The notes under the pieces are model-generated. The model saw nothing but the letters and a program-made list of their open reading frames with translations, had not been told where the DNA came from and made no database searches. A stretch of 64,000 bases of DNA from Parazoarcus communis (GTDB taxonomy: Bacteria; Pseudomonadota; Gammaproteobacteria; Burkholderiales; Rhodocyclaceae), in NCBI RefSeq assembly GCF_003111645.1, contig NZ_CP022187.1, positions 2,976,001 to 3,040,000 of the forward strand, in the 5' to 3' direction. Numbering within the stretch: position 1 is the stretch's first letter; the number at the start of each line of letters is the position of its first letter. Positions 1-64,000 of this stretch are shown here, piece by piece. A program made the position numbers and the translations under genes.

Positions 1-350
1 AAGACCATGAAGTCGGGCAGATCGGAGCCGTAACTGCCGTCGCGACCGATCTGCCGCATCAGGTACATGCCGAAGGCGTAACCGCCGAGGGCGAAGAACA
101 GCCCGTGACCGAGGCTGAGGATGCCCGCATACCCCCAGATCAGGTCCATCGCCACGGCAACCACCATGTAGCACAGGATCTTGCCGAGCAGGCTGATGGT
201 ATAGGCCGAGAGATGCAGCGGACTCGATTCGGGCAGCATCAGGTGAGCGGCCGGAATACCGATCCAGGTGATGGCGGCGAAGATCGCGAGCGCAATCCAG
301 CCAGTTCTCGGCATGCTCTGGATCAGTCTTACGGTAAATGGGGTGCGCAT
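1..350 (-). CDS. urtC: Urea ABC transporter permease UrtC, N-terminal part
   Basis: The first 116 codons of a branched-chain-amino-acid-type permease are present and the rest lies beyond the left edge. UrtC is the second inner-membrane permease of the high-affinity urea importer UrtABCDE. The visible part has hydrophobic segments and the family-typical stretch GYAFGMYLMRQIGRDG followed by LPDFM, which is characteristic of UrtC. The start is ATG at 350, preceded by a strong AAGGAGG at 359-365, eight bases upstream. It follows urtA and urtB on the same strand but is separated from urtB by 318 bases holding a palindromic element, so its level may differ from that of urtB. Confidence 0.9.
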   Translation of the reverse strand, partial: MRTPFTVRLIQSMPRTGWIALAIFAAITWIGIPAAHLMLPESSPLHLSAYTISLLGKILCYMVVAVAMDLIWGYAGILSLGHGLFFALGGYAFGMYLMRQIGRDGSYGSDLPDFMV

Positions 351-437
351 TTTTGGCGCCTCCTTGGTTGCCTTGATTCGTTGTTGCCCGACGGGCAGTG
401 CCTGCGATTCGCGATGCATGGGGTATTCGTTCTGCAG

Positions 438-648
438 GCTGCGGAACTCACCTTCGCTGCGCTCGGCTCGGACAGTCCTCGCCTGCGCCACGAACACCCC
501 ACCCATCGCTGGTCCGTTCAGGCCTTTTTAGTCAGTGATGCCCCACTGCCAGAGCCAGTCGGGTGTGTTTGTGCAAGGGCGAGGACTGTCCGAGCGAGTG
601 ACACGAGCGAGTTCCGCAGCCCTGGAGCAAACACATCCAACTGGCTCA
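438..648. repeat. Hairpin-forming extragenic palindromic element between urtB and urtC
   Basis: Two arms, 438-500 and 561-620, are inverted copies of one another. They share GCTGCGGAACTC and GCTCGGACAGTCCTCGC exactly (the right arm as the reverse complement) plus an ACACCC-like end. A second inverted pair, about 552-571 with 625-645, shares GCCAGT..G.TGTGTTTG with a few mismatches and encloses the right arm, so 549-648 can fold as one long imperfect hairpin. The stretch has no supported gene. The word GCGAGGACTGTCCGAGC resembles repeats scattered in intergenic regions of related betaproteobacterial genomes; that is recollection, not a search. It would form in the urtBC mRNA and could act as a processing or stability element or a partial terminator. 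Confidence 0.75.
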
Positions 649-668
649 CTCGTGGCACCGCACCAGAA

Positions 669-2288
669 TCAGCTATCCGCAAACCGCCCCTTCAGAGCAA
701 AGATCCCCTGCGGCCGCTTCTGGATGAAGATGATGATGAACACCAGCACCAGAATCTTCGCGATCACCGCGCCCGCCCAGCCTTCGAGGAATTTGGCCAC
801 GATGCCCAGACCAAGCGCCGCCCACACTGCACCGGCCAGCTGGCCGACACCGCCCAGCACCACCACCATGAAGGCATCGACGATGTAGCCCGTGCCCATG
901 GCCGGCCCCACGTTGGCAATCTGCGACAGGGCCAAGCCACCGAGACCGGCCACGCCCGAACCGATGGCAAAGGCCAGCGTATCGACACGTGCGGTCGGCA
1001 CCCCGACACAACCCGCCATCGGACGGTTCTGGGTCACTGCGCGGACGAACATGCCGAGCCGGGTCTTCTGCATCATCAGCCAGATCAGCACCAGCACGAA
1101 GCCGGCAAAACCGATGATCACGATACGGTTGAACGGCAGCACCACACCGGCTGCGAGCTCAATCCCGCCCGACATCCAGCTCGGGTTGGCCAGCTCAAGG
1201 TTCTGCGGCCCGAAGATCACGCGTGCAGCCTGAATCAGCACCAGCGACAGGCCCCAGGTCGCGAGCAGACTCTCCAGCGGGCGGCCATACAGGTGGCGCA
1301 GCACCAGGCGCTCCATCGCGATGCCTACCAGTGCAGCGGCGAAGAAGGCAGCGGGGACGGCCGCGACCACGTACCAGTCGACATAGGCTGGAAAATAATT
1401 GCGAAACAGCCCCTGCACCATGAAGGTGGCGTAAGCACCGACCATCAGCAGTTCGCCATGGGCCATGTTGATGATGCCCATCACGCCGTAGGTGATGGCG
1501 AGGCCCAGCGCGGCAAGCAGCAGGATGGAGCCCAGCGACAAACCGGAGAACACGGTACCGATGGTTTGCGCCGTGGCGATACGACCATCGATTGCGCTGA
1601 TCGCGGACTCGGCCGCGGCACGGACCCTGGCGTCGGGCTCCACCCAGGTGGCCTGCTTGCCCTCACCTTGCTTCTCGAGCAGCGCGGCAAGCATGTTCTT
1701 GACGGCCGGGTCGGACGATTCGCCGAGGGCCTCGACCGCCTTCAGGCGCTTGGCCGCATCGGCAGAACTCAGGTTGATACGGGCAGCGGCGCGGCTGATC
1801 ACACTGCGTACGGCCTCATCCTGTTCGCTGGCGAGAGTACGCTCGAACAGCGGCAACAGTGCTTCGCTGGCGTTCTCGATCAGCACGTTGGCGCTCGCCA
1901 GACGCGTTGCTGCATCGGGCGAAACCAGCTCGAACGCAGCGTTCGCGGTGGCGATCGAGCGCCGCACGCGGTTATTCACGGTGATGGCATCGACATCGGC
2001 GAGGGCGATTTCGAGGGCTTCACCGCTGGCGGCATCGCGCACGGTCTCACCATCGAGAATCACGACCTTGTCAGCTGCCACGCCCAGATTGCCGGCCTCA
2101 AGCGCGTTCACCACACGGCGGGCATCCTCGCTGCCATCCACGCCAAGTGCTTCAATCGCACTGATGCGGCTGGAAAAGTCACCGGCAAAGCCGGCGACCA
2201 GCGCAGGATCGAGCGCGGCGCGGGCGGGACTGGAGAGGGCGGCAAGGGTGGCGAAGAGCAGCGCGAGCCGCATCAGCAATCGGTTCAT
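669..2288 (-). CDS. urtB: Urea ABC transporter permease UrtB
   Basis: A 539-residue inner-membrane permease of the urea importer. Residues 1-25 form a signal peptide ending near SPARA. Next comes a periplasmic helical extension of about 200 residues that is typical of UrtB and absent from LivH. The LivH-like domain follows with about eight membrane helices and the family stretch YGVMGIINMAHGELLMVGAY. The start chosen is ATG at 2288 (MNRLLMRLAL), preceded by GGAG seven bases upstream; an in-frame ATG at 2300 has no such site. It pairs with UrtC to form the channel. It sits 182 bases downstream of urtA. Confidence 0.93.
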   Translation of the reverse strand: MNRLLMRLALLFATLAALSSPARAALDPALVAGFAGDFSSRISAIEALGVDGSEDARRVVNALEAGNLGVAADKVVILDGETVRDAASGEALEIALADVDAITVNNRVRRSIATANAAFELVSPDAATRLASANVLIENASEALLPLFERTLASEQDEAVRSVISRAAARINLSSADAAKRLKAVEALGESSDPAVKNMLAALLEKQGEGKQATWVEPDARVRAAAESAISAIDGRIATAQTIGTVFSGLSLGSILLLAALGLAITYGVMGIINMAHGELLMVGAYATFMVQGLFRNYFPAYVDWYVVAAVPAAFFAAALVGIAMERLVLRHLYGRPLESLLATWGLSLVLIQAARVIFGPQNLELANPSWMSGGIELAAGVVLPFNRIVIIGFAGFVLVLIWLMMQKTRLGMFVRAVTQNRPMAGCVGVPTARVDTLAFAIGSGVAGLGGLALSQIANVGPAMGTGYIVDAFMVVVLGGVGQLAGAVWAALGLGIVAKFLEGWAGAVIAKILVLVFIIIFIQKRPQGIFALKGRFADS

Positions 2289-2372
2289 TGCAGGCTCCAT
2301 CGGATCATCCGCCCGAACAGGGCGAAGTCGGAACAATCAATTACGGCCGGGCCAAGGTGAGCCCCCTGGCCG

Positions 2373-2402
2373 GAAAACACGGCTCCGGGCACATCCCCGG
2401 AG
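2373..2402 (-). terminator. Weak intrinsic terminator/attenuator between urtA and urtB
   Basis: Read on the minus strand, CTCCGGG and CCCGGAG (2383-2402) form a 7-bp GC-rich stem with a 6-base loop, followed shortly by a GTGTTTT stretch (2373-2379). A leaky terminator after the binding-protein gene is common in ABC importer operons, where it lets the binding protein be made in excess. The T tract is short and offset, so only partial termination is inferred. Confidence 0.4.
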
Positions 2403-2470
2403 CACAGCCCGGCGCGACACATGCGCACCGGGCACCGGCAAGCGTCAGATGACGATCGCCGGTCCTTTCA

Positions 2471-3727
2471 TCAAAGCCCCTGCTTGCCTTCGTTGCCCGC
2501 AATGAACGGGCTCCAGGGCTGGGCCCGGATCGGCGACTTCGTCTTCCACACCACGTCGAACTGACCGTCGGCGCGCACTTCACCGATGTAGACCGGCTTG
2601 TGCAGGTGATGGTTGGTCTTGTCCATGGTCAGGGTGAAGCCCGACGGTGCCTTGAAGGTCTGGCCGCCAAGCGCAGCGATCACCTTGTCGGTATCGGTGC
2701 TCTTGGCCTTCTCGACCGCCTGCTTCCACATGTAGATACCGACGTAGGTCGCTTCCATCGGGTCGTTGGTGACCACGGTGTCGGCGTTCGGCACACCGTT
2801 CTTCTTCGCCCAGGCCTTGTACTTGGAGATGAAGGAATCGTTCTCGGGGTTCTTCACCGTCATGAAGTAGTTCCAGGCGGCAAGGTGACCGACCAGCGGC
2901 TTGGTATCGACGCCGCGCAGCTCTTCTTCACCCACCGAGAACGCCACCACCGGCACGTCCGTCGCCTTCAGGCCGGCGTTGCCCAGTTCCTTGTAGAAGG
3001 GCACGTTGGAGTCGCCGTTGATGGTCGAGATGACCGCCGTCTTCTTGCCTTCGGACGCGAACTTCTTGATGTTGGCGATGATGGTCTGGTAGTCGGAATG
3101 GCCGAAGGGCGTGTAGTCCTCCATGATGTCCGACTCGGCCACGCCCTTGCTCTTGAGGAAGGCGCGCAGGATCTTGTTGGTCGTGCGCGGATACACGTAG
3201 TCGGTGCCGAGCAGCACGAAACGCTTGGCCGAGCCGCCCTCTTCGCTCATCAGGTATTCCACGGCGGGAATGGCCTGCTGGTTGGGGGCAGCACCGGTGT
3301 AGAACACGTTCTTCTCAAGCTCTTCGCCTTCGTACTGCACCGGGTAGAAGAGCAGACCATTGAGCTCCTTGAACACCGGGTTCACCGACTTGCGGCTCAC
3401 CGACGTCCAGCAGCCGAACACTGCGGCCACCTTGTCCTGCGCCACGAGCTGACGGGCCTTCTCGGCGAACAGCGGCCAGTTGGAAGCGGGGTCGACCACC
3501 ACAGGCTCGAGCATCTTGCCCATCACGCCGCCCTTGGCGTTGATCTCTTCGATCGTCATCAGCGCAACGTTCTTCAGCGCCGTCTCGGAAATGGCCATCG
3601 TGCCCGAGAGCGAGTGCAGGATGCCGACCTTGATGGTGTCGGCTGCATGTGCGCCAATCGGCGCGCCGATCGCTGCGATGGAAGCGGAAAGGGCCAGTGC
3701 CTTGATGAAGCTGCGACGAGTCTGCAT
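2471..3727 (-). CDS. urtA: Urea ABC transporter substrate-binding protein UrtA
   Basis: A 418-residue periplasmic urea-binding protein. The N-terminus TRRSFIKALALSAS is a twin-arginine signal with cleavage after AHA near residue 29. The mature start DTIKVGILHSLSGTMAISET and the later VFGCWTSVSRKSV and FYPVQYEGEE are characteristic of UrtA and FmdD-type periplasmic binding proteins (type 1 fold). It is the first gene of the visible urt cluster and feeds UrtB/UrtC. The start is supported by GGGAG six bases upstream of ATG. Urea uptake systems are usually induced by nitrogen limitation. I saw no correctly spaced sigma-54 element upstream. Confidence 0.95.
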   Translation of the reverse strand: MQTRRSFIKALALSASIAAIGAPIGAHAADTIKVGILHSLSGTMAISETALKNVALMTIEEINAKGGVMGKMLEPVVVDPASNWPLFAEKARQLVAQDKVAAVFGCWTSVSRKSVNPVFKELNGLLFYPVQYEGEELEKNVFYTGAAPNQQAIPAVEYLMSEEGGSAKRFVLLGTDYVYPRTTNKILRAFLKSKGVAESDIMEDYTPFGHSDYQTIIANIKKFASEGKKTAVISTINGDSNVPFYKELGNAGLKATDVPVVAFSVGEEELRGVDTKPLVGHLAAWNYFMTVKNPENDSFISKYKAWAKKNGVPNADTVVTNDPMEATYVGIYMWKQAVEKAKSTDTDKVIAALGGQTFKAPSGFTLTMDKTNHHLHKPVYIGEVRADGQFDVVWKTKSPIRAQPWSPFIAGNEGKQGL

Positions 3728-3757
3728 GTGGGTCTCCCAGTAATCGGTAGTAGGAGC

Positions 3758-3777
3758 GCATTGCTGCGCTGCAATGC
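3758..3777. repeat. Short inverted repeat upstream of urtA
   Basis: GCATTGC (3758-3764) and GCAATGC (3771-3777) form a perfect 7-bp inverted repeat with a 6-base spacer, 31-50 bases upstream of the urtA start. It could be an operator in the urt leader or a small mRNA hairpin. No T tract follows on either strand. Confidence 0.35.
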
Positions 3778-3842
3778 CAGATTAGGGATTCACCGCTGGA
3801 ACAGGAATACGCAAGATTGCGTAGGAGGGGCAGGACCGTGCC

Positions 3843-4328
3843 TTACGAATACCCCACCAGACGCCCGAGCAGCAGCACCACCAGCCAGCCCAGCAGCGAA
3901 ACGAGCGCTGCGAAGCGCACCCGCCCGGGCAGCTTAGGCGGTGCGGTTTCCGAACGCAGCAAGGCATCGAGCCCGATCGTGCGCAGGGCCAGTGCATTGG
4001 CCGTCGCCACACCCACGATCATTATCTTTGCCAGAAAAAGGGGGGACGCAGCGTACTCGGTGGCTCGCGCGATGAACATCAGCCCCCCGGCGCCCGCGGC
4101 GAGCATCAGCCCGAATGCTGCGGTACGCGTCAGCACGTGCCACAGCGGCGCCAGAGGCAGCGCGCGCCAAGCGCCGAGCAAGCGCAGGTCGAGCGGGACG
4201 ATGGCACCGACGAGCAATGCCACCCCGAGGACATGGGCTGCGTTGACCAGCGGATAGACCCACACCGAGGCCCGCAGCGAGCGCGCAAGCACCGCCCCCT
4301 CGAGAGCAAGCAGCCAGCTGTCGATCAT
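3843..4328 (-). CDS. Four-helix integral membrane protein of unknown function (DUF6644/DUF2214-like)
   Basis: A 161-residue protein with about four membrane helices (near residues 25-50, 68-88, 95-115 and 137-157) and short loops. The order of conserved small and charged residues, including NAAHVLGVALLVGA early on, resembles uncharacterised DUF2214/DUF6644-type membrane proteins. No catalytic motif is visible. It lies 16 bases downstream of the DUF6152-like periplasmic protein on the same strand, so the two probably share a transcript and may form a membrane-periplasm pair. Its stop is 115 bases from the urtA start, but the leader hairpin near urtA suggests urtA has its own promoter. Confidence 0.75.
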   Translation of the reverse strand: MIDSWLLALEGAVLARSLRASVWVYPLVNAAHVLGVALLVGAIVPLDLRLLGAWRALPLAPLWHVLTRTAAFGLMLAAGAGGLMFIARATEYAASPLFLAKIMIVGVATANALALRTIGLDALLRSETAPPKLPGRVRFAALVSLLGWLVVLLLGRLVGYS

Positions 4329-4344
4329 GGGCGCAGCTCAAGCC

Positions 4345-4731
4345 TCAGGACTTGCGGTCGGGGTAGAGGTTGTAGCTCTTGCCATCAATGATGATGCGTT
4401 CAGCCTTCATCACGCGCTGCTCAGGGTTGGACGAACGGTGACCATGCACCGTGATGACGCGGCCAACACCGAGCATCTCGTCGCTAAGGCCGGCGCGCTC
4501 GTTGCGCCACGGCTGTCCGACTTCAACCACCCAGCTTTCATCCTTGACGGCGACATTCAACTCCCCGTGCGGGTTGCCCAGACGCGCCTTGGTGATCGTG
4601 CCGGTCAGCTCGAACTCCATGTCCGTCGCCCACGCCCAGCCGTGATGCGCGAGTGAGGCCTGAGCCACGAACATGCCAATGACCAGCACCAGCCCGGCCA
4701 GCCACACCTGAGATTTCGCGAACGTTTTCAT
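4345..4731 (-). CDS. Periplasmic DUF6152-like protein
   Basis: A 128-residue secreted protein with a signal peptide (MKTFAK, a hydrophobic core, then cleavage near ASLAHH). The mature part starts with HHGW and continues FELTGTITKARLGNPHGEL, a pattern I associate with the DUF6152 family (small beta-rich periplasmic proteins, function unknown). The start is ATG at 4731 with GAGGAGG seven bases upstream; an upstream in-frame ATG at 4782 has no comparable site. The N-terminal HH could bind a metal, but that is speculation. It is the first gene of the pair with the membrane protein at 3843-4328. Confidence 0.75.
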   Translation of the reverse strand: MKTFAKSQVWLAGLVLVIGMFVAQASLAHHGWAWATDMEFELTGTITKARLGNPHGELNVAVKDESWVVEVGQPWRNERAGLSDEMLGVGRVITVHGHRSSNPEQRVMKAERIIIDGKSYNLYPDRKS

Positions 4732-5085
4732 CTCCACACCTCCTCGTCGATCCGTCCATGGAAGACTGCTCAGGCCACACACCGGCGCAAGCGCTGCCTT
4801 GTCTGAATCAGCATGGACAACGAGAAACGGAAAAAGCGCCCGTCGTCCGCAAGTTTTCCGCCCGGTGACGCCATGAATCCGTGCCTTGTGTGCCGGGGCC
4901 TTTCCTCAGGCCAAGGCGGCAGGGACGACTTTTCGGGGAAGACGGACAGGATGGCACACAGAGTGCGCAGCCCGTAAAAACCACTATTTAATAATGGTTA
5001 TTTTGACCCCGGTCAAAATCGCAGACATTCCGCAGCAGTAGCATTCGTCGCGTTTCAGTTCTGCTGTCACTACTAGGGAGTAAAG
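4732..5085. other. Divergent intergenic region between the DUF6152 gene and ompW
   Basis: This 354-base stretch has no supported gene. It must contain the minus-strand promoter of the DUF6152 pair and the plus-strand ompW promoter. The AT-rich part near 4977-5020, unusual in this GC-rich window, holds the FNR-type palindrome listed separately. The rest (4790-4970) shows no repeat or RNA-like structure that I can support. Confidence 0.7.
5000..5019. promoter_or_regulatory. FNR/ANR/DNR-type operator upstream of ompW
   Basis: ATTTTGACC-CC-GGTCAAAAT is a perfect palindrome with 9-bp arms and fits the CRP/FNR-family pattern TTGAC-N4-GTCAA. Its centre lies at 5009.5. A TAGCAT hexamer at 5039-5044 is where a -10 element should be for a class II activated promoter starting near 5051 (operator centred at -41.5). 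ompW expression is under FNR-family control in enteric bacteria, which agrees. No -35 element is needed in this arrangement. Confidence 0.7.
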
Positions 5086-5709
5086 ATGAAAAAGAATATC
5101 GCCGTCGGGATCCTCGCTGCCGCTTGTGTCCTGTCCTCGGGTGTCGCTTTTGCAGACGAAAGCGGCTTCATGGTTCGCGCCCGTGCCGTGTCCCTGGACT
5201 GGGACAACAACAATGGCGACAACCTTCAGCATGTCGGCGTTGGCAAGGTTGAAGCCGACAACCGCTGGATCCCCGAAGTCGACATCAGCTACTTCTTCAC
5301 CAAGAACATCGCTGCAGAACTGGTCCTGACCTACCCGCAGGAAGTCGACATCAAGACTTCCGCGCTCGGCAAGATCGGCAGCGTCGATGCCCTGCCGCCG
5401 TCACTCCTCGTTCAGTACCATTTCACCGAACTCGGCGCCTTCAAGCCCTATGTTGGTCTGGGTGTGAACTTCACCATGTTCACCGACCGCAGCTTCGACA
5501 CCGCGCTGGGCAAGGTCTCGGTGGACGCCAACACGGTGGGCCTGGTCGCCCAGGTCGGCGCCGATTACATGCTGAACAAGAACTGGTCTCTGAACATCGA
5601 TGCCAAGTACATCCAGATGGAAACCGACGTCAAACTCAATGGCGGCAAGATCGGTAAGCTCGGGTTGAACCCCCTGACCCTCGGCATCGGCGTCGGCTAC
5701 CGCTTCTGA
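5086..5709 (+). CDS. ompW: Outer-membrane beta-barrel protein, OmpW family
   Basis: A 207-residue OmpW-family protein, a small eight-stranded outer-membrane barrel that takes up small hydrophobic molecules. The signal peptide covers residues 1-23 (MKKNIAV to VAFA). The mature part begins ESGFMVRARAVSL and shows alternating strand patterns, the family-typical stretch LPPSLLVQYHF, and a C-terminal aromatic ending GYRF. GGGAG precedes the ATG by five bases. It sits alone between an FNR-type operator and a strong terminator, so it appears to be a monocistronic, oxygen- or nitrogen-oxide-responsive gene. Confidence 0.92.
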   Translation: MKKNIAVGILAAACVLSSGVAFADESGFMVRARAVSLDWDNNNGDNLQHVGVGKVEADNRWIPEVDISYFFTKNIAAELVLTYPQEVDIKTSALGKIGSVDALPPSLLVQYHFTELGAFKPYVGLGVNFTMFTDRSFDTALGKVSVDANTVGLVAQVGADYMLNKNWSLNIDAKYIQMETDVKLNGGKIGKLGLNPLTLGIGVGYRF

Positions 5710-5733
5710 CCTTGCTGCAAGGTCCCGCTTTCA

Positions 5734-5760
5734 AGGCACCTCCGGGTGCCTTTTCTGTTT
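5734..5760 (+). terminator. Rho-independent terminator of ompW
   Basis: AGGCACC-tccg-GGTGCCT forms a 7-bp stem with a UUCG-like tetraloop followed by TTTTCTGTTT, a textbook intrinsic terminator 25 bases after the ompW stop. Confidence 0.9.
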
Positions 5761-5794
5761 GCGTCGTGCGCAGCATGCGCGCCAGTTCGGGTCT

Positions 5795-5824
5795 CATACC
5801 GGGGGCACCGTATAATCCGGTATG
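5795..5824 (+). promoter_or_regulatory. dbpA promoter: TATAAT flanked by an inverted repeat that includes the start codon
   Basis: A consensus -10 hexamer TATAAT (5811-5816) ends six bases before the A of the dbpA ATG (5822), so transcription should begin at or next to the start codon and the mRNA would be leaderless. No ribosome-binding site precedes the ATG. CATACCGG (5795-5802) and CCGGTATG (5817-5824) are perfect 8-bp arms enclosing the hexamer. This could be an operator for a dimeric repressor. No good -35 hexamer is seen. Confidence 0.55.
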
Positions 5825-7255
5825 AACTCGACTCCTGACATCCCCGAAGACGGCGCATCGCCTGACACACCCGTCTCTGCTGCGCCTGCATTCGCCGAAC
5901 TCGCCCTCGCGCCCGAAGTCCTGGCCAACCTTAACCAGCTCGGCTACCTCACGATGACGCCAATCCAGGCTGCGGCGCTGCCGCTGGCGCTGGGCGGGCA
6001 CGATCTCATCGCACAGGCCAAGACCGGCAGCGGCAAGACGGCCACCTTCGCCCTCCCGCTGCTGGGCAAGCTCAATGCGCGCAGCACGCGGGTTCAGGCC
6101 ATGGTGCTGTGCCCCACGCGCGAACTGGCCGATCAGGTCGCCAAGGAGATCCGGCGCCTGGCGCGCGCGGCCGAGAACATCAAGGTGCTGACCTTGTGCG
6201 GCGGCTCGCCGATCCGGCCACAGATCAACAGCCTGGAGCACGGCGCGCATGTCGTTGTCGGCACGCCGGGGCGCTTGCTCGACCACCTGCAGCGCGACAC
6301 GCTCAGGCTCGAAGCCCTCAACACCCTGGTGCTGGACGAGGCTGACCGCATGCTGGACATGGGCTTCTTCGACGACATCGTTGCCGTCGCGGACGCCTGC
6401 CCGCCGCACCGCCAGACCCTGCTGTTCTCCGCCACCTACCCGGACGGAATTGCACGCCTTGCGGCACGCTTCCTGCGCCAGCCAAAGACGGTCAAGCTCG
6501 AGGAGCAGCACGACAGCGGCAAGATCCGCCAGCGCTTCTACGAAGTCGAGCATGAACAGCGCCTTGAAGGCGTGGTGAAGCTGTTGCAGCACTACCGCCC
6601 GGTCAGCACCCTGGCCTTCTGCAACACCCGCCAGCAGTGTCGCGACCTGCTCGAGGTGCTGCAATCGCATGGCATCCACGCCCTTGCCCTGCACGGCGAG
6701 CTGGACCAGCGCGAGCGTGACCAGGTACTGGTGCAGTTCGCCAACCGCAGCTGTTCGGTGCTGGTCGCCACCGACGTCGCCGCCCGTGGCCTGGATATCG
6801 CCGGACTGGAAGCGGTGATCAACGTCGACGTCACCCCCGACCCGGAGATCCATGTGCACCGTATCGGCCGCACCGGACGTGCAGACGAGAACGGCTGGGC
6901 GCTGAGCCTGGCCAGTCGCGCCGATCAGCGCCGCATCGCCGCCATCGCGGAGGCGCAGAAGTTCGAGCCGGAATGGCACAGGCTCGACGAGCTCGAAACG
7001 ACCAGTGACGCCCCCTTGCTGCCGCCGATGGCAACCCTGCAGATCCTCGGCGGGCGCAAGGACAAGATCAGGCCCGGCGACGTGCTCGGCGCGCTCACCG
7101 GCGAAGCCGGCTTCACCCGCGAACAGGTCGGAAAGATTCAGGTCACGGATGCTTACACCTATGTGGCGGTAGCCCGGGATATCGTGTCACTGGCCGTCCG
7201 CAAACTGGCAGACGGCAAGATCAAGGGCAAGAAGGTCAAAGTCAGGTCGCTGTAA
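5822..7255 (+). CDS. dbpA: ATP-dependent RNA helicase DbpA (DEAD-box)
   Basis: A 477-residue DEAD-box RNA helicase. Visible motifs are the Q motif near MTPIQAAALPL, motif I AKTGSGKT, Ia PTRELADQ, motif II LDEADRMLD (DEAD), motif III SAT, motif V TDVAARGLD and motif VI HRIGRTGRA. The C-terminal 75 residues (from about LQILGGRKDKIRPGDVLGALT) form the DbpA-type RNA-binding domain, which directs the enzyme to hairpin 92 of 23S rRNA during 50S assembly. This domain separates it from RhlE and SrmB. The first 25 residues are an acidic, low-complexity lead-in. It appears monocistronic, with the promoter listed above. Confidence 0.95.
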   Translation: MNSTPDIPEDGASPDTPVSAAPAFAELALAPEVLANLNQLGYLTMTPIQAAALPLALGGHDLIAQAKTGSGKTATFALPLLGKLNARSTRVQAMVLCPTRELADQVAKEIRRLARAAENIKVLTLCGGSPIRPQINSLEHGAHVVVGTPGRLLDHLQRDTLRLEALNTLVLDEADRMLDMGFFDDIVAVADACPPHRQTLLFSATYPDGIARLAARFLRQPKTVKLEEQHDSGKIRQRFYEVEHEQRLEGVVKLLQHYRPVSTLAFCNTRQQCRDLLEVLQSHGIHALALHGELDQRERDQVLVQFANRSCSVLVATDVAARGLDIAGLEAVINVDVTPDPEIHVHRIGRTGRADENGWALSLASRADQRRIAAIAEAQKFEPEWHRLDELETTSDAPLLPPMATLQILGGRKDKIRPGDVLGALTGEAGFTREQVGKIQVTDAYTYVAVARDIVSLAVRKLADGKIKGKKVKVRSL

Positions 7256-7313
7256 GCTCCTCGAACACCCCCGGAGCACCCAGATTCGAACCTCGCCCAC
7301 AGAGGAGAAACGC

Positions 7314-7868
7314 ATGACAAATCGACTTTTCAAGGGTCGCCTGCTGGCCACACTCGCGCTCGGACTGCTACTGAGTGCGCCCAGCTTTGCCGAAAAGCCG
7401 GAATGGAGCGGTAAGGACAAGGGTAAGGACAGGCACGAACAGCGCGACAAAGGCAGCAAGGCTCACACCGAGTCGAGATCGCAATATCGCGATGACAGGC
7501 GAGACGACCGACGGGATGATCGCAGGTATGACGTTCATGAGCGCTCGGGCAGCTATCGGTTCAGGGACCACGACCATGATCGCGTCGTGATCCAGAACTA
7601 CTACCGCCAGACTTATTCAAGCGCCCGCTGCCCGCCCGGCCTGAGCAAGAAAGGGAACGGCTGCATGCCCCCCGGGCTGGCCAGGAAATGGTCGAAGGGA
7701 CGCCCGCTGCCACGCGACGTCGTCTATTACGACCTGCCGCCAGCCATCGTGGTCGAAATCGGCGCGCCACCGGCGGGCCATCGCTACGTGCGCGTTGCAG
7801 CCGACATCCTGCTGATCGCGATCGGTACCGGCATGGTGGTGGATGCGATCGAGGATCTGCGCTGGTAA
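7314..7868 (+). CDS. Periplasmic RcnB-like protein with a charged repeat region
   Basis: A 184-residue secreted protein. A signal peptide (residues 1-26, ending SAPSFA) is followed by a highly charged Lys/Asp/Arg/His-rich region (about 27-90) with a DDRRDDRR repeat. The C-terminal domain (about 100-184) contains PPGLSKKGNGCMPPGLARKW and ends with HRYVRVAADILLIAIGTGMVVDAI, the RcnB/CigR family pattern. RcnB is a periplasmic protein tied to nickel/cobalt balance; CigR relatives are membrane-linked. GAGGAG lies six bases before the ATG. It follows dbpA by 58 bases, but a shared function is not evident. The metal role is inferred from the family only. Confidence 0.8.
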   Translation: MTNRLFKGRLLATLALGLLLSAPSFAEKPEWSGKDKGKDRHEQRDKGSKAHTESRSQYRDDRRDDRRDDRRYDVHERSGSYRFRDHDHDRVVIQNYYRQTYSSARCPPGLSKKGNGCMPPGLARKWSKGRPLPRDVVYYDLPPAIVVEIGAPPAGHRYVRVAADILLIAIGTGMVVDAIEDLRW

Positions 7869-7895
7869 GTCCGCTGCCGGAACGCCGTACCCGAT

Positions 7896-8420
7896 CTAGG
7901 GTGCAGGCGTTTCCGGGCCGGCCGACCACAGCGGCTGGCCACCCGCATCCAGATGACAGAGGTACACCCTCAGGTCGAACTCAAGCTGGTGATAGGCCGG
8001 CTCCATGTGCGCGCACAACTGGTAGAAGGCCTTGTCATGGTCCTTCTCCTTCAGGTGCGCGAGTTCGTGCACCACGATCATGCGCAGGAACTCCGGCGGC
8101 ATGTCGCGAAACACGCTGGCGATGCGGATCTCGCGCTTGGCCTTGAGCTTGCCCCCTTGTACCCGCGAGATGCTGGTGTGAGTACCGAGCGCGTGGCGCA
8201 CGACATGCAGCTTGTTGTCGTAGTTCACCCGCGACAGGGGTGCGGCCTTGCGCATGAAGTCCGCCTTGAGCCCGGCCACATAGTCGTAGAGCGCGTTATC
8301 GGTACGCACCGCATGCGCCTCCGGGTAGCGCTGCGCCAGCACATCCGCCAGCCGGCCCTGCTCCATGAGCTGACGAACCTGGGCAAGGAGGGCTTCGGGA
8401 TAGCCGCTGAGGTATTTCAT
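7896..8420 (-). CDS. YgjP-like zinc metallopeptidase (M48/SprT-like, DUF45)
   Basis: A 174-residue cytoplasmic protein with the zinc-binding HExxH motif VVHELAHLKEKDHDKAFY, in which the two His and the Glu, together with the downstream His, match the YgjP/DUF45 gluzincin pattern. No signal peptide or membrane helix is seen. The start chosen is ATG at 8420 (MKYLSGYP); an open extension to 8516 is Arg/Gly-rich and overlaps the 3' end of the neighbouring exporter gene, which ends at 8438. Substrates of the family are largely unknown. It lies 17 bases after the ABC exporter gene on the same strand. Confidence 0.88.
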   Translation of the reverse strand: MKYLSGYPEALLAQVRQLMEQGRLADVLAQRYPEAHAVRTDNALYDYVAGLKADFMRKAAPLSRVNYDNKLHVVRHALGTHTSISRVQGGKLKAKREIRIASVFRDMPPEFLRMIVVHELAHLKEKDHDKAFYQLCAHMEPAYHQLEFDLRVYLCHLDAGGQPLWSAGPETPAP

Positions 8421-8437
8421 CGTTTCGCTCCCCGCAC

Positions 8438-10315
8438 TCAGGCGGCCTGCACAACTTCGTCCGCGACCTCGTCCCCGGCCTCTTCGCCGAGGAAGCCGCC
8501 GCTCTGGTGCGACCACAGCCGCGCATACAGTCCGCCCTGCGCCATAAGGCTGCGATGGTCGCCTTCCTCGACGATGCGCCCCTTGTCGAGCACGACCAGA
8601 CGGTCCATCGCGGCGATGGTCGACAGCCGGTGCGCAATCGCCACCACCGTCTTGCCCTCCATCAGGCGGTACAGACTGGCCTGGATCGCCACCTCCACTT
8701 CCGAGTCGAGTGCGCTCGTGGCCTCGTCCAGCAGCAGGATGGGCGCATCCTTGAGCATGACACGCGCAATCGCGATGCGCTGACGCTGACCGCCCGAGAG
8801 CTTCACCCCGCGCTCGCCGACATGCGCATCGTAGCCGGTGCGCCCGTGAGGATCGGTCAGGGTCTGAATGAAGTCATGGGCCTCGGCGCGCCTGGCCGCC
8901 GCGATCATGTCTTCATCCGTCGCATCCGGACGCCCGTACAGGATGTTGTCGCGCACCGAGCGATGCAGCAGCGAGGTGTCCTGCGTCACCATCCCGACCT
9001 GGGCGCGCAGGCTGTCCTGGGTCACCTGCGCAATGTCCTGCCCGTCGATGAGGATGCGCCCCTGCTCGACATCGTAAAAACGCAGCAGCAGATTGACGAT
9101 GGTGGATTTGCCCGCACCCGAACGCCCGACCAGTCCGATCTTCTCGCCGTGGCGGATCACCAGGGTCATGTCGTCGATCACCCGCCGAGCCTGGGGGCCG
9201 GTCGCACCGTAGGCAAAGCTCAGCTGCTCGAAACGGATCTCGCCACGGCTGACCTTGAGCGGCTGCGCATCCGGGCGGTCCACAACCTGATGAGGCCGGG
9301 CCAGGGTGTTGATGCCGTCCTGCACCGTGCCCACATGCTCGAACAGGGACGCCATCTCCCACATGATCCAGTGCGACATGCCATTCAGCCGCAGCGCCAT
9401 CGCGGTTGCGGCTGCCACCGCACCGACACCCACCGCACCCTGCGTCCACAGCCACAGCGCAACACCTGCCGTGCTCATGATCAGGCCCATGCTCAGGGTA
9501 TGGTTGACCACCTCGATACTGCTCACCAGCCGCATCTGCGCATGCACGGTGTGCAGAAACTCCTGCATCGCGCCACGCGCATGCGTGGCTTCGCGCCCGG
9601 CGTGGGAGAACAGCTTCACCGTCGCGATGTTGGTGTACGCATCGGTGATACGGCCGGTCATCAGCGAGCGCGCGTCCGCCTGCGAACGCGAAACCTTCGA
9701 CAGGCGCGGCACGAACCACCACAGGGACAGCAGATAGCAGCCCAGCCAGCCGATGAAGGGCAGCAGCAGCCAGCTGTCGAAGCCCCCCACCACGACGATC
9801 ATGGTGACGAAGTAGATCGTGACGAACACCAGGATGTCGGTGAGGATCAGGATGGTGTCGCGCACCGCGAGTGCGGTCTGCATCACCTTGGCCGCAACCC
9901 GCCCGGCAAACTCGTCCTGATAGAAGGCCATGCTCTGGGCCAGCATCATGCGGTGGAAATTCCAGCGCAGCCGCATCGGAAAATTACCCGCCAGGGTCTG
10001 GTGCTTGAGCATGGTCTGCAAGGCCACCAGCACGATGCTTCCGCCGATGATCCCCGCAAGCAGGAGGACAGTGCTCCCCTCTTCGGCCCACAGGCTTGCC
10101 GGCTCCACTTTTGCCAGCCAGTCCACCACCCGCCCGAGCATCGCAAACAGCAGGGCTTCGAAGGCGCCGATGGTGGCCGTGAGCAGCGTCATGCCGGCAA
10201 TGAAGGGGCGCAGACCGGTGGTGCCGGCCCACAGGAAGACGAAAAAGCCGCGCGGTGGCGAGGAGGGTGCGGCCTCGGGATAGGGGTTGACCAGATTTTC
10301 AAACAGACGAAACAC
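8438..10315 (-). CDS. ABC exporter, fused membrane and ATPase domains
   Basis: A 625-residue half-transporter of the MsbA/multidrug type. The N-terminal part has about six membrane helices (residues 30-330). The nucleotide-binding domain follows, with Walker A VGRSGAGKST, signature LSGGQRQRIAIARVML, Walker B ILLLDEATSALD and the switch His in VAIAHRLST. A homodimer in the inner membrane is expected; the substrate (lipid or drug) cannot be told from sequence. The start taken is GTG at 10315 (VFRLFENLV) because GGAGAG lies seven bases upstream; the in-frame ATG at 10330 has no ribosome site. It probably shares a transcript with the YgjP-like peptidase. Confidence 0.88.
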   Translation of the reverse strand: MFRLFENLVNPYPEAAPSSPPRGFFVFLWAGTTGLRPFIAGMTLLTATIGAFEALLFAMLGRVVDWLAKVEPASLWAEEGSTVLLLAGIIGGSIVLVALQTMLKHQTLAGNFPMRLRWNFHRMMLAQSMAFYQDEFAGRVAAKVMQTALAVRDTILILTDILVFVTIYFVTMIVVVGGFDSWLLLPFIGWLGCYLLSLWWFVPRLSKVSRSQADARSLMTGRITDAYTNIATVKLFSHAGREATHARGAMQEFLHTVHAQMRLVSSIEVVNHTLSMGLIMSTAGVALWLWTQGAVGVGAVAAATAMALRLNGMSHWIMWEMASLFEHVGTVQDGINTLARPHQVVDRPDAQPLKVSRGEIRFEQLSFAYGATGPQARRVIDDMTLVIRHGEKIGLVGRSGAGKSTIVNLLLRFYDVEQGRILIDGQDIAQVTQDSLRAQVGMVTQDTSLLHRSVRDNILYGRPDATDEDMIAAARRAEAHDFIQTLTDPHGRTGYDAHVGERGVKLSGGQRQRIAIARVMLKDAPILLLDEATSALDSEVEVAIQASLYRLMEGKTVVAIAHRLSTIAAMDRLVVLDKGRIVEEGDHRSLMAQGGLYARLWSHQSGGFLGEEAGDEVADEVVQAA

Positions 10316-10523
10316 GCAAGGACTCTCCATGAACACCGGCGCACTCTCGAGGCCGCCGGTCAGTCGACAAGCGGTATACCAGAAGATGCCCTGCGGACCT
10401 GATGCAGGATGAAAACAGCGACGACGGATCCGGCATCCGCATTCATGCCCGCGCAGAATTTGGTACTGTATGAACAAGACAGTCAGCGGCGACCAATCCG
10501 CTGCACATACAGGAGAGACGGGC

Positions 10524-11861
10524 ATGAGCGAGTACGACTATCTGGTGATCGGCGGCGGCAGCGGCGGTGTCGCCACTGCGAGACGGGCGGCGGAATATGG
10601 CGCACGCGTGCTGCTGATCGAAGGCGGTCGCCTCGGTGGCACCTGCGTGAACGTGGGCTGCGTGCCGAAAAAGGTCATGTGGTACGCCGGCGGCATCGCG
10701 CAGACCCTGGCAGATGCACCCGGCTACGGTTTCACCGTTGGCCAGACCTCATTCGACTGGGCCACGCTGAAGCATTCGCGTGACGCCTACATCGACCGCC
10801 TCAACGGCATCTACGCCAACATGCTGGAAAAAGCCGGTGTCAGCCTGGTGCGCGGCTTCGCACGCTTTGTCGATGGCCGCACCGTTGAGGTCAATGGTCA
10901 GCACTACAGCGCCGAACACATCGTCATCGCCACGGGCGGACGGCCCTCGGTACCGGAGATTCCGGGCGCCGTCCTAGGCATCACCTCGGACGGTTTCTTC
11001 ACCCTCGACCATCTGCCCGCCCGGGTTGCGGTGGTCGGCGGCGGCTATATTGCGGTCGAGCTCGCGGGGGTGCTCAATGCGCTCGGCAGCAAGGTCACCA
11101 TGCTGGTGCGCGGCGAGCAGCTGTTGCGGCCCTTTGACGCGATGGTGCGTGAAGAGCTGATGACGCAGATGAAGGACGATGGCGTGAACATCCTGACCAG
11201 CACCCAGGCACGTTCCGTCAAGCGCACCCAGAGCGGCGCGTTGCGCGTTGAATGCGATCAGCTCGACCTCGAGGTCGATACCCTGATCTGGGCCATCGGC
11301 CGCGAGGCCAATACCGACCGGCTCGACCTTGCCAACGCGGGCATTACCGCCGAGGCCGGCGGCGTGATCGTCACCGACCCCTTCCAGAACACGTCCACAT
11401 CGGGCATCTATGCCATTGGCGACATCACCGGCCGCGCCGAACTGACGCCGGTGGCCATCGCCGCAGGACGCAAGCTCGCTGCCCGACTGTTCAAGGGTGA
11501 AGCCGACGCCAGGCTCGACTACGACAACATTCCGACAGTGACCTTCAGCCATCCGCCGATCGGCACCATCGGCCTCACCGAGGACGAGGCGCGCAAGCAA
11601 CACAAAACGGTCAGCGTCTACACCACCCGCTTCACTGGCATGTACAACGCGATGACCGAGCACAAACCCAAAACCGCGATGAAGCTGGTGTGCGCCGGCG
11701 CAGAGGAGCGCGTGGTCGGCTGCCACATCATCGGCGAAGGCGCGGATGAGATGCTGCAGGGCTTCGCCGTGGCGATCAAGATGGGCGCCACCAAGGCCGA
11801 CTTCGATTCCACCGTGGCCATCCACCCGACCAGCGCGGAAGAGCTGGTGACGATGCGCTGA
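10524..11861 (+). CDS. gor: Glutathione-disulfide reductase
   Basis: A 445-residue FAD/NADPH disulfide oxidoreductase. The Rossmann FAD motif is [20 protein letters not shown], the redox-active pair is in [13 protein letters not shown] (residues ~41-53), the NADPH motif is [15 protein letters not shown], the FAD motif is [11 protein letters not shown], and the C-terminal catalytic pair is HPTSAEE. These fit glutathione reductase rather than dihydrolipoamide dehydrogenase. It regenerates reduced glutathione in the cytoplasm. The start at 10524 (MSEYDYL) has AGGAGA 8-10 bases upstream; an upstream in-frame ATG at 10470 lacks one. Confidence 0.95.
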
Positions 11862-11900
11862 CCCCCGTGCCGCTCAAGGGTGCGCGGCGGCCATCGTCCG

Positions 11901-12866
11901 CTAGGCACCCTCGCTCGCGGCGCGGATCTTTGCCGTTGCCATCGACGCCGCGGCCGTGCGGGTTTCGACGCCGAGCTTCTCGAACACATGTTCGAGGTGC
12001 TTGTGCACCGTGCGCGGACTGGTACCGAGAATGTCGCCGATGTCGCGGTTGGTCTTGCCCCGGATCACCCAGTACAGCACCTCGGCCTCGCGCCCGGTGA
12101 GGCGGAAAGCTGCAATCAGGGCCTCGATCGCGCTGGCGTCGTTCTCTTCGCGCAACACCACCAGCCACTCTTCGTCGCCGGTCTGATCGTGGAACGAGGC
12201 CAGCAGGCGACGGGCCCCCTCACTCGCCACCAGGCCGGGCACCTCGCGACGCTCGCGACGCGCGAGTTCGGCAGCCATGATCCAGTCGAGCAGGCGCGGC
12301 GGTGCAATCTCGCTCGGTTCGCTGCGCTCGGGCTCGAACCAGCTTCGGATCAGCTGGCGCGCCAGCGGCGTCTGCCATACCAGCTTGCCATCACTCGCCC
12401 TGACCGCGACCGTTGCCTGGCCGAAGGCGTCAAGGGCGCTGCGGGCCTGCTTCATCTGACGCGCGTTCTGTACATGGGCCGCAATGCGGGCGAGCACCTC
12501 GGCGGGCTTGATCGGCTTGGTCACATAGTCGGCACCACCGGCGGCAAACGCCGCAACCACATGCTCGGTTTCCGTGAGCCCGGTCATGAAGATGAGCGGG
12601 ATCGCGCGGGTCGCAAAATCGGCCTTGAGTCGCCGTGCGACCTCGAAGCCGTCCATGCCGGGCATCAGCGCATCGAGCAGCACGACATCGGGCAGGCTCT
12701 GGCGCGCGCGCGCAATCGCGCTCTCGCCGTTGGTGGCGACCAGTACCAGATAGCCGGCTTCGTCGAGCGCATCGTGCAGCAGCGCGAGGTTCTCGGGCAC
12801 GTCGTCGACGATCAGCACGATGCCTGCAGCAGCGGGGTCGGCAGCACTCAGGGCAGATGGGCTCAT
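11901..12866 (-). CDS. LuxR-type response regulator coupled to the transporter-kinase gene
   Basis: A 321-residue regulator. Residues about 16-130 form a receiver domain (VLIVDDVPENL; phospho-acceptor Asp in VVLLDALMPGMDG; Lys in YVTKPIKPAE). A middle section (about 150-255) has no recognised domain. The C-terminal LuxR/FixJ helix-turn-helix (about 258-312) contains LTGREAEVLYWVIRGKTNRDIGDIL and SPRTVHKHLEHVFEKLGV. Its ATG overlaps the stop of the transporter-kinase gene in an ATGA, so translation is probably coupled and the pair is a cognate two-component system. Targets are unknown. The in-frame ATG at 12890 lies inside the kinase gene and is less likely. Confidence 0.9.
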   Translation of the reverse strand: MSPSALSAADPAAAGIVLIVDDVPENLALLHDALDEAGYLVLVATNGESAIARARQSLPDVVLLDALMPGMDGFEVARRLKADFATRAIPLIFMTGLTETEHVVAAFAAGGADYVTKPIKPAEVLARIAAHVQNARQMKQARSALDAFGQATVAVRASDGKLVWQTPLARQLIRSWFEPERSEPSEIAPPRLLDWIMAAELARRERREVPGLVASEGARRLLASFHDQTGDEEWLVVLREENDASAIEALIAAFRLTGREAEVLYWVIRGKTNRDIGDILGTSPRTVHKHLEHVFEKLGVETRTAAASMATAKIRAASEGA

Positions 12867-15800
12867 GATTCCGGCAAGTCCTTGCGACACAGTATTTCGC
12901 GCATGGCGTCGAACTGGAACTGACGCGCGAGTTCGCGCTGCACCCGCACGAACTCGGCATACTCGGGTGCCATGCGTTCGATGTCAGCCAGTCGGGCAAG
13001 GATACCGCGCAGGAAGCCCAGTTCGATCAACTCGTCGAGCGCCCGCAGCTCGGCGGATGGGGGCAATACCAGTTGTTCCACCTCGACCGTGGGCACGCGT
13101 TCCGCAGCCGCGGCCGGGGCATCTGCCCACACCCATTCGAGCTGCAGACGGCGACCGATCCAGTCGAGCAGTTCCTCCACCCGGATGGGCTTGAGGATGA
13201 AGTCCTCCGCGCCGATCCCGACATCGTGGTCCAGCCCCTTGTCGAAGGCATTGGCCGAGATGATCGCCACCGGCGCCTCGTCGAGCCCGGCTGCACGCAG
13301 ACGCCGGATGGTTTCCCAGCCGTCGATGCCGGGCATCGCCAGATCCATGAAAACAAGGTGGGGGCGGAAATGCGGTACCAGTTCGAGGCAATCAAGGCCG
13401 GACTCGGCCTGACCCACCTCGAAGCCGAGTGGTTCGAGCAGATTCGCCAGCAGCTCGCGGTCGACACGCTCGTTATCTACCGTGAGAATGCGCCGCCGCA
13501 CACCTTTGTAGCCAATGCGCTGAACGCGCGGCAGCACCTCCGCCACCTGCGCGTCGTGGAGTTGCGGCAGAAAGAGACGGACGCGAAACACGCTGCCGGC
13601 GCCAGGCTGGCTGTCAACGGTGAGCTCGCCCCCCATCAGGTCGGTGAGCATCTTGCTGATCGTCAGCCCCAGCCCGGTGCCCGTTGTCGTGCTGCCGCGG
13701 GCGCTGCTGCCACGGGCGAAGGGCTCGAAGACATGCGCGATCTCGTCTGCAGCAATGCCGGGGCCACTGTCTTCAACCTCGAACAAGGCCATCTCACGAC
13801 GGTAGGTCAGGCGCACGCGAACCGTGCCGCGCGCGGTGAATTTCACTGCATTGCCGATGATGTTGATCAGGATCTGGCGCAGACGCTTTTCGTCGGCGCG
13901 CACGAACTCCGGCAGCGTGCCAACGATCTCGAAGTGGAAGCCGAGCCCCTTGTTGCGCGCCTGCAACTCGAACATGGCCACCAGCTGGCGCACGAACTCG
14001 GCGAAGGCCAGCGGCCGCATCTCGAGCGCAAACTTTCCGCCCTCGATGCGTGCAATGTCCAGCGTGCCCTCGATCAGCGACAGCAGGTGCTCGCCGCTCC
14101 TGCGGATCACGCTCACCGCCTGCCGCCGCTGGGGCGGGATGGCCTCGTCGCCGTCGAGAATCTGCGCATAGCCGAGGATGCTGTTGAGCGGCGTGCGCAA
14201 TTCGTGGCTGATCGAGGTGACATAGCGACTCTTGGCCTGATTGGCCTGCTCCGCCACGCGACGCGCGTTCTGCAGCTGCTCGTCGGTGCGGCGGTGGGAT
14301 TCGATTTCTTCCATCAGCAAGCGGGTCTGACGGTTCGATTCCTCCTGCGCCACCTGCCGGCTCTTGTGCGTCAGCACCATCCACCACGCCGCAATACCGC
14401 CCATCAGGAACAGGGCCGCAAACGCCTTCAGCAGTACGCCCTTCAGATCGCCCCGTAGCATCTCGCCCGGATAGCCGGCGGCCAGGTCGACGCTACGCGC
14501 GATCAACTCATGGTAGTAGAGCGTGCCGAGCAGCAGAGCGAGAAAGGACGTGACTCCGATCATCAGCAACAGGTAGTGACCGAGCCCGGCATCGAGATAG
14601 GGCAGCAAGGATTTCGGCAGCAGTTTCTGCAACAGCTCCGACCACTGCACTGACAGGCGTGCATGGGGTTTGCACTGATCTTCGCAGCGCGCATCGAGCG
14701 AACAGCACAGCGAGCAGATCGTGCCCTGATAGGCCGGGCAATGGCTGGTGTCCTCGGGCTCGAAGTGCTGCCCGCAGATGCAGCACTGGCGGGTCGCCAC
14801 CCGGGTCTTGCCACTGGTCACCGGCTCGGGCGTCCGCGCAAGGTAGTAGCGTCCCTTGGTCAGCCACGCGATCAGCGGCGAGGAGAACAAGGCGACAACC
14901 AGCGCCACGAAGGGCGCATAGGGCTGAAGCGCCGGGCCGAACAGGCCGATGAAGGTACTTACCGACAGCGCCGAGGCGATCAGCAGCGCCCCGACGCCGA
15001 CCGGATTGATGTCGTACAGGTGGCTGCGCTTGAATTCGATGCCCGGTGGCGACAGGCCGAGCGGCTTGTTGATCACCAGATCCGCCACGACAGCGACCAT
15101 CCATGAAATCGCGATGTTGGAATACAGACCGAGCACCTGCCCGAGCGCCTGAAAAACGTTCATCTCCATCAGCAGCAGGGCGATCAGGATATTGAACACC
15201 ACCCAGACGACGCGCCCGGGGTGGCTGTGGGTCAGCCGCGAGAAGAAGTTCGACCAAGCCAGCGAGCCGGCATAGGCGTTGGTGACATTGATCTTGAGCT
15301 GCGAGACGATGACAAACAACGCTGTCACCACCACGGCCCACAGGCTGCTGTCGAACACCGCCGAAAAACCGAGCAGGTACATCTGATTGGGATCGACCGC
15401 CTTGTCCGGCGCCATGCCGTTGCGCAGCAGCATCCACGCCAGCAGGGCACCGCCCAGCATCTTGACCACCCCGATCAGCACCCAGCCCGGCCCGCCCAGC
15501 ACCACGCCAAACAGCCAGCGCCAGCGATTCTGCTGGGTACGTGCCGGCATGAAACGCAGATAGTCGGCCTGCTCGCCCATCTGGGTAATGAGCGCGATAC
15601 CGACGGTCATGGCGCCGGCGAAGAGGTGCAGATCAAACTCACCACCCTTGCCATCGACGCCGGGGTATTGCCACAGCCCTGCGAGTGCAGCGGGGTCCTC
15701 GCGCAAAACGAAGAAGAAAGGCAGCGCCAAAAGGAAAAGCCAGATCGGCTGGGTCAAGGTCTGCAGCTTGCTGATCACGGTCACGCCATGGGTGACCAGC

Positions 15801-16348
15801 GGTATCACCACCAGCGCGCAGATCAGGTAGCCCCAGCTTGGCGGGATGCCGAGTGCCATCTCGAGCGCGTAGGCCATGATCGCGGCTTCGAGTGCGAACA
15901 GGATGAAGGTGAAGGAGGCATAGACCAGCGACGTGATGGTCGAGCCGATGTAGCCAAAACCTGAGCCACGTGTCAGCAGATCCATATCAACGCCGTAGCG
16001 CGCGGCATACAAGCTGATCGGCAAACCGGTGAGAAAGATGATGAGGCCGATCGCGAGGATGGCCCAGAAGCTGTTGATGAAACCATAGCTGACCAGCATG
16101 GTCGCGCCGACCGCTTCGAGCACCAGAAAGGACGCCGCGCCAAACGCGGTGTTGCCGACCCGGAACTCGGACCACTTGCGGAAGCTGCGCGGGGTGAAGC
16201 GCAGCGCGTAGTCCTCGAGCGTTTCGTTGGCGACCCAGGTGTTGTAGTCGCGCCGGATCTTTACCACCCGCTGTGGCGCAGCGCCGTGCCGGTCCGCCTG
16301 CGCGTCAGCGTCAGGAAGGCGGTCGGAAGGGGAGTCGGCAGCGTTCAT
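12863..16348 (-). CDS. NCS1-type transporter fused to hybrid histidine kinase with cysteine cluster
   Basis: A 1161-residue inner-membrane sensor. Residues ~50-500 are a twelve-helix permease of the NCS1 (purine/cytosine/allantoin) type. Residues 522-559 hold nine Cys (522, 523, 525, 537, 545, 548, 549, 555, 559), looking like a metal or redox site. Two helices (~588-612 and 640-660) and a coiled linker follow. HisKA has H715 in SHELRTPLNS; HATPase has N833, EDSGPGI and GTGLGL. A receiver domain has D1002 in FMDLAMPG. The last ~80 residues are unassigned. The layout resembles CbrA-like transporter-kinase sensors but with NCS1 instead of SLC5. It is expected to sense a nucleobase-like compound and signal through the overlapping LuxR-type regulator. 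No ribosome site is visible at this start. Confidence 0.9.
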   Translation of the reverse strand: MNAADSPSDRLPDADAQADRHGAAPQRVVKIRRDYNTWVANETLEDYALRFTPRSFRKWSEFRVGNTAFGAASFLVLEAVGATMLVSYGFINSFWAILAIGLIIFLTGLPISLYAARYGVDMDLLTRGSGFGYIGSTITSLVYASFTFILFALEAAIMAYALEMALGIPPSWGYLICALVVIPLVTHGVTVISKLQTLTQPIWLFLLALPFFFVLREDPAALAGLWQYPGVDGKGGEFDLHLFAGAMTVGIALITQMGEQADYLRFMPARTQQNRWRWLFGVVLGGPGWVLIGVVKMLGGALLAWMLLRNGMAPDKAVDPNQMYLLGFSAVFDSSLWAVVVTALFVIVSQLKINVTNAYAGSLAWSNFFSRLTHSHPGRVVWVVFNILIALLLMEMNVFQALGQVLGLYSNIAISWMVAVVADLVINKPLGLSPPGIEFKRSHLYDINPVGVGALLIASALSVSTFIGLFGPALQPYAPFVALVVALFSSPLIAWLTKGRYYLARTPEPVTSGKTRVATRQCCICGQHFEPEDTSHCPAYQGTICSLCCSLDARCEDQCKPHARLSVQWSELLQKLLPKSLLPYLDAGLGHYLLLMIGVTSFLALLLGTLYYHELIARSVDLAAGYPGEMLRGDLKGVLLKAFAALFLMGGIAAWWMVLTHKSRQVAQEESNRQTRLLMEEIESHRRTDEQLQNARRVAEQANQAKSRYVTSISHELRTPLNSILGYAQILDGDEAIPPQRRQAVSVIRRSGEHLLSLIEGTLDIARIEGGKFALEMRPLAFAEFVRQLVAMFELQARNKGLGFHFEIVGTLPEFVRADEKRLRQILINIIGNAVKFTARGTVRVRLTYRREMALFEVEDSGPGIAADEIAHVFEPFARGSSARGSTTTGTGLGLTISKMLTDLMGGELTVDSQPGAGSVFRVRLFLPQLHDAQVAEVLPRVQRIGYKGVRRRILTVDNERVDRELLANLLEPLGFEVGQAESGLDCLELVPHFRPHLVFMDLAMPGIDGWETIRRLRAAGLDEAPVAIISANAFDKGLDHDVGIGAEDFILKPIRVEELLDWIGRRLQLEWVWADAPAAAAERVPTVEVEQLVLPPSAELRALDELIELGFLRGILARLADIERMAPEYAEFVRVQRELARQFQFDAMREILCRKDLPES

Positions 16349-16352
16349 CGGA

Positions 16353-16390
16353 CGAAAAAATGGCGCAATGCGGGGAGCGATTGCGCCATT
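16353..16390 (-). terminator. Intrinsic terminator of lapE abutting the transporter-kinase start
   Basis: On the minus strand AATGGCGCAAT and ATTGCGCCATT form a perfect 11-bp stem with a 10-base loop (16359-16390), followed by TTTTTTCG. It lies 60 bases after the lapE stop and its T tract ends only five bases before the kinase ATG at 16348, so it can both end lapE transcription and act as an attenuator for the kinase gene. Confidence 0.88.
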
Positions 16391-16449
16391 CTATGTGAGC
16401 CGGGCCAGCACTACGCCGATTGTTCTGCAGCTACGGACCGGAGATCGCC

Positions 16450-17892
16450 TTACTTTGCGGCGCCCAATTCCTTCAGGGTCTTTGCCAGCAGCGCGGCCTT
16501 GTCGATCTGCAGCGCGGCCGGCGCATCGGGCGGGCACAGAGTGGCGGGGTCGATACCGTCGCGGTCCTGTCCTGCATCGACCGCGCTTGGCAAGTCCTCG
16601 CGTGCCACGTCGAGCGCGCGCATCAGGTGCCCCATCCCCGACAGGGTGCGGGCTTCGGCGGTCAGACCGTCGTAGCGTGCGTTGGTATAGGCACGGCGGG
16701 CCTGAAAATACTCGTTTTCGGTATCGAGCAGATCAAGCAGGGTGCGCTGACCGATGTCGAACTGGCGACGGTAGGCCTCGCGCGCTTTCTCGATCGACAG
16801 TTGATGCTGATCGAGATAACGCAACTGCTCCTGGATTCGCTGTACGTCGTTGTAGGCAATCGCCACCGTTTGCCGCAGATCGCGACACGCCTTGTCGCGC
16901 AGATCCTTGGCCTGGTTCAGCGATTCGGCAGCCTGCCGAATGCGGGCGTCATCCGAACCGCCGCGAAAAAGGTTATAGGTCAGCACCAGTTCCACCACAC
17001 CGTCGCGCGAACGCCCGTCAAGGTTGTCGAGGTTGCGGTCGACCGCCTGGCTGGCGCGCAGGTCCACCCGCGGGTGGTAGGCCGCACGGCGGGTTTCGAT
17101 CGCAGCCTGGCCTGCACGCACATTCTCGACTGCGGCATTGAGCGAAGGGCTGGTGTTGAAGGCTTCACGCAAGGCATCACTGGCACTCGGCGGAATACCC
17201 TCAACGCCGAGTTTGTCGCCCATCGGTGGCAGAGCGTCGGCCGGCAATTCGCCCACCACGCGCTGATAGCGGCTGCTGACATCGTGCAGGTTGGACACTT
17301 CGGTCAGCAGGTTGGACTCGGCCAGCGCCAGACGCCCGGTCGCCTGCTCAAGATCCACCCGGCGGCCGACACCGGCCCCGGCGCGCTCTGCGATCTGGTC
17401 GTACACCAGCTTGTGTTCGACATAGTTCTGCTTCGCGAGCGCAACCAGGTCGCGATAGCGCTGCACGTCGGCATAAGCGCGTACCGCCTCGAGCGCAGCC
17501 GACTCGGAGGCGTCGATGATTTCGTAGTATCGGGCCAGACGGGCATAGCCGAGGCGGGATACCTCGCTGCGGGTATAGAAGCCGTCGTACACCATCTGGT
17601 TGAGCGACAGCGTGGCATTGCTATGCGTGTAGTGATCCGTCGAACTGCCCGGGCGCTTCTGGCTTTCACGGCCAATGCTGGTCGTCACATCAACCTGCGG
17701 CAGGTAGCCACCCCGCGCGGCATCCTGGTCGGCGCCGGCTGCACGGAATGCGTGCCAGCGTGCCTGCACCTCGGGGTTGCTCACAACGGCCTTGCGCGCA
17801 GCGTCACGCAGCAACTCTGGGGCCGACGCAGCGGCAACAACAGGCAGACTCGCCAAGACCGCTAGTGAGACCAAGGTACGAATTCGTTTCAT
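16450..17892 (-). CDS. lapE: TolC-family outer-membrane pore of the adhesin type I secretion system
   Basis: A 480-residue outer-membrane efflux protein with a signal peptide (MKRIRTLVSLAVLASLPVVAAA) and two tandem OEP repeats rich in heptad coiled-coil pattern, typical of TolC. Typical stretches include YLPQVDVTTSIGRE, LSLNQMVYDGFY and LLDTENEYFQARRAY. It differs from the RND-pump lipoprotein at 53.9 kb because it has no lipobox Cys. Lying beside lapG and lapD, it is the likely exit duct for LapA with LapB and LapC. The start at 17892 has GGAG five bases upstream. It ends at the strong terminator at 16353-16390. Confidence 0.88.
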   Translation of the reverse strand: MKRIRTLVSLAVLASLPVVAAASAPELLRDAARKAVVSNPEVQARWHAFRAAGADQDAARGGYLPQVDVTTSIGRESQKRPGSSTDHYTHSNATLSLNQMVYDGFYTRSEVSRLGYARLARYYEIIDASESAALEAVRAYADVQRYRDLVALAKQNYVEHKLVYDQIAERAGAGVGRRVDLEQATGRLALAESNLLTEVSNLHDVSSRYQRVVGELPADALPPMGDKLGVEGIPPSASDALREAFNTSPSLNAAVENVRAGQAAIETRRAAYHPRVDLRASQAVDRNLDNLDGRSRDGVVELVLTYNLFRGGSDDARIRQAAESLNQAKDLRDKACRDLRQTVAIAYNDVQRIQEQLRYLDQHQLSIEKAREAYRRQFDIGQRTLLDLLDTENEYFQARRAYTNARYDGLTAEARTLSGMGHLMRALDVAREDLPSAVDAGQDRDGIDPATLCPPDAPAALQIDKAALLAKTLKELGAAK

Positions 17893-18164
17893 GGAAACTC
17901 CAACACTTCTGAATAGTGAATGAGCAGCATTGAGTGCTGCCCAACTTGAGCAGGAAGAATCATAACCGCCTTGGCGCACCGCACAATGCGAACAATTCAA
18001 CGACCGCGCGAAGAATCCACGCTGTAAGCACCAGCCAGAAAGCATTCAGCACATTAGCATGGGCATCACTCAACCCCCACAAAAGTCACCCTGCGCCAGT
18101 CACAAGAGCAGCACAAGACGCTTCGATTCCGGATAATGCAGGCACAAGCACTCCCAGAGCCCCG

Positions 18165-18875
18165 ATGCCCCTGTCCGACCGACCGCCGTTTTCAGCCCGC
18201 CTGCCCCTGGGTAGATGCTGGCGCGCGGGACAACGGACCGTGCTCATGCTCGGACTCGCGATCGGTCTGTGCGCAGCGGCGCCAGACCTCGACCGCATGC
18301 AGACGCTTGCCGTGGCCCGCTATGGCCAACCGGCCGGCGAAGCGGTCGTCGCATGGCGCCGGATGATCAGCGAAGCCCGCGATCTCGACGAGGCGGGCAA
18401 GCTCGCCAGAGTGAACACCTTTTTCAACCGCCGTATCCGCTTCGTGGACGACATCATCGTCTGGAAGCAATCCGACTACTGGGCCACGCCGCTGGAAACA
18501 CTCGGCCGCGACGCAGGCGACTGCGAGGATTTCTCGATCGCGAAGTACATGAGTCTGCGCCTGCTCGAGGTTCCTGCCGACAAGTTACGGCTTGTGTACG
18601 TGCGCGCCCGCATCGGCGCCGCCGACAGCACCATCACCCAGGCGCACATGGTGCTCAGCTATTTCGAAACACCCAATGCCGAGCCGCTGGTGCTGGACAA
18701 CCTGATTGGCGAGATCCGCCCGGCCGGCCGACGCCCCGACCTGTTTCCGGTTTTCAGCTTCAACAATGAAGGCCTGTGGGTGGGCGGCGGCACCACCTCC
18801 GCCGCCGACCCCACCACCCGCCTGTCACGCTGGCGCGACGTGCTCGAACGCATGCGCAGCGAAGGACTGCAATGA
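18165..18875 (+). CDS. lapG: Periplasmic transglutaminase-like cysteine protease LapG
   Basis: A 236-residue protease of the bacterial transglutaminase-like cysteine proteinase family. The N-terminal hydrophobic stretch (about 25-39) is a signal or anchor. The catalytic triad is visible as C120 (GDCEDFSIAK), H161 (TQAHMVLSYF) and D178 (LVLDNLIGEI). LapG cuts the adhesin LapA after its retention module when c-di-GMP is low and LapD lets it go. The start at 18165 is the best signal-peptide-yielding ATG, although its ribosome site is weak; the frame is open further upstream. It is followed 34 bases later by lapD. Confidence 0.92.
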   Translation: MPLSDRPPFSARLPLGRCWRAGQRTVLMLGLAIGLCAAAPDLDRMQTLAVARYGQPAGEAVVAWRRMISEARDLDEAGKLARVNTFFNRRIRFVDDIIVWKQSDYWATPLETLGRDAGDCEDFSIAKYMSLRLLEVPADKLRLVYVRARIGAADSTITQAHMVLSYFETPNAEPLVLDNLIGEIRPAGRRPDLFPVFSFNNEGLWVGGGTTSAADPTTRLSRWRDVLERMRSEGLQ

Positions 18876-18909
18876 ACCCGTACCCGAAATTTCCCGGAGC
18901 ACCCCGTCC

Positions 18910-20823
18910 ATGTCCCTGATCAAGCAACTCTGGATCGCCATCGTCATGGTCACCCTGCTATCCCTTGGCGGCAGCCTGGTGGTGAGCACGCTGGCGGCAA
19001 AGCGCTACCTCGAACAGCAACTCAACGTGAAAAACGTCGACAACGCCACTGCGCTCGCACTGTCACTGTCGCAGATGCCGAAGGATCCGGTCACCGTCGA
19101 ACTGCAGGTTGCCGCGCAGTTCGATGCCGGACACTACCGCGTGATTCGCCTGGTCGGACCCGACGGCAACATCCTGGTTGAACGCACTGCCGAGCCCCGT
19201 CTCGACGACGTCCCAGCCTGGTTCGTGCGCCTCGCCGCGATCGAGGCCCACCCCGGTGTGGCGCACGTGCAGGACGGCTGGCAGCAGTTCGCCACCCTGA
19301 CGCTGGAAAGCCAGACCAGCTACGCCTACACCGAGCTGTGGCACAGCATTCGGCAGATGCTGTTGTGGTTCGCCATCATGGCGTCCGCAGCCGGCGTCGT
19401 TGGCAGTCTGCTGTTGGGCCGCATCACGGCCCCCCTCCGCAAGCTGGTTGGGCAGGCCGAGGCCATCGGTGAGCGCCGCTTCGTCACCACGCCCGAGCCC
19501 GCCACCGCCGAACTGCGCGTCGTGGTGCGCGCGATGAACGCATTGTCCGAACGCGTGCGCCTGATGCTGGTGGACGAAGCCCGACGCCTTGAAACCCTGC
19601 GCAAGCAAACACAGGAAGATGCCTTGACCGGCCTGTTCGAGCGCCGCCAGTTTCTCAACGTGCTCGGTGCGCAACTGGTCGACCACGATGCACCGACGGG
19701 CGGCGCACTGCTGATCGCACGGGTCGGCGAGCTGTCCGAACTCAACCGCACCCGGGGCAGGGAGTTCGCAGATGCCCTGCTGCGAGCGCTGGCAGATGCC
19801 ATCCGCAAGCAGATCGGGGAGCAGCCGACATGGGTCGCGGGCCGTCTGAACGGAAGCGACCTTGCGATCCTCGCCCCGGGTGTTGCCTATCTTCCGCTAT
19901 GGGCCGAGAGCCTGGTCAAGGCTTTGCACGACGTAGCGGACAAGCACGTCACCGGCGGTGACAGCGCGGGCATCGCCCTGCCCATCGCCGCGGCCCTGTA
20001 CTCCCCCGGCGAAGCACTGCCAACGGTGCTGACCCGCACCGATACGGCGCTGGCCGAAGCCGAACTGGCCGGCGGGCGGGCGGTTCAGCTCGACGCCTGG
20101 GTGCGCCTCACGCAGCCTCAGCGCGACCAGTCGCAATGGCATCAGCTCATTTCCAGAGCGCTCGATCAGCATGAACTGCGCCTTGAAACCTATCCTGTGC
20201 GGGATGGCAATGGCGCACTGGTGCACGTCGAGGCACCGCTGCGCTTGCGGCTTGATGGCGAGTGGCGTGGCGTCGCCTACTTCATGCCATGGGCGGTGCG
20301 CCTCGATCTGATGGGGAAGATCGATGCCGCCGTCGTGAAGGCTGCGCTGGAACTCATTCGCAACACCGGTCAGGCCGTCGCGGTCAACATTTCGTCCCAG
20401 GCCATCCGCAGCGCCGGCTTTCTGGCCGATCTGCTGCATCAACTGGAGATGGCACCTAACGAAGCACCACTGCTGTGGATGGAAGTTCCGGAGCAGGAGG
20501 CTGCGCGCAATCAGGCCGAGTTCCGCACCTTCTGCCTCGCGCTCAAACCCCTGGCGTGCAAGCTCGGCCTGGAGCATGCCGGCCCGAACTTCAACGCACT
20601 TGGCGACCTGCACGACCTCGGGCTCGACTACCTCAAGGTCGACGCTTCACTGCTTCGCGACCTGAACGGCAACAGCGGCAACCAGGCCTTCGCGCGCAGT
20701 CTGTGCATGCTGGCGCACGCTCTGGGCCTGAGCGTGATCGCAGAAGGCGTGGATCACCCTGAAGCCGTCACGATGCTGAGCGATGTGGGCTTTGATGCCA
20801 TGACCGGCCCCGGCATCCGCTGA
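18910..20823 (+). CDS. lapD: c-di-GMP receptor LapD (degenerate GGDEF-EAL)
   Basis: A 637-residue inner-membrane receptor. Helix 1 (about 8-28), the periplasmic LapG-binding domain (about 30-150, with the conserved surface Trp in DGWQQFATLTLESQTSYAY), helix 2 (about 150-170), HAMP (~170-225), GGDEF-like (~235-390) and EAL-like (~400-637) domains appear in order. GGDEF is replaced by RGREF near 283-287 and EAL by EAP near 441-443, so neither cyclase nor phosphodiesterase activity is expected; the EAL-like domain should bind c-di-GMP. This degeneracy is the LapD hallmark. It works with LapG from the same transcript. Confidence 0.93.
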   Translation: MSLIKQLWIAIVMVTLLSLGGSLVVSTLAAKRYLEQQLNVKNVDNATALALSLSQMPKDPVTVELQVAAQFDAGHYRVIRLVGPDGNILVERTAEPRLDDVPAWFVRLAAIEAHPGVAHVQDGWQQFATLTLESQTSYAYTELWHSIRQMLLWFAIMASAAGVVGSLLLGRITAPLRKLVGQAEAIGERRFVTTPEPATAELRVVVRAMNALSERVRLMLVDEARRLETLRKQTQEDALTGLFERRQFLNVLGAQLVDHDAPTGGALLIARVGELSELNRTRGREFADALLRALADAIRKQIGEQPTWVAGRLNGSDLAILAPGVAYLPLWAESLVKALHDVADKHVTGGDSAGIALPIAAALYSPGEALPTVLTRTDTALAEAELAGGRAVQLDAWVRLTQPQRDQSQWHQLISRALDQHELRLETYPVRDGNGALVHVEAPLRLRLDGEWRGVAYFMPWAVRLDLMGKIDAAVVKAALELIRNTGQAVAVNISSQAIRSAGFLADLLHQLEMAPNEAPLLWMEVPEQEAARNQAEFRTFCLALKPLACKLGLEHAGPNFNALGDLHDLGLDYLKVDASLLRDLNGNSGNQAFARSLCMLAHALGLSVIAEGVDHPEAVTMLSDVGFDAMTGPGIR

Positions 20824-20827
20824 GAAC

Positions 20828-20863
20828 GGAAAAAGGGGGGCGAGCCCAAAGGCCCGTCCCCCT
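20828..20863 (-). terminator. Intrinsic terminator at the end of the lapA transcript
   Basis: Read on the minus strand, GGGGGACGGGCC-ttt-GGGCTCGCCCCCC folds into a GC-rich stem with one mismatch, followed by TTTTTCC. It lies directly downstream of the 109-residue gene and between it and the convergent lapD. Confidence 0.8.
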
Positions 20864-20869
20864 GCGGGT

Positions 20870-21199
20870 TCAGATCAAGCCACCATCGTCCCCGCTGCCC
20901 AGCAGATTCAGTCCGCTGCGCATCGAGGCACGCAGGGACTTGCGCTCCATGAGCTTCGCCTGCGCCTGTTCGGGCAAGTCGGTGAAGCGGATGACATCAC
21001 GCTCGATCAACAGATCGACGATATCTTCCAGCACCCGGACCAGCCTGAGGTCGGATGCCGTCAGAGTCGCATCGCTCGCCTCCCCCTGCCCGAAAGCCAG
21101 CAGCTCCGGCTCGCCATCCTCAACCCACTCGCTGATCGCGCCCTCAGCCTCAAGGCTGGCAGCCACGATGCGCCCCGCTTCATCACGCCTTACGAACAC
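20870..21199 (-). CDS. Small acidic protein of unknown function, downstream of lapA
   Basis: A 109-residue, mostly helical acidic protein (MFVRRDEAGRIVAASLEAEG at the N-terminus). The mid-section LRLVRVLEDIVDLLIERDVI is a long amphipathic helix, followed by RFTDLPEQAQAKLMERKSLR. No signal peptide, helix-turn-helix or enzymatic motif is seen. It starts 30 bases after the lapA stop and ends at the operon terminator, so it is likely co-transcribed with the adhesin gene. Related proteins carry uninformative names in databases as I recall; I assign no function. Confidence 0.75.
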   Translation of the reverse strand: MFVRRDEAGRIVAASLEAEGAISEWVEDGEPELLAFGQGEASDATLTASDLRLVRVLEDIVDLLIERDVIRFTDLPEQAQAKLMERKSLRASMRSGLNLLGSGDDGGLI

Positions 21200-21229
21200 G
21201 CATCCATCCTCCGGAAAAAGGCCGCTGCA

Positions 21230-24200
21230 TCATTTGTCGATCAGAAGCTGATTATTGGAGATGAGCTGATTAATGATGTCATGACTGCTCAGCGCACTGT
21301 CGAAGGTCACATTCTCCAGCACGATGGTCTGATCCTCCGCACCCGCCGAGTACCCTCCCGCAAAACCGCCACTGCTGCTGACATGCAGCACGGTATTGCC
21401 AGAAACCTGCTCGACACTCAGGAAGTTGTCGATCGTTGCACTGCTTTCGTCCTTGAGCAGATCGGCCAGATCCAGACGGTCGGCGTTGCCGGTACCGTTA
21501 TAGATGCCGACGGTAAAGTCACCAACGGTGTCCACCGCCGGGTTCCCTGCCGTGCCGCCATCGTTGAGCTTCCAGACGAAGGTGTCAGCGCCCAATCCGC
21601 CGAACAGGCTATCGTCGTCACCCCCACCGTGAATGCTATCCGCCGCGACCGAACCATGTACTTCATTCGGGGCGTTGTCCATGTCACTGAATACGGCACC
21701 AGTCTGAATCACCCAACTACCGTCGCTTGCCTGCACAAGCTCCCCACCTGGAGGAACAACCAAGTCAGAAGAGAACAAGGCGTAATCATTCTCACCGAGC
21801 GGCTGATAGGTACTGTCCGCGGTACCTGTGAGTTTGAATTCAATCCGGAAAGTCGCATGCCCACCCTGATCCCAATAGAGGACCTCGATCGGCAGAAGAC
21901 CACCATCAATATTGACACCGCTGAATGTCGTGACCTTGGTGGATGTAATTCCGTTGTATTCCGCAATTGAAGTGCCGTTCAACAACACGTCGTAGCCATC
22001 ATCCGCGGTAATCCTGATGTCGTAGGTGCCCTGCTCGATCAAGAGTTGTCCGGTCAGTCGTATGATCGAGTCTGTCGTTTTTCCGACCCCGCTTACGGCA
22101 ACGATGTCTTGGGCATTCCCGGCGTTGGCGCCAGTCAGAAAGCGATAGAGGTTACTCCCGTTATTGGTAATAGCCCCACCTGCTTCAATCTTGGCATTCC
22201 TGCCCAGGTCGTTGGAAAAGAGCGGCGAATTGGTATTCTCAGTAAGACCGAACTCAATGGAATTTGCCTTGAAACTTGCATCCGGAGCTGCTCGTCCGGC
22301 AATAATCTGTTGAACTTTCGCAATCGTGGTCAGATTGCCTACCGTTCCGTCATTGGTGTGCACGCGGGTAACGCCGGAGAAGCCGTCACTTGCACTCGTC
22401 GAGTTATCGTTATAGCCGTAGTACTCGCCAGACAATCCCTGCATGGCTACCGGCACCCCCGTCGTTGTGGCCTCAAGATGGGTCACAATCAGAGAGTCAG
22501 GCGTCACGGAGATCGCAGCAATGGCCGGAGTAGGGTCTTCCAAGCCGTCGCTATCGACCGAGGCGTAGGTGAAGTTCGTCTCGCCGTTCCAGTTCGCAGC
22601 CGGCACGAAGGTGACCGTGGCACCGTTGGCGGTGGCCGGGATCTCGGTGCCCACGGCGACCGGGTTGCCGTTGAGCAGCAGCGTGCCGTTGAGCGGCAGC
22701 GTCTTGATCACGAAGTGATCCACCGTGCCGTCAACGTCGCTACCCGACAGGCTGACCGGGATCGAGGCTGCGTCTTCTGCGCCGCTCGCACTGGTCGCGG
22801 CGGTGTCCGGGGCGTCGTTGACCGGGCTCACCGTCACCGTGGCGGTGGCCGGGGTGCCGTCTTCCAGACCAAGGTCATCGACCGAGGCGTAGGTGAAGTT
22901 CGTCTCGCCATTCCAGTTCGCGCTCGGCACGAAGGTGACCGTGGCGCCGTTGCCGGTGGCCGGGATCTCGGTGCCCACGGCGACCGGGTTGCCGTTGAGC
23001 AGCAGCGTGCCGTTGAGCGGCAGGGTCTTGATCACGAAGTGATCGACTGTGCCGTCCGGATCCGAGCCCGACAGGCTGACCGGAATCGCAGCGGCATCCT
23101 CTTCACCGCTGGCGCTGGTCGCAGCGGTTTCCGGTGCATCGTTGACCGCACTTACGGTCACGGTGGCCGTGGCGGGAGTGCCGTCTTCCAGACCAAGGTC
23201 ATCGACCGAGGCGTAGGTGAAGTTCGTCTCGCCGTTCCAGTTCGCAGCCGGCACGAAGGTGACCGTGGCGCCGTTGGCGGTGGCCGGGATCTCGGTGCCC
23301 ACGGCAACCGGGTTGCCGTTGAGCAGCAGCGTGCCGTTGAGCGGCAAGGTCTTGATCACGAAGTGATCGACTGTGCCGTCCGGATCCGAGCCCGACAGCC
23401 TGACCGGAATCGCAGCGGCATCCTCTGCGCCGCTCGCGCTGGTCGCGGCGGTGTCCGGGGCGTCGTTGACCGGGCTCACCGTCACCGTGGCGGTGGCCGG
23501 GGTGCCGTCTTCCAGACCAAGGTCATCGACCGAGGCGTAGGTGAAGTTCGTCTCGCCATTCCAGTTCGCGCTCGGCACGAAGGTGACCGTGGCGCCGTTG
23601 CCGGTGGCCGGGATCTCGGTGCCCACGGCGACCGGGTTGCCGTTGAGCAGCAGCGTGCCGTTGAGCGGCAGGGTCTTGATCACGAAGTGATCGACTGTGC
23701 CGTCCGGATCCGAGCCCGACAGGCTGACCGGAATCGCAGCGGCATCCTCTGCGCCGCTCGCGCTGGTCGCGGCGGTGTCCGGGGCGTCGTTGACCGGGCT
23801 CACCGTCACCGTGGCGGTGGCCGGGGTGCCGTCTTCCAGACCAAGGTCATCGACCGAGGCGTAGGTGAAGTTCGTCTCGCCGTTCCAGTTCGCAGCCGGC
23901 ACGAAGGTGACCGTGGCACCGTTGGCGGTGGCCGGGATCTCGGTGCCCACGGCGACCGGGTTGCCGTTGAGCAGCAGCGTGCCGTTGAGCGGCAGCGTCT
24001 TGATCACGAAGTGATCCACCGTGCCGTCAACGTCGCTACCCGACAGGCTGACCGGGATCGAGGCTGCGTCTTCTGCGCCGCTCGCACTGGTCGCGGCGGT
24101 GTCCGGGGCGTCGTTGACCGGGCTCACCGTCACCGTGGCGGTGGCCGGGGTGCCGTCTTCCAGACCAAGGTCATCGACCGAGGCGTAGGTGAAGTTCGTC

Positions 24201-25960
24201 TCGCCATTCCAGTTCGCGCTCGGCACGAAGGTGACCGTGGCGCCGTTGCCGGTGGCCGGGATCTCGGTGCCCACGGCGACCGGGTTGCCGTTGAGCAGCA
24301 GCGTGCCGTTGAGCGGCAGGGTCTTGATCACGAAGTGATCGACTGTGCCGTCCGGATCCGAGCCCGACAGGCTGACCGGAATCGCAGCGGCATCCTCTTC
24401 ACCGCTGGCGCTGGTCGCAGCGGTTTCCGGTGCATCGTTGACCGCACTTACGGTCACGGTGGCCGTGGCGGGAGTGCCGTCTTCCAGACCAAGGTCATCG
24501 ACCGAGGCGTAGGTGAAGTTCGTCTCGCCGTTCCAGTTCGCAGCCGGCACGAAGGTGACCGTGGCGCCGTTGGCGGTGGCCGGGATCTCGGTGCCCACGG
24601 CAACCGGGTTGCCGTTGAGCAGCAGCGTGCCGTTGAGCGGCAAGGTCTTGATCACGAAGTGATCGACTGTGCCGTCCGGATCCGAGCCCGACAGCCTGAC
24701 CGGAATCGCAGCGGCATCCTCTGCGCCGCTCGCGCTGGTCGCGGCGGTGTCCGGGGCGTCGTTGACCGGGCTCACCGTCACCGTGGCGGTGGCCGGGGTG
24801 CCGTCTTCCAGACCAAGGTCATCGACCGAGGCGTAGGTGAAGTTCGTCTCGCCATTCCAGTTCGCGCTCGGCACGAAGGTGACCGTGGCGCCGTTGCCGG
24901 TGGCCGGGATCTCGGTGCCCACGGCGACCGGGTTGCCGTTGAGCAGCAGCGTGCCGTTGAGCGGCAGGGTCTTGATCACGAAGTGATCGACTGTGCCGTC
25001 CGGATCCGAGCCCGACAGGCTGACCGGAATCGCAGCGGCATCCTCTGCGCCGCTCGCGCTGGTCGCGGCGGTGTCCGGGGCGTCGTTGACCGGGCTCACC
25101 GTCACCGTGGCGGTGGCCGGGGTGCCGTCTTCCAGACCAAGGTCATCGACCGAGGCGTAGGTGAAGTTCGTCTCGCCGTTCCAGTTCGCAGCCGGCACGA
25201 AGGTGACCGTGGCACCGTTGGCGGTGGCTGGGATCTCGGTGCCCACGGCGACCGGGTTGCCGTTGAGCAGCAGCGTGCCGTTGAGCGGCAGCGTCTTGAT
25301 CACGAAGTGATCCACCGTGCCGTCGGCGTCGCTACCCGACAGGCTGACCGGGATCGAGGCTGCGTCTTCTTCACCCGTTGCGGCCACAGCGTTGGTCTCA
25401 GGTGCGTCATTGACCGGCGTCACCGTAACCGGCGTTTCAGTTTCCCCCGTCGTGGTGACGGTTTGTGCTTCGTCGGCCCCGTCTCCTGCAGCCCGCAGTT
25501 CCGGCACAACGGCTGCGGCGGATCCCTCGAATTCGAACTCGATCGGATCGACACCCTCGGTAATCCGCAGCAGGCGCACGAAATCATTGCCGTCACCGCC
25601 ACCGCCTCCGGTCAGGCCGGCGGCCGGTTCTTCGAGCACGTCGTCGAGATTGGCGCCGTCGTTGAGGGCCTGGATGACTTGCTGGATGGTGCCGTCGGCC
25701 AGTTGCGCTTCGTTGGCCTGCGGACGGGTGGCCTCGGAAAGGTCGGCTGAGATCAGGACGGCCTGGTCTTCACCGACCGGAACGATGCTGCCGTCGGCAA
25801 CCACCAAGAGTTCGGCGCGAGCACCGGCTGCGGTCACGAGGGTCTCGCCTTCGAGCAGGGCGTCGCCAACCTTGAGCAGGCGGAGATTGCCCGCTTGGTC
25901 CCTGGCCTCTGCCTTGCCGGTGATACTGACGACGGTTGCGACTGCCTTTGCGCTTGCCAT
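21230..25960 (-). CDS. lapA: LapA-type repeat adhesin with retention module and type I secretion signal
   Basis: A 1576-residue surface adhesin. Residues 1-~115 are the retention module (MASAKAVATVVSITGKAEAR, then VGDALLEGETLVT), which jams in the TolC pore. PAAG at 112-115 is the probable LapG cut site, followed by a Gly-rich hinge. Residues 183-1154 are nine near-identical 108-residue cadherin/Ig-like repeats starting VNDAP. Residues ~1175-1400 look like a PA14 (carbohydrate-binding) domain, with YDIRITADDGYDVLLNG. The C-terminus (~1440-1576) has GGDDDSLFGGLGADTFVWK, a calcium-binding RTX-like motif, and a type I secretion signal. It is small for the family. The start has AGGAG nearby. Confidence 0.93.
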   Translation of the reverse strand: MASAKAVATVVSITGKAEARDQAGNLRLLKVGDALLEGETLVTAAGARAELLVVADGSIVPVGEDQAVLISADLSEATRPQANEAQLADGTIQQVIQALNDGANLDDVLEEPAAGLTGGGGGDGNDFVRLLRITEGVDPIEFEFEGSAAAVVPELRAAGDGADEAQTVTTTGETETPVTVTPVNDAPETNAVAATGEEDAASIPVSLSGSDADGTVDHFVIKTLPLNGTLLLNGNPVAVGTEIPATANGATVTFVPAANWNGETNFTYASVDDLGLEDGTPATATVTVSPVNDAPDTAATSASGAEDAAAIPVSLSGSDPDGTVDHFVIKTLPLNGTLLLNGNPVAVGTEIPATGNGATVTFVPSANWNGETNFTYASVDDLGLEDGTPATATVTVSPVNDAPDTAATSASGAEDAAAIPVRLSGSDPDGTVDHFVIKTLPLNGTLLLNGNPVAVGTEIPATANGATVTFVPAANWNGETNFTYASVDDLGLEDGTPATATVTVSAVNDAPETAATSASGEEDAAAIPVSLSGSDPDGTVDHFVIKTLPLNGTLLLNGNPVAVGTEIPATGNGATVTFVPSANWNGETNFTYASVDDLGLEDGTPATATVTVSPVNDAPDTAATSASGAEDAASIPVSLSGSDVDGTVDHFVIKTLPLNGTLLLNGNPVAVGTEIPATANGATVTFVPAANWNGETNFTYASVDDLGLEDGTPATATVTVSPVNDAPDTAATSASGAEDAAAIPVSLSGSDPDGTVDHFVIKTLPLNGTLLLNGNPVAVGTEIPATGNGATVTFVPSANWNGETNFTYASVDDLGLEDGTPATATVTVSPVNDAPDTAATSASGAEDAAAIPVRLSGSDPDGTVDHFVIKTLPLNGTLLLNGNPVAVGTEIPATANGATVTFVPAANWNGETNFTYASVDDLGLEDGTPATATVTVSAVNDAPETAATSASGEEDAAAIPVSLSGSDPDGTVDHFVIKTLPLNGTLLLNGNPVAVGTEIPATGNGATVTFVPSANWNGETNFTYASVDDLGLEDGTPATATVTVSPVNDAPDTAATSASGAEDAASIPVSLSGSDVDGTVDHFVIKTLPLNGTLLLNGNPVAVGTEIPATANGATVTFVPAANWNGETNFTYASVDSDGLEDPTPAIAAISVTPDSLIVTHLEATTTGVPVAMQGLSGEYYGYNDNSTSASDGFSGVTRVHTNDGTVGNLTTIAKVQQIIAGRAAPDASFKANSIEFGLTENTNSPLFSNDLGRNAKIEAGGAITNNGSNLYRFLTGANAGNAQDIVAVSGVGKTTDSIIRLTGQLLIEQGTYDIRITADDGYDVLLNGTSIAEYNGITSTKVTTFSGVNIDGGLLPIEVLYWDQGGHATFRIEFKLTGTADSTYQPLGENDYALFSSDLVVPPGGELVQASDGSWVIQTGAVFSDMDNAPNEVHGSVAADSIHGGGDDDSLFGGLGADTFVWKLNDGGTAGNPAVDTVGDFTVGIYNGTGNADRLDLADLLKDESSATIDNFLSVEQVSGNTVLHVSSSGGFAGGYSAGAEDQTIVLENVTFDSALSSHDIINQLISNNQLLIDK
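22499..25414 (-). repeat. Nine tandem 324-bp repeats within lapA
   Basis: Nine in-frame units of 108 codons run from VNDAP to VTVSP. Unit 1 is 25091-25414. Units 2-5 (23795-25090) and 6-9 (22499-23794) are the same four-unit block twice: each variant residue (IPVR, AVNDAPE, SDVDG) recurs in the same order, giving a 1296-bp higher-order repeat that looks identical by eye apart from the 3' end of unit 9. Confidence 0.93.
25616..25627 (-). other. Predicted LapG cleavage site in LapA (PAAG)
   Basis: Codons 112-115 of lapA encode P-A-A-G, just after the retention module and just before a Gly-rich hinge. LapG-type proteases cut between the two alanines of a [T/P/A]AAG motif placed about 70-150 residues from the N-terminus of LapA. 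A second literal match, TAAG at codons 43-46, falls inside the folded module and is less likely. Confidence 0.7.
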
Positions 25961-26076
25961 GTTCTGCTCTCCTGATCTGCTGCCCCGTGCGCCAGAGCAG
26001 CGCATCGGGAAACGGGTTCGATGGCAGACACCTTATCGGGCTGCGTTCCCCGCCTCTATTGGACCAGTGGACAAGC

Positions 26077-26092
26077 CGTGACTTAGCTCACG
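26077..26092. promoter_or_regulatory. CRP-family-like palindrome upstream of lapA
   Basis: CGTGA-N6-TCACG has 5-bp arms spaced as in CRP/Vfr/Clp sites (TGTGA-N6-TCACA). It lies 117-132 bases upstream of the lapA start, directly after the stop of the LuxR-type regulator gene. It may mark a separate lapA promoter. One base per half differs from the consensus, and chance occurrence is possible. Confidence 0.35.
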
Positions 26093-26093
26093 C

Positions 26094-26714
26094 TCAGGGG
26101 GCAAACGCACCTGCATCGCTGGACATCCTCAACGCAAGTTGCATGCGATCGCGCACCGCAAGCTTCTCGAAGATGGCTGACAGATGGGCCTTGACCGTGC
26201 GCTCCGTGATGGCGAGCGCTGCAGCGACTTCCTTGTTGGTGAGCCCGCGCGCAACAGCGAGCGCGACCTCGCGCTCGCGCTCGGTCAGGCCCGCCAGGGC
26301 GTGCTCCGAAGACAGATCTGTCGCGATCCCACCCGCGCTGGTGGCACGAATCGCCCGCGCCATGAGCTCGGGGCCCACCCACAGGCCGCCGTGAAGCACG
26401 ACAACAGCCACCTCGCGCAGCATCGCAGGCGTGGCATAGGCATGGCAATAGCCCCGGGCGCCGGATTCCAGGGCCTGCAGGCCCTCGGCCTGGTCAGGGG
26501 CGCCCGAGATCACGACGCTCCGGATGCCCGCATCGCCCCGTTGTTGTGCCAGCTGTTGGCGCCAGTCGGGCACGCGAGTACTGACCCACAGAATGCTGGA
26601 ATCGTCGTGAATAAGATCCGCGGGCACTATGGCCACTGCGACAGCCTCCGGAAACGCCTCCTGCCAGCGCGGCAGAAGCTGACGATCCGGGCTCAGAAAG
26701 AAATGCTTTGTCAT
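26094..26714 (-). CDS. LuxR-family regulator with receiver-like domain lacking the phospho-Asp
   Basis: A 206-residue regulator. The C-terminal LuxR helix-turn-helix (about 145-200) contains LTEREREVALAVARGLTNKEVAAAL and ITERTVKAHLSAIFEKL. The N-terminal ~120 residues have a receiver-like outline ending in ALESGARGYCHAYATP, but where the phospho-acceptor Asp should follow the third strand the sequence reads SILWVSTRV. The acidic pocket and conserved Lys are not evident either. It may therefore respond to a ligand or simply to its level, as for CsgD-like regulators. Its ATG overlaps the lapC stop (ATGA), and it is followed by lapA, a probable target. Confidence 0.88.
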   Translation of the reverse strand: MTKHFFLSPDRQLLPRWQEAFPEAVAVAIVPADLIHDDSSILWVSTRVPDWRQQLAQQRGDAGIRSVVISGAPDQAEGLQALESGARGYCHAYATPAMLREVAVVVLHGGLWVGPELMARAIRATSAGGIATDLSSEHALAGLTEREREVALAVARGLTNKEVAAALAITERTVKAHLSAIFEKLAVRDRMQLALRMSSDAGAFAP

Positions 26715-28147
26715 CGTTCCGTCAAGGCATTGGCCTTGGCCCTGATTACGGGCTTGATCAGATAGGAAAGTACCGTCTTCTTGCCGGTAAGGATGTCGAC
26801 CTCGGCCACCATGCCGGGAATGATTGGCAGGTTTTCACCGAGGCTGCTCTTGAGCGTGCGTACACGGACGATGTAGAAGGCGTTGCCCTTGTCGTCGGTC
26901 ACGCTGTCGGCCGAGATCTGCTCCACAACGGCGTCGAGACCGCCGTAAATGGCAAAGTCATAAGCGGTGAACTTGACCACCGCATTCTGGCCGGGACGCA
27001 GGAATGCAATGTCCTTGGGCGTAATCTTGGCCTCGAGGATCAGCGCATCGTCGAGCGGAACGATCTCGACCACTTCCTTGCCCGGTTGCACGACGCCGCC
27101 GACGGTACTCACCAGCAGACGTTTCACGGTTCCGCGCACCGGCGAGCGAATTTCGGCGTGCTTGACCCTGTCTTCCAGCGCGCGACTGCCCTCGGACAGG
27201 CTGCCGAGCTTGTTCATGGTGTCCGAGAGTTCGTTACGCAACTGGTTGCGGAAATTGAGTTCAACTTCCTGGATCTTGCCGTTGGCTTCGTTGATCGCCG
27301 ACTGAATGCGAAGGATCTGCGACGAAGCCTGATCGCGCTCGCCGCGCAGGCGGGAGACATCACGGCGCAGCCGCAGCAGATCGACCTCGGACACCGCCCC
27401 TGACGCCAGCAGCGGCTCGGTGACGGTCAGCTCCTGCTGCACCAGATCAAAGGAGCGCCCAGCCTGCTCCCGGCGCGAACGCACTTCGTTGAGCTCCTGC
27501 TCGCGCTGGTTGAGCTGCTGACGCGCAATCGACATCTGCGCCTCCATCTCGGCGCGGGTTGAGTCATACAGACGGCGTTCATGGGCAACGATATCCGGCA
27601 CCTCACGTTCGGCCTCTGGCGGAACCGTCATCGCCGTGCCGGAGGTGAGCGCCTTTAACCGCGCAGCCTTGACCTGCAGGGCGAAGTACTGCGCACGGTT
27701 TTCCAGCAGCGAGGATACGAAGCGCGTCGGATCGATACGCAGCAGCAGGTCACCGGCGTTGACGATCTGCCCCTCACGCACCGGCATCTCTTCGACGACA
27801 CCGCCGTCGACGGTTTGAATGACCTGCAACTGGGTCGACGGCACGACCTTGGCCTCGCCGCGGGTGACCTCGTCGATGGGCGCAAAGGCGGCCCACACAA
27901 GGAGGATGAGCACTACGGCCGCCACCCCGCGCAACAGCATGCGCGCTCGCAGGGGCTCCTGCTGCAGGCGGGCCCAGTCGGCGTCGCCCGCCCAGTCGAG
28001 CCTGTCTTCGCGTTCGGGCGGCGCAAAGCGGCCGAACAGACGTTCGGAGAACGGCCGAGCGCGCTTGTCCACCTGCGCAGACACCTTGCCGATGCCCTTG
28101 AACGCCCGTTCCTGCACGCCGCCACCCTCGGCTTTGTTGTCACTCAT
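26711..28147 (-). CDS. lapC: Type I secretion membrane-fusion protein LapC (HlyD family)
   Basis: A 478-residue periplasmic adaptor. A cytoplasmic N-tail (about 1-65), one membrane helix (about 72-92, VVLILLVWAAFAP), a lipoyl-like segment (GGVVEEMPVREGQIVNAGD), a long coiled coil (about 175-310) and a beta-barrel region (GTVKRLLVSTVGGVVQPGKEVVEIVP) are seen, as in HlyD/LapC. It bridges the ATPase LapB and the pore LapE for LapA export. ATG at 28147 overlaps the lapB stop by one base (TGATG); a GTG at 28150 is an alternative, with GGGAGG upstream serving either. Confidence 0.92.
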   Translation of the reverse strand: MSDNKAEGGGVQERAFKGIGKVSAQVDKRARPFSERLFGRFAPPEREDRLDWAGDADWARLQQEPLRARMLLRGVAAVVLILLVWAAFAPIDEVTRGEAKVVPSTQLQVIQTVDGGVVEEMPVREGQIVNAGDLLLRIDPTRFVSSLLENRAQYFALQVKAARLKALTSGTAMTVPPEAEREVPDIVAHERRLYDSTRAEMEAQMSIARQQLNQREQELNEVRSRREQAGRSFDLVQQELTVTEPLLASGAVSEVDLLRLRRDVSRLRGERDQASSQILRIQSAINEANGKIQEVELNFRNQLRNELSDTMNKLGSLSEGSRALEDRVKHAEIRSPVRGTVKRLLVSTVGGVVQPGKEVVEIVPLDDALILEAKITPKDIAFLRPGQNAVVKFTAYDFAIYGGLDAVVEQISADSVTDDKGNAFYIVRVRTLKSSLGENLPIIPGMVAEVDILTGKKTVLSYLIKPVIRAKANALTER

Positions 28148-30357
28148 CACAAGGCCCTCCCGATCCGGCCCTGACGCAAGGCCTCCACCACCTGGGCCTT
28201 GGGTCCGTCAGCCACCACCTTGCCGGCATCGATGACGATGATGCGATCTGCGAGGTCGAGCAGGGAGGTGCGGTGGGTGATCACGATCATGCTGCGGCCT
28301 TCGGCATACTTGCGCAGCTGGCCCTTCACGGCCTCCTCACTGGAGTGATCCATCGATGCAGTCGGCTCGTCGAGCAACAGGATGGGCGGGTCGCTGATGA
28401 CCGCGCGTGCAATCGCCACCCCCTGCCGCTGACCGCCCGAGAGCGACTCGCCGCGCTCGCCCACCAGCATGTCAAAACCACGCGGATGCGCATTGGCGTA
28501 TTCGAGCACGCCGGAAATCTGTGCTGCGCGCAGGATGGCTGCGTCATCTGCGAGCGGCGCCGACAGCGCGATGTTGTCACGCAGCGAGCCGTAGAACAGG
28601 GTCACATCCTGCGGCACGTAGCCGATATTGCGGCGCAGTTCGGCCGGATCGAGCTGGCGCAGGTCGATGCCATCCACCAGCACCGCCCCCGAGGTGGGCT
28701 GGTAGAGGCCGAGAATGAGCTTTTCCAGCGTGGTCTTGCCGGAGCCGATACGTCCCAGGATGGCCACATGCTCGCCGGGCTTGATCCGCAGCGAGACGTT
28801 GCGCAGGGCCAGGGTGTCTTCGCCGGGATAGGAAAAGCTGACGTCGCGGAACTCGATATCGCCCTTGAGCCCCTGACGGCTGACGAAGCTGGTGTCCTCG
28901 GGGCGTTCGACCGGGCGCTGCATCAGCTCGTCGAGCGAATGCAGCGCAGTGGCTGCAGTGTGATACTGCACAAGCAGCCCCGCCACCTGGCTGATCGGCG
29001 ACATCGCGCGCGAAGACAGCATGTAGCAGGCAATCAGGCCGCCCATGGTCAGCAGGCGTTCGTCGATGAGATACACACCGATCAGGATGATGGCCACACT
29101 CACCGACTGCTGAACCCACAGTGCGCCATTGGTCGTGGTGGCCGACAGCAGACGCAACTGGGCGCCGACGCGGGCCAGCAGCGCAGCACTGCTCTCCCAT
29201 TTGCGCTGGATCGCCGATTCGCCGCCCAGCGCCTTGATCGTCTCGATCCCGACCAGCCCCTCGATCAGCGTGGCATTGCGTTGAGCGCCGGCACGGTAGG
29301 TGGTTTCAGACAACTCGTGCATCCGCCCCTGCACCGTCATTGCATACACAAGCAGCACAACGACGCCGATGGCGAAGGGGATCAACAACTGCCAGCTGAT
29401 CCAGCCGATCACCGCCAGGAACAGCAGGGCAAAGGGAAGGTCGATGAACGCCACCACCGTGGCCGAGCTGATGAAATCGCGTACCGACTCGAACGCGCGC
29501 AGGTTGGCCGCAAACGAGCCCGCAGACGTGGGCCGCGCCTCCATGCGCAGGCCAAGGACCCGCTCCATGATGAAACTGGACAGGCGCACGTCGATGCGAC
29601 TGCCGGCAAGATCGACGAAATGCCCGCGCATCGTGCGCAGCACCAGGTCTGCCGTCACCACGACGAAGACACCGATGGACAAGGCCCACAGCGTGTCCGT
29701 GGCGTGATTGGGCACGACCCTGTCGTACACGTTCATCACGAACAGCGGCATTGCCACTGCAAACACGTTGATCATGAACGCCGCCAGCAGCACATCGCGG
29801 TACAGCGTCCGGTTCTCGGCGATAACGCTCCAGAACCAGTGGCCCTCGCGCGTCTTGCGCACGCCCGGTGCGCGGGCATCGAAGCGGAAACCGGGACGCA
29901 AGTAGATTGCATGGCCGGCATAGCGGGCGGCAAGCTCGCCCGCCGGCAGGGTAACGGTGGTCTCACCAAGCTCGGGGAAGACGACCTCGACTTCGCTGCG
30001 GTCGTCCGACCAGGCCGCAAGCACGCAGGCACGCTCGTCGTCGAGCAGCAGAATGGCGGGCAGCAGCACGGGATTGATACGGTCCAGTGCACAACTGACA
30101 ACACGGCCATGAAGACCGGCGCGACGGGCTGCGCGCGGCACCAGTGACGGGGTCAGCTTGCCATTTTCGAGCGGAAGGCCGGACAGCAGCGCATCCGGTG
30201 TCAGTGCTGCGCCATGTCCGCGCGACACCAGCAACAGGCATCCCAGCAATGCGTCATCGACCAGACGCGGGTCCTCCGCAGCCACAGCGTCCTCTGCCCC
30301 TGACTGCGCACCAGCCATCGGCGTCGCACCTGCTCCACCCGGTCTTGAATCAGTCAC
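28147..30357 (-). CDS. lapB: Type I secretion ABC ATPase LapB with inactive C39-like domain
   Basis: A 736-residue exporter. Residues ~30-155 resemble a C39 peptidase, but the catalytic Cys position is occupied by Ala in DDALLGCLLLV, so the domain should recognise rather than cut substrate, as in RTX and LapB exporters. Membrane helices span ~185-470. The ATPase domain (~500-720) has Walker A LGRIGSGKTT (G535-T543), signature SLSGGQRQGVAIARAV, Walker B ILLLDEPTASMD and switch His in VITHRTSL. It powers LapA secretion with LapC and LapE. It is the first gene of lapB-lapC-regulator-lapA. Confidence 0.93.
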   Translation of the reverse strand: MTDSRPGGAGATPMAGAQSGAEDAVAAEDPRLVDDALLGCLLLVSRGHGAALTPDALLSGLPLENGKLTPSLVPRAARRAGLHGRVVSCALDRINPVLLPAILLLDDERACVLAAWSDDRSEVEVVFPELGETTVTLPAGELAARYAGHAIYLRPGFRFDARAPGVRKTREGHWFWSVIAENRTLYRDVLLAAFMINVFAVAMPLFVMNVYDRVVPNHATDTLWALSIGVFVVVTADLVLRTMRGHFVDLAGSRIDVRLSSFIMERVLGLRMEARPTSAGSFAANLRAFESVRDFISSATVVAFIDLPFALLFLAVIGWISWQLLIPFAIGVVVLLVYAMTVQGRMHELSETTYRAGAQRNATLIEGLVGIETIKALGGESAIQRKWESSAALLARVGAQLRLLSATTTNGALWVQQSVSVAIILIGVYLIDERLLTMGGLIACYMLSSRAMSPISQVAGLLVQYHTAATALHSLDELMQRPVERPEDTSFVSRQGLKGDIEFRDVSFSYPGEDTLALRNVSLRIKPGEHVAILGRIGSGKTTLEKLILGLYQPTSGAVLVDGIDLRQLDPAELRRNIGYVPQDVTLFYGSLRDNIALSAPLADDAAILRAAQISGVLEYANAHPRGFDMLVGERGESLSGGQRQGVAIARAVISDPPILLLDEPTASMDHSSEEAVKGQLRKYAEGRSMIVITHRTSLLDLADRIIVIDAGKVVADGPKAQVVEALRQGRIGRAL

Positions 30358-30434
30358 GCATTCCCCAGAATAGGTATTGATTGAGGGCCGATTTTAGACA
30401 GGATCGAGCACGGATGACCGGATACTTTCGGCCG

Positions 30435-30474
30435 CGCCGCTAAAAACCACACAAAGCGGCGGAGAATTTCCGCC
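30435..30474. promoter_or_regulatory. Inverted repeats in the lapB/PilZ divergent region
   Basis: Two overlapping inverted repeats lie between the divergent lapB and PilZ genes: CGCCGCT/AGCGGCG (30435-30441 with 30455-30461) and GGCGGA-GAATT-TCCGCC (30458-30474). Sharing AGCGGCGGA, they could form alternative hairpins or a shared operator. Neither is followed by a good T tract. Confidence 0.35.
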
Positions 30475-30564
30475 AGATGACTCACCAACGTGCTTGCTGC
30501 CACTTTCCGTGCGCCGCAGAATGTCCGCTCCTGCGCGCTGCCATGCCGATTGAGGAGACACATG

Positions 30565-30939
30565 ATGAGCGAACAACGCCGACAGTACTCCCGCATTCAC
30601 TTCAGCAGCGGGGCACGACTGCTCGTTGCCGACCGCGAACTCGCCTGCGCGGTGCTCGACCTCTCCCTCAGAGGCGCACTACTGGCATTCGACGGCGATC
30701 CGCCCGATGTGGCGCTGGACGAACGCTGCCTGCTCGAGATCACACTCGGCGACACCTGCACCGTCATCCGCATGGAAGGCCATGTGGCGCACGCAGAGGG
30801 CCACCATCTTGGCCTGACATGCTGCGAAATCGACCTCGACAGCATCACCCATCTGCGCCGCCTGCTCGCCCTCAATCTCGGCGATGCGGAGATGCTGAAC
30901 CGCGAATTCTCCGTGCTCGTCGCCGGCGCCACCACCTAG
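30565..30939 (+). CDS. PilZ-domain c-di-GMP effector
   Basis: A 124-residue single-domain PilZ protein. The N-terminal RxxxR motif appears as EQRRQYSRIHF and the second binding motif (D/N)xSxxG as DLSLRGALL, so c-di-GMP binding is expected. No other domain is seen. The start at 30565 (MSEQRR) has GAGGAG seven bases upstream; the ATG three bases earlier is possible. It is divergent from lapB, so a c-di-GMP effector sits beside the c-di-GMP-controlled adhesin. Its partner is unknown. Confidence 0.9.
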   Translation: MSEQRRQYSRIHFSSGARLLVADRELACAVLDLSLRGALLAFDGDPPDVALDERCLLEITLGDTCTVIRMEGHVAHAEGHHLGLTCCEIDLDSITHLRRLLALNLGDAEMLNREFSVLVAGATT

Positions 30940-30954
30940 CCTGGCGCCTTCGTA

Positions 30955-31560
30955 CTACCTGGGCAACGGCTCCTTGTACTCTTCGACCGTGATGGCGCGC
31001 AACTGGTAACCCGCGTTACCCAGATCCGACTCGAAGCGGGCGACGTTCAGCACCCCGTTCACCCACACCGGCAACATGTCGAGCTTGGCGCTCACCGGCT
31101 TGTCAGGCATCACATGGATCAACTGGTTGGCCGGTGGTGGGGGTACATGCACACAGGCACCAAAGTAGGGAACGAGCAGAAACTCGCGGATGGTCTTGCC
31201 GTCGGTTTCCAGCGGCACGATGAAGCCGGGGATGCGAATGCGCTCGCCGTTGAAGCGCTGCACCAGCGGCGCACGATCCCATTCCTCGCGGATCTTCTGC
31301 ATCACCTCGGCTGCGCGCGGATCGTTGTCCTGCAGATCGTTGAGATTGAGATCAAGAAAGAACTTCTCCGGATTCCAGTCGGCCGGGATGAGGTCGTCCC
31401 AGCTGATCTCACGAAAACGCCCGGCCCCTGCCTTGCCCGTCTGGCCGAGCCGCTGCCCGACCTGGTAGCCATCCTGACCCGCCTTCTGCGCAAGTACCGG
31501 CAGCGGGGCAAGCACAAGCGTGCCCACCACTGCGGCAATGACCCACTTCATGGAATTCAT
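30955..31560 (-). CDS. Secreted DUF3299 protein of the zinc-responsive operon
   Basis: A 201-residue protein with a signal peptide (MNSMKWVIAAVVGTLVLAPLPVLA). The DUF3299 core includes ISWDDLIPADWNPE, RIPGFIVPLE and FLLVPYFGACVHVPPPPANQ, in which the Cys and His residues could bind metal. It is the last gene of the DUF2796/ABC/FtsX/DUF3299 set; the same four families form a Zur-controlled operon in Pseudomonas aeruginosa (PA4063-PA4066, from memory). The start follows AGGA seven bases upstream and lies two bases after the permease stop. Confidence 0.85.
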   Translation of the reverse strand: MNSMKWVIAAVVGTLVLAPLPVLAQKAGQDGYQVGQRLGQTGKAGAGRFREISWDDLIPADWNPEKFFLDLNLNDLQDNDPRAAEVMQKIREEWDRAPLVQRFNGERIRIPGFIVPLETDGKTIREFLLVPYFGACVHVPPPPANQLIHVMPDKPVSAKLDMLPVWVNGVLNVARFESDLGNAGYQLRAITVEEYKEPLPR

Positions 31561-31562
31561 AT

Positions 31563-32840
31563 TCAGATCCTGATCGTCATGCCATCGGCCAGCGAATAGC
31601 GATAGGCCCGCACACCCGGCACCACGCTTGCCAGCACACTGGCGGCCAGCACGGCCCCCAGCAAACCCAATTCCGCCGTCGACGGCCAGCTGACGCCGAC
31701 ATGCAGCCCGTATTCTGCCGCGAGCCAGGGTGACAGCGCAGCAGTGCCGACATTGACCACGACCAGGCCAATGAAGATCCCGGCCACGGCCAGCGACATG
31801 CTTTCGAGCATCAGCAGCGCCAGAATCTGTCGCGGCCCGGCACCCAGGGCACGCAGGATGGCCAGCTCGCGCCGGCGCTCGCCCAGGCTGGCGACCATCA
31901 CCGCGACGAGGCCGGCGAGTCCGACCACGACCACCAGCGCGGACACAGCCAGCAAGGCCTGCTCGGCCACACCGACCAGCGACCACAGTTCCTGCAAGGT
32001 CGCACCGGGCAGGATCGCGGTCAGCGGCTCGGCCGCAAAAGTGTTGATCTGGCGCTGCACCCTGAACACCGTCACCCGATTCTTGAGACCGATCAGCGCA
32101 GCGGTCACCGTCTTCGGCGCAATGTCGAACTTGCGCACCTGCTCGGGTGCAATGTGCACGCCGGGAATCGGTGCCCCCGCCTGCCAGTCGACGTGAATCG
32201 CTTCGATGCCCTCCAGGCTCACCAGCACCGTGCGATCCACCGGCGTGCCGGTGCGCTTCAGGACCCCCACGATGGTGAAGGGCTTGTCGGCGTGATCGGA
32301 AAAGCTCACCCCGCCCCCGCTGCCGTGGCTGAGCACGATGCGCTGGCCCTCGGCATAACCAAAGCGCGCGGCCACCTCCGCACCAACCACCGCCTCGAAG
32401 ATCCCCTCGGGCGCAGCAGAAAACGAACGGCCCGCCGCGAAGGCAATGGTTTCATCCTCGGCATAGCGGTAGCGCTCGAAAAAAGCAGATGTGGTTCCGA
32501 GCACGCGAAAGCCGCGATGCGAATCGCCAAGCGAGACCGGCACCACCCAGTTGACCTGCGGCAAGGCCGCGATCTGCTGCAGGCTTTGCCACGACATGTT
32601 GTTGGTGGCGTCACCCATGTGAAACACCGAGTACAGCAGCAACTGCACCGGCCCGCCGCGCGCGCCGACGATCAGGTCGGTGCCGGAGATGGTGCGGGCA
32701 AATGCGTGTCGAGCCTCGGTGCGCAGTCGCTCGACGCCGATCAGCATTGCCACCGCCAGCGCCACCGCAACAACGGTCAGCCCGACCGACAAGCGCCGGT
32801 TCGCGATGCTGCGCCAGCACAGGTGCCACACCGGGCTCAT
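31563..32840 (-). CDS. FtsX/MacB-like ABC permease of the zinc-responsive operon
   Basis: A 425-residue permease with one N-terminal helix (about 18-40), a large periplasmic domain (about 45-285) and three C-terminal helices carrying the FtsX/MacB core (GERRRELAILRALGAGPRQIL). This is a mechanotransmitting type rather than a classic importer. It overlaps the ATPase gene by four bases (ATGA) and is followed closely by DUF3299. The operon context suggests a role in cell-envelope adaptation to zinc shortage, perhaps handling a metal-binding periplasmic protein; the substrate is unknown. Confidence 0.88.
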   Translation of the reverse strand: MSPVWHLCWRSIANRRLSVGLTVVAVALAVAMLIGVERLRTEARHAFARTISGTDLIVGARGGPVQLLLYSVFHMGDATNNMSWQSLQQIAALPQVNWVVPVSLGDSHRGFRVLGTTSAFFERYRYAEDETIAFAAGRSFSAAPEGIFEAVVGAEVAARFGYAEGQRIVLSHGSGGGVSFSDHADKPFTIVGVLKRTGTPVDRTVLVSLEGIEAIHVDWQAGAPIPGVHIAPEQVRKFDIAPKTVTAALIGLKNRVTVFRVQRQINTFAAEPLTAILPGATLQELWSLVGVAEQALLAVSALVVVVGLAGLVAVMVASLGERRRELAILRALGAGPRQILALLMLESMSLAVAGIFIGLVVVNVGTAALSPWLAAEYGLHVGVSWPSTAELGLLGAVLAASVLASVVPGVRAYRYSLADGMTIRI

Positions 32841-33544
32841 GACGCACCTCCCGCAGCGTGGCTGATATCCGCAAGGTTGAGCACGCGGTCAAAGCGCGCC
32901 GCCAGGCGCGGATCGTGGCTGACGAAGAGCAGCGCCGCCCCGCTGGCAGCGCACTCGCCCTGCAGCAGATCGAGAAATGCGGCCTGACGGTCTGCATCGA
33001 GTGCCGAGGTGGGCTCATCAGCGACCACCAGACCCGGCCCGCCGATCAGGGCGCGCGCCGCAGCCACCCGCTGCTGCTGGCCCACCGAGAGTTCGGACGC
33101 GCGGCGCGCAAGCAGCTCGGGCGGCAGGTCAAGGTGTGCGGCGAGGCGCAGCACCTCTTCGTCCGGCGTGCGTCCGGCGCGCTGCAGGCGCTCGCGTCTG
33201 GCGGCCGAAAAGCGGCAGGGCAGCAGGATGTTGTCGCGCGCAGACAGATAGGGCAGGAGGTTGAAGAGCTGGAAGATGAAACCGATGTGGTCCGCGCGAA
33301 AGCGGTCGCGGGCCGACGATGACAGCGTGCCGAGTGCCTGCCCTGCCACCGAGATGCATCCCGCGGTCGGCGCAAGCACGCCACCGATCAGTGCCAGCAA
33401 GGTGCTCTTTCCGCTGCCGCTTGGCCCCTGCAGAAACACCCGCTCACCCGCCCCAAGCTCGAAACGGTCGATGGCAAGGCAATCCGCGCCGGCGCCCGGC
33501 CAGCGCAGACGCAGATCACGCACCGCGACCGCGGCCTCGCTCAC
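32837..33544 (-). CDS. ABC ATPase of the zinc-responsive operon (LolD/MacB-like)
   Basis: A 235-residue ATP-binding subunit with Walker A LQGPSGSGKST, Q-loop region FIFQLFNLLPYLSARDNI, signature ELSVGQQQRVAAARAL and Walker B GLVVADEPTSALD, matching the LolD/MacB subfamily that partners FtsX-like permeases. Reading is open upstream, but the DUF2796 gene occupies that region. The likely start is GTG at 33544, overlapping the DUF2796 stop as GTGA, which gives the usual size for the family. Confidence 0.87.
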   Translation of the reverse strand: MSEAAVAVRDLRLRWPGAGADCLAIDRFELGAGERVFLQGPSGSGKSTLLALIGGVLAPTAGCISVAGQALGTLSSSARDRFRADHIGFIFQLFNLLPYLSARDNILLPCRFSAARRERLQRAGRTPDEEVLRLAAHLDLPPELLARRASELSVGQQQRVAAARALIGGPGLVVADEPTSALDADRQAAFLDLLQGECAASGAALLFVSHDPRLAARFDRVLNLADISHAAGGAS

Positions 33545-34050
33545 AGTGAGAGCATGCGTTGCTTCGGCGTCAGCTTCGCCGCCACCTGACCACGGGGCGA
33601 AGCACGCTCTGCCCGAATCTCGCGAATGCGGGGAAACTGCTCGAACAGTCTGACCTCCAGCCCGGTGAGCGCGCTTGGCGTCGCACATTGCAAGGTGTGG
33701 ACGACGCTCATCTCGGCATGGCCACTGTCGCTGCCGGCGGATGACTCGGCAAAGGGCTGTTCGAGTTCGGTCCTGAGCACCGCGCATGCCGCTTTCGCGG
33801 GCAGGGTCACGATGCGTTCGACGCCCTTCAGAATCACCTCTGCCTGCGCCAGTGCCATACGCTCGGCATCGGAGCGTGGCGCATGTTCAAAACCGACCAG
33901 ATTGTCGAGCGGGCTCTCGAACTCGATCTGCAGGGTGTTGCCGGCAATCGCCACCCGCAGTTCTGCCACGCCATGCTCGTGAGGCAGGTGCTGCGCAAAG
34001 GCGGTGCTCGCGCTCAGCAACATTGCCAGCGCGACGGTGCGTTGTTTCAT
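33541..34050 (-). CDS. Secreted DUF2796 protein, probable periplasmic zinc-binding factor
   Basis: A 169-residue protein with a signal peptide (MKQRTVALAMLLSASTAFA) and a mature start QHLPHEHGVAELRVA, typical of DUF2796. The His-rich HLPHEHG cluster and further His are candidate zinc ligands. It heads the four-gene minus-strand operon and reads away from zur, with a candidate Zur operator 67-81 bases upstream of its start. GGAG precedes the ATG by five bases. The function is unproven. Confidence 0.87.
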   Translation of the reverse strand: MKQRTVALAMLLSASTAFAQHLPHEHGVAELRVAIAGNTLQIEFESPLDNLVGFEHAPRSDAERMALAQAEVILKGVERIVTLPAKAACAVLRTELEQPFAESSAGSDSGHAEMSVVHTLQCATPSALTGLEVRLFEQFPRIREIRAERASPRGQVAAKLTPKQRMLSL

Positions 34051-34116
34051 GAAATCTCCATCAGGCGTGAATGCAGGGCGGTCGAAAAATGAGGTGCAAT
34101 CGACCGGGCGTGCTAA

Positions 34117-34131
34117 TGCTACAATGTTGCA
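34117..34131. promoter_or_regulatory. Candidate Zur operator between the DUF2796 operon and zur
   Basis: TGCTACA-A-TGTTGCA is an imperfect palindrome with one mismatched pair, in an AT-richer intergenic stretch. It overlaps TACAAT (34120-34125), a plausible -10 for zur, and is the only such site found between the divergent zinc genes. Binding of Zn-Zur would repress both directions. Confidence 0.5.
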
Positions 34132-34158
34132 ATACCGATCGCAAACAGCAACAAGCGC

Positions 34159-34641
34159 ATGCGCCCTTCATCGAACGCACCGACCTCTCCGCAGCCAGAG
34201 CACGCCGCACGTGAGCTGATCACGCGCCACGGCGGCCGCGTCACCCGCACCCGGGTTGCCGTCGTCACAGCGCTGCAGGACAGCGCCCAGCCACTGTCGC
34301 ACGAGGAGCTGGGCACCGCGCTGGCCGCAATCGACATCCCGCACGACCGCGTCACGCTGTATCGCGCCCTCGACTGGCTGGTCGAACAGGGTATTGCGCG
34401 GCGCATTGCCGGCAGTGACCGTGCCTGGCGCTTCGAGATGGTACGCCCGCACAGTCATCGCCATGCGCACTTCCATTGCGACCGCTGTGGCCAGGTGATC
34501 TGCCTTGAAGGTCTTCAGCCTTCTCCAAGCGTCAACCTGCCCGACGGCTTTCAGCTCGACCGTGCAGAGCTCGTGCTGCACGGCGCATGCGCCACCTGTG
34601 GCCTCCATGGGCTCGCCCCCGAAACGACCGACGAGGACTGA
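34159..34641 (+). CDS. zur: Zinc uptake regulator Zur (Fur family)
   Basis: A 160-residue Fur-family repressor with an N-terminal winged helix (about 15-95; ITRHGGRVTRTRVAVVTAL and TLYRALDWLVEQGIARR) and a C-terminal dimer/metal domain holding HSHRHAHFHCDRCGQVICLE and CATCGLHG. The two CxxC pairs make the structural zinc site. Its place at the head of znuCBA and the divergent DUF2796 operon identifies it as Zur rather than Fur. It should repress both arms when zinc is replete. The ribosome site is weak. Confidence 0.9.
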   Translation: MRPSSNAPTSPQPEHAARELITRHGGRVTRTRVAVVTALQDSAQPLSHEELGTALAAIDIPHDRVTLYRALDWLVEQGIARRIAGSDRAWRFEMVRPHSHRHAHFHCDRCGQVICLEGLQPSPSVNLPDGFQLDRAELVLHGACATCGLHGLAPETTDED

Positions 34642-34709
34642 GCGCAGCTCAACTCTCCGCCTCCGCTATCAAACATTTCAAGGCGTGCGTCAGTGATGCA
34701 CCCACCGAC

Positions 34710-34856
34710 ATGGCCCATTCTCACTCGCATGCTCACTCGGCGTCCCGCCACCCACCGCGCATCAGCCCGCTCGGCAGCAGCCTCGGGCTGCGTCTCGGCA
34801 TTGCTGCCGCCGCCACCGCGTTGCTGTGGCTGGCCGTCCTGTGGGCAGTGAACTGA
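34710..34856 (+). CDS. 48-residue His-rich single-pass membrane protein between zur and znuC
   Basis: A short frame encodes MAHSHSHAHSASRH, a Pro/Ser link, and a single hydrophobic helix (LGIAAAATALLWLAVLWAV). It ends one base before the znuC start, and lies 68 bases after zur, so it is very likely a translated member of the zur-znuCBA operon. HxHxHxH at the N-terminus could bind Zn(II) near the importer. The function is not known. No strong ribosome site is visible, which lowers confidence. Confidence 0.65.
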   Translation: MAHSHSHAHSASRHPPRISPLGSSLGLRLGIAAAATALLWLAVLWAVN

Positions 34857-34857
34857 C

Positions 34858-35616
34858 ATGCACGCCACCATGCCTCCCCTGATCCGCTTCGAGAACCTGA
34901 CCCTTGGTTACGAGCGCCATCCGGCCATTCACCACCTGAGCGCAGAGATCCCCGCCGGCGCACTGGTCGCCGTGGTCGGCCCCAATGGCGCGGGCAAATC
35001 CACCCTGCTCAAGGGCCTCGCAGGCGAATTGCGTCCAATCGGCGGCCACATCCACCTGCCCGATCTGCCCCGCGGCGGCATTGCCTACATGCCCCAGCGC
35101 AGCGAGATGGATCACAGCTTTCCGGTATCGGTGTTCGACATGGTGGCGATGGGGCTGTGGCGCGAGATCGGCCCCTTCGGCGGCCTCAGCCGTGCCCAGC
35201 GCCACCGGGTGGAGAATGCCATCGAAGCGGTCAGCCTGTCCGGCTTCGAAGCGCGCCAGATTGGCTCGCTGTCTGGCGGACAACTGCAGCGCGCGCGCTT
35301 TGCCCGCCTGCTCCTGCAGGACGCGCCCATCATCCTGCTCGACGAGCCTTTCGCCGCCATCGACGCCCGTACCGTTGAAGACCTGGTTCACCTGATCCTG
35401 CACTGGCATGCCGAAGGCCGCACCGTGCTCACCGTGGTGCATGACTTCGAACAGGTGCGGCGGCACTTTACGACCTGTCTGCTGCTGGCTCGCGAACTCG
35501 TCGCCTTTGGCCCGACCACGCAGGTCATGACCGACGCCCTGCTCGCCCGCGCCCGCCATCTGTCGGAAGCCTTCGACGACAACGCACCCGAGTGCCATGT
35601 GGCGGAGGCCGCATGA
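34858..35616 (+). CDS. znuC: Zinc ABC transporter ATPase ZnuC
   Basis: A 252-residue ATP-binding subunit of the metal-type (cluster 9) ABC importer with Walker A GPNGAGKSTLL, Q-loop YMPQRSEMD, signature LSGGQLQRARFARLL, Walker B IILLDEPFAAID and switch His in VVHDFEQV. It powers zinc uptake with ZnuB and ZnuA. Its stop overlaps the znuB start (ATGA). The neighbouring Zur gene and His-rich ZnuA support zinc, although manganese cannot be excluded by sequence. Confidence 0.92.
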   Translation: MHATMPPLIRFENLTLGYERHPAIHHLSAEIPAGALVAVVGPNGAGKSTLLKGLAGELRPIGGHIHLPDLPRGGIAYMPQRSEMDHSFPVSVFDMVAMGLWREIGPFGGLSRAQRHRVENAIEAVSLSGFEARQIGSLSGGQLQRARFARLLLQDAPIILLDEPFAAIDARTVEDLVHLILHWHAEGRTVLTVVHDFEQVRRHFTTCLLLARELVAFGPTTQVMTDALLARARHLSEAFDDNAPECHVAEAA

Positions 35617-36485
35617 GCCTCAACGAACTGCTCTTTGCGCCCTTTGCCGACTTCGGCTTCATGCGCCGTGCGCTCGCCGGCTGTCTCGCACTGTCGCTCG
35701 GCGCCACGCCGGTGGGGGTGTTCCTGCTGCTGCGGCGGATGAGCCTGATGGGCGATGCGATGAGCCATGCCATCCTGCCCGGTGCGGCGCTCGGCTACCT
35801 GGCCTTCGGCCTGTCGCTCGGCGCAATGACCATCGGCGGCATCCTGGCCGGCCTGGTCGTGGTGTTCGCTGCCGGACTCGTCACCCGTGCCTCGGTGCTC
35901 AAGGAAGATGCCAGCCTCGCGGCCTTCTATCTACTGTCGCTCGCCGCAGGCGTGATGATCGTGTCGCTGCGCGGGCGCAATCTCGACCTCCTGCATGTGC
36001 TGTTCGGCTCGGTGCTGGCACTGGACGACCAGTCGCTGCTGCTGATCGCGAGCATCACCAGCCTCACCCTGTTCGGTCTCGCCCTGCTGTTCCGGCCGCT
36101 GGTGCTGGAGTGCTTCGACCCCTCCTTCCTGCGCGCGGTCAGCCGCCTGTCGCCGGTCGCGCACTACGGCTTTCTGCTGCTGGTGGTCTTCAACCTGGTC
36201 AGCGGCTTCCATGCGCTTGGCACGCTGATGGCCGTCGGCATCATGATCCTGCCCTCGGCCGCCGCCCGGCTATGGACACGCACCCTGCCGGCGATGCTGC
36301 TGTTCGCCAGCCTGTCCGCGCTTGCCAGCAGCATCGCGGGGCTGCTGTTCTCCTTTCATGCCGACGTTCCGGCCGGCCCGGCCATCGTGCTGATGTGCGG
36401 CCTGGTCTATTTCGGCTCGCTGCTTGCCGCACCCGGCGGTCTGCTGGCCGGGCGCCTGCCCATCCGAAAACACCTCGAATCCTGA
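35613..36485 (+). CDS. znuB: Zinc ABC transporter permease ZnuB
   Basis: A 290-residue integral membrane permease of the ABC-3 family with about eight to nine helices. GDAMSHAILPGAALGY is the family's ATPase-contacting motif, and PSAAARLWTRTLP follows near the C-terminus. It starts within the last codons of znuC (ATGA overlap), showing coupling, and is followed 16 bases later by znuA. The frame is open seven codons further upstream, but the overlap start gives the normal N-terminus. Confidence 0.92.
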   Translation: MSLNELLFAPFADFGFMRRALAGCLALSLGATPVGVFLLLRRMSLMGDAMSHAILPGAALGYLAFGLSLGAMTIGGILAGLVVVFAAGLVTRASVLKEDASLAAFYLLSLAAGVMIVSLRGRNLDLLHVLFGSVLALDDQSLLLIASITSLTLFGLALLFRPLVLECFDPSFLRAVSRLSPVAHYGFLLLVVFNLVSGFHALGTLMAVGIMILPSAAARLWTRTLPAMLLFASLSALASSIAGLLFSFHADVPAGPAIVLMCGLVYFGSLLAAPGGLLAGRLPIRKHLES

Positions 36486-36501
36486 ACCCCTCGGAGTCCT
36501 C

Positions 36502-37446
36502 ATGCTGTCGCTTTCACGCCTTACCACCACCCTGTTTGCCACCTTTGCACTGAGCATGGGCGCAGCCCATGCCGCACCGATCGAAGTCACCGCCAGTTTC
36601 AGCATCCTTGGTGACATGGTCCGTGAGGTCGGTGGCGACCGGGTGACAATACAGACCCTGGTCGGGCCGGACGAAGATGCGCATGGCTTCCAGCCGCGCC
36701 CATCGGATTCACGTCGTATCGGCAGCGCGCAGCTGGTCGTTGCCAACGGCCTCGGCTTCGACGACTGGATGATCCGGCTGGCACGCTCGGGGGGCTACAA
36801 GGGACCGATCGTGATCGGCAGCACCGGCATCAAGACCATCGCAATGGCCGCAGACAAGCACGATCACGGCCACAAACATGACGACGAACACGGAAATGAG
36901 GCAGGCATCGACCCGCACGCCTGGCAGGACGTCGGCAATGCACAACGCTACGTCAGCAATATCGCCGCGGCACTGATCGAGGTTGACCCGGCCGGCGCTG
37001 AACACTATCGCGCCAATGCCGAGCGCTATCAGGGCGAACTCAAGGCGCTCGATGCCGAGATCCGCAAGGCGCTGGGCAGCCTGCCGGCAGCGCGCCGCAA
37101 GGTGGTTAGTTCGCATGACGCTTTCGGCTATTTCGCCCATGCCTACGATCTGCAGTTCCTGTCACCGGTTGGCGTGTCGAACAATGCGGAGCCCACGGCG
37201 AAAGGCGTGGCACAACTGATTCGCCAGCTCAGAAAGGAGAAGGTGCCGGCGATCTTCGTCGAAAACATCAGCGATCCGCGCCTGAGCGAGCGCATCCGCG
37301 CCGAGAGCGGTGCGGTGATGGGCGGTACGCTGTATTCGGACGCGCTATCGACCACCGCCGGTCCGGCACCCACCTATGTGACGATGATGCGCCACAATCT
37401 GCACACCCTCATGGCTGCGCTGACATCCGCGCCGCCAGCCCGCTGA
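36502..37446 (+). CDS. znuA: Periplasmic zinc-binding protein ZnuA
   Basis: A 314-residue cluster A-I solute-binding protein with a signal peptide (MLSLSRLTTTLFATFALSMGAAHA). The zinc ligands lie in DEDAHGFQP, IDPHAWQDV and SSHDAFGYFAH. A His/Asp-rich loop, KHDHGHKHDDEHGNE, typical of zinc- rather than manganese-binding members, precedes IDPHAW. GGAG precedes the ATG. Its 3' end overlaps the convergent recD gene by 38 bases, leaving no room for an intergenic terminator. Confidence 0.93.
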   Translation: MLSLSRLTTTLFATFALSMGAAHAAPIEVTASFSILGDMVREVGGDRVTIQTLVGPDEDAHGFQPRPSDSRRIGSAQLVVANGLGFDDWMIRLARSGGYKGPIVIGSTGIKTIAMAADKHDHGHKHDDEHGNEAGIDPHAWQDVGNAQRYVSNIAAALIEVDPAGAEHYRANAERYQGELKALDAEIRKALGSLPAARRKVVSSHDAFGYFAHAYDLQFLSPVGVSNNAEPTAKGVAQLIRQLRKEKVPAIFVENISDPRLSERIRAESGAVMGGTLYSDALSTTAGPAPTYVTMMRHNLHTLMAALTSAPPAR

Positions 37447-39259
37447 GGCGCACCGTTCGCAGCCCGCAGCCGGCTGCAAACACCCGCGCCGGCCCCGCCA
37501 GCGTGACCTGCCGCGCCGCGCGGGTCACGCCGGTGTAGAGCAACTCGCGAGTGAGCACACGTACCGGCTTGGCCGGCAGCACCAGCAGCACCTCTTCGAA
37601 CTCCGAGCCCTGGCTCTTGTGCACCGTCAGCGCAAAGGCGGTGTCGTGCGCCGGCAGGCGCAAGGGTGCAATGCAGCGGTAACTGCCGCCCGGCTGCGGG
37701 AAAAACACCATCAGCATACCGCTGTCGTCCGGCAGACACAGACCGATATCGCCGTTGTACAGGCCCAGCAGGGCGTCGTTGCGCAGCACGATTACCGGAC
37801 GTCCGAGCCATGCATGTCCCGGACCGCGCTCTGGCGGAAGATCCAGCGCAGCGCGCAGCACACGTTCCAGATGGGCGTTGAGCGCCACCAGCCCGCGCCC
37901 GCCTTCATGCACCGCCACCAGCACGCGAAAGCGGTCGAATGCCGCAAAAGCCGCTGCCGCGCGCGCCTGCGCATCGACAGCCGGTGCGCGCAAGGCCGCC
38001 AGATAGGGGGCATAGCCTGCCTCCATCGCGTTCAGGGTGGCCTCGGATGGGCGGGCGCCTTCATCATCGATCCAGCGCGCCGACGCATCTTCGCCGCCGC
38101 GCAGCCAGGCCAGCGCCTCGGTACCCTCGCCGGCGTTGATGTTGGCCGCCAGCCGACCGATGCCGGAGTCGTGGCGGAAACGGTGGCTCTCGGTGAGCCA
38201 GACCACGCTGTCGGCCAGCGCCGTTGACGTGGCAGGTGTCGGCAAGTCCGCCAAGGCCTGCGCCGGCGTGCCGGTCAGCAGCGCCAGTTGTTCGAGGGTG
38301 TGCGCACTGAAAACACGCGCCGCAGAGAGTTCGGCAAACACCGCGCCGGCCTCGACCGCCGCAAGCTGGTCCTTGTCGCCGAGCAGAATCAGACGGGCGT
38401 CGGGTGGCAGCGCGTCGAGCACCCGGGTCGCGAGTGCGAGATCGAGCATCGAAGCCTCGTCCACCACCAGCACATCGACCGCCAGCGGGTTGCCTGCGTG
38501 ATGCCGGAAGCGCCCGGCGACCGGGGTCACACCCAGCAAGCGGTGCAGGGTATGGGCTTCGGCCGGCAGACGCTTGCGCAGCTTTGCCGGCAGATCGGCT
38601 GCGCGCGCACGCAGCGCTTCGAGCATGCGCGCCGCCGCCTTGCCGGTGGGTGCGGCGAGCGCGATCCGCAACGTGGGCGTGAGCTCCAGCAGACAGGCGA
38701 GCAGGGCCGCCACCGTGGTGGTCTTGCCCGTGCCCGGCCCGCCGCTGATCACCGTGAGTCGCCCCTGCAGCGCGAGCGCGACCGCCAGTTTCTGCCAGTC
38801 CGGCCCCGGTGTTGTTCGCGGTTTGAACAGCTTGTCGAGCGTGGTACGTAACGTGGGCGGCACCGCCTGGGCCGGCGCACGAGCACGCGTCACCAGCGCC
38901 GCAGCCAGACGCTGCTCCAGATCGAAGAAGCGTCGCAGATAAAGCCGGTCGTCAGCGTCGAGCACCAGCGGATGGGCGCAGTCCCGGGGAGGAAGCGGCG
39001 CGGCGAGCACTGCCACCCCGCTTTCAAGCAGGTTTGCGCGCAGCACGTCCGCCGTGCAGGCGATGGCCTCGTCCTGCGCAAGTTGCGCCAGCGGCAGGCA
39101 CACATCGCCCTCGCTCGCCGCCAGCGCCAGACTGCGCCCCACCGGTGCCAGCACCGCACACGCACTTGCCGGCGCACCGAGCGAACTCGCCCAGTCCTGC
39201 AAGTGGCGGGAAAAGCCCTCGGCGAGGTCGAACTGCGGCATCGAATCCGGTGCAGCCAT
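37409..39259 (-). CDS. recD: Exodeoxyribonuclease V alpha subunit RecD
   Basis: A 616-residue superfamily 1B 5'-3' helicase. Visible motifs are Walker A ISGGPGTGKTTT (motif I), motif Ia AAPTGKAAARM, motif II VVDEASMLD, motif III LGDKDQLAAVE, motif V VHKSQGSEF and motif VI YTGVTRA. The N-terminal ~130 residues form the RecC-interacting part. It completes the RecBCD helicase-nuclease that repairs double-strand breaks. Its ATG overlaps the recB stop by one base (TGATG). The 3' end runs 38 bases into znuA on the other strand. Confidence 0.95.
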   Translation of the reverse strand: MAAPDSMPQFDLAEGFSRHLQDWASSLGAPASACAVLAPVGRSLALAASEGDVCLPLAQLAQDEAIACTADVLRANLLESGVAVLAAPLPPRDCAHPLVLDADDRLYLRRFFDLEQRLAAALVTRARAPAQAVPPTLRTTLDKLFKPRTTPGPDWQKLAVALALQGRLTVISGGPGTGKTTTVAALLACLLELTPTLRIALAAPTGKAAARMLEALRARAADLPAKLRKRLPAEAHTLHRLLGVTPVAGRFRHHAGNPLAVDVLVVDEASMLDLALATRVLDALPPDARLILLGDKDQLAAVEAGAVFAELSAARVFSAHTLEQLALLTGTPAQALADLPTPATSTALADSVVWLTESHRFRHDSGIGRLAANINAGEGTEALAWLRGGEDASARWIDDEGARPSEATLNAMEAGYAPYLAALRAPAVDAQARAAAAFAAFDRFRVLVAVHEGGRGLVALNAHLERVLRAALDLPPERGPGHAWLGRPVIVLRNDALLGLYNGDIGLCLPDDSGMLMVFFPQPGGSYRCIAPLRLPAHDTAFALTVHKSQGSEFEEVLLVLPAKPVRVLTRELLYTGVTRAARQVTLAGPARVFAAGCGLRTVRLSGLAARMSAQP

Positions 39260-42200
39260 CAGTGCGCCACTCCCTCGACACGCGCCCGTGCCGCCAGCAG
39301 ATCGTCGAGCGCCTCGATCACCTGCCGCGGCGCACGGTGGCGGAACACACCGGCAGGCCCACCGCCCGCGTGCCAGCCCGGACGCACGCCGCGTACGAAG
39401 AGGTAGAGCACGCCACCGAAGTGCGTGTCGTAATCGTAGCCCGGCAGACTGCGTGCAAGATGGCGGTGCAGCGCGACGGTGTAGAGCAGATGCTGCAGAT
39501 GGTAGCCATGTGACTGCATCGCCCCTTCGAGCGCGGCCGGGCCGTAATCCGCCGGGCGTTCGCCGAGATGGTTGGACTTCCAGTCCAGCACCCAGAAGCG
39601 GCCATCGTGCTCGAACACGAGGTCGATGAAGCCCTTGAGGTAGCCGGCGAGATCGGAGAACCCGAGCCGTGGCATGCGGTAGCCCTTATCCGCCAGCCAG
39701 GCATTGAGGCGCGCCGCCGACAAGTGCGGGGCCGGCAGTTGGAAGCCGAGTTCGACCATGCGCTGCGTCTTCGCAATGCGTGACAGCAACAGCGGCGCCC
39801 GCCCGACCGCTTCCACCAGCGCGGTGGCGAGCACGTCCTCGAGCAGGTGGCGCAGCATGCGCGGATGGCGCTCGGCCTCGGCCGCATTGGCAGCCGGTTG
39901 CGGATGGGCGCGCAGGGCAGTAGCAATCGCGTCGTCCCATGTGTCCGGGTCGGTGAAATCGACGTTCTCGAACGCGGCATGCAGGCAATCGCCCGCGGCC
40001 GGACCGCGCGGAAAGCGCAGAATGTCGTCGGCCGCGGGCGGCAGCAACACGCCAGCGTCGGCCTCGGCAGCCGCCTCGTTGCCGGCCTCATCCAGCTCGG
40101 AGCGCTGCGGCAGAATGCGGGCGTCGTGGTCGAGCGCCGCGGACTCGTGTGATGCACCCGAAATCAGCGCACTGAAACTGCCCATGCGCCAGCCCGATGG
40201 AATCTGCGGCGGCCGCTGCGCCCGCGGTGCACGCCCGCCCGCCTCGGCAGGCGCGAGGGGGTCGCCACTGCCATCGGGCAGATCCTCAAGCGCCATGACC
40301 GGCCTGCCGTCGAGCACACTGCGACCGACCAGGCTGCGCCACTGCGCATCGACCTCGGCCGGGCTGAGCTTTGCCTCGCGCCACTTCTCGAGCCCATGTT
40401 CGGCACCGGCCACCATCCAGTTGAGCAGACTGCGGGCACCTTCGCTGTAGCTCGGGCGGCCGAAGCTCGTCTTTGCGTAACAGCCGACGGTCAGGTAGCA
40501 GCGATGCACGGCGCGGGTGAGCGCCACGTAGATCAGGCGCATGTCCTCGGCCTGACGCTCGCGCAGCTGACGCGCAGCGATCTCCTTGTCCGTGGCCGAG
40601 GCCATGCGGTAGTCGAGGATCAGCTGGTCGGTGTCGTCATGCCAGGCGCGCATCGGCCCGCTGTCGCCCTTTGCGGGATGGCCGTCGAACAGGAAGGGAC
40701 AGAACACCACCCCGTACTCCAGCCCCTTGGCGCGGTGGATGGTGATGATCTGCACCAGGTTGCGGTCCGACTCCAGCCGCAGCTGGGCCGCCTCGCCGGC
40801 GCTGGCATCGGTACGCCGGGTTGCGAGCGTGCGCAGCAGCACTTCGGGCGACGCGCTGCCCGCCGTCTGCTGCAGCAGTTCGGCGAGATGCATCAGATTG
40901 GTCAGACGGCGCTCGCCATCGTCGCGCGCCAGCAGTCGCGCGGCCACGCCATCATCAGCCATCCAGCGCCGCAGCATCACGCCGAAGCCATGGCGCAGCC
41001 AGGTGTCGCGCCAGCCGGCGAAGCGGTCGAGTACGTCGAGCAGCGCGGCCTCATCTTCGGAAAGCGCTGCGAGTGCCTGCGCATCGCACCCCATCAACGT
41101 GGTGGCGAGCGCAGCCTTGACCCGACGCTCGCGCGCCGGCTCGCTGATTGCCAGCAGCACTCGCTCCAGTTCTTCCGCATCCTCGGTGGCGAATACGCTC
41201 GCCTGCGACAACTCGACGCTCACCACCCCCATGCGTGCCAGCGCCTGACGCATCCGCGCGCCCTGTCCGTGACTGCGCACCAGCACCGCAATATCGCCCG
41301 GTGCCAGACCGCGCTCACCGATGCGGACCGCTCCCCTGGCGCCGGCCGCCAGCAAGCGCGCAATCTCGGCCGCGGTGGCTGCCGCCGAACGCTGCATCGC
41401 CAGCGCCCGTGGCAGACGGTTGCCGCCCTCTTCGCCCTCCTGCGCCTCGTCGCGCGGGATGCGCCACAGGCGCAGGGCGGCGGGGCTGGTGCCGGAGTGT
41501 GTGTCATCCACCAGCGGCGCACGCGTGCGCTCGCCGCTGCCGACCGCGCGATAGTCGAGCCCGCGCAGCATGAACACGGCCGGATTGGCACCGAACAGCC
41601 GGTTGCAGGCCTCGATCAGCGCCGGCGTCGAGCGCTGGTTGCGGCCGAGGCTGTAGCGTGTATCGGCCCTGTCGCGGGCGCTGAGATAGGTGAACAGATC
41701 GGCGCTGCGGAAACTGTAGATCGCCTGCTTGGGATCACCGACCAGGAACAGGCTGCCGTGACGGCCTTCATGGCGATAGATACGATCGAAAATGGCGAAC
41801 TGCAGCGGATCGGTATCCTGGAATTCGTCGATCAGGGCCACCGGGTAGCGCGCATGCAGCGCCGCCGCCAGCCACGACTGCGTGCCCGAATGCAGGGCTT
41901 CGTAGGCATTCCACAGGATGTCGTCGAAGGAGATCAGACGGCGCTCGCGCTTGCGCCGGCGCAGATCCTCCGCACCCTGTTCGAGAAAGCGGCGCAACAA
42001 CTGCAGCCGCGCCGCCTCCAGCCCCTCGTCGGCAAGCCTGCGTGCCTCCAGCAAGGCGGCTGCGGCATCGAAAAAACCATGCTGCGGTGGCGAAATGCCG
42101 CGCTTGAGACCGTCCTTGGTGGTCTTGTCGTTCAGGGTGTCGGCCGCCAGCAGATGCAGCTTGCGCTCCTTTTCCGCCGGCAGGGCGTGCAGTGGATTGC

Positions 42201-43029
42201 CGGCGCCAAGCCAGTCGCTCCACTGCTGACGCGCGCGCTCGATGGCTTCCGGCTTGTAGCTGTTCTTGTTGAGGCCGTCGAGTGCAGTGTCGAGTGCCGA
42301 CATCGCGGCATCAATATTCACCCACTCCACCACCGCACCGCCATAGGCGCGGACAAGCGCATCGCCGGCGTCACCCAGCGCGCCCGGCGCCGGCGACTCG
42401 TCCCACCGCGCCTGCGCCAGCGGTCTCCCCATCGCCGCCTTGAGCTGTGCCGCCCAGGTGTCGGGGCAGTCGCCACGCTGCACCAGCGACTCGACCAGCA
42501 CTTGCGGCAGTGCGCCGCTCGCCACTTCACGCCGCCAGAAGTCCTGCGCCACTTCGAGGCGCAGGGCGCTGTCGTCCTCGACCAGCTCTACCGCATAGGG
42601 CAACACCGCGGCAAAAGGGGTGTCAGCGAGGGCGCGCTGGCAGAAACCGTGGATGGTGAAGATCGCCGCTTCATCGAAGGTCTGCAGCGCATGGCGCAGA
42701 CGCTGGCGCATCTGCGCCGGATCGACGCCGGCCGCACTGACCGTGGCGATCAGCTGCGGCACGAAAGGGTCGGGCCCGGCATCGCCGCCGTCCAGCACGC
42801 GCAAGGTATCGACGATGCGGTCGCGGATGCGGGTGGAAAGCTCGGCGGTCGCCGCCTTGGTGAAGGTCACCACCAGCAGCGCACCCACCTGCAGATCGCG
42901 CTCGAGCAGCTGGCGCAGGTAGAGTCCGCAGATGTTCCAGGTCTTGCCGGTACCGGCCGAGGCCTCGATCAGGCTGACGCCATCGAGCGAACAGCTGAAC
43001 ACGTCGAGATCGATGTCGATCGAGGCCAT
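39259..43029 (-). CDS. recB: Exodeoxyribonuclease V beta subunit RecB
   Basis: A 1256-residue helicase-nuclease. Motif I is SAGTGKTWNI (from residue ~24), motif II ALIDEFQDTDPLQ, motif IV-VI elements include HRAKGLEYGVVF and YVALTRAVHRCY, and the C-terminal nuclease domain has the DGRFWVLDWKSNHLG core with the catalytic Asp/Lys pair. All key residues are present, so helicase and nuclease should be active. It lies between psd and recD on one strand. Confidence 0.95.
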   Translation of the reverse strand: MASIDIDLDVFSCSLDGVSLIEASAGTGKTWNICGLYLRQLLERDLQVGALLVVTFTKAATAELSTRIRDRIVDTLRVLDGGDAGPDPFVPQLIATVSAAGVDPAQMRQRLRHALQTFDEAAIFTIHGFCQRALADTPFAAVLPYAVELVEDDSALRLEVAQDFWRREVASGALPQVLVESLVQRGDCPDTWAAQLKAAMGRPLAQARWDESPAPGALGDAGDALVRAYGGAVVEWVNIDAAMSALDTALDGLNKNSYKPEAIERARQQWSDWLGAGNPLHALPAEKERKLHLLAADTLNDKTTKDGLKRGISPPQHGFFDAAAALLEARRLADEGLEAARLQLLRRFLEQGAEDLRRRKRERRLISFDDILWNAYEALHSGTQSWLAAALHARYPVALIDEFQDTDPLQFAIFDRIYRHEGRHGSLFLVGDPKQAIYSFRSADLFTYLSARDRADTRYSLGRNQRSTPALIEACNRLFGANPAVFMLRGLDYRAVGSGERTRAPLVDDTHSGTSPAALRLWRIPRDEAQEGEEGGNRLPRALAMQRSAAATAAEIARLLAAGARGAVRIGERGLAPGDIAVLVRSHGQGARMRQALARMGVVSVELSQASVFATEDAEELERVLLAISEPARERRVKAALATTLMGCDAQALAALSEDEAALLDVLDRFAGWRDTWLRHGFGVMLRRWMADDGVAARLLARDDGERRLTNLMHLAELLQQTAGSASPEVLLRTLATRRTDASAGEAAQLRLESDRNLVQIITIHRAKGLEYGVVFCPFLFDGHPAKGDSGPMRAWHDDTDQLILDYRMASATDKEIAARQLRERQAEDMRLIYVALTRAVHRCYLTVGCYAKTSFGRPSYSEGARSLLNWMVAGAEHGLEKWREAKLSPAEVDAQWRSLVGRSVLDGRPVMALEDLPDGSGDPLAPAEAGGRAPRAQRPPQIPSGWRMGSFSALISGASHESAALDHDARILPQRSELDEAGNEAAAEADAGVLLPPAADDILRFPRGPAAGDCLHAAFENVDFTDPDTWDDAIATALRAHPQPAANAAEAERHPRMLRHLLEDVLATALVEAVGRAPLLLSRIAKTQRMVELGFQLPAPHLSAARLNAWLADKGYRMPRLGFSDLAGYLKGFIDLVFEHDGRFWVLDWKSNHLGERPADYGPAALEGAMQSHGYHLQHLLYTVALHRHLARSLPGYDYDTHFGGVLYLFVRGVRPGWHAGGGPAGVFRHRAPRQVIEALDDLLAARARVEGVAH

Positions 43030-43059
43030 GAGCGCGAGCGGGCGGCGGCGAAGTGAGGC

Positions 43060-43929
43060 TCAGGCCGTTGCCAGCGCAGCCATGGTTTCACCCATGCGGA
43101 TTGCCGCGCCGGGCGCCCATGCCGGATTGAACTTCACCCGCGGCCTGGGGAAGAGCATCACCACGGTAGAGCCGAGCAGGAAACGCCCCATCTCCTCGCC
43201 CTTCCTGAGCTGGATGTCCTGATCTTCGTAGCGCCACTCGCGCACGCTCGCCGAACGCGGCGGGTTCACTACACCGTGCCACACCGTGGCCATGCTGCCG
43301 ACAATGGTGGCTCCGACCAGCACCAGCACGAAGGGGCCGAAAGCCGACTCGAACACGCACACCACCCGTTCGTTGCGTGCAAACAGACCGGGCACACCGC
43401 GCGCGGTGGTCGGATTGACCGAGAACAGCTCGCCCGGCACGTAGATCATCCGCGTCAGGCGGCCGTCGCAGGGCATGTGGATGCGATGGTAGTCGCGCGG
43501 GCTGAGGTAGAGGGTGGCAAAACTGCCGTCCTCGAAGCCTGACGCCAGTTCGGCGTCGCCACCGACCAGCGCGGTCGTCGAGTAGGCATGGCCCTTGGCC
43601 TGGAAGATCTGGTCGCGCACGATCGGACCGAACTGGCTGATCGCACCGTCCACCGGGCTGATCAGGTCGGCCTCGGCCAGCGGCCGCGCGCCGTCGCACA
43701 GGGGCCGGGTGAAGAACTCGTTGAAGCTCGGATAGCTGCCGATATCCGGGTTGGCCGCCTCCTCCATGTTGACCCCGTAGCGGCCGACGAACCACCTGAT
43801 CACACTGGTGGTGAGCCCGCCCGCGCGCATGCCGGCCAGCTTGCCCGCCAGAACGGTAAGCGCCTGCTTGGGCAGAAGGTACTGGGGCAGAACGGAGAGA
43901 CGGTCGGACACGATGGATACCTGAGACAA
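43060..43929 (-). CDS. psd: Phosphatidylserine decarboxylase proenzyme
   Basis: A 289-residue membrane-associated enzyme that makes phosphatidylethanolamine from phosphatidylserine. The self-cleavage motif LGST is at GRFLLGSTVVMLFP near residue 250, where Ser becomes the pyruvoyl group. Other family stretches are FNEFFTRPLCDGARP, SPVDGAISQFG and YLSPRDYHRIHMPCDG with the catalytic His. It sits between recC and recB on the same strand (54 and 30 base gaps), an unexpected neighbour for a lipid enzyme. Confidence 0.94.
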   Translation of the reverse strand: MSQVSIVSDRLSVLPQYLLPKQALTVLAGKLAGMRAGGLTTSVIRWFVGRYGVNMEEAANPDIGSYPSFNEFFTRPLCDGARPLAEADLISPVDGAISQFGPIVRDQIFQAKGHAYSTTALVGGDAELASGFEDGSFATLYLSPRDYHRIHMPCDGRLTRMIYVPGELFSVNPTTARGVPGLFARNERVVCVFESAFGPFVLVLVGATIVGSMATVWHGVVNPPRSASVREWRYEDQDIQLRKGEEMGRFLLGSTVVMLFPRPRVKFNPAWAPGAAIRMGETMAALATA

Positions 43930-43983
43930 GGACAGTTGCGGATTATACCGGTGGCAGTGCCTGCGCTTCGTGCCCCGCAGGCA

Positions 43984-46900
43984 TCAAGCCTGTTTGCCGG
44001 GGAACAAGCCGAGCCGCCCGTCCTCCAGCTGCGCGCGCAAAGGCCCGAACACCCGCCGCGCAATGTCGAAGAAGGCATCGTCCAGCGGGTCACCGAGACC
44101 ACGCAGGGCCAGTCGGTACGCGGGGTTCTGCGCTTCACCGAATTCGGCACGCTGACCGCCACTCCACTTCACTCTCGCCTTGGCAGCACTCTCGTCATTG
44201 AAGATGTAGGCCCAGGCCGACTTCGGGAAGAAATGCAGCGGCGCAATCAGGCCTTGTCTGTAGAGCACCAGCAGGTCGGCAAGCAGCTGCCTCGCGCGAT
44301 CCGGTGCGACCGCATGCAGACGGAAAGACCCGTCGCGCGACAGTCCAAGGGTTTCGCAGGCCACCCCCGGCGCCGGCGCAGCGCACAGCATCAGGTGCGC
44401 TAGCCAGGCGGCGAGGTAGTCTGCGGGTCGGGTGTCGTCATAGCGGTGACGCACCAGGCCTTGTGCATGGAGGTCGCCAAAGGCGGCGCTGAGTGTCCAG
44501 CACTCAGGCTTGCCGTCGGCCGCAAGGTCGAACTCGAGGGTACAGACATGCGCTGGCAGTGGCTTCGCCACGGCCGCCGCAACCTGCCGTGCGTAGTAGT
44601 CGAGCACGCTGACTTCGCGCTGCAGGGCTGCCGCACCGAGCACACCGGCAGGATATTCGCCGCCGGCACGCGCAAGTTCAAGCAGTGCCGCGTGTGCCTC
44701 CTCTGCAGCCTGCGCCGTCTCATCGCGCGCGAGCAGGGCCGGCAACAGGCGCGCAGCAAGTGCCTGCCGTCCCTGCCAGTCGGGCAGGAAGGGCTCGACG
44801 TCCTCCAGTTCCTCGTCGGCTTCGGGCAGGTCGAGGCCGAGGCGGTCGCGCAACAGGCTTCGGCAGGGATTGCGGAAGAAGCGGATCAACTGCTCCAGCC
44901 CGACCTCGCGCCAGGCCGCTTCCAGCGCAGGCAGCGGAGTCTCGAAAAAGGGGCGCTGCGGCACGGAAGGGGCGGTGTCACCTTCGCGCTCGTCGCCCTC
45001 TCCGTCTTCGTCGGCATCGTCCCACTCACTGTCCGGCACCGCCTGTACACTGCCGGCCGCCCTGCGCAGGCGGGCAGCGAGCGCGGCCGCGTAGTCCTCG
45101 TGAAAGCTGCTCAGGCGCGCATCGGGCGAGGCGTCGGCAACGAAATATTCGATCGAGAAGGGCTGCAGCGGATGGGAGACGGTCAGCCGGCGCCGGGCAG
45201 CTGCCAGCTGTTCGGGCTGCGACGCATCTTCGGCACACGCCGTGGCAAGTGCGTCGAGCAGTTCGTCGACCAGTACCGAGGGCGGCAGCGGACTGCCGTC
45301 GCGCACGCTGCGCCCGACATGGGACAAATGCAGGACATCGCGCGCCGAGAGCACCACGTCGAGGAACAGGTTGCGGTCGTCGAGCCGGCGCTGACGGTCG
45401 CCGCGCTGCGGGCGGGCGGCCATCAGATCGAATTCGGCTGCACGGTCGCTGCCCGGAAAAGCGCTCTGGTCCATCCCGATCACGCACACCACCCGGTAGG
45501 GCAGGCTGCGCAGCGACGATAGCGCGGAGAAGGTGACGGTGCCGCCGGGCACGCCGCCGCGCGCCGGGTCGTCCAGGCGCGCAGCAAGCGCCGGATGCAC
45601 GACGTCGAGCGCCACCGTGCCGTCGGGATGACCGCTGCCCATGTCATCGGCCAGCGCATTGATCGCGGCACGCACTTCGCGCGCGGCTTCGGCCTGGTCG
45701 GCCGCCTCACCGACGATGGCCTCGAGCGCACCGATCAGGGCCTGACGCCAGCCCTCGGCGTCGTGCGTACGCAGCAGGCTGTCGCGCAGCCGCTGCAAGG
45801 TCTCGGCGTAGCGCCAGAATCGGCCAAGCGCCAGCCCCGCACTCCCCTCGGGCGCGCCCGCGCCGATGCGCCCGGCAAAGGGCGCGGCATGTGCGGCTTC
45901 GCCTCCGGCCCAGGCCAGAAACAGCCGGTGCAGACCTTCTTCCAGCGTGTGCAGCGGCAACGCCGCGGCGGCCTCGGCCTGCGCCGCATCCAGCCCCCAG
46001 CGGATACCTGCATCCCGCATCCAGTCGTGCACCGTTTCGAGTTCGGACTCGCCCAGCCCGAAATGCGCAGCAACCAGCGGTTGCTGCAGCAGATCGAATA
46101 CCCGGCTCGCCGGGAAGCGGCTCGCCACCAGCGCCAGCAAACGGTCGAGTGCCTGCGCCACCGGGTTTTCCTGCGTACCGCCAAGACCGGTGATCCGCCA
46201 CGGGATGCGCCGGGCAGGCGGCGCAGTACCGAACACCGCCTCAATCAGCGGCGCGCTCGCGTCCAGATCGGGCGTCAGCACCACGATCTCGTCGGGTCGC
46301 GGCGGGTTGGGGCCCTTGAACAGGCCGAGCAGGCGGTCGTGCAGCACTTCGAGTTCACGGGTGCGCGAATGGCACACATGCAGCTCGATACTGCGATCCC
46401 CCGCAGCCAGGCTGACGCTGCCCGGCTCGAGGTCTTCGAGATCGAGTATCGCGTTATGCAGGCGGGCAAGCAGATGGCGCCCCGGGTGCGGATCGAAGGC
46501 TGCGTCCTCGACCACCGCATGCTCGCCCTCGAACAGCAAGCCGATATGCGCCTGGGTCTGCTGCCCCCAGGCCGCGAGCAGACGGTTGCCGGTTTCGTGG
46601 AACATGTCTTCCTGACGCGCGGCCAGCCACGACAGCCTGCGCGCATCGACGATCTCGAACCAGAACTCGCGGCAGGGGTTGAGCACGTACAGACGCACAT
46701 CCACCACCCGCGAGAGTTCGCGCAGCATGTCCAGATACAGCGGCGGCAGCGTCGGCAGACCGAACACATGCACGGTTTTCGGCAGGCCGATGGCGGCGAG
46801 CTCAGCGTCGTCCATCTTCGTCACCCGGCTCAGGAAGAGCGCGGCCGGATGGGTCTGGCGCAGCGCCAGACCGTCACGAATGCGGCGCCACAGATCGGCC

Positions 46901-47415
46901 TGCCAGGCCTCGTCGGCGGCCTCGGCCTCGCTTGCCTGGCCCAGACCGGCGGCCTGCCCCGCCGCCCAGCGCTCCAGCCACTGCGGACGATAGGTGAGGT
47001 AGTGATCGAACACGCGCGCGATACGCTCTGCAAGTTCGAAGCGCATGCGCGCATCCGCCCCCTGCAGGTAGTGCGCAAGCCGCGGATGCGCCGCCACCCA
47101 GGCACCCGCCTCGGTACCGGCATCGATCAGCGCGAACACCCGCCACGCCAGCAGCGCCGGTGCAAACGGCGAGCGCGCAGGCACCTCGACCACATGCCCG
47201 ATCTGCGTCCACAGCCACTGCGCCAGGTAGCCGAAATCGACATTGGCACAGATCCCCTCACGATCCGCGATTGCCAGCTCCACCTGACGCCGCAGCGCAC
47301 TGCTCGGCACCACCACCTCGCGCAGCCCGAACGGCCCCGGCTGCTCTTCGGCAAGCCGGTCGAGCAGGGTATCGAGGAGGATTTCGAAGCGATTGGAAAA
47401 AGCGATGGAAAACAT
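43984..47415 (-). CDS. recC: Exodeoxyribonuclease V gamma subunit RecC
   Basis: A 1143-residue RecC. The N-terminus FSIAFSNRFEILLDTLLDRL and later VVVPSSALRRQVE, LYVLNPCREFWFE, VCVIGMDQSAFPG (around the middle) and FDLMAARPQRGDRQRR are typical of the Chi-recognising subunit, whose helicase and nuclease folds are inactive. It is about the family's usual length. It is the first gene of the recC-psd-recB-recD cluster, preceded by a short gap to the DUF3820 gene. Confidence 0.94.
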   Translation of the reverse strand: MFSIAFSNRFEILLDTLLDRLAEEQPGPFGLREVVVPSSALRRQVELAIADREGICANVDFGYLAQWLWTQIGHVVEVPARSPFAPALLAWRVFALIDAGTEAGAWVAAHPRLAHYLQGADARMRFELAERIARVFDHYLTYRPQWLERWAAGQAAGLGQASEAEAADEAWQADLWRRIRDGLALRQTHPAALFLSRVTKMDDAELAAIGLPKTVHVFGLPTLPPLYLDMLRELSRVVDVRLYVLNPCREFWFEIVDARRLSWLAARQEDMFHETGNRLLAAWGQQTQAHIGLLFEGEHAVVEDAAFDPHPGRHLLARLHNAILDLEDLEPGSVSLAAGDRSIELHVCHSRTRELEVLHDRLLGLFKGPNPPRPDEIVVLTPDLDASAPLIEAVFGTAPPARRIPWRITGLGGTQENPVAQALDRLLALVASRFPASRVFDLLQQPLVAAHFGLGESELETVHDWMRDAGIRWGLDAAQAEAAAALPLHTLEEGLHRLFLAWAGGEAAHAAPFAGRIGAGAPEGSAGLALGRFWRYAETLQRLRDSLLRTHDAEGWRQALIGALEAIVGEAADQAEAAREVRAAINALADDMGSGHPDGTVALDVVHPALAARLDDPARGGVPGGTVTFSALSSLRSLPYRVVCVIGMDQSAFPGSDRAAEFDLMAARPQRGDRQRRLDDRNLFLDVVLSARDVLHLSHVGRSVRDGSPLPPSVLVDELLDALATACAEDASQPEQLAAARRRLTVSHPLQPFSIEYFVADASPDARLSSFHEDYAAALAARLRRAAGSVQAVPDSEWDDADEDGEGDEREGDTAPSVPQRPFFETPLPALEAAWREVGLEQLIRFFRNPCRSLLRDRLGLDLPEADEELEDVEPFLPDWQGRQALAARLLPALLARDETAQAAEEAHAALLELARAGGEYPAGVLGAAALQREVSVLDYYARQVAAAVAKPLPAHVCTLEFDLAADGKPECWTLSAAFGDLHAQGLVRHRYDDTRPADYLAAWLAHLMLCAAPAPGVACETLGLSRDGSFRLHAVAPDRARQLLADLLVLYRQGLIAPLHFFPKSAWAYIFNDESAAKARVKWSGGQRAEFGEAQNPAYRLALRGLGDPLDDAFFDIARRVFGPLRAQLEDGRLGLFPGKQA

Positions 47416-47491
47416 GTCGAGTGGGCAGGCCTGAGCCGGTGAATGATGGCGGAGCGGCGCGCGTCTGTCATCCAGTCGCAGGCGCCGGGCG

Positions 47492-47710
47492 CTACTTCGG
47501 TGGTTCGCGCAGGGGCTTCAGCAAGTCCGACAGCCCGTTGTGGTCGATCTCCTGCATCAGCGCGAGCAGGCGACCGATTTCGCTGTTGGGAAATCCCTCG
47601 CGGGCGAACCAGTTGAGGTAGTTGCCCGGCAGGTCGGCAATCAGCCGTCCCTTGTACTTGCCAAAGGGCATCGTGCGGGTGACGAGAAGATGCAGGTCTT
47701 CGGGGTTCAT
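47492..47710 (-). CDS. DUF3820 small protein
   Basis: A 72-residue protein with MPFGKYKGRLIADLPGNYLNWFAREGFP, the DUF3820 pattern. Related proteins are annotated as putative quorum-sensing-regulated virulence factors in Pseudomonas, but the fold (GKYKG with Trp and Asp) suggests a nucleic-acid or exonuclease-linked module. No signal peptide is present. It lies 76 bases upstream of recC on the same strand and may be part of that transcript. The role is unknown. Confidence 0.85.
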   Translation of the reverse strand: MNPEDLHLLVTRTMPFGKYKGRLIADLPGNYLNWFAREGFPNSEIGRLLALMQEIDHNGLSDLLKPLREPPK

Positions 47711-47731
47711 GTCGGTCCCGGGCGTCAGGCG

Positions 47732-48346
47732 TCAGGCCGAAGCCAGCGTACGCACGCCGACGGCGATGAACTCCACCGCGAGCGCAGCCAGCACCAGACC
47801 CATCAGACGGGTCATGATGTTGAGCCCTGTCTGGCCGGCAAGCCGGCTGATGGGGCCGGCGAGGCGCAGCGTGCCCCACACCACGCCACCGATGACCAGA
47901 CCGATGACTACCAGAATCAGCATCTCCCACCAGTGCTGCACGCGCTCGGAATAGATGATGACCGTACTCACGGTGCCCGGACCGGTCAGCAACGGAATGG
48001 TCAGTGGCACGACCGCGATGCTCGAACGCTCGGCTGCCTCATGCGCCTCCTCGGGCGTGGTGCGGGCGCGGGTGGGTTCGGCATTGAACATTCTGAAGGC
48101 GAGCACGAACAGCAGGATGCCACCACCCACCTGCAGCGAAGCGATCGAGATGCCAAACACGCTCAGCAGCGTCTGCCCGAACAGGGCCGACACCCCCAGC
48201 ACCACGGCGGTCGCGATGGATGCGGTGTTCACCGTGCCGCGCACCTGCGGCGGAGTCTGCGTGGCGGTGAGGCTGAGGAACATCGGGATCGCCCCGAAGG
48301 GGTTGATCAGGGCGAGCAGGGTGATGAAGACTTTCAGTGTTTCCAT
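47732..48346 (-). CDS. MarC-family integral membrane protein
   Basis: A 204-residue membrane protein with six predicted helices. LALINPFGAIPMFLSLT near the N-terminus, and VPLTIPLLTGPGTVSTVI in the middle, are the two half-repeats typical of the MarC (UPF0056) family. The physiological role of MarC proteins is unresolved; the old link to multiple antibiotic resistance has not held up. The start at 48346 (METLKVFIT) gives the usual length; the open frame upstream lacks the pattern. Confidence 0.88.
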   Translation of the reverse strand: METLKVFITLLALINPFGAIPMFLSLTATQTPPQVRGTVNTASIATAVVLGVSALFGQTLLSVFGISIASLQVGGGILLFVLAFRMFNAEPTRARTTPEEAHEAAERSSIAVVPLTIPLLTGPGTVSTVIIYSERVQHWWEMLILVVIGLVIGGVVWGTLRLAGPISRLAGQTGLNIMTRLMGLVLAALAVEFIAVGVRTLASA

Positions 48347-48539
48347 GGCGGTTCCGTAGCGAAACTGGGGGCAGGAGATGGCGCATCCGCCCCGCGGCCG
48401 TCGAGCATAGCGCATCGACCGTGGGCACGGCAGCGGGACTTGTGCCAAAGTTGCGCCATCGGCGCACCCGGCCCGCACGCATACTGAACCCGCACATGAC
48501 CGTCACCCTCGTTTTGTCCTCCGCTCCGGGCCTCGTGCC

Positions 48540-50213
48540 ATGCTGAAGATGGCCCGCGTCCACCCCGAAGGCTGGCGGCATCTGCCCGCGAACGGTGCGC
48601 AGGGCCGCGAACTGGCCACCCTGGCGCTGCTGGCCGAAGGCTTGCCGCACGAATTCAACATCTACCACGGGCTGCACTGGACCCGCGCCGAAGGTCAGCA
48701 CGCAGTATTCGGCGAGATCGGCTTCGTCATTCTCGGCCCGGACGGACGCATCCTGCTGATCGAACAGCAGTCGGGCTTTCTCGACGAGAGCGCCAACGGC
48801 CTGTTGCGCCCGGGCAAGCGCCGCAACCGCGACATCAGCCTGGACCTTGCGCGCACGGCCGATGCCCTGCGCGCGCGCCTGCGACCGCTGCTCGGCGGCA
48901 CCGAGCCGGTACTCGATACCCTGCTCTACTGCCCCGACTACACCGTCCGCCAGCCCGGCACCGCAGGTCTGGACCCGGCCCGCATCGTCGATGCAAGCCG
49001 GCGTGCCCACCTGCTCGACATCGTGCGCGAGCTGTGCGGGCCGCAACACGATGCGGCCGGAGCCGGCACTGCCGCCCATCGTCACGCCCTCCATCGTTTC
49101 TTCGCCGAACTCCTGGAACTGGTGCCCGACGTGCAGGCGCTCGCCGGTCAGGCGGTGGCGCTGACCACGCGGCTGTCGGGCGGACTGGCCGAATGGGCGC
49201 GCCGCATCAGCCTGCATCCGCACCGGCTGCGCGTCACCGCCACCGCCGGCAGCGGCAAGACCCAGCTCGCGCTGGCCGCCTATACTGACGCTCTGCACGC
49301 CGGGCGCCGCCCACTGTACGTGTGCTACAACCGACCGCTGGCAGATCACTTCGCGCGCGTCGTGCCGCCCGGCGGCGAAGTCGCCACCTATCACCAGCTG
49401 TGCGACCGCCGCCTGCGCGCGGCCGGCCGCACGCCGGACTTTTCCGCTCCCGACCGCTTCCGGCGCATGGAAACGGACTTCGCCGCGCTGCTCGCCCACG
49501 GCAACAAGGACCCGGCCTGGCGTTTTGACGAGCTGATCGTGGACGAAGGCCAGGACTTTACCGATGCCTGGCGCGACAGCCTGCTCGCCCTGCTCACGCC
49601 CGAGGGCCGTGCATGGTGGCTGGAGGACCCGCTGCAGAACCTGTACGGCCGCGAACCGGTAAAACTGCCCGGATGGGCCGGGCTCACCGCCGACACCAAC
49701 TACCGCACACCAGCCGATGTGCTCGAGCTGCTCAACGACCGCCTGCCCCTGCCCACGCCGATCGTCGCCGGCAGTCCGGTGGCCGACAGCGAACCGGAAG
49801 TGATGAGCTGGCACGACGAGACCGGTCTGATGGAGGCCACCAAGCGCGCCATCACCCGTGCCATCGGCCTCGGCTTCCGGCGCGACATGATCGCCATCAT
49901 CAGCTTTCGCGGCCGCGAGTATTCACGCTTCACCCCGCTCACCCACCTCGGCCCGCACCGCCTGCGCGCCTTTCATGGTCGTTACGACCTGTTCGGCGAA
50001 GCCGAATACAGCGAGGGCGAACTGCTGATCGATTCGGTCTACCGTTTCAAGGGCCAGTCCGCTCCGTGCGTGATCTTTACCGAGATCGACTTCGAGGCGC
50101 TCGATGAACTGACGATGCGCAAGCTCTTCGTCGGCGCCACCCGTGCCACGATGAAGGTCATCTTCGTCGCGTCGGAACGCGCTGCTGCCGTGCTGGCACC
50201 GGATCAGGCCTGA
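48540..50213 (+). CDS. UvrD-like helicase with a degenerate NERD nuclease domain
   Basis: A 557-residue protein. Residues ~25-150 resemble a NERD nuclease-related domain (FGEIGFVILGPDGRILLIEQQSG), but the usual catalytic Asp after GEI is Gly and the ExK pair is EQQ, so nuclease activity is unlikely. Residues ~230-550 form an SF1 helicase with motif I TATAGSGKTQLAL, motif II LIVDEGQDFTD, motif III-like WWLEDPLQNLYG, and C-terminal VYRFKGQSAPCVIF and LFVGATRATMKV. It is probably a DNA helicase. It stands alone between the MarC and DUF3482 genes. Confidence 0.85.
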   Translation: MLKMARVHPEGWRHLPANGAQGRELATLALLAEGLPHEFNIYHGLHWTRAEGQHAVFGEIGFVILGPDGRILLIEQQSGFLDESANGLLRPGKRRNRDISLDLARTADALRARLRPLLGGTEPVLDTLLYCPDYTVRQPGTAGLDPARIVDASRRAHLLDIVRELCGPQHDAAGAGTAAHRHALHRFFAELLELVPDVQALAGQAVALTTRLSGGLAEWARRISLHPHRLRVTATAGSGKTQLALAAYTDALHAGRRPLYVCYNRPLADHFARVVPPGGEVATYHQLCDRRLRAAGRTPDFSAPDRFRRMETDFAALLAHGNKDPAWRFDELIVDEGQDFTDAWRDSLLALLTPEGRAWWLEDPLQNLYGREPVKLPGWAGLTADTNYRTPADVLELLNDRLPLPTPIVAGSPVADSEPEVMSWHDETGLMEATKRAITRAIGLGFRRDMIAIISFRGREYSRFTPLTHLGPHRLRAFHGRYDLFGEAEYSEGELLIDSVYRFKGQSAPCVIFTEIDFEALDELTMRKLFVGATRATMKVIFVASERAAAVLAPDQA

Positions 50214-50246
50214 TCCCCCGCACCTCCGGGCACTGCGCTCAAAACC

Positions 50247-51620
50247 TCAGGCCAGATACTCGGCGAGGCTGCGCTCGGCATCGTCCCTGTCGTCGTCGCC
50301 TTCATGTGCCCACTCCGGATGCGCCCGTGCCTGCAGCAAGGGGTCGGGCAGGCGCCCTTCGCGCCAGTCGGCACTGTCCGGATCGGACTCGGGCGAGACC
50401 GCCTGCGGCAGCTCGATGGGCGTCATCGCCGCATGGCCACGGCCTTCCAGCGCAATCAGCAGCTGGCGCTGACGCAGCGCGACCAGACGGAGGATGGCGT
50501 CGTCCACGGTGAGTTCGTGATGACCGCGCAGGCGGGCGGCAATGCGCTCGCCGTAGTGGCCGAAGGTCTGCCACAGGCCACCGGCCACCGCGCCGAGCGC
50601 TGCTGCAGCCCCCAGCGTCAGACCGCCGGTCATCAGGTCGATGCCGACCCCGGCTGCAGCCCCTGCGGCCACCCCGGTGCTGAGACGAATGCCCATCTGG
50701 CGCAGGGTCTCGGGATTGAACAGGTCGTCGTCCCAGCGCCCGTCGGCCAGCGGCAACTCGGCAGCACGCGCGTCATCGGGGCGGAAGCGGTAGAGCTGCA
50801 GCAAGGCTTCGACGCAGGCCTGCTCGCGTGCGCGCACCGTCTCGCGCAAGCTGTGGACAGCGGCCTGCAGCGCCGCATCGTCATCGGCATCGACCACGTC
50901 GCGGCGGGCGGCAAGTTCGATCAGGAGTTCCGCCACCAGCCGGCGCGCGCTCAGGCGGCGCGATTCCGCCTCTTCCTCGCGGTCGACGATCAGCGCTTCA
51001 AGCGCCGGGCGGTGGCTGTGCATCAGGGTGGCAAGGGTCTCGAACAGGCGTCGCTCGCCATCGACCGCCGGCGCCACGGTGTCGAAGCGCACGACGGCGT
51101 GCAGGCCAAGGCGCGCCAGCGCCGCATGCCAGTCGTCGGCACGCGCAGCCGGCGAGGCGATGAAATTGAGCACCGGCAGCAAGGGCCGGGCTGCGCTGGC
51201 GAGCAGGGCGAGTTCGTCCTTGTGCTTGGGCAGTACCGGATCGCGGGCATCGACCACATACAGCGCCGCATCGCTCGCCAGCAACTGGCGCAGCACCTTG
51301 GCCTCCTGCTCGAAACGCGCGCCCGCCTCGGCAGTGGCAAGAAAGCGGCTGATGCGATCGGGACCGTCGACCCGCTCACCCGGCGCGACCAGTTCGTCGA
51401 TGAATTCGAGCAGGGCGATGGCGTCTTCCATGCCCGGCGTGTCGTAGAGCTCGACCACCGGCTGATCGTCAGCCATCAGCCGCAGGCCCTCGACATGCCG
51501 GGTGGTGCCGGCCGAATCCGACACCTCCCCGAAACCGGCATCGCGTGCCAAAGTCCTCAGCAGCGAAGTCTTGCCAGTGTTGGTATGACCGACCACGGCA
51601 ACGCGCAGCAGTGCGCTCAT
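50247..51620 (-). CDS. GTPase with C-terminal DUF3482 domain
   Basis: A 457-residue protein. The N-terminal Era/MnmE-like GTPase has G1 GHTNTGKTSL, G2/G3 region with DTPGMED, and an NFIAS stretch near the G4 position in place of NKxD. The rest (about 200-457) is DUF3482, with a Gly/Ala-rich hydrophobic hairpin (TGVAAGAAAGVGIDLMTGG, about 320-360) suggesting membrane insertion. Its start at 51620 overlaps the DUF2868 stop (ATGA). The two genes are translationally coupled and found together in related bacteria; the function is not known. Confidence 0.87.
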   Translation of the reverse strand: MSALLRVAVVGHTNTGKTSLLRTLARDAGFGEVSDSAGTTRHVEGLRLMADDQPVVELYDTPGMEDAIALLEFIDELVAPGERVDGPDRISRFLATAEAGARFEQEAKVLRQLLASDAALYVVDARDPVLPKHKDELALLASAARPLLPVLNFIASPAARADDWHAALARLGLHAVVRFDTVAPAVDGERRLFETLATLMHSHRPALEALIVDREEEAESRRLSARRLVAELLIELAARRDVVDADDDAALQAAVHSLRETVRAREQACVEALLQLYRFRPDDARAAELPLADGRWDDDLFNPETLRQMGIRLSTGVAAGAAAGVGIDLMTGGLTLGAAAALGAVAGGLWQTFGHYGERIAARLRGHHELTVDDAILRLVALRQRQLLIALEGRGHAAMTPIELPQAVSPESDPDSADWREGRLPDPLLQARAHPEWAHEGDDDRDDAERSLAEYLA

Positions 51621-53026
51621 AGCGTCGCTCCCAGCCATGCTCGCACCTGATCCTGATCCGCCATCAACGCGCCCTCATCGAGTTCAAGGCCAGACAGCCC
51701 ATCCTGCCACAAGCTCAGGCGACCGCTACCGCCATCGGGCACAGGCAGTGCCCATACCCGGGTTTCACCGGCGTGGTCGGCAAGCTCGGCGACAAGGCCG
51801 AGACTGCCGCGATCCGGCGTCAGTCGCGGGTCGATTGCAATCAGCAGACGTGCCGGCGGCGTCGCACCGAAGCGAGCGATGGCCGCACGACGCTGGTCGC
51901 GGCTATCGAGACGGCCGCCATCGGCAGCCAATCCTTCGCAGCCGACCGGCGGCCAGGGCAGATCCGCGCCAAGTTCGAGCGCCACCATGACCACAGCACC
52001 GGTTTGCGCAGCGGCGTGTCCATGGCGTCCCGGTCGTGGCATCCGTGCCGGCGCGGGATCGCTGATGCCGATGCGTTCGCTGTCGGGCAACAGCCGTGGC
52101 TTGAGACGGATGTAATCGGGCAGCGCCAGATCCAGCTGCAGGCGACTCAAGCCATACCGCCAGCCCTGCACACAAACCAGCACGAGCAGCAGTCTTGGCA
52201 GCACGCCATACACCAGCACGCAGCCCAGCAGCCAGCCCGACCAAGCGCGGCGTCCGGCTTCATCCACCATGACCGCATCGCCACTGGCAATGACGTGCGC
52301 AGCATCCGGCACCGGAAAGCCGAGGTAGCCGGGGACCACGCCCAGCAGGGTGGTCAGCGCGACGAAGGCGTCGCCCGGCAGAATGGTGGTCTCCCACACG
52401 AAGCCGTAGCGGCGCACCGCCAGCAAGCCGAGCAAACCCGCTGCAGCACCGACAAGGGCCAGGAACCATAGCAAATGACTGACTGCGCCCAGCCCCCAGC
52501 TTGCGAGGCGGCCGCGGGCGAGCAGCCCCCCCAGCGCGAGCGGCAGCTCGGCCGCGGCAGGACTGCGGTCGAACACGCTGACCAGACGCAGCCACACCGT
52601 GCCCAGCGCACTGCCGCCGCGCGTCCGGCCGCGACCGGCCACAAGCGTGCCAAGCAGCCACAGCAGGAGGCTGAACAGGTGCACGCCGAGCAGACCGCCC
52701 AGCGCCCACACCACGTTGACCGGCCGGCTGCCATCGCCGAGCACGGCCGCTGCCGTGCCCGCACCGAGCACCAGCGCCAGCACGCACGCGAGTGCGAGAA
52801 TCAGCCGCGCACGGCCATGCCAGCGCAGGATGGCATCGCGCCAGCCTTCGCGTGTACCGAGGCGCTCGGCGCGACGACAGATACGGGTTTCGAGATCGGG
52901 AGGGGCACGGCGGGCCTCCGCCAGCTCGACCGCATCTTCGAGACGGCCGTGGCGGGATTCGTGGCGGCGAACAAGTTCGGCCAGCCAGCGGTGTTCAAGT
53001 GCGGAAAGCGGCGCGGCAGGATTCAC
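51617..53026 (-). CDS. DUF2868 membrane protein, partner of the DUF3482 GTPase
   Basis: A 469-residue protein with about six membrane helices between residues ~70 and 310 (ILALACVLALVLGAG, HLFSLLLWLLGTLV, LLWFLALVGAAAGLLGLL, LLLVLVCVQGW) and a soluble C-terminal half with no motif. The start taken is GTG at 53026 (VNPAAPLSALEHRWL), with AGGAG seven bases upstream. It overlaps the GTPase gene, so the two likely act as a membrane complex. The family is uncharacterised. Confidence 0.85.
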   Translation of the reverse strand: MNPAAPLSALEHRWLAELVRRHESRHGRLEDAVELAEARRAPPDLETRICRRAERLGTREGWRDAILRWHGRARLILALACVLALVLGAGTAAAVLGDGSRPVNVVWALGGLLGVHLFSLLLWLLGTLVAGRGRTRGGSALGTVWLRLVSVFDRSPAAAELPLALGGLLARGRLASWGLGAVSHLLWFLALVGAAAGLLGLLAVRRYGFVWETTILPGDAFVALTTLLGVVPGYLGFPVPDAAHVIASGDAVMVDEAGRRAWSGWLLGCVLVYGVLPRLLLVLVCVQGWRYGLSRLQLDLALPDYIRLKPRLLPDSERIGISDPAPARMPRPGRHGHAAAQTGAVVMVALELGADLPWPPVGCEGLAADGGRLDSRDQRRAAIARFGATPPARLLIAIDPRLTPDRGSLGLVAELADHAGETRVWALPVPDGGSGRLSLWQDGLSGLELDEGALMADQDQVRAWLGATL

Positions 53027-53036
53027 GCTGCGGCTC

Positions 53037-53297
53037 CTAGTGCCGGTGCGTATGCGTTTCGTGCGGAGGATGATCCTTGCAGCAGACAGGCGGCACGAGA
53101 TCGACCCCACCGGCGCTCCAGGGATGGCAGCGCAACAGCCGGCGCAAGGCCAGCCAGCTGCCCTTCAGTGCGCCGTGGGTCTCGATGGCCTCGAGCGCGT
53201 AGTGCGAGCACGTCGGGTAGAAACGGCAGCGCGGCCCGAGCAGGGGGCTGATGAAGAGCTGATAGCCGCGGATCAGGCCGCGCAGTAGCCAGCGCAT
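53037..53297 (-). CDS. yidD: Membrane protein insertion efficiency factor YidD
   Basis: An 86-residue protein containing the YidD signature: [40 protein letters not shown] and RRLLRCHPW, with three conserved Cys. It helps YidC-dependent insertion of inner-membrane proteins. It usually lies in the rnpA-yidC region, but here it is between dksA and the DUF2868 gene, away from those genes. The C-terminal tail is His-rich ([11 protein letters not shown]). The ATG at 53297 gives the family's normal N-terminus. Confidence 0.92.
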
Positions 53298-53369
53298 CAG
53301 GTGGAATCGGATCGGGCAGTCTGACCAGGGCGCAGACACGGCGTCTGCGTCCCGGACAGCAGGCCGCAA

Positions 53370-53798
53370 TCAACCGCCATGCATCTTCTTGAGTTTCTCG
53401 CGACGCTCCTGGGCTTCGAGCGACAGGGTGGCGGTCGAGCGTGCCAGCAGACGGCCGATGCCGATCGGCTCGCCGGTTTCCTCGCACCAGCCATACTCAC
53501 CGGCGTCGATGCGGGCAATGGCTTCGCCGATTTTCTTCAGCAGCTTGCGCTCGCGGTCCCGCACGCGCAGTTCGAGGGTGTGCTCTTCCTCGACGCTCGC
53601 ACGGTCGGAGGGATCGGGCGTGGCCTCGTTGTCCTGCAGGTGGGTGGTGGTTTCGTGCGCGTTCTCAAGCAGCTGTTCCATCTCGGTCTGGAGACGGTGC
53701 CGGAAGAATGCCAGCTGACGAGCTGACATGTAATCCGACTCGGGCGCAGCAAGGATTTCGGCCTCGGTCATAAGGGCTGGAGTAGTGGTTGCGTTCAT
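53370..53798 (-). CDS. dksA: RNA polymerase-binding transcription factor DksA
   Basis: A 142-residue DksA/TraR protein. A coiled coil (about 25-100, with DPSDRASVEEEHTLELRVRDRERKL including the Asp/Ala-type tip) is followed by a zinc-finger-like region, GWCEETGEPIGIGRLLARS. Only one of the four canonical zinc Cys remains (CEET, then S...A), the zinc-free form common in alpha- and betaproteobacteria. It tunes rRNA and amino-acid promoters with ppGpp. It probably has its own promoter in the 130-base gap to the efflux operon. Confidence 0.93.
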   Translation of the reverse strand: MNATTTPALMTEAEILAAPESDYMSARQLAFFRHRLQTEMEQLLENAHETTTHLQDNEATPDPSDRASVEEEHTLELRVRDRERKLLKKIGEAIARIDAGEYGWCEETGEPIGIGRLLARSTATLSLEAQERREKLKKMHGG

Positions 53799-53925
53799 GT
53801 TGAGATTCCTTGTTCGGCATACGTCCGGACTGGCAGGGCGAGACCATACCGTAAAGCGGGAATTGTTGCGACATACTCCGCAAAACAGCGCTGCCAGCCG
53901 GCGTTATTACCGGAATTACACCACG

Positions 53926-55329
53926 TTATTGCCAGCCGCCACCCATCACTTTGTATAGTGCAACGCGGTTACCCGCCTCGGACAGACGCGCAGCGATCAG
54001 CTCCTGTTCTGCAGCATACCGCGAACGTTGCGCATCGAGCAGCACAAGATAGCTGTCGATGCCGTTACGGTAGCGCGCGTCGGACAGGCGATAGCTCTCG
54101 GCACTGGCCTCGACCAGGTTGCGCCGGGCGTCGAGCTGTTCGCCAAGGTTGGCACGCTCGGCCAGCGCATCCGCCACTTCACGGAAGGCGCTCTGGATGG
54201 CCTTCTCGTATTCCGCCACCTGGATCTCGCGCTGCACCTTGGCCACGTCCAGGCTGGCACTGAGCGCACCTGCGTTGAAAATGGGCAGCGTGAGCTGGGG
54301 CACGAAAGTCCAGGTCCCCGATCCGGCCTGAAACAGTCCGTCGAGGGTGGCACTCGCCGTGCCCGCGGTTGCCGTCAGCGAAATGCTCGGGAAGAAGGCT
54401 GCGCGCGCTGCGCCGATGTTGGCGTTGGCCGCACGCAAGGTACGCTCGGCCTGCAGCACGTCCGGACGGCGCACCAGCACCTCGGACGGAATGCCGGACG
54501 GCAGCTCGGCAAGCGCGGTCACCGCGTCGATCAGTTTCTCGGGCAACAGGCGCGCCGGCACCTGCCCTCCGGTGAGAACTGCGAGCGCATTCTCGTCCTT
54601 TGCCACCTGCGACGCATACTGCGCCGCGTCTGCGCGGGCGCGCTCCATTGCGCTCTGCGCCTGACGCACATCGAGCGCAGAAACTGCACCGGCCTCGAAA
54701 CTGCGACGGGTGAGATCCACCGATTTCTGCTGCGTCTGCCAGGTCTCACGTGCGAGGTCACGCAGTTCGCGGTCGGCCGCAAGCGTCAGCCAGGCATTTG
54801 CAACTTCGGCAACGAGACTGATCTGTGCGCTCCGCCTCGCCTCCTCGGTGGCGAGGTAGGTTTCCAGCGCCTGGTCGCGCAGGCTGCGCACCCGCCCGAA
54901 GAAGTCGAGCTCCCACGCAGAGATTCCGACGGTCGTGGAGTACTGGCGCGAGATCGTGGATTCGCCGCTGCTGGTGAGGTCACCCGGCAGGCGCTGGGCA
55001 CTCTGACCGCCACTGAGTGCAACCGACGGAAACTGGTCTGCCCGCTGAATGCGGTATTGCGCCTGCGCCTTCTCGATGTTGAGCGCCGCTACACGCAGGT
55101 CGCGATTGTTCTCCAGAGCGATCCCGATCAGCTCGCGCAAGCGCGCATCGGCGAAATAGTCGCGCCAGCTGATATCGGCCACCGCGACAGGGGCTGCAAC
55201 CGCCTCGGTCTGCCCCGGCCAGGCCGAGGCCACCGGTGCGTCCGGGCGCAGGTAATCCGGCGCGAGCGTCGTGCACGCACCAAGCAGAGTCGCTGAAACA
55301 GCGAGGGTCAGGCTACGAAGGGTGTTCAT
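53926..55329 (-). CDS. Outer-membrane lipoprotein of the RND pump (OprM/NodT family)
   Basis: A 467-residue outer-membrane factor. The lipobox LLGAC gives a lipidated Cys at residue 19, followed by the OEP coiled-coil repeats. [10 protein letters not shown] near the N-terminus, [20 protein letters not shown]-like ADARYRNG patterns (here [13 protein letters not shown]) near the C-terminus are typical of NodT/OprM. It is the last gene of the adaptor-pump-pore operon and overlaps the pump gene by four bases. It provides the exit duct. Confidence 0.92.
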
Positions 55330-58300
55330 GTCCGTTCCTCCGGCGCTGCCGCAACGTGATTCTCAGGCTGCGCCGGCTTGTCCTTGAAAATGCGCTTGAT
55401 CACAACGTAGAACAGCGGCACGAAGAAGATGCCCAGCACGGTGGCGGCGATCGTGCCACCGAGCACGCCGGTACCGATCGCGTTCTGGCTGCCGGAACCC
55501 GCGCCGGTGCTGATGGCCAGAGGCAACACGCCCAGACCGAAAGCCAGCGAGGTCATCAGGATCGGACGCAGACGCATCCGCACCGCGGTCAGCGTCGCGG
55601 TAATCAGATCCTTGCCCGCCTCCATCTCCGCCTTGGCGAACTCGACGATCAGAATGGCGTTCTTCGACGACAGACCGATGGTCGCCAGCAGACCCACCTG
55701 GAAGTAGATGTCGTTCGACAGCCCGCGACCGGTCGCTGCTAGCAAGGCACCCAGCACGCCGAGCGGCACCACCAGCATCACCGCAAACGGTACCGACCAG
55801 CTCTCGTACAGCGCCGCCAGGCAGAGGAAGACCACCAGCAGTGACAAGGCATACAGCGCAGGAGCCTGCGAGCCCGAGCGACGTTCCTCGAACGAGGTAC
55901 CGCTCCACTCGTAGCCGATGCCTGCGGGCAGCTTGGTCATGATCTCTTCGACTGCAGCCATCGCTTCACCCGATGACAGGCCAGGCGCAGCCTGCCCCAG
56001 CACCTCGATCGACGACTGTCCGTTGTAGCGCTCCAGACGCGGCGAACCGTAAGTCCATCTCGCCGTGGCAAAAGCCGAGAATGGCACCATCTCGCCCATG
56101 CTGTTGCGCACGAACCACTTGTTCATGTCTTCGGGCGTCATCCGCGCCGAGGCGTCGGACTGCACGTAGACCTTCTTGATCCGGCCACGGTCGATGAAGT
56201 CATTCACGTAGCTGCCGCCCCACGCGGTTGCCAGCATATCGTTGATGTCAGCAACCGAGATGCCCAGCGCGCCTGCCTTGGCGTGGTCAACCTCGAGGCG
56301 GAATTCAGGCGTGTCGTCCTGACCGTTCGGACGTACGCCGACCAGCCGCTTGTCCTGCGCCGCCATGCCCAGAAACTGGTTACGTGCTGCCACCAAGGCG
56401 TTGTGGCCAAGACCCGAACGATCCTGCAACTGAACATTGAAGCCATTCGAGGTACCGAGCTCAATCACCGCCGGCGGTACGAAGGCAAACACCATCGCCT
56501 CGCGGATCTGCGAGAACGCACCCATCGCACGCCCTGCAACCGATTTGACGTCCATGCCGGGACCTTGGCGCTCGTCCCAGCTTTTCAGGTTCACGAAGCC
56601 GATACCCATGTTCTGACCGCTGCCACCGAAGCTGAAACCGGCAACGGTGAACAGGGCCTTCACCGTGTCCTTCTCATTCTCCAGAAAATGCTTCTCGACT
56701 TTCTCCAGGACCTCGATCGTGCGCTCCTGGGTCGCCCCTGCGGGCAGCATGACCTGGTTGAACATCACCCCCTGGTCCTCCTCTGGCAGGAAGGAGGTCG
56801 GCATGCGAACGAAGAGCAAGCCGAGCACCACCACGATCGCCAGATAGATGGCGATGAAGCGCAGGCTGCGATTGAGGATGCCGCCCACCGCCGACTCGTA
56901 GCGTCGGGTATTGCGGTCGAACATGCGGTTGAACCAGCCAAAGAAGCCCGAGAACATGCCGCCCTCGCCGATGTCGTGCCCCTTTTCCACCGGCTTGAGC
57001 ATGGTCGCGCACAGCGCAGGTGTGAACACGATGGCGACAAGCACCGACAACGCCATGGCTGACACGATGGTTACCGAGAACTGACGATAGATCACCCCGG
57101 TCGAGCCGCCGAAGAAAGCCATCGGCACGAACACCGCGGACAGCACCAGGCCGATACCCACCAGCGCACCGGTGATCTGACGCATCGACTTGCGGGTCGC
57201 CTCCTTGGGAGACAGACCTTCCTCGCTCATCACCCGCTCGACGTTTTCGACCACCACGATCGCATCGTCAACCAGCAGACCAATGGCGAGCACGACGCCG
57301 AACATGGTCAGGGTGTTGATCGAGAAGCCGAAGGCCGCCATCACGCCGAAAGTGCCAAGCAGCACCACCGGCACGGCAATGGTCGGGATCAGTGTCGCAC
57401 GCAGGTTCTGCAGGAACAGGTACATCACCAGGAATACCAGCACCACGGCTTCGATCAGGGTCTTGACCACTTCCTCGATCGAAATCCGCACGAAGGGCGT
57501 GGTGTCGTAGGGCACAACGACATCGATGCCTTCAGGGAAGTAGGGCTTCATCTGGTCGAGCTTCGCGCGCACCGCATTCGCGGTCTCGAGCGCGTTCGAA
57601 CCTGCGGCCAGCTTGATGCCGACTCCGGCAGCCGGCTTGCCGTTGTAACGGGCAACGGTACCGTAACTCTCGGCGCCGATCTCCACCCGTGCCACGTCGG
57701 CCAGACGTACCTCACCACCCTGGGCCGAGGTCCGCAACAGAATGGCTTCGAACTGTTCAACAGTCTGCAAGCGGCTCTGCGCCGTGATCGAGGCAGTAAA
57801 GCCTTGGCCAGGCAATGCTGGCGTGCCACCGAGCTGACCAGCAGAAACCTCGGTGTTCTGGGCCTGGATTGCCGCCTTCACGTCAGCAGGCGTGAGCTTG
57901 TAGTTGTTCAGCTTTTCGGGCGACAGCCACACGCGCATGGCGTACTGCGAACCGAAAACCGTCACTTCGCCGACGCCGGTGACGCGCGATAGTGAGTCCT
58001 GCACCGACGACACCACGAAGTCCGCCAGATCGACGCCATCCTGCTTGCCTTCAGGCGAAACGAAACCGATCACCATCAGGAAGTTGCGCGCGGATTTTGC
58101 CACCTGCACACCCTGCGCCTGCACCGCCGTCGGCAACAAGGGCATGGCAAGCTGCAACTTGTTCTGCACCTGGACCTGGGCAATGTCGGGATCGGTGTCC
58201 GCGTCGAAGGTCAGCGTGATGGCCGAAGAACCGTAGGCATCGCTGGACGAGTTCATGTAGAGCAGACCGTCGAGCCCAGTCATCTTCTGCTCGATGATCT

Positions 58301-58487
58301 GGGTCACCGACTCTTCCACCGCCTGGGCGGACGCACCGGGATACTTGGCGTTGATGACGACGGCCGGAGGCGCGATCGCCGGATACTGCGACACGGGAAG
58401 CTCAAGGATGGACAATGCCCCTGCGAGCATGATGACCAGCGCAATCACCCACGCGAAGATGGGCCTGTCGATAAAGAAGCGAGCCAT
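55326..58487 (-). CDS. RND multidrug efflux transporter (HAE-1, AcrB/MexB-like)
   Basis: A 1053-residue proton-driven inner-membrane pump. Twelve helices and two large periplasmic loops are expected. The N-terminus [20 protein letters not shown], the proton-relay pair in [17 protein letters not shown], and the C-terminal [16 protein letters not shown] fit the hydrophobe/amphiphile subfamily, exporting antibiotics, dyes or solvents. It overlaps the pore gene by ATGA and starts 11 bases after the adaptor stop. A divergent TetR regulator likely represses the operon. Confidence 0.95.
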
Positions 58488-58498
58488 TATTCAGCCCC

Positions 58499-59692
58499 TC
58501 ACTTCGCCGCCGACGCGGCAGCCGGTGCAGCGGCACCGGCCTCCTGCGGCTGCACCGTGGCGCCAGGGCGGATGCGCTGCAGGCCATCGACGATGATGCG
58601 ATCGCCTGCAGCGAGACCATCGGTCACGACCCACTTGTCGCCCAGCGAACGCGTGGTCGTGATCATGCGCGCCTCGACCTTGTTTTCGGCGCCGGCCACC
58701 ATCACCATCGGATTGCCACGCGGGTCGCGACTGACGGCGGCATGCGGCACCAGAATGGCGTTGTCCGCCTCGCCCTGTGCAAGCTTTGCACGAACGTACA
58801 TGCCGGGCAGCAACTCACCCTTCGGATTGGGGAAGACGGCACGCAAGGTCACACTGCCGGTGCCCTGATCAACCGTCACTTCGGAGAAGGCCAGCTTGCC
58901 CTCGGCCGCGTACTGGGTGCCGTCTTCGAGCACGAGCTGGACCGGGACGGCCTTCGCGCTGGAACTCTTGAGCTTTCCCGCCTCCATTGCGCGCCGCAGA
59001 CCGAGCAGTTCGGCGCTCGACTGTGTCAGGTCCACGTAGATCGGATCGAGCTGCTGCACCGTCGCCAGCGCGGTCGCCTGGTTGGCGGTGACCAGCGCAC
59101 CCGGGGTCACGGCAGAGCGGCCGATGCGCCCCGAGATCGGGGATGTGACGCTGGTGAAATCAAGATTGATGCGGGCGGTCTCGACCGCCGCGCGGGCGGA
59201 GGCCACATCGGCCTCGGCCTGCTTGAGCGCAGCGACCGCATCGTCGTTGGCCTGCTTGCTCACGGCATCGATCTTCACCAGATCCGCGTAGCGCGTGGCC
59301 TTCAGGCGCGCGCTGTAAAGATTGGCCTCGGCACGTGCATGGCTGGCCTTGGCGCTGTCGTGAGCCGCGCGATAGGTGGAGGCATCGATCTGATACAGGG
59401 TCTGACCGGCCTTGACCTCGCTACCCTCTGTAAACAGGCGCTTCTGCACGAGCCCGGTGACCTGCGGCCGCAGCTCGGCGACCATGTAAGGCGACGTGCG
59501 ACCCGGCAATTCGCTCACCAGCGGAACCGATTCGGCCACGGCAACAACAACGCCTACCGTGGGAGCCGGGGGCGGACCGCCCGCAGGGCCTGCCTGACCA
59601 GTCTGCTCACCGCCGCTGCAGGACGCGAGAATGGTGGCACCAGCCAGCGCCACGGCAAGTGTTTTGAAAAGCAGTTGGGGGCGGTTCTGCAT
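58499..59692 (-). CDS. RND pump membrane-fusion protein (AcrA/MexA-like)
   Basis: A 397-residue periplasmic lipoprotein adaptor. The lipobox is at ATILASC (Cys ~25). The core contains LPGRTSPYMVAELRPQVTGLVQ, the lipoyl-like GSEVKAGQTLYQID, a coiled coil (about 105-175) and the beta-barrel stretch FTSVTSPISGRIGRS. The C-terminal tail is Ala-rich. It bridges pump and pore and is the first gene of the operon, starting near two palindromic TetR-like operators at 59762-59791. The start at 59692 is the first signal-peptide ATG. Confidence 0.93.
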   Translation of the reverse strand: MQNRPQLLFKTLAVALAGATILASCSGGEQTGQAGPAGGPPPAPTVGVVVAVAESVPLVSELPGRTSPYMVAELRPQVTGLVQKRLFTEGSEVKAGQTLYQIDASTYRAAHDSAKASHARAEANLYSARLKATRYADLVKIDAVSKQANDDAVAALKQAEADVASARAAVETARINLDFTSVTSPISGRIGRSAVTPGALVTANQATALATVQQLDPIYVDLTQSSAELLGLRRAMEAGKLKSSSAKAVPVQLVLEDGTQYAAEGKLAFSEVTVDQGTGSVTLRAVFPNPKGELLPGMYVRAKLAQGEADNAILVPHAAVSRDPRGNPMVMVAGAENKVEARMITTTRSLGDKWVVTDGLAAGDRIIVDGLQRIRPGATVQPQEAGAAAPAAASAAK

Positions 59693-59761
59693 GGACGAGC
59701 CTCGTGAAAATTTAAGTGGTGCCAATGCCCGCCCGGGTAAGACGGAGATTCACCAAAGGTA

Positions 59762-59791
59762 GAATGGTTATTCTAGATTGAACGCTCATTC
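59762..59791. promoter_or_regulatory. Two tandem GAAYGNTYATTC palindromes, TetR-type operators
   Basis: GAATGGTTATTC (59762-59773) and GAACGCTCATTC (59780-59791) share the GAA-N6-TTC pattern, and the first extends to a perfect TAGAAT-GGTT-ATTCTA. They lie 65-95 bases upstream of the TetR start and 70-99 bases from the adaptor start, between the two genes. This suggests a regulator dimer binding both sides of the divergent promoters. Confidence 0.55.
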
Positions 59792-59856
59792 TATGTTAAG
59801 CTTTTTACCCTTGCAAGCAGTTAAGACACACTCTCATTACACGTCGGAGACAGGTC

Positions 59857-60495
59857 ATGAACGCAGAAGCGCATACGCCCGCGGACTGCTCACGCGCAGA
59901 AGCGCGTCGAGCCCAGATCCTTGCAGCGGCTTCCGACTGCTTTCGTGCTCACGGCTTCCATGGTGCCAGCATCTCGCAGATTTCCAAGTCCGCTGGCATG
60001 AGCGCAGGGCACATTTATCATTATTTCGAGAACAAGGAAGCGATCATTGCCGCCATCGTCGCGCATGATCTTGATGAATTGCTGACGCTCAGCGCCACGT
60101 GGCGTGCCGCCGACGACATCCTTGAAGCCATGATCGATGGCGTGGTGGAAGGCGTGAAGGAGAACCTTGAGCGCGGGAAAGCCGTGCTCAAACTCGAGAT
60201 CCTCGCAGAAGCGTCGCGCAATCCCGAGATCGCCGTCATCGTGCGCAATGCCAGCAAGTGCTGCAATGAAAACATCACCGACATCCTGCGCCTGGCGCGC
60301 GGCGCCAAAGGACTGAGCACCGACGATGAGACGATCACCAACATGGTCGAAATTCTCGCCACGCTGTTCGAAGGCGTACTGGCACGGAGCGTGCGCAACC
60401 CTGATCTTGATGCCGACCAGTTCGCCGACGCCTTTCAGTCCGTCGTGCGGAGTCTGATCGCGGGTCCGGGATTCGCGACCAGTCCGCCCGTCTGA
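59857..60495 (+). CDS. TetR/AcrR-family repressor of the RND operon
   Basis: A 212-residue regulator with an N-terminal helix-turn-helix (about 15-65: [47 protein letters not shown]) and a ligand-binding helical C-domain. It is divergent from the adaptor gene of the efflux operon, with tandem palindromes in between; it likely represses the pump and itself, and is released by exported compounds. The ligand is unknown. The start is preceded by GAGACAGGTC, a weak ribosome site. Confidence 0.9.
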
Positions 60496-60655
60496 GCCCG
60501 CCCGAGGCCATACTGCCTTATCCGCTTCGCTTTATGATCGGTATTGTCAGTTGGCTTCGCGCATCCCCTGGCACTCGCACTATGATCGTCCTGACGAGTT
60601 CTGCGGCAGTGCAGCATCACCGCGAAGCCGGCTCAATCCCGAACTGGAGATCGCG

Positions 60656-61663
60656 ATGGACCTCGAAACCTATATCCGCGCCCTGCCCAAGGCCGAGCTT
60701 CACCTGCACATCGAGGGCTCGCTCGAACCCGAGATGATGTTCGCGCTGGCGCAGCGCAATGGCGTGACCCTGCCATGGTCGAGCGTCGAGGCCACCCGCG
60801 CCGCCTACGCATTTTCCGACCTGCAGAGCTTTCTCGACCTCTACTACGCGGGTGCCGCTGCACTGATCCATGAGCAGGACTTCTACGAGCTCGCCATGGC
60901 CTACTTCGCCCGCGCGCATGCGGATGGAGTGGTGCATGCGGAGCTGTTCTTCGACCCCCAGACCCACACCGAACGCGGCGTCGCCTTCCAAACGGTGCTC
61001 GACGGCCTTGAACGCGCGTGCGACGAAGCCCGCGTGCAGTACGGCATCAGTTCGCGCCTGATCCTGTGTTTCCTGCGCCACCTGAGCGAGGACGAAGGCT
61101 TTGCCACGCTGGAACAGGCCGTGCCGCATGTTTCACGCATTCACGGTGTCGGCCTCGACTCCTCCGAAAAAGGCCATCCGCCGTCCAAGTTTGCCCGTCT
61201 CTTTGCGCGCTGCCGCGAGCTGGGCCTGCATATCGTCGCCCATGCCGGCGAGGAAGGCCCACCCGCCTACATCGTCGAGGCGCTGGATCTGCTCAAGGTC
61301 GAACGCATCGATCATGGCGTGCGCGCGGCCGAAGATCCGGCGCTGGTCGAACGCCTGGTGCGCGAACAGACTCCGCTGACGGTCTGCCCGCTGTCGAACA
61401 TCAAGCTGTGCGTCTTCCCCACGCTTCAGGACCACAACCTGAAGCAACTGCTCGATGCCGGGCTGAAAGTCACGATCAACTCGGACGATCCCGCCTACTT
61501 CGGCGGCTACATCGGCCAGAACTTTCTCGCCACCGCCGAAGCCCTGCACTTGAGCCGTGCCGAACTCAAGCGCATCGCGCGCAACAGCCTCGAAGCGAGC
61601 TTTGTCGGCGACGCCGAGCGTACCCCCTGGCTGGCGCGCCTCGACGCATTGCCCGAAGACTGA
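60656..61663 (+). CDS. Adenine deaminase of the adenosine-deaminase family
   Basis: A 335-residue metal-dependent purine deaminase. Zinc ligands are visible as [15 protein letters not shown] (catalytic Glu and His), and the distal NSDDPAYF Asp. The stretches [10 protein letters not shown] and ERIDHGVR match the Aah1/PA0148-type adenine deaminases, whereas adenosine deaminases read HAGExxG...RIGHG. Adenine to hypoxanthine is therefore favoured, though adenosine cannot be excluded. The start at 60656 has GGAG eight bases upstream. It is followed 34 bases later by a BMP-type binding protein gene. Confidence 0.85.
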
Positions 61664-61697
61664 TCCCCGTACTTCTTCCACCTGCCGGAGTTCACGC

Positions 61698-62798
61698 ATG
61701 ACTGACCGTCGTACCGTCCTCAAGTGGAGCGCAGCGCTGGCTGCCACCACACTGCTCCCCGTCTCGGCCGTAAATGCCCAGAGCACCGGGCCATTGAAGG
61801 TGGGCTTCGTCTATGTCGGTCCGGTCGGCGAGGCAGGCTGGACCTTCGCCCACGACCTTGGCCGGCGTGCCGTCGAAGCCGCGTTCCCGGGCAAGGTGAA
61901 GACGACCTTCATCGAGAGCGTGGCCGAGGGCGCGGACGCCGAGCGCGTCGTGCGCAGTCTTGCACAGGACGGGCACGGTCTGGTCTTCACCACCTCCTTC
62001 GGATACATGGATGCCACGCTCAAGGTCGCCCGCCAGTTCCCGAAGGTGATGTTCCAGCACGCCACCGGCTACAAGACCGCCGCAAACCTGGGCACCTACG
62101 ACGTCCGCACCTACGAGGGCGCGTATCTTGCCGGCGTCGTCGCCGGCAAGATGAGCAAGTCCGGCAAGCTCGGCGTGGTCGGCTCACACCCGATTCCGGA
62201 AGTCATCCGCAACATCAACGCCTACACGCTGGGCGCACGCAGCGTGAACCCGGCCGCCACCACCCGCGTCATCTGGGTCAATTCCTGGTTCGATCCCGGC
62301 AAGGAGCGCCAGGCTGCACTGACCCTGCTCGCGCAAGGTGCCGACGTGCTGATGCAGAACACCGACTCGCCCGCCGTGCTGCAGGCCGCGCAGGAGAAGG
62401 GCGCCTATGCCTTCGGCTGGGATTCCGACATGCACGCCTACGGCCCGAAAGCGCAGCTGGCCGCCAGCGAGATCAACTGGGGCGTGTGGTACACCAAGGT
62501 GGTCGGTGAAATGCTGGAAGGCAGCTTCAAGCCGCAGCAACAGGTCTGGTACGGACTCAAGGAGGGTGCAATCGACCTCGGCCGTCTTGGCGACATGCTG
62601 CCGGCCGACGTGAAGCAACTTGTGGCCGAACGCCGTCAGGGCATCATCGACGGCAGCCGCCCGGTGTTCATGGGACCGCTGCGTGACCAGGCCGGCAAGG
62701 AAGTCGTCGCAGCCGGAAAGGACATGAACGACAAGGACAAGCTGGCGATGAGTTACTACCTGGAAGGCGTCGAGGGCACGGTCCCCGGCGGCAAGTAA
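61698..62798 (+). CDS. BMP-family periplasmic binding protein, probably for purines
   Basis: A 366-residue periplasmic binding protein of the BMP/PnrA family. The N-terminus DRRTVLKWSAALAATTLLP is a twin-arginine-like signal peptide with cleavage near VNAQ. The mature start LKVGFVYVGPVGEAGWTFAHD and YEGAYLAGVVAGKMSKSGKLGVVG follow the family pattern, whose known ligands are nucleosides and purines. It sits beside the adenine deaminase, suggesting purine scavenging. The matching permease and ATPase genes are not within the window. Confidence 0.87.
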   Translation: MTDRRTVLKWSAALAATTLLPVSAVNAQSTGPLKVGFVYVGPVGEAGWTFAHDLGRRAVEAAFPGKVKTTFIESVAEGADAERVVRSLAQDGHGLVFTTSFGYMDATLKVARQFPKVMFQHATGYKTAANLGTYDVRTYEGAYLAGVVAGKMSKSGKLGVVGSHPIPEVIRNINAYTLGARSVNPAATTRVIWVNSWFDPGKERQAALTLLAQGADVLMQNTDSPAVLQAAQEKGAYAFGWDSDMHAYGPKAQLAASEINWGVWYTKVVGEMLEGSFKPQQQVWYGLKEGAIDLGRLGDMLPADVKQLVAERRQGIIDGSRPVFMGPLRDQAGKEVVAAGKDMNDKDKLAMSYYLEGVEGTVPGGK

Positions 62799-62810
62799 GC
62801 GTTCGATCCG

Positions 62811-62834
62811 GCACCGCGCAAGCTTGCGCGGTGC
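62811..62834. terminator. Perfect 24-bp palindrome between convergent genes
   Basis: GCACCGCGCAAGCTTGCGCGGTGC is a perfect palindrome 12 bases after the BMP gene stop and 26 before the end of the convergent hydrolase gene. It can form a strong GC-rich hairpin in RNA of both directions. No T tract follows on either side, so a bidirectional terminator is likely but not certain. Confidence 0.55.
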
Positions 62835-62860
62835 ATCACATCAGGGCCGTGGCACCCGGC

Positions 62861-63943
62861 TCACTCCCCGATCCACCGGCGTCCGCCGGTGACGCGTTCG
62901 AAGATCCGCCAGCCCTCGGACGCGCCACCGCACAGACCGTAGCGGAAGGGCACGCCATCGCGCCCCGGCGTCTCGAAACGCAGATCGACAAAGTTCACGC
63001 AAACACCGCCGCCAGCGGCTGGCTCGACCTGATCGAGCATCGGAAACATCGCAAACCAGCGATAGAAGGCGAACTTGTCCTCGTCCCATACCTGGCGCGC
63101 AATGGCGCTGGCGTCCCCGTTGCCAAACACCGGACGCACCGTCCACTGTGCCATCGACAGCGGCGCATAGGCCGCCGACAGACGGCGAATGAAGTTGTCG
63201 CTCTCGGTCACCTCAAGCGGCTCGCTGCGCCGGGTATTGATGTGGGCGTAATGGTAGCGCTCGCCATCGAACACAACAGCCGTCCAGTTGAACGGCGACG
63301 CCGGTCGGGGCACCGCATCCACGCTCACGATGTCGATATCGTTCGCCGTGGCGTGGGCGCGCGCAAACTCGATGGCGTCGTGACGCGCCGATGCACTCAG
63401 CCCCACCCAGCCCGCAAGCACCACGAGTGCCAGCCCGGCGGGGACACGGCTGCGACGCCAGAGCGCGCTTGCCAGCAAGCCGGCAAGGATGATGCCTGAA
63501 AAGCCGAGGTCGATGATGAAGGTCGTTCCCCAGCCAAAGCGCCGGTCCGAGAAGGGCGCCAGAATCATGGTGCCGAACTGGGTGATCAGGTCGCCGAGGA
63601 TGTGGATGAAGATGCCGGAGCAGGCGATCAGGTAGAAGGCGCGCCAGCTCGCTGCGGCCTCGCGCCCGCGTCGAAGGCGGAACAGGCCGGCCATCAGCGC
63701 TGCGACCAGCAGGGCCCACACCGGCATCAGCAGCAGGGAGTGGGTGACGCCGCGATGCCCGCGCAGGTAAGTCAGCTCGGAGACGAATCCGAGCACGAAA
63801 TCGAGATCGGGAAATGTCGCGGCAGCCGTGCCGACCGCAACGGCCTGCCATACCGGTGGCGGCAGCGCACCTGCCACACCTTTGCGCGGCGCAAGCAGAC
63901 GACCGGCGAGGGCACCGGAAAGGGCATGTGTCAGGGTATCCAT
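62861..63943 (-). CDS. YdjM-like membrane-bound metal-dependent hydrolase
   Basis: A 360-residue protein of the LexA-binding/YdjM family. MDTLTHALSGALAGRL at the N-terminus, PDLDFVLGF and RGHRGVTHSLLL carry the conserved His and Asp residues thought to bind metal. About four to five helices (residues ~35-190) are followed by a soluble domain (about 195-360) with no known motif. The substrate is unknown. It begins 57 bases from the window's right edge; upstream control is not visible. Confidence 0.88.
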   Translation of the reverse strand: MDTLTHALSGALAGRLLAPRKGVAGALPPPVWQAVAVGTAAATFPDLDFVLGFVSELTYLRGHRGVTHSLLLMPVWALLVAALMAGLFRLRRGREAAASWRAFYLIACSGIFIHILGDLITQFGTMILAPFSDRRFGWGTTFIIDLGFSGIILAGLLASALWRRSRVPAGLALVVLAGWVGLSASARHDAIEFARAHATANDIDIVSVDAVPRPASPFNWTAVVFDGERYHYAHINTRRSEPLEVTESDNFIRRLSAAYAPLSMAQWTVRPVFGNGDASAIARQVWDEDKFAFYRWFAMFPMLDQVEPAAGGGVCVNFVDLRFETPGRDGVPFRYGLCGGASEGWRIFERVTGGRRWIGE

Positions 63944-64000
63944 GGCCGATTGGAATGGGCTCGACGAGAATCGTTCCCGTTACCGACGTGTACCTGCAAT

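Follow-up and report, generated by a model that had tools for sequence, protein, structure and literature searches.

A single protein of Parazoarcus communis joins an NCS1 permease, an eight-cysteine module and a predicted membrane hairpin to a hybrid histidine kinase, and we consider it likely that, together with the LuxR-type regulator encoded by the next gene, it acts as a transceptor that senses urea or a close amide and induces the urea importer operon urtABCDE. The protein is encoded on the reverse strand of the window, the 64,000-nucleotide stretch of the genome that was analysed here, by an open reading frame (12863..16348) that specifies 1161 amino acids and has no internal stop codons. 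All genes and domains of the window described below lie on this strand. An NCS1 permease joined to a hybrid histidine kinase had been proposed in the initial annotation of the window, and this architecture was borne out by profile-profile comparison (hhalign), by the predicted fold (a structural model and Foldseek) and by the kinase domains that Pfam identified.

The C-terminal portion is that of a hybrid histidine kinase. Pfam recognised a HisKA domain (residues 705-771; 14036..14236) with the phospho-acceptor H715 in the motif SISHELRTPLN, a HATPase_c domain (residues 819-927; 13568..13894) and a receiver domain (residues 954-1062; 13163..13489) with D1002 in MDLAMPG, all three as predicted beforehand. 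Hydropathy analysis gave 21 raw peaks before residue 680, which were merged by eye into 12 at residues 60-500, plus peaks at residues 592-610 and 642-660. Hydropathy and the AlphaFold2 model together predict a two-helix membrane hairpin (residues 579-661; 14366..14614), whose helices in the model (residues 579-622 and 628-661) stand between the cysteine module and the kinase. Since the membrane crossings are even in number, the cysteine module and the kinase would both be cytoplasmic. These two helices after the cysteines were absent from the initial annotation, as were the adjacent REC-LuxR regulator and the urtA, urtB and urtC start described below.

The permease domain (residues 38-494 in the hhalign alignment; 14867..16237) belongs to the nucleobase-cation-symport-1 family, NCS1, with a predicted 12-TM LeuT-type fold nearest to those of Mhp1 and CodB. 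No transporter family was returned by Pfam and NCBIfam for the full protein or by Pfam for residues 1-660 (for one of these scans, among the best 25 of 139 families), the Pfam NCS1 family PF02133 did not match the window protein itself, and phmmer and a profile search of the PDB retrieved none for the permease either. Although single-sequence Pfam searches were thus negative, profile-profile comparison placed the permease within NCS1, as initially proposed. Indeed, when 125 family members (residues up to 510) were compared by hhalign to 30 proteins from PF02133 loci, whose rows were picked by automatic ORF choice and include at least one wrong ORF (L253), the two alignments matched over 434 columns (Prob 99.5, E 2e-22), as against Prob 0.3 and E 0.19 for a control with 25 SLC5 (SSF) proteins. 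PF02133 was also tested on 12 relatives, of which four passed the cut-off (L126, L184, L211 and L149; the standalone permease L184 with 31.8 bits for a cut-off of 23.5), two matched below it (L127 and L212) and six gave no match (L124, L125, L153, L128, L206 and L210). The AlphaFold2 model of residues 1-662 had a pLDDT of 91.7 and a pTM of 0.91, and its top five Foldseek matches in the PDB were Mhp1 and CodB (E 2.3e-9 to 6.5e-7), with other LeuT-fold families close behind (Nramp, 9e-7; SGLT2, 1.3e-6). Membership of NCS1 thus follows from the profile-profile match, the PF02133-positive relative L184 and the predicted fold taken together.

In Mhp1, residues W117, Q121 and W220 have ligand-binding roles. 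Alignment of TM3 to that of a classical NCS1 protein sets W-Y-G-F-Q against L150-F-A-L-E154 of the window protein, so that in this family the Trp position is occupied by Leu or Phe150 and the Gln position by Glu154. The latter is invariant in 125/125 family members and in all 229 rows of the larger alignment that have a letter at this position, and Trp is absent from residues 227-275, the TM6 region. We infer that the substrate of the family differs from the nucleobase or related ring that typical NCS1 proteins take up by cation-coupled transport.

The cysteine module (residues 522-559; 14672..14785) was delimited from alignments and the model. The nine cysteines first noted are present, but eight of them (C522, C525, C537, C545, C548, C549, C555 and C559) are invariant in 121/121 homologues and the ninth, C523, is variable, being Cys in 27/121; lack of conservation, which had been named as a point on which the proposal could fail, was therefore not found for the eight. 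A wider set of 231 rows comprised 207 fusions and 24 other rows. All eight cysteines are present in 207/207 fusions, that is, in 205 labelled kinase fusions and in the diverged L143 and L152 (the same proteins as L179 and L180, of about 1130 aa), which were counted as fusions after automatic labelling as 'NCS1alone' due to a low score of the kinase part. The 24 remaining rows consist of seven standalone permeases with all eight cysteines, eight rows with just C522, C525, C545 and C548 (five seen in urease operons, two close relatives and L128), eight fragments without the region, and one distant permease without the module (L211). C537, C549, C555 and C559 occur either all together or not at all, which suggests two interleaved four-cysteine sites in the style of cross-braced zinc domains. 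The four-cysteine state may represent either a loss or an older state. The idea that the module is specific to the kinases was dropped, since standalone permeases carry it.

Within the model of residues 1-662, residues 521-560 form a short hairpin and a helix with pLDDT above 90, and the module modelled alone gave a pLDDT of 76 and a pTM of 0.52. A Foldseek search with the module alone yielded no significant match (best E 0.24), and RING/FYVE/PHD-like zinc folds made up most of the best 50 of 274 matches; a profile search of the PDB retrieved 21 zinc-finger or cysteine-rich sequences, the best with an E of 0.0013 over a short stretch. The cluster probably binds metal, with zinc as the favoured candidate, and the division of the cysteines into two sets of four suggests a binuclear zinc module and not a redox switch. 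The metal cluster that had been put forward initially as a possibility is supported by the conserved cysteines, whereas redox tuning is without support because the module also occurs in kinase-less permeases and its weak matches are mostly to zinc folds.

The gene next to the kinase (11901..12890) encodes a REC-LuxR response regulator by Pfam and, with its predicted start codon, overlaps the kinase by at most 28 nt. Further along this strand, some 8 kb past the regulator and with other genes between, lie urtA (urea ABC transporter substrate-binding protein; 2471..3727; TIGR03407, 588 bits, cut-off 492.75), urtB (urea ABC transporter permease; 669..2288; TIGR03409, 405 bits, cut-off 250.3) and the start of urtC (1..506), which is cut by the window edge and was matched by a urtC profile built from family loci. 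Genes ureABC-EFG follow urt past the edge, the sole ureC match of the host being located about 18.2 kb beyond the window start on the same strand. The host genome carries a second copy of the kinase (C1:3450351-3453623, 53% identical), which is divergent from urtABCDE and formamidase genes.

This linkage recurs in other genomes. We analyzed 82 loci (80 from GTDB, the window and the paralogue of the same genome; genes called by codon-usage score) and found the regulator cluster in 74, in 72 of them at the next position, as well as ureA in 36, ureB and ureC in 35 each, and urtA in 19. With stricter thresholds, urt or ure genes were present in 45 of the 80 GTDB loci and in none of the fetched stretches of the other 35, many of which are short contigs and which include most near Azoarcus relatives. 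In a wider sample of 60 hand-picked stretches, each at most 20 kb long and taken from the lists for class, phylum and order, 57 held a fusion (55 labelled as such, plus L179 and L180), with urt, ure or fmdA nearby in 46; these genes were absent from the stretch in 11/57, including the diverged L179, L180, L215 and L216. By chance, a random 20-kb stretch of the host would hold a urea gene in about 2% of cases, as estimated from one ureC and two urtA in 4.57 Mb. Representative UrtA, UrtB, UrtC, UrtD and urease alpha and gamma sequences passed their NCBIfam cut-offs. The sequence representing UrtE, a fragment at a contig edge, fell below its own, and Pfam confirmed FmdA in two loci. The genes that we take to be UreB, UreE, UreF and UreG were named from recognised cluster sequences and not by family scan.

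A candidate operator was obtained by counting dyads in 38 kinase-urtA or kinase-permease regions, where TACGT-N6-ACGTA occurred in 17, as compared to 3-5 for the best dyad of shuffled regions. The degenerate form TACGYM-N4-KRCGTA was derived from sites upstream of urtA in other loci; the window site was left unused, and the site of the host's own paralogue (L123) was part of the discovery set. In the window, this form predicts a regulator site, TACGCAATCTTGCGTA (3808..3823, read on the reverse strand), which lies 81-96 nt upstream of the start codon of urtA and which the strict form TACGTC-N4-GACGTA missed. Within the 4.57 Mb of the host genome, the degenerate pattern occurs twice, in both cases ahead of a urtA, once in the window and once beside the paralogous kinase; the reversed pattern occurs nine times. 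Allowing two mismatches, the window holds 9 matches for 12.5 expected, so that it is the place of the site, and not the number of matches, that is telling.

Among genomes of the order, the repeat stands before urtA in 13/48 regions from 41 kinase-positive genomes (and is absent from the other 35) versus 0/62 regions from 56 kinase-negative genomes (Fisher p 7e-6, with genomes treated as independent of kinship), and six control palindromes gave 0/660 tests. The positive regions include G072 and G228, where 0.1 and 1.65 Mb, respectively, separate the kinase from urtA. Across 2.63 Mb of loci the repeat was found in 44 places, 39 of them before urtA (27), the kinase (8), fmdA (3) or a standalone permease (1), and 5 elsewhere; it is absent before 6/15 GTDB urtA genes, 24/38 urtA genes of the wider sample and 129/129 regulator genes. 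The notion of a urease promoter was rejected, since none of 47 ureA genes is preceded by the repeat. Early motif candidates such as ACCCA-N4-TTGTA were discarded, being interpreted as kinase coding sequence (DYNSWV codons), and sigma-54 sites were not above chance (10 versus 7.5 expected).

In the mechanism that we propose, the NCS1 domain would bind urea or a closely related small amide at the cytoplasmic membrane, and the conformational change of the transport cycle would be relayed through the cytoplasmic zinc-type cysteine module and the two-helix hairpin to the DHp/HATPase kinase. Phosphate would then pass to the receiver within the kinase and from there to the adjacent REC-LuxR regulator, which would bind TACGYM-N4-KRCGTA before urtA and thereby activate the high-affinity urea ABC importer. 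Taken with the precedent of CrbS/CrbR, RpuS/RpuR and CbrA, a transceptor is the simplest account of the facts described above. The formamidase-side paralogues, including the second host copy, probably read formamide or another short amide; two paralogues in one genome, together with two urtA operons that both have the repeat and of which one is accompanied by formamidase, would suit a specialisation of the urea/formamide type.

Other readings were weighed against the same evidence. Based on the permease, the initial annotation had favoured a purine, pyrimidine or hydantoin as ligand, and a sensor of nucleobases, hydantoins or other classical NCS1 substrates would indeed be in line with NCS1 membership and with distant free-standing homologues (25-28% identity) that adjoin genes which are presumably hydantoinase-like. 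The genes that recur near the fusions, however, are those of urease, UrtABCDE and formamidase, and the predicted operator stands at urtA, so that a ligand of this type is not supported; with the Trp and Gln of NCS1 TM3 replaced as well, we regard it as very unlikely. We also give little credence to the view that kinase activity is set by the cysteine module, acting as a redox or Fe-S sensor, with the permease in a secondary role. The strict invariance of the eight cysteines among the fusions would suit such a sensor, but the permeases devoid of a kinase possess the module too, be it with eight cysteines or with four, the weak matches that it gives by sequence and by structure are mostly to zinc folds (the structural ones all short of significance), and its spacing is unlike that of common CxxCxxC Fe-S motifs.

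It is likewise unlikely that the kinase reads the general nitrogen state or the flux of the ABC importer instead of urea, with the NCS1 domain serving as a partner-binding platform. An importer operon as predicted target would agree with this, as would the role in C/N balance that the accessible accounts of CbrA describe, but the transporter part is better conserved than the kinase core (mean 0.80 versus 0.73) and, in six genomes, a standalone permease next to formamidase replaces the ABC importer. The transceptor for urea or a close amide thus remains our preferred reading.

These six genomes, from two genera (G582, G1119 and G1120; G1042, G1045 and G1047), encode a kinase-less permease of the family that is divergent from the kinase and adjoins formamidase, in the place held elsewhere by the ABC importer; no urt genes were found in the fetched stretches. 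In five loci of one genus (L184, L325, L326, L331 and L332), the standalone permease runs in the same direction as ureABC-EFG. Those family members that stand alone among urease or formamidase genes are candidate urea or amide transporters. On balance, we lean towards the view that the family is a new class of bacterial membrane proteins for urea and short amides, consisting of NCS1 permeases with a C-terminal zinc-type cysteine module. Some would act as standalone transporters within loci for urease and formamidase, and others, derived from a fusion that likely arose once, as transceptor kinases that detect this same solute and regulate its uptake.

Residues 1-660 were matched (E <= 0.001) in 53/300 genomes of the order, 19/369 of the class sample and 58/398 of the phylum sample. 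These samples overlap in some genomes, and a small number of the matches are fragments or distant permeases that stand alone. A GTDB scan gave at least 590 stretches that encode a relative, and the kinase was also present in 80/80 of the loci kept. An assembly error, which the initial annotation had allowed for, is thus dismissed by the recurrence of the same domain order in other genomes. In an unrooted 72-row tree, from which L228_7550 (24% filled) and L329_7806 (long branch) were omitted, one branch splits 68 kinase fusions from 4 standalone permeases (SH-aLRT 98), and a single fusion event is therefore possible. On the tree, 4 changes are needed to account for the labels of 9 urease-only and 31 formamidase-only rows, as compared to a mean of 8.3 and a minimum of 5 in 200 shuffles. 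The window falls in a starred set of 17 rows in which ure and urt labels occur along with loci that carry no label and a single ure+fmd locus; fmd-only rows are absent from it.

Transporter-fused sensor kinases are known as a kind, and the likeness to CbrA-type proteins that was pointed out initially is supported by the transporter fused to a hybrid kinase. The SLC5/STAC kinases CbrA, CrbS and RpuS (Pseudomonas, Vibrio, Sinorhizobium) likewise combine a membrane transporter with a kinase, and CrbS and RpuS are, in the accessible parts of their descriptions, hybrids with a receiver like the window kinase. According to the same parts, the pairs CrbS/CrbR and RpuS/RpuR regulate genes of utilisation or transport via conserved promoter motifs, and CrbR is of LuxR type and acts on an inverted repeat at such genes (PMC5715377, PMC9100948). 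The permease of these kinases, however, is SLC5 and not NCS1 (hhalign E 0.19 versus 2e-22 for our family), and their linker is a four-helix STAC bundle, unlike the eight-cysteine module and modelled two-helix hairpin found here; Pfam scans of the window protein showed no STAC domain. The linked genes also differ, being those of urea and amides here. Mhp1 (hydantoin) and CodB (cytosine) share the predicted fold by Foldseek, and the family aligns by profile to PF02133 proteins over 434 columns. The window protein differs from Mhp1 and CodB in its kinase fusion, in Leu/Phe and Glu for the TM3 Trp and Gln, and in the C-terminal cysteine module.

In Kuenenia, an ammonium transporter domain is fused to a histidine kinase (PMC5764959); judging from the accessible text, it likewise serves a nitrogen source, but differs in transporter fold and ligand. 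The accessible portions of two further accounts report a 1131-aa histidine kinase and a 308-aa receiver that adjoin UrtA in Dechloromonas aromatica RCB (PMC2907700, Table 4), and a urtABCDE operon with LuxR-family two-component genes, with fmdA also named, in Ectopseudomonas guguanensis G3 (PMC13296017); these portions mention no transporter domain, ligand or operator. Among the papers listed in the open literature searched, outside which most subscription papers lie, none was on an NCS1-kinase fusion or a urea regulator of this kind. What appears to be new is NCS1 as the transporter family, the linker and the likely ligand.

To our knowledge, the detection of urea by bacteria before uptake is poorly described, and the protein, its partner regulator, the predicted operator and the target operon offer a directly testable set. 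NCS1 is a further transporter family, besides SLC5 and Amt, that has been recruited as a histidine-kinase sensor, and the family points to standalone NCS1 permeases as candidate urea or formamide transporters. The gene module of kinase, regulator and amide genes is plasmid-borne in places: on plasmid pBVIE02 its annotation reads nitrilase, FmdB, formamidase, five ABC genes, a divergent kinase and a LuxR regulator, with transposase genes around it.

The sensor's arrangement of transporter, cysteine module and predicted hairpin was also found fused to a non-hybrid HisKA-HATPase kinase, in genes that adjoin formamidase at two loci (L206:8265-10922 and L210:8306-10990). The first of these loci further encodes AmiS/UreI, a zinc-ribbon FmdB-like protein and a REC-HATPase protein.

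Relatives of residues 1-660 are also plasmid-borne, being encoded on 530 plasmid records in PLSDB, 342 of which belong to Klebsiella when assigned by the first word of the record name; among the matches listed, the Klebsiella relatives are about 47% identical to the query. On plasmid pBVIE02 (L447), a complete formamide-type module, consisting of nitrilase, fmdB, formamidase, ABC genes, kinase and regulator, is flanked by transposase genes, and with these surroundings it has the appearance expected of a mobile unit. PMC13060141 describes one K. pneumoniae lineage that acquired a urea ABC transporter with formamidase, and the Klebsiella plasmid-borne sensor may be part of that cluster.

Diverged fusions occur in other gene settings. 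One (L216:9039-13160) is flanked by NadA (PF02445) and a CTP_transf/NUDIX protein, and because of these neighbours its ligand is perhaps a nicotinamide-like compound. Another (L215:9038 onward) lies near genes that resemble those of a multicomponent phenol hydroxylase, and no urea genes were found in the stretch examined around it. Behind a standalone eight-cysteine permease (L329:7806 onward) comes a gene of the Amidase family (PF01425); the stretch examined there contains neither urt nor ure genes, nor fmdA. The distant NCS1 relatives at L124-L126 are free-standing and have hydantoinase/oxoprolinase-like genes beside them.

Within the window, positions 16450-26005 encode a TolC-type protein, two proteins that resemble LapG and LapD, and a LapA-type adhesin of 1591 amino acids with a type I secretion signal. 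The TolC gene and the two opposite genes remain close to the kinase in 8-9 of the 82 loci. For a small protein encoded at 7314-7868, the score against RcnB narrowly exceeds the cut-off, and that against the CigR family falls short of it.
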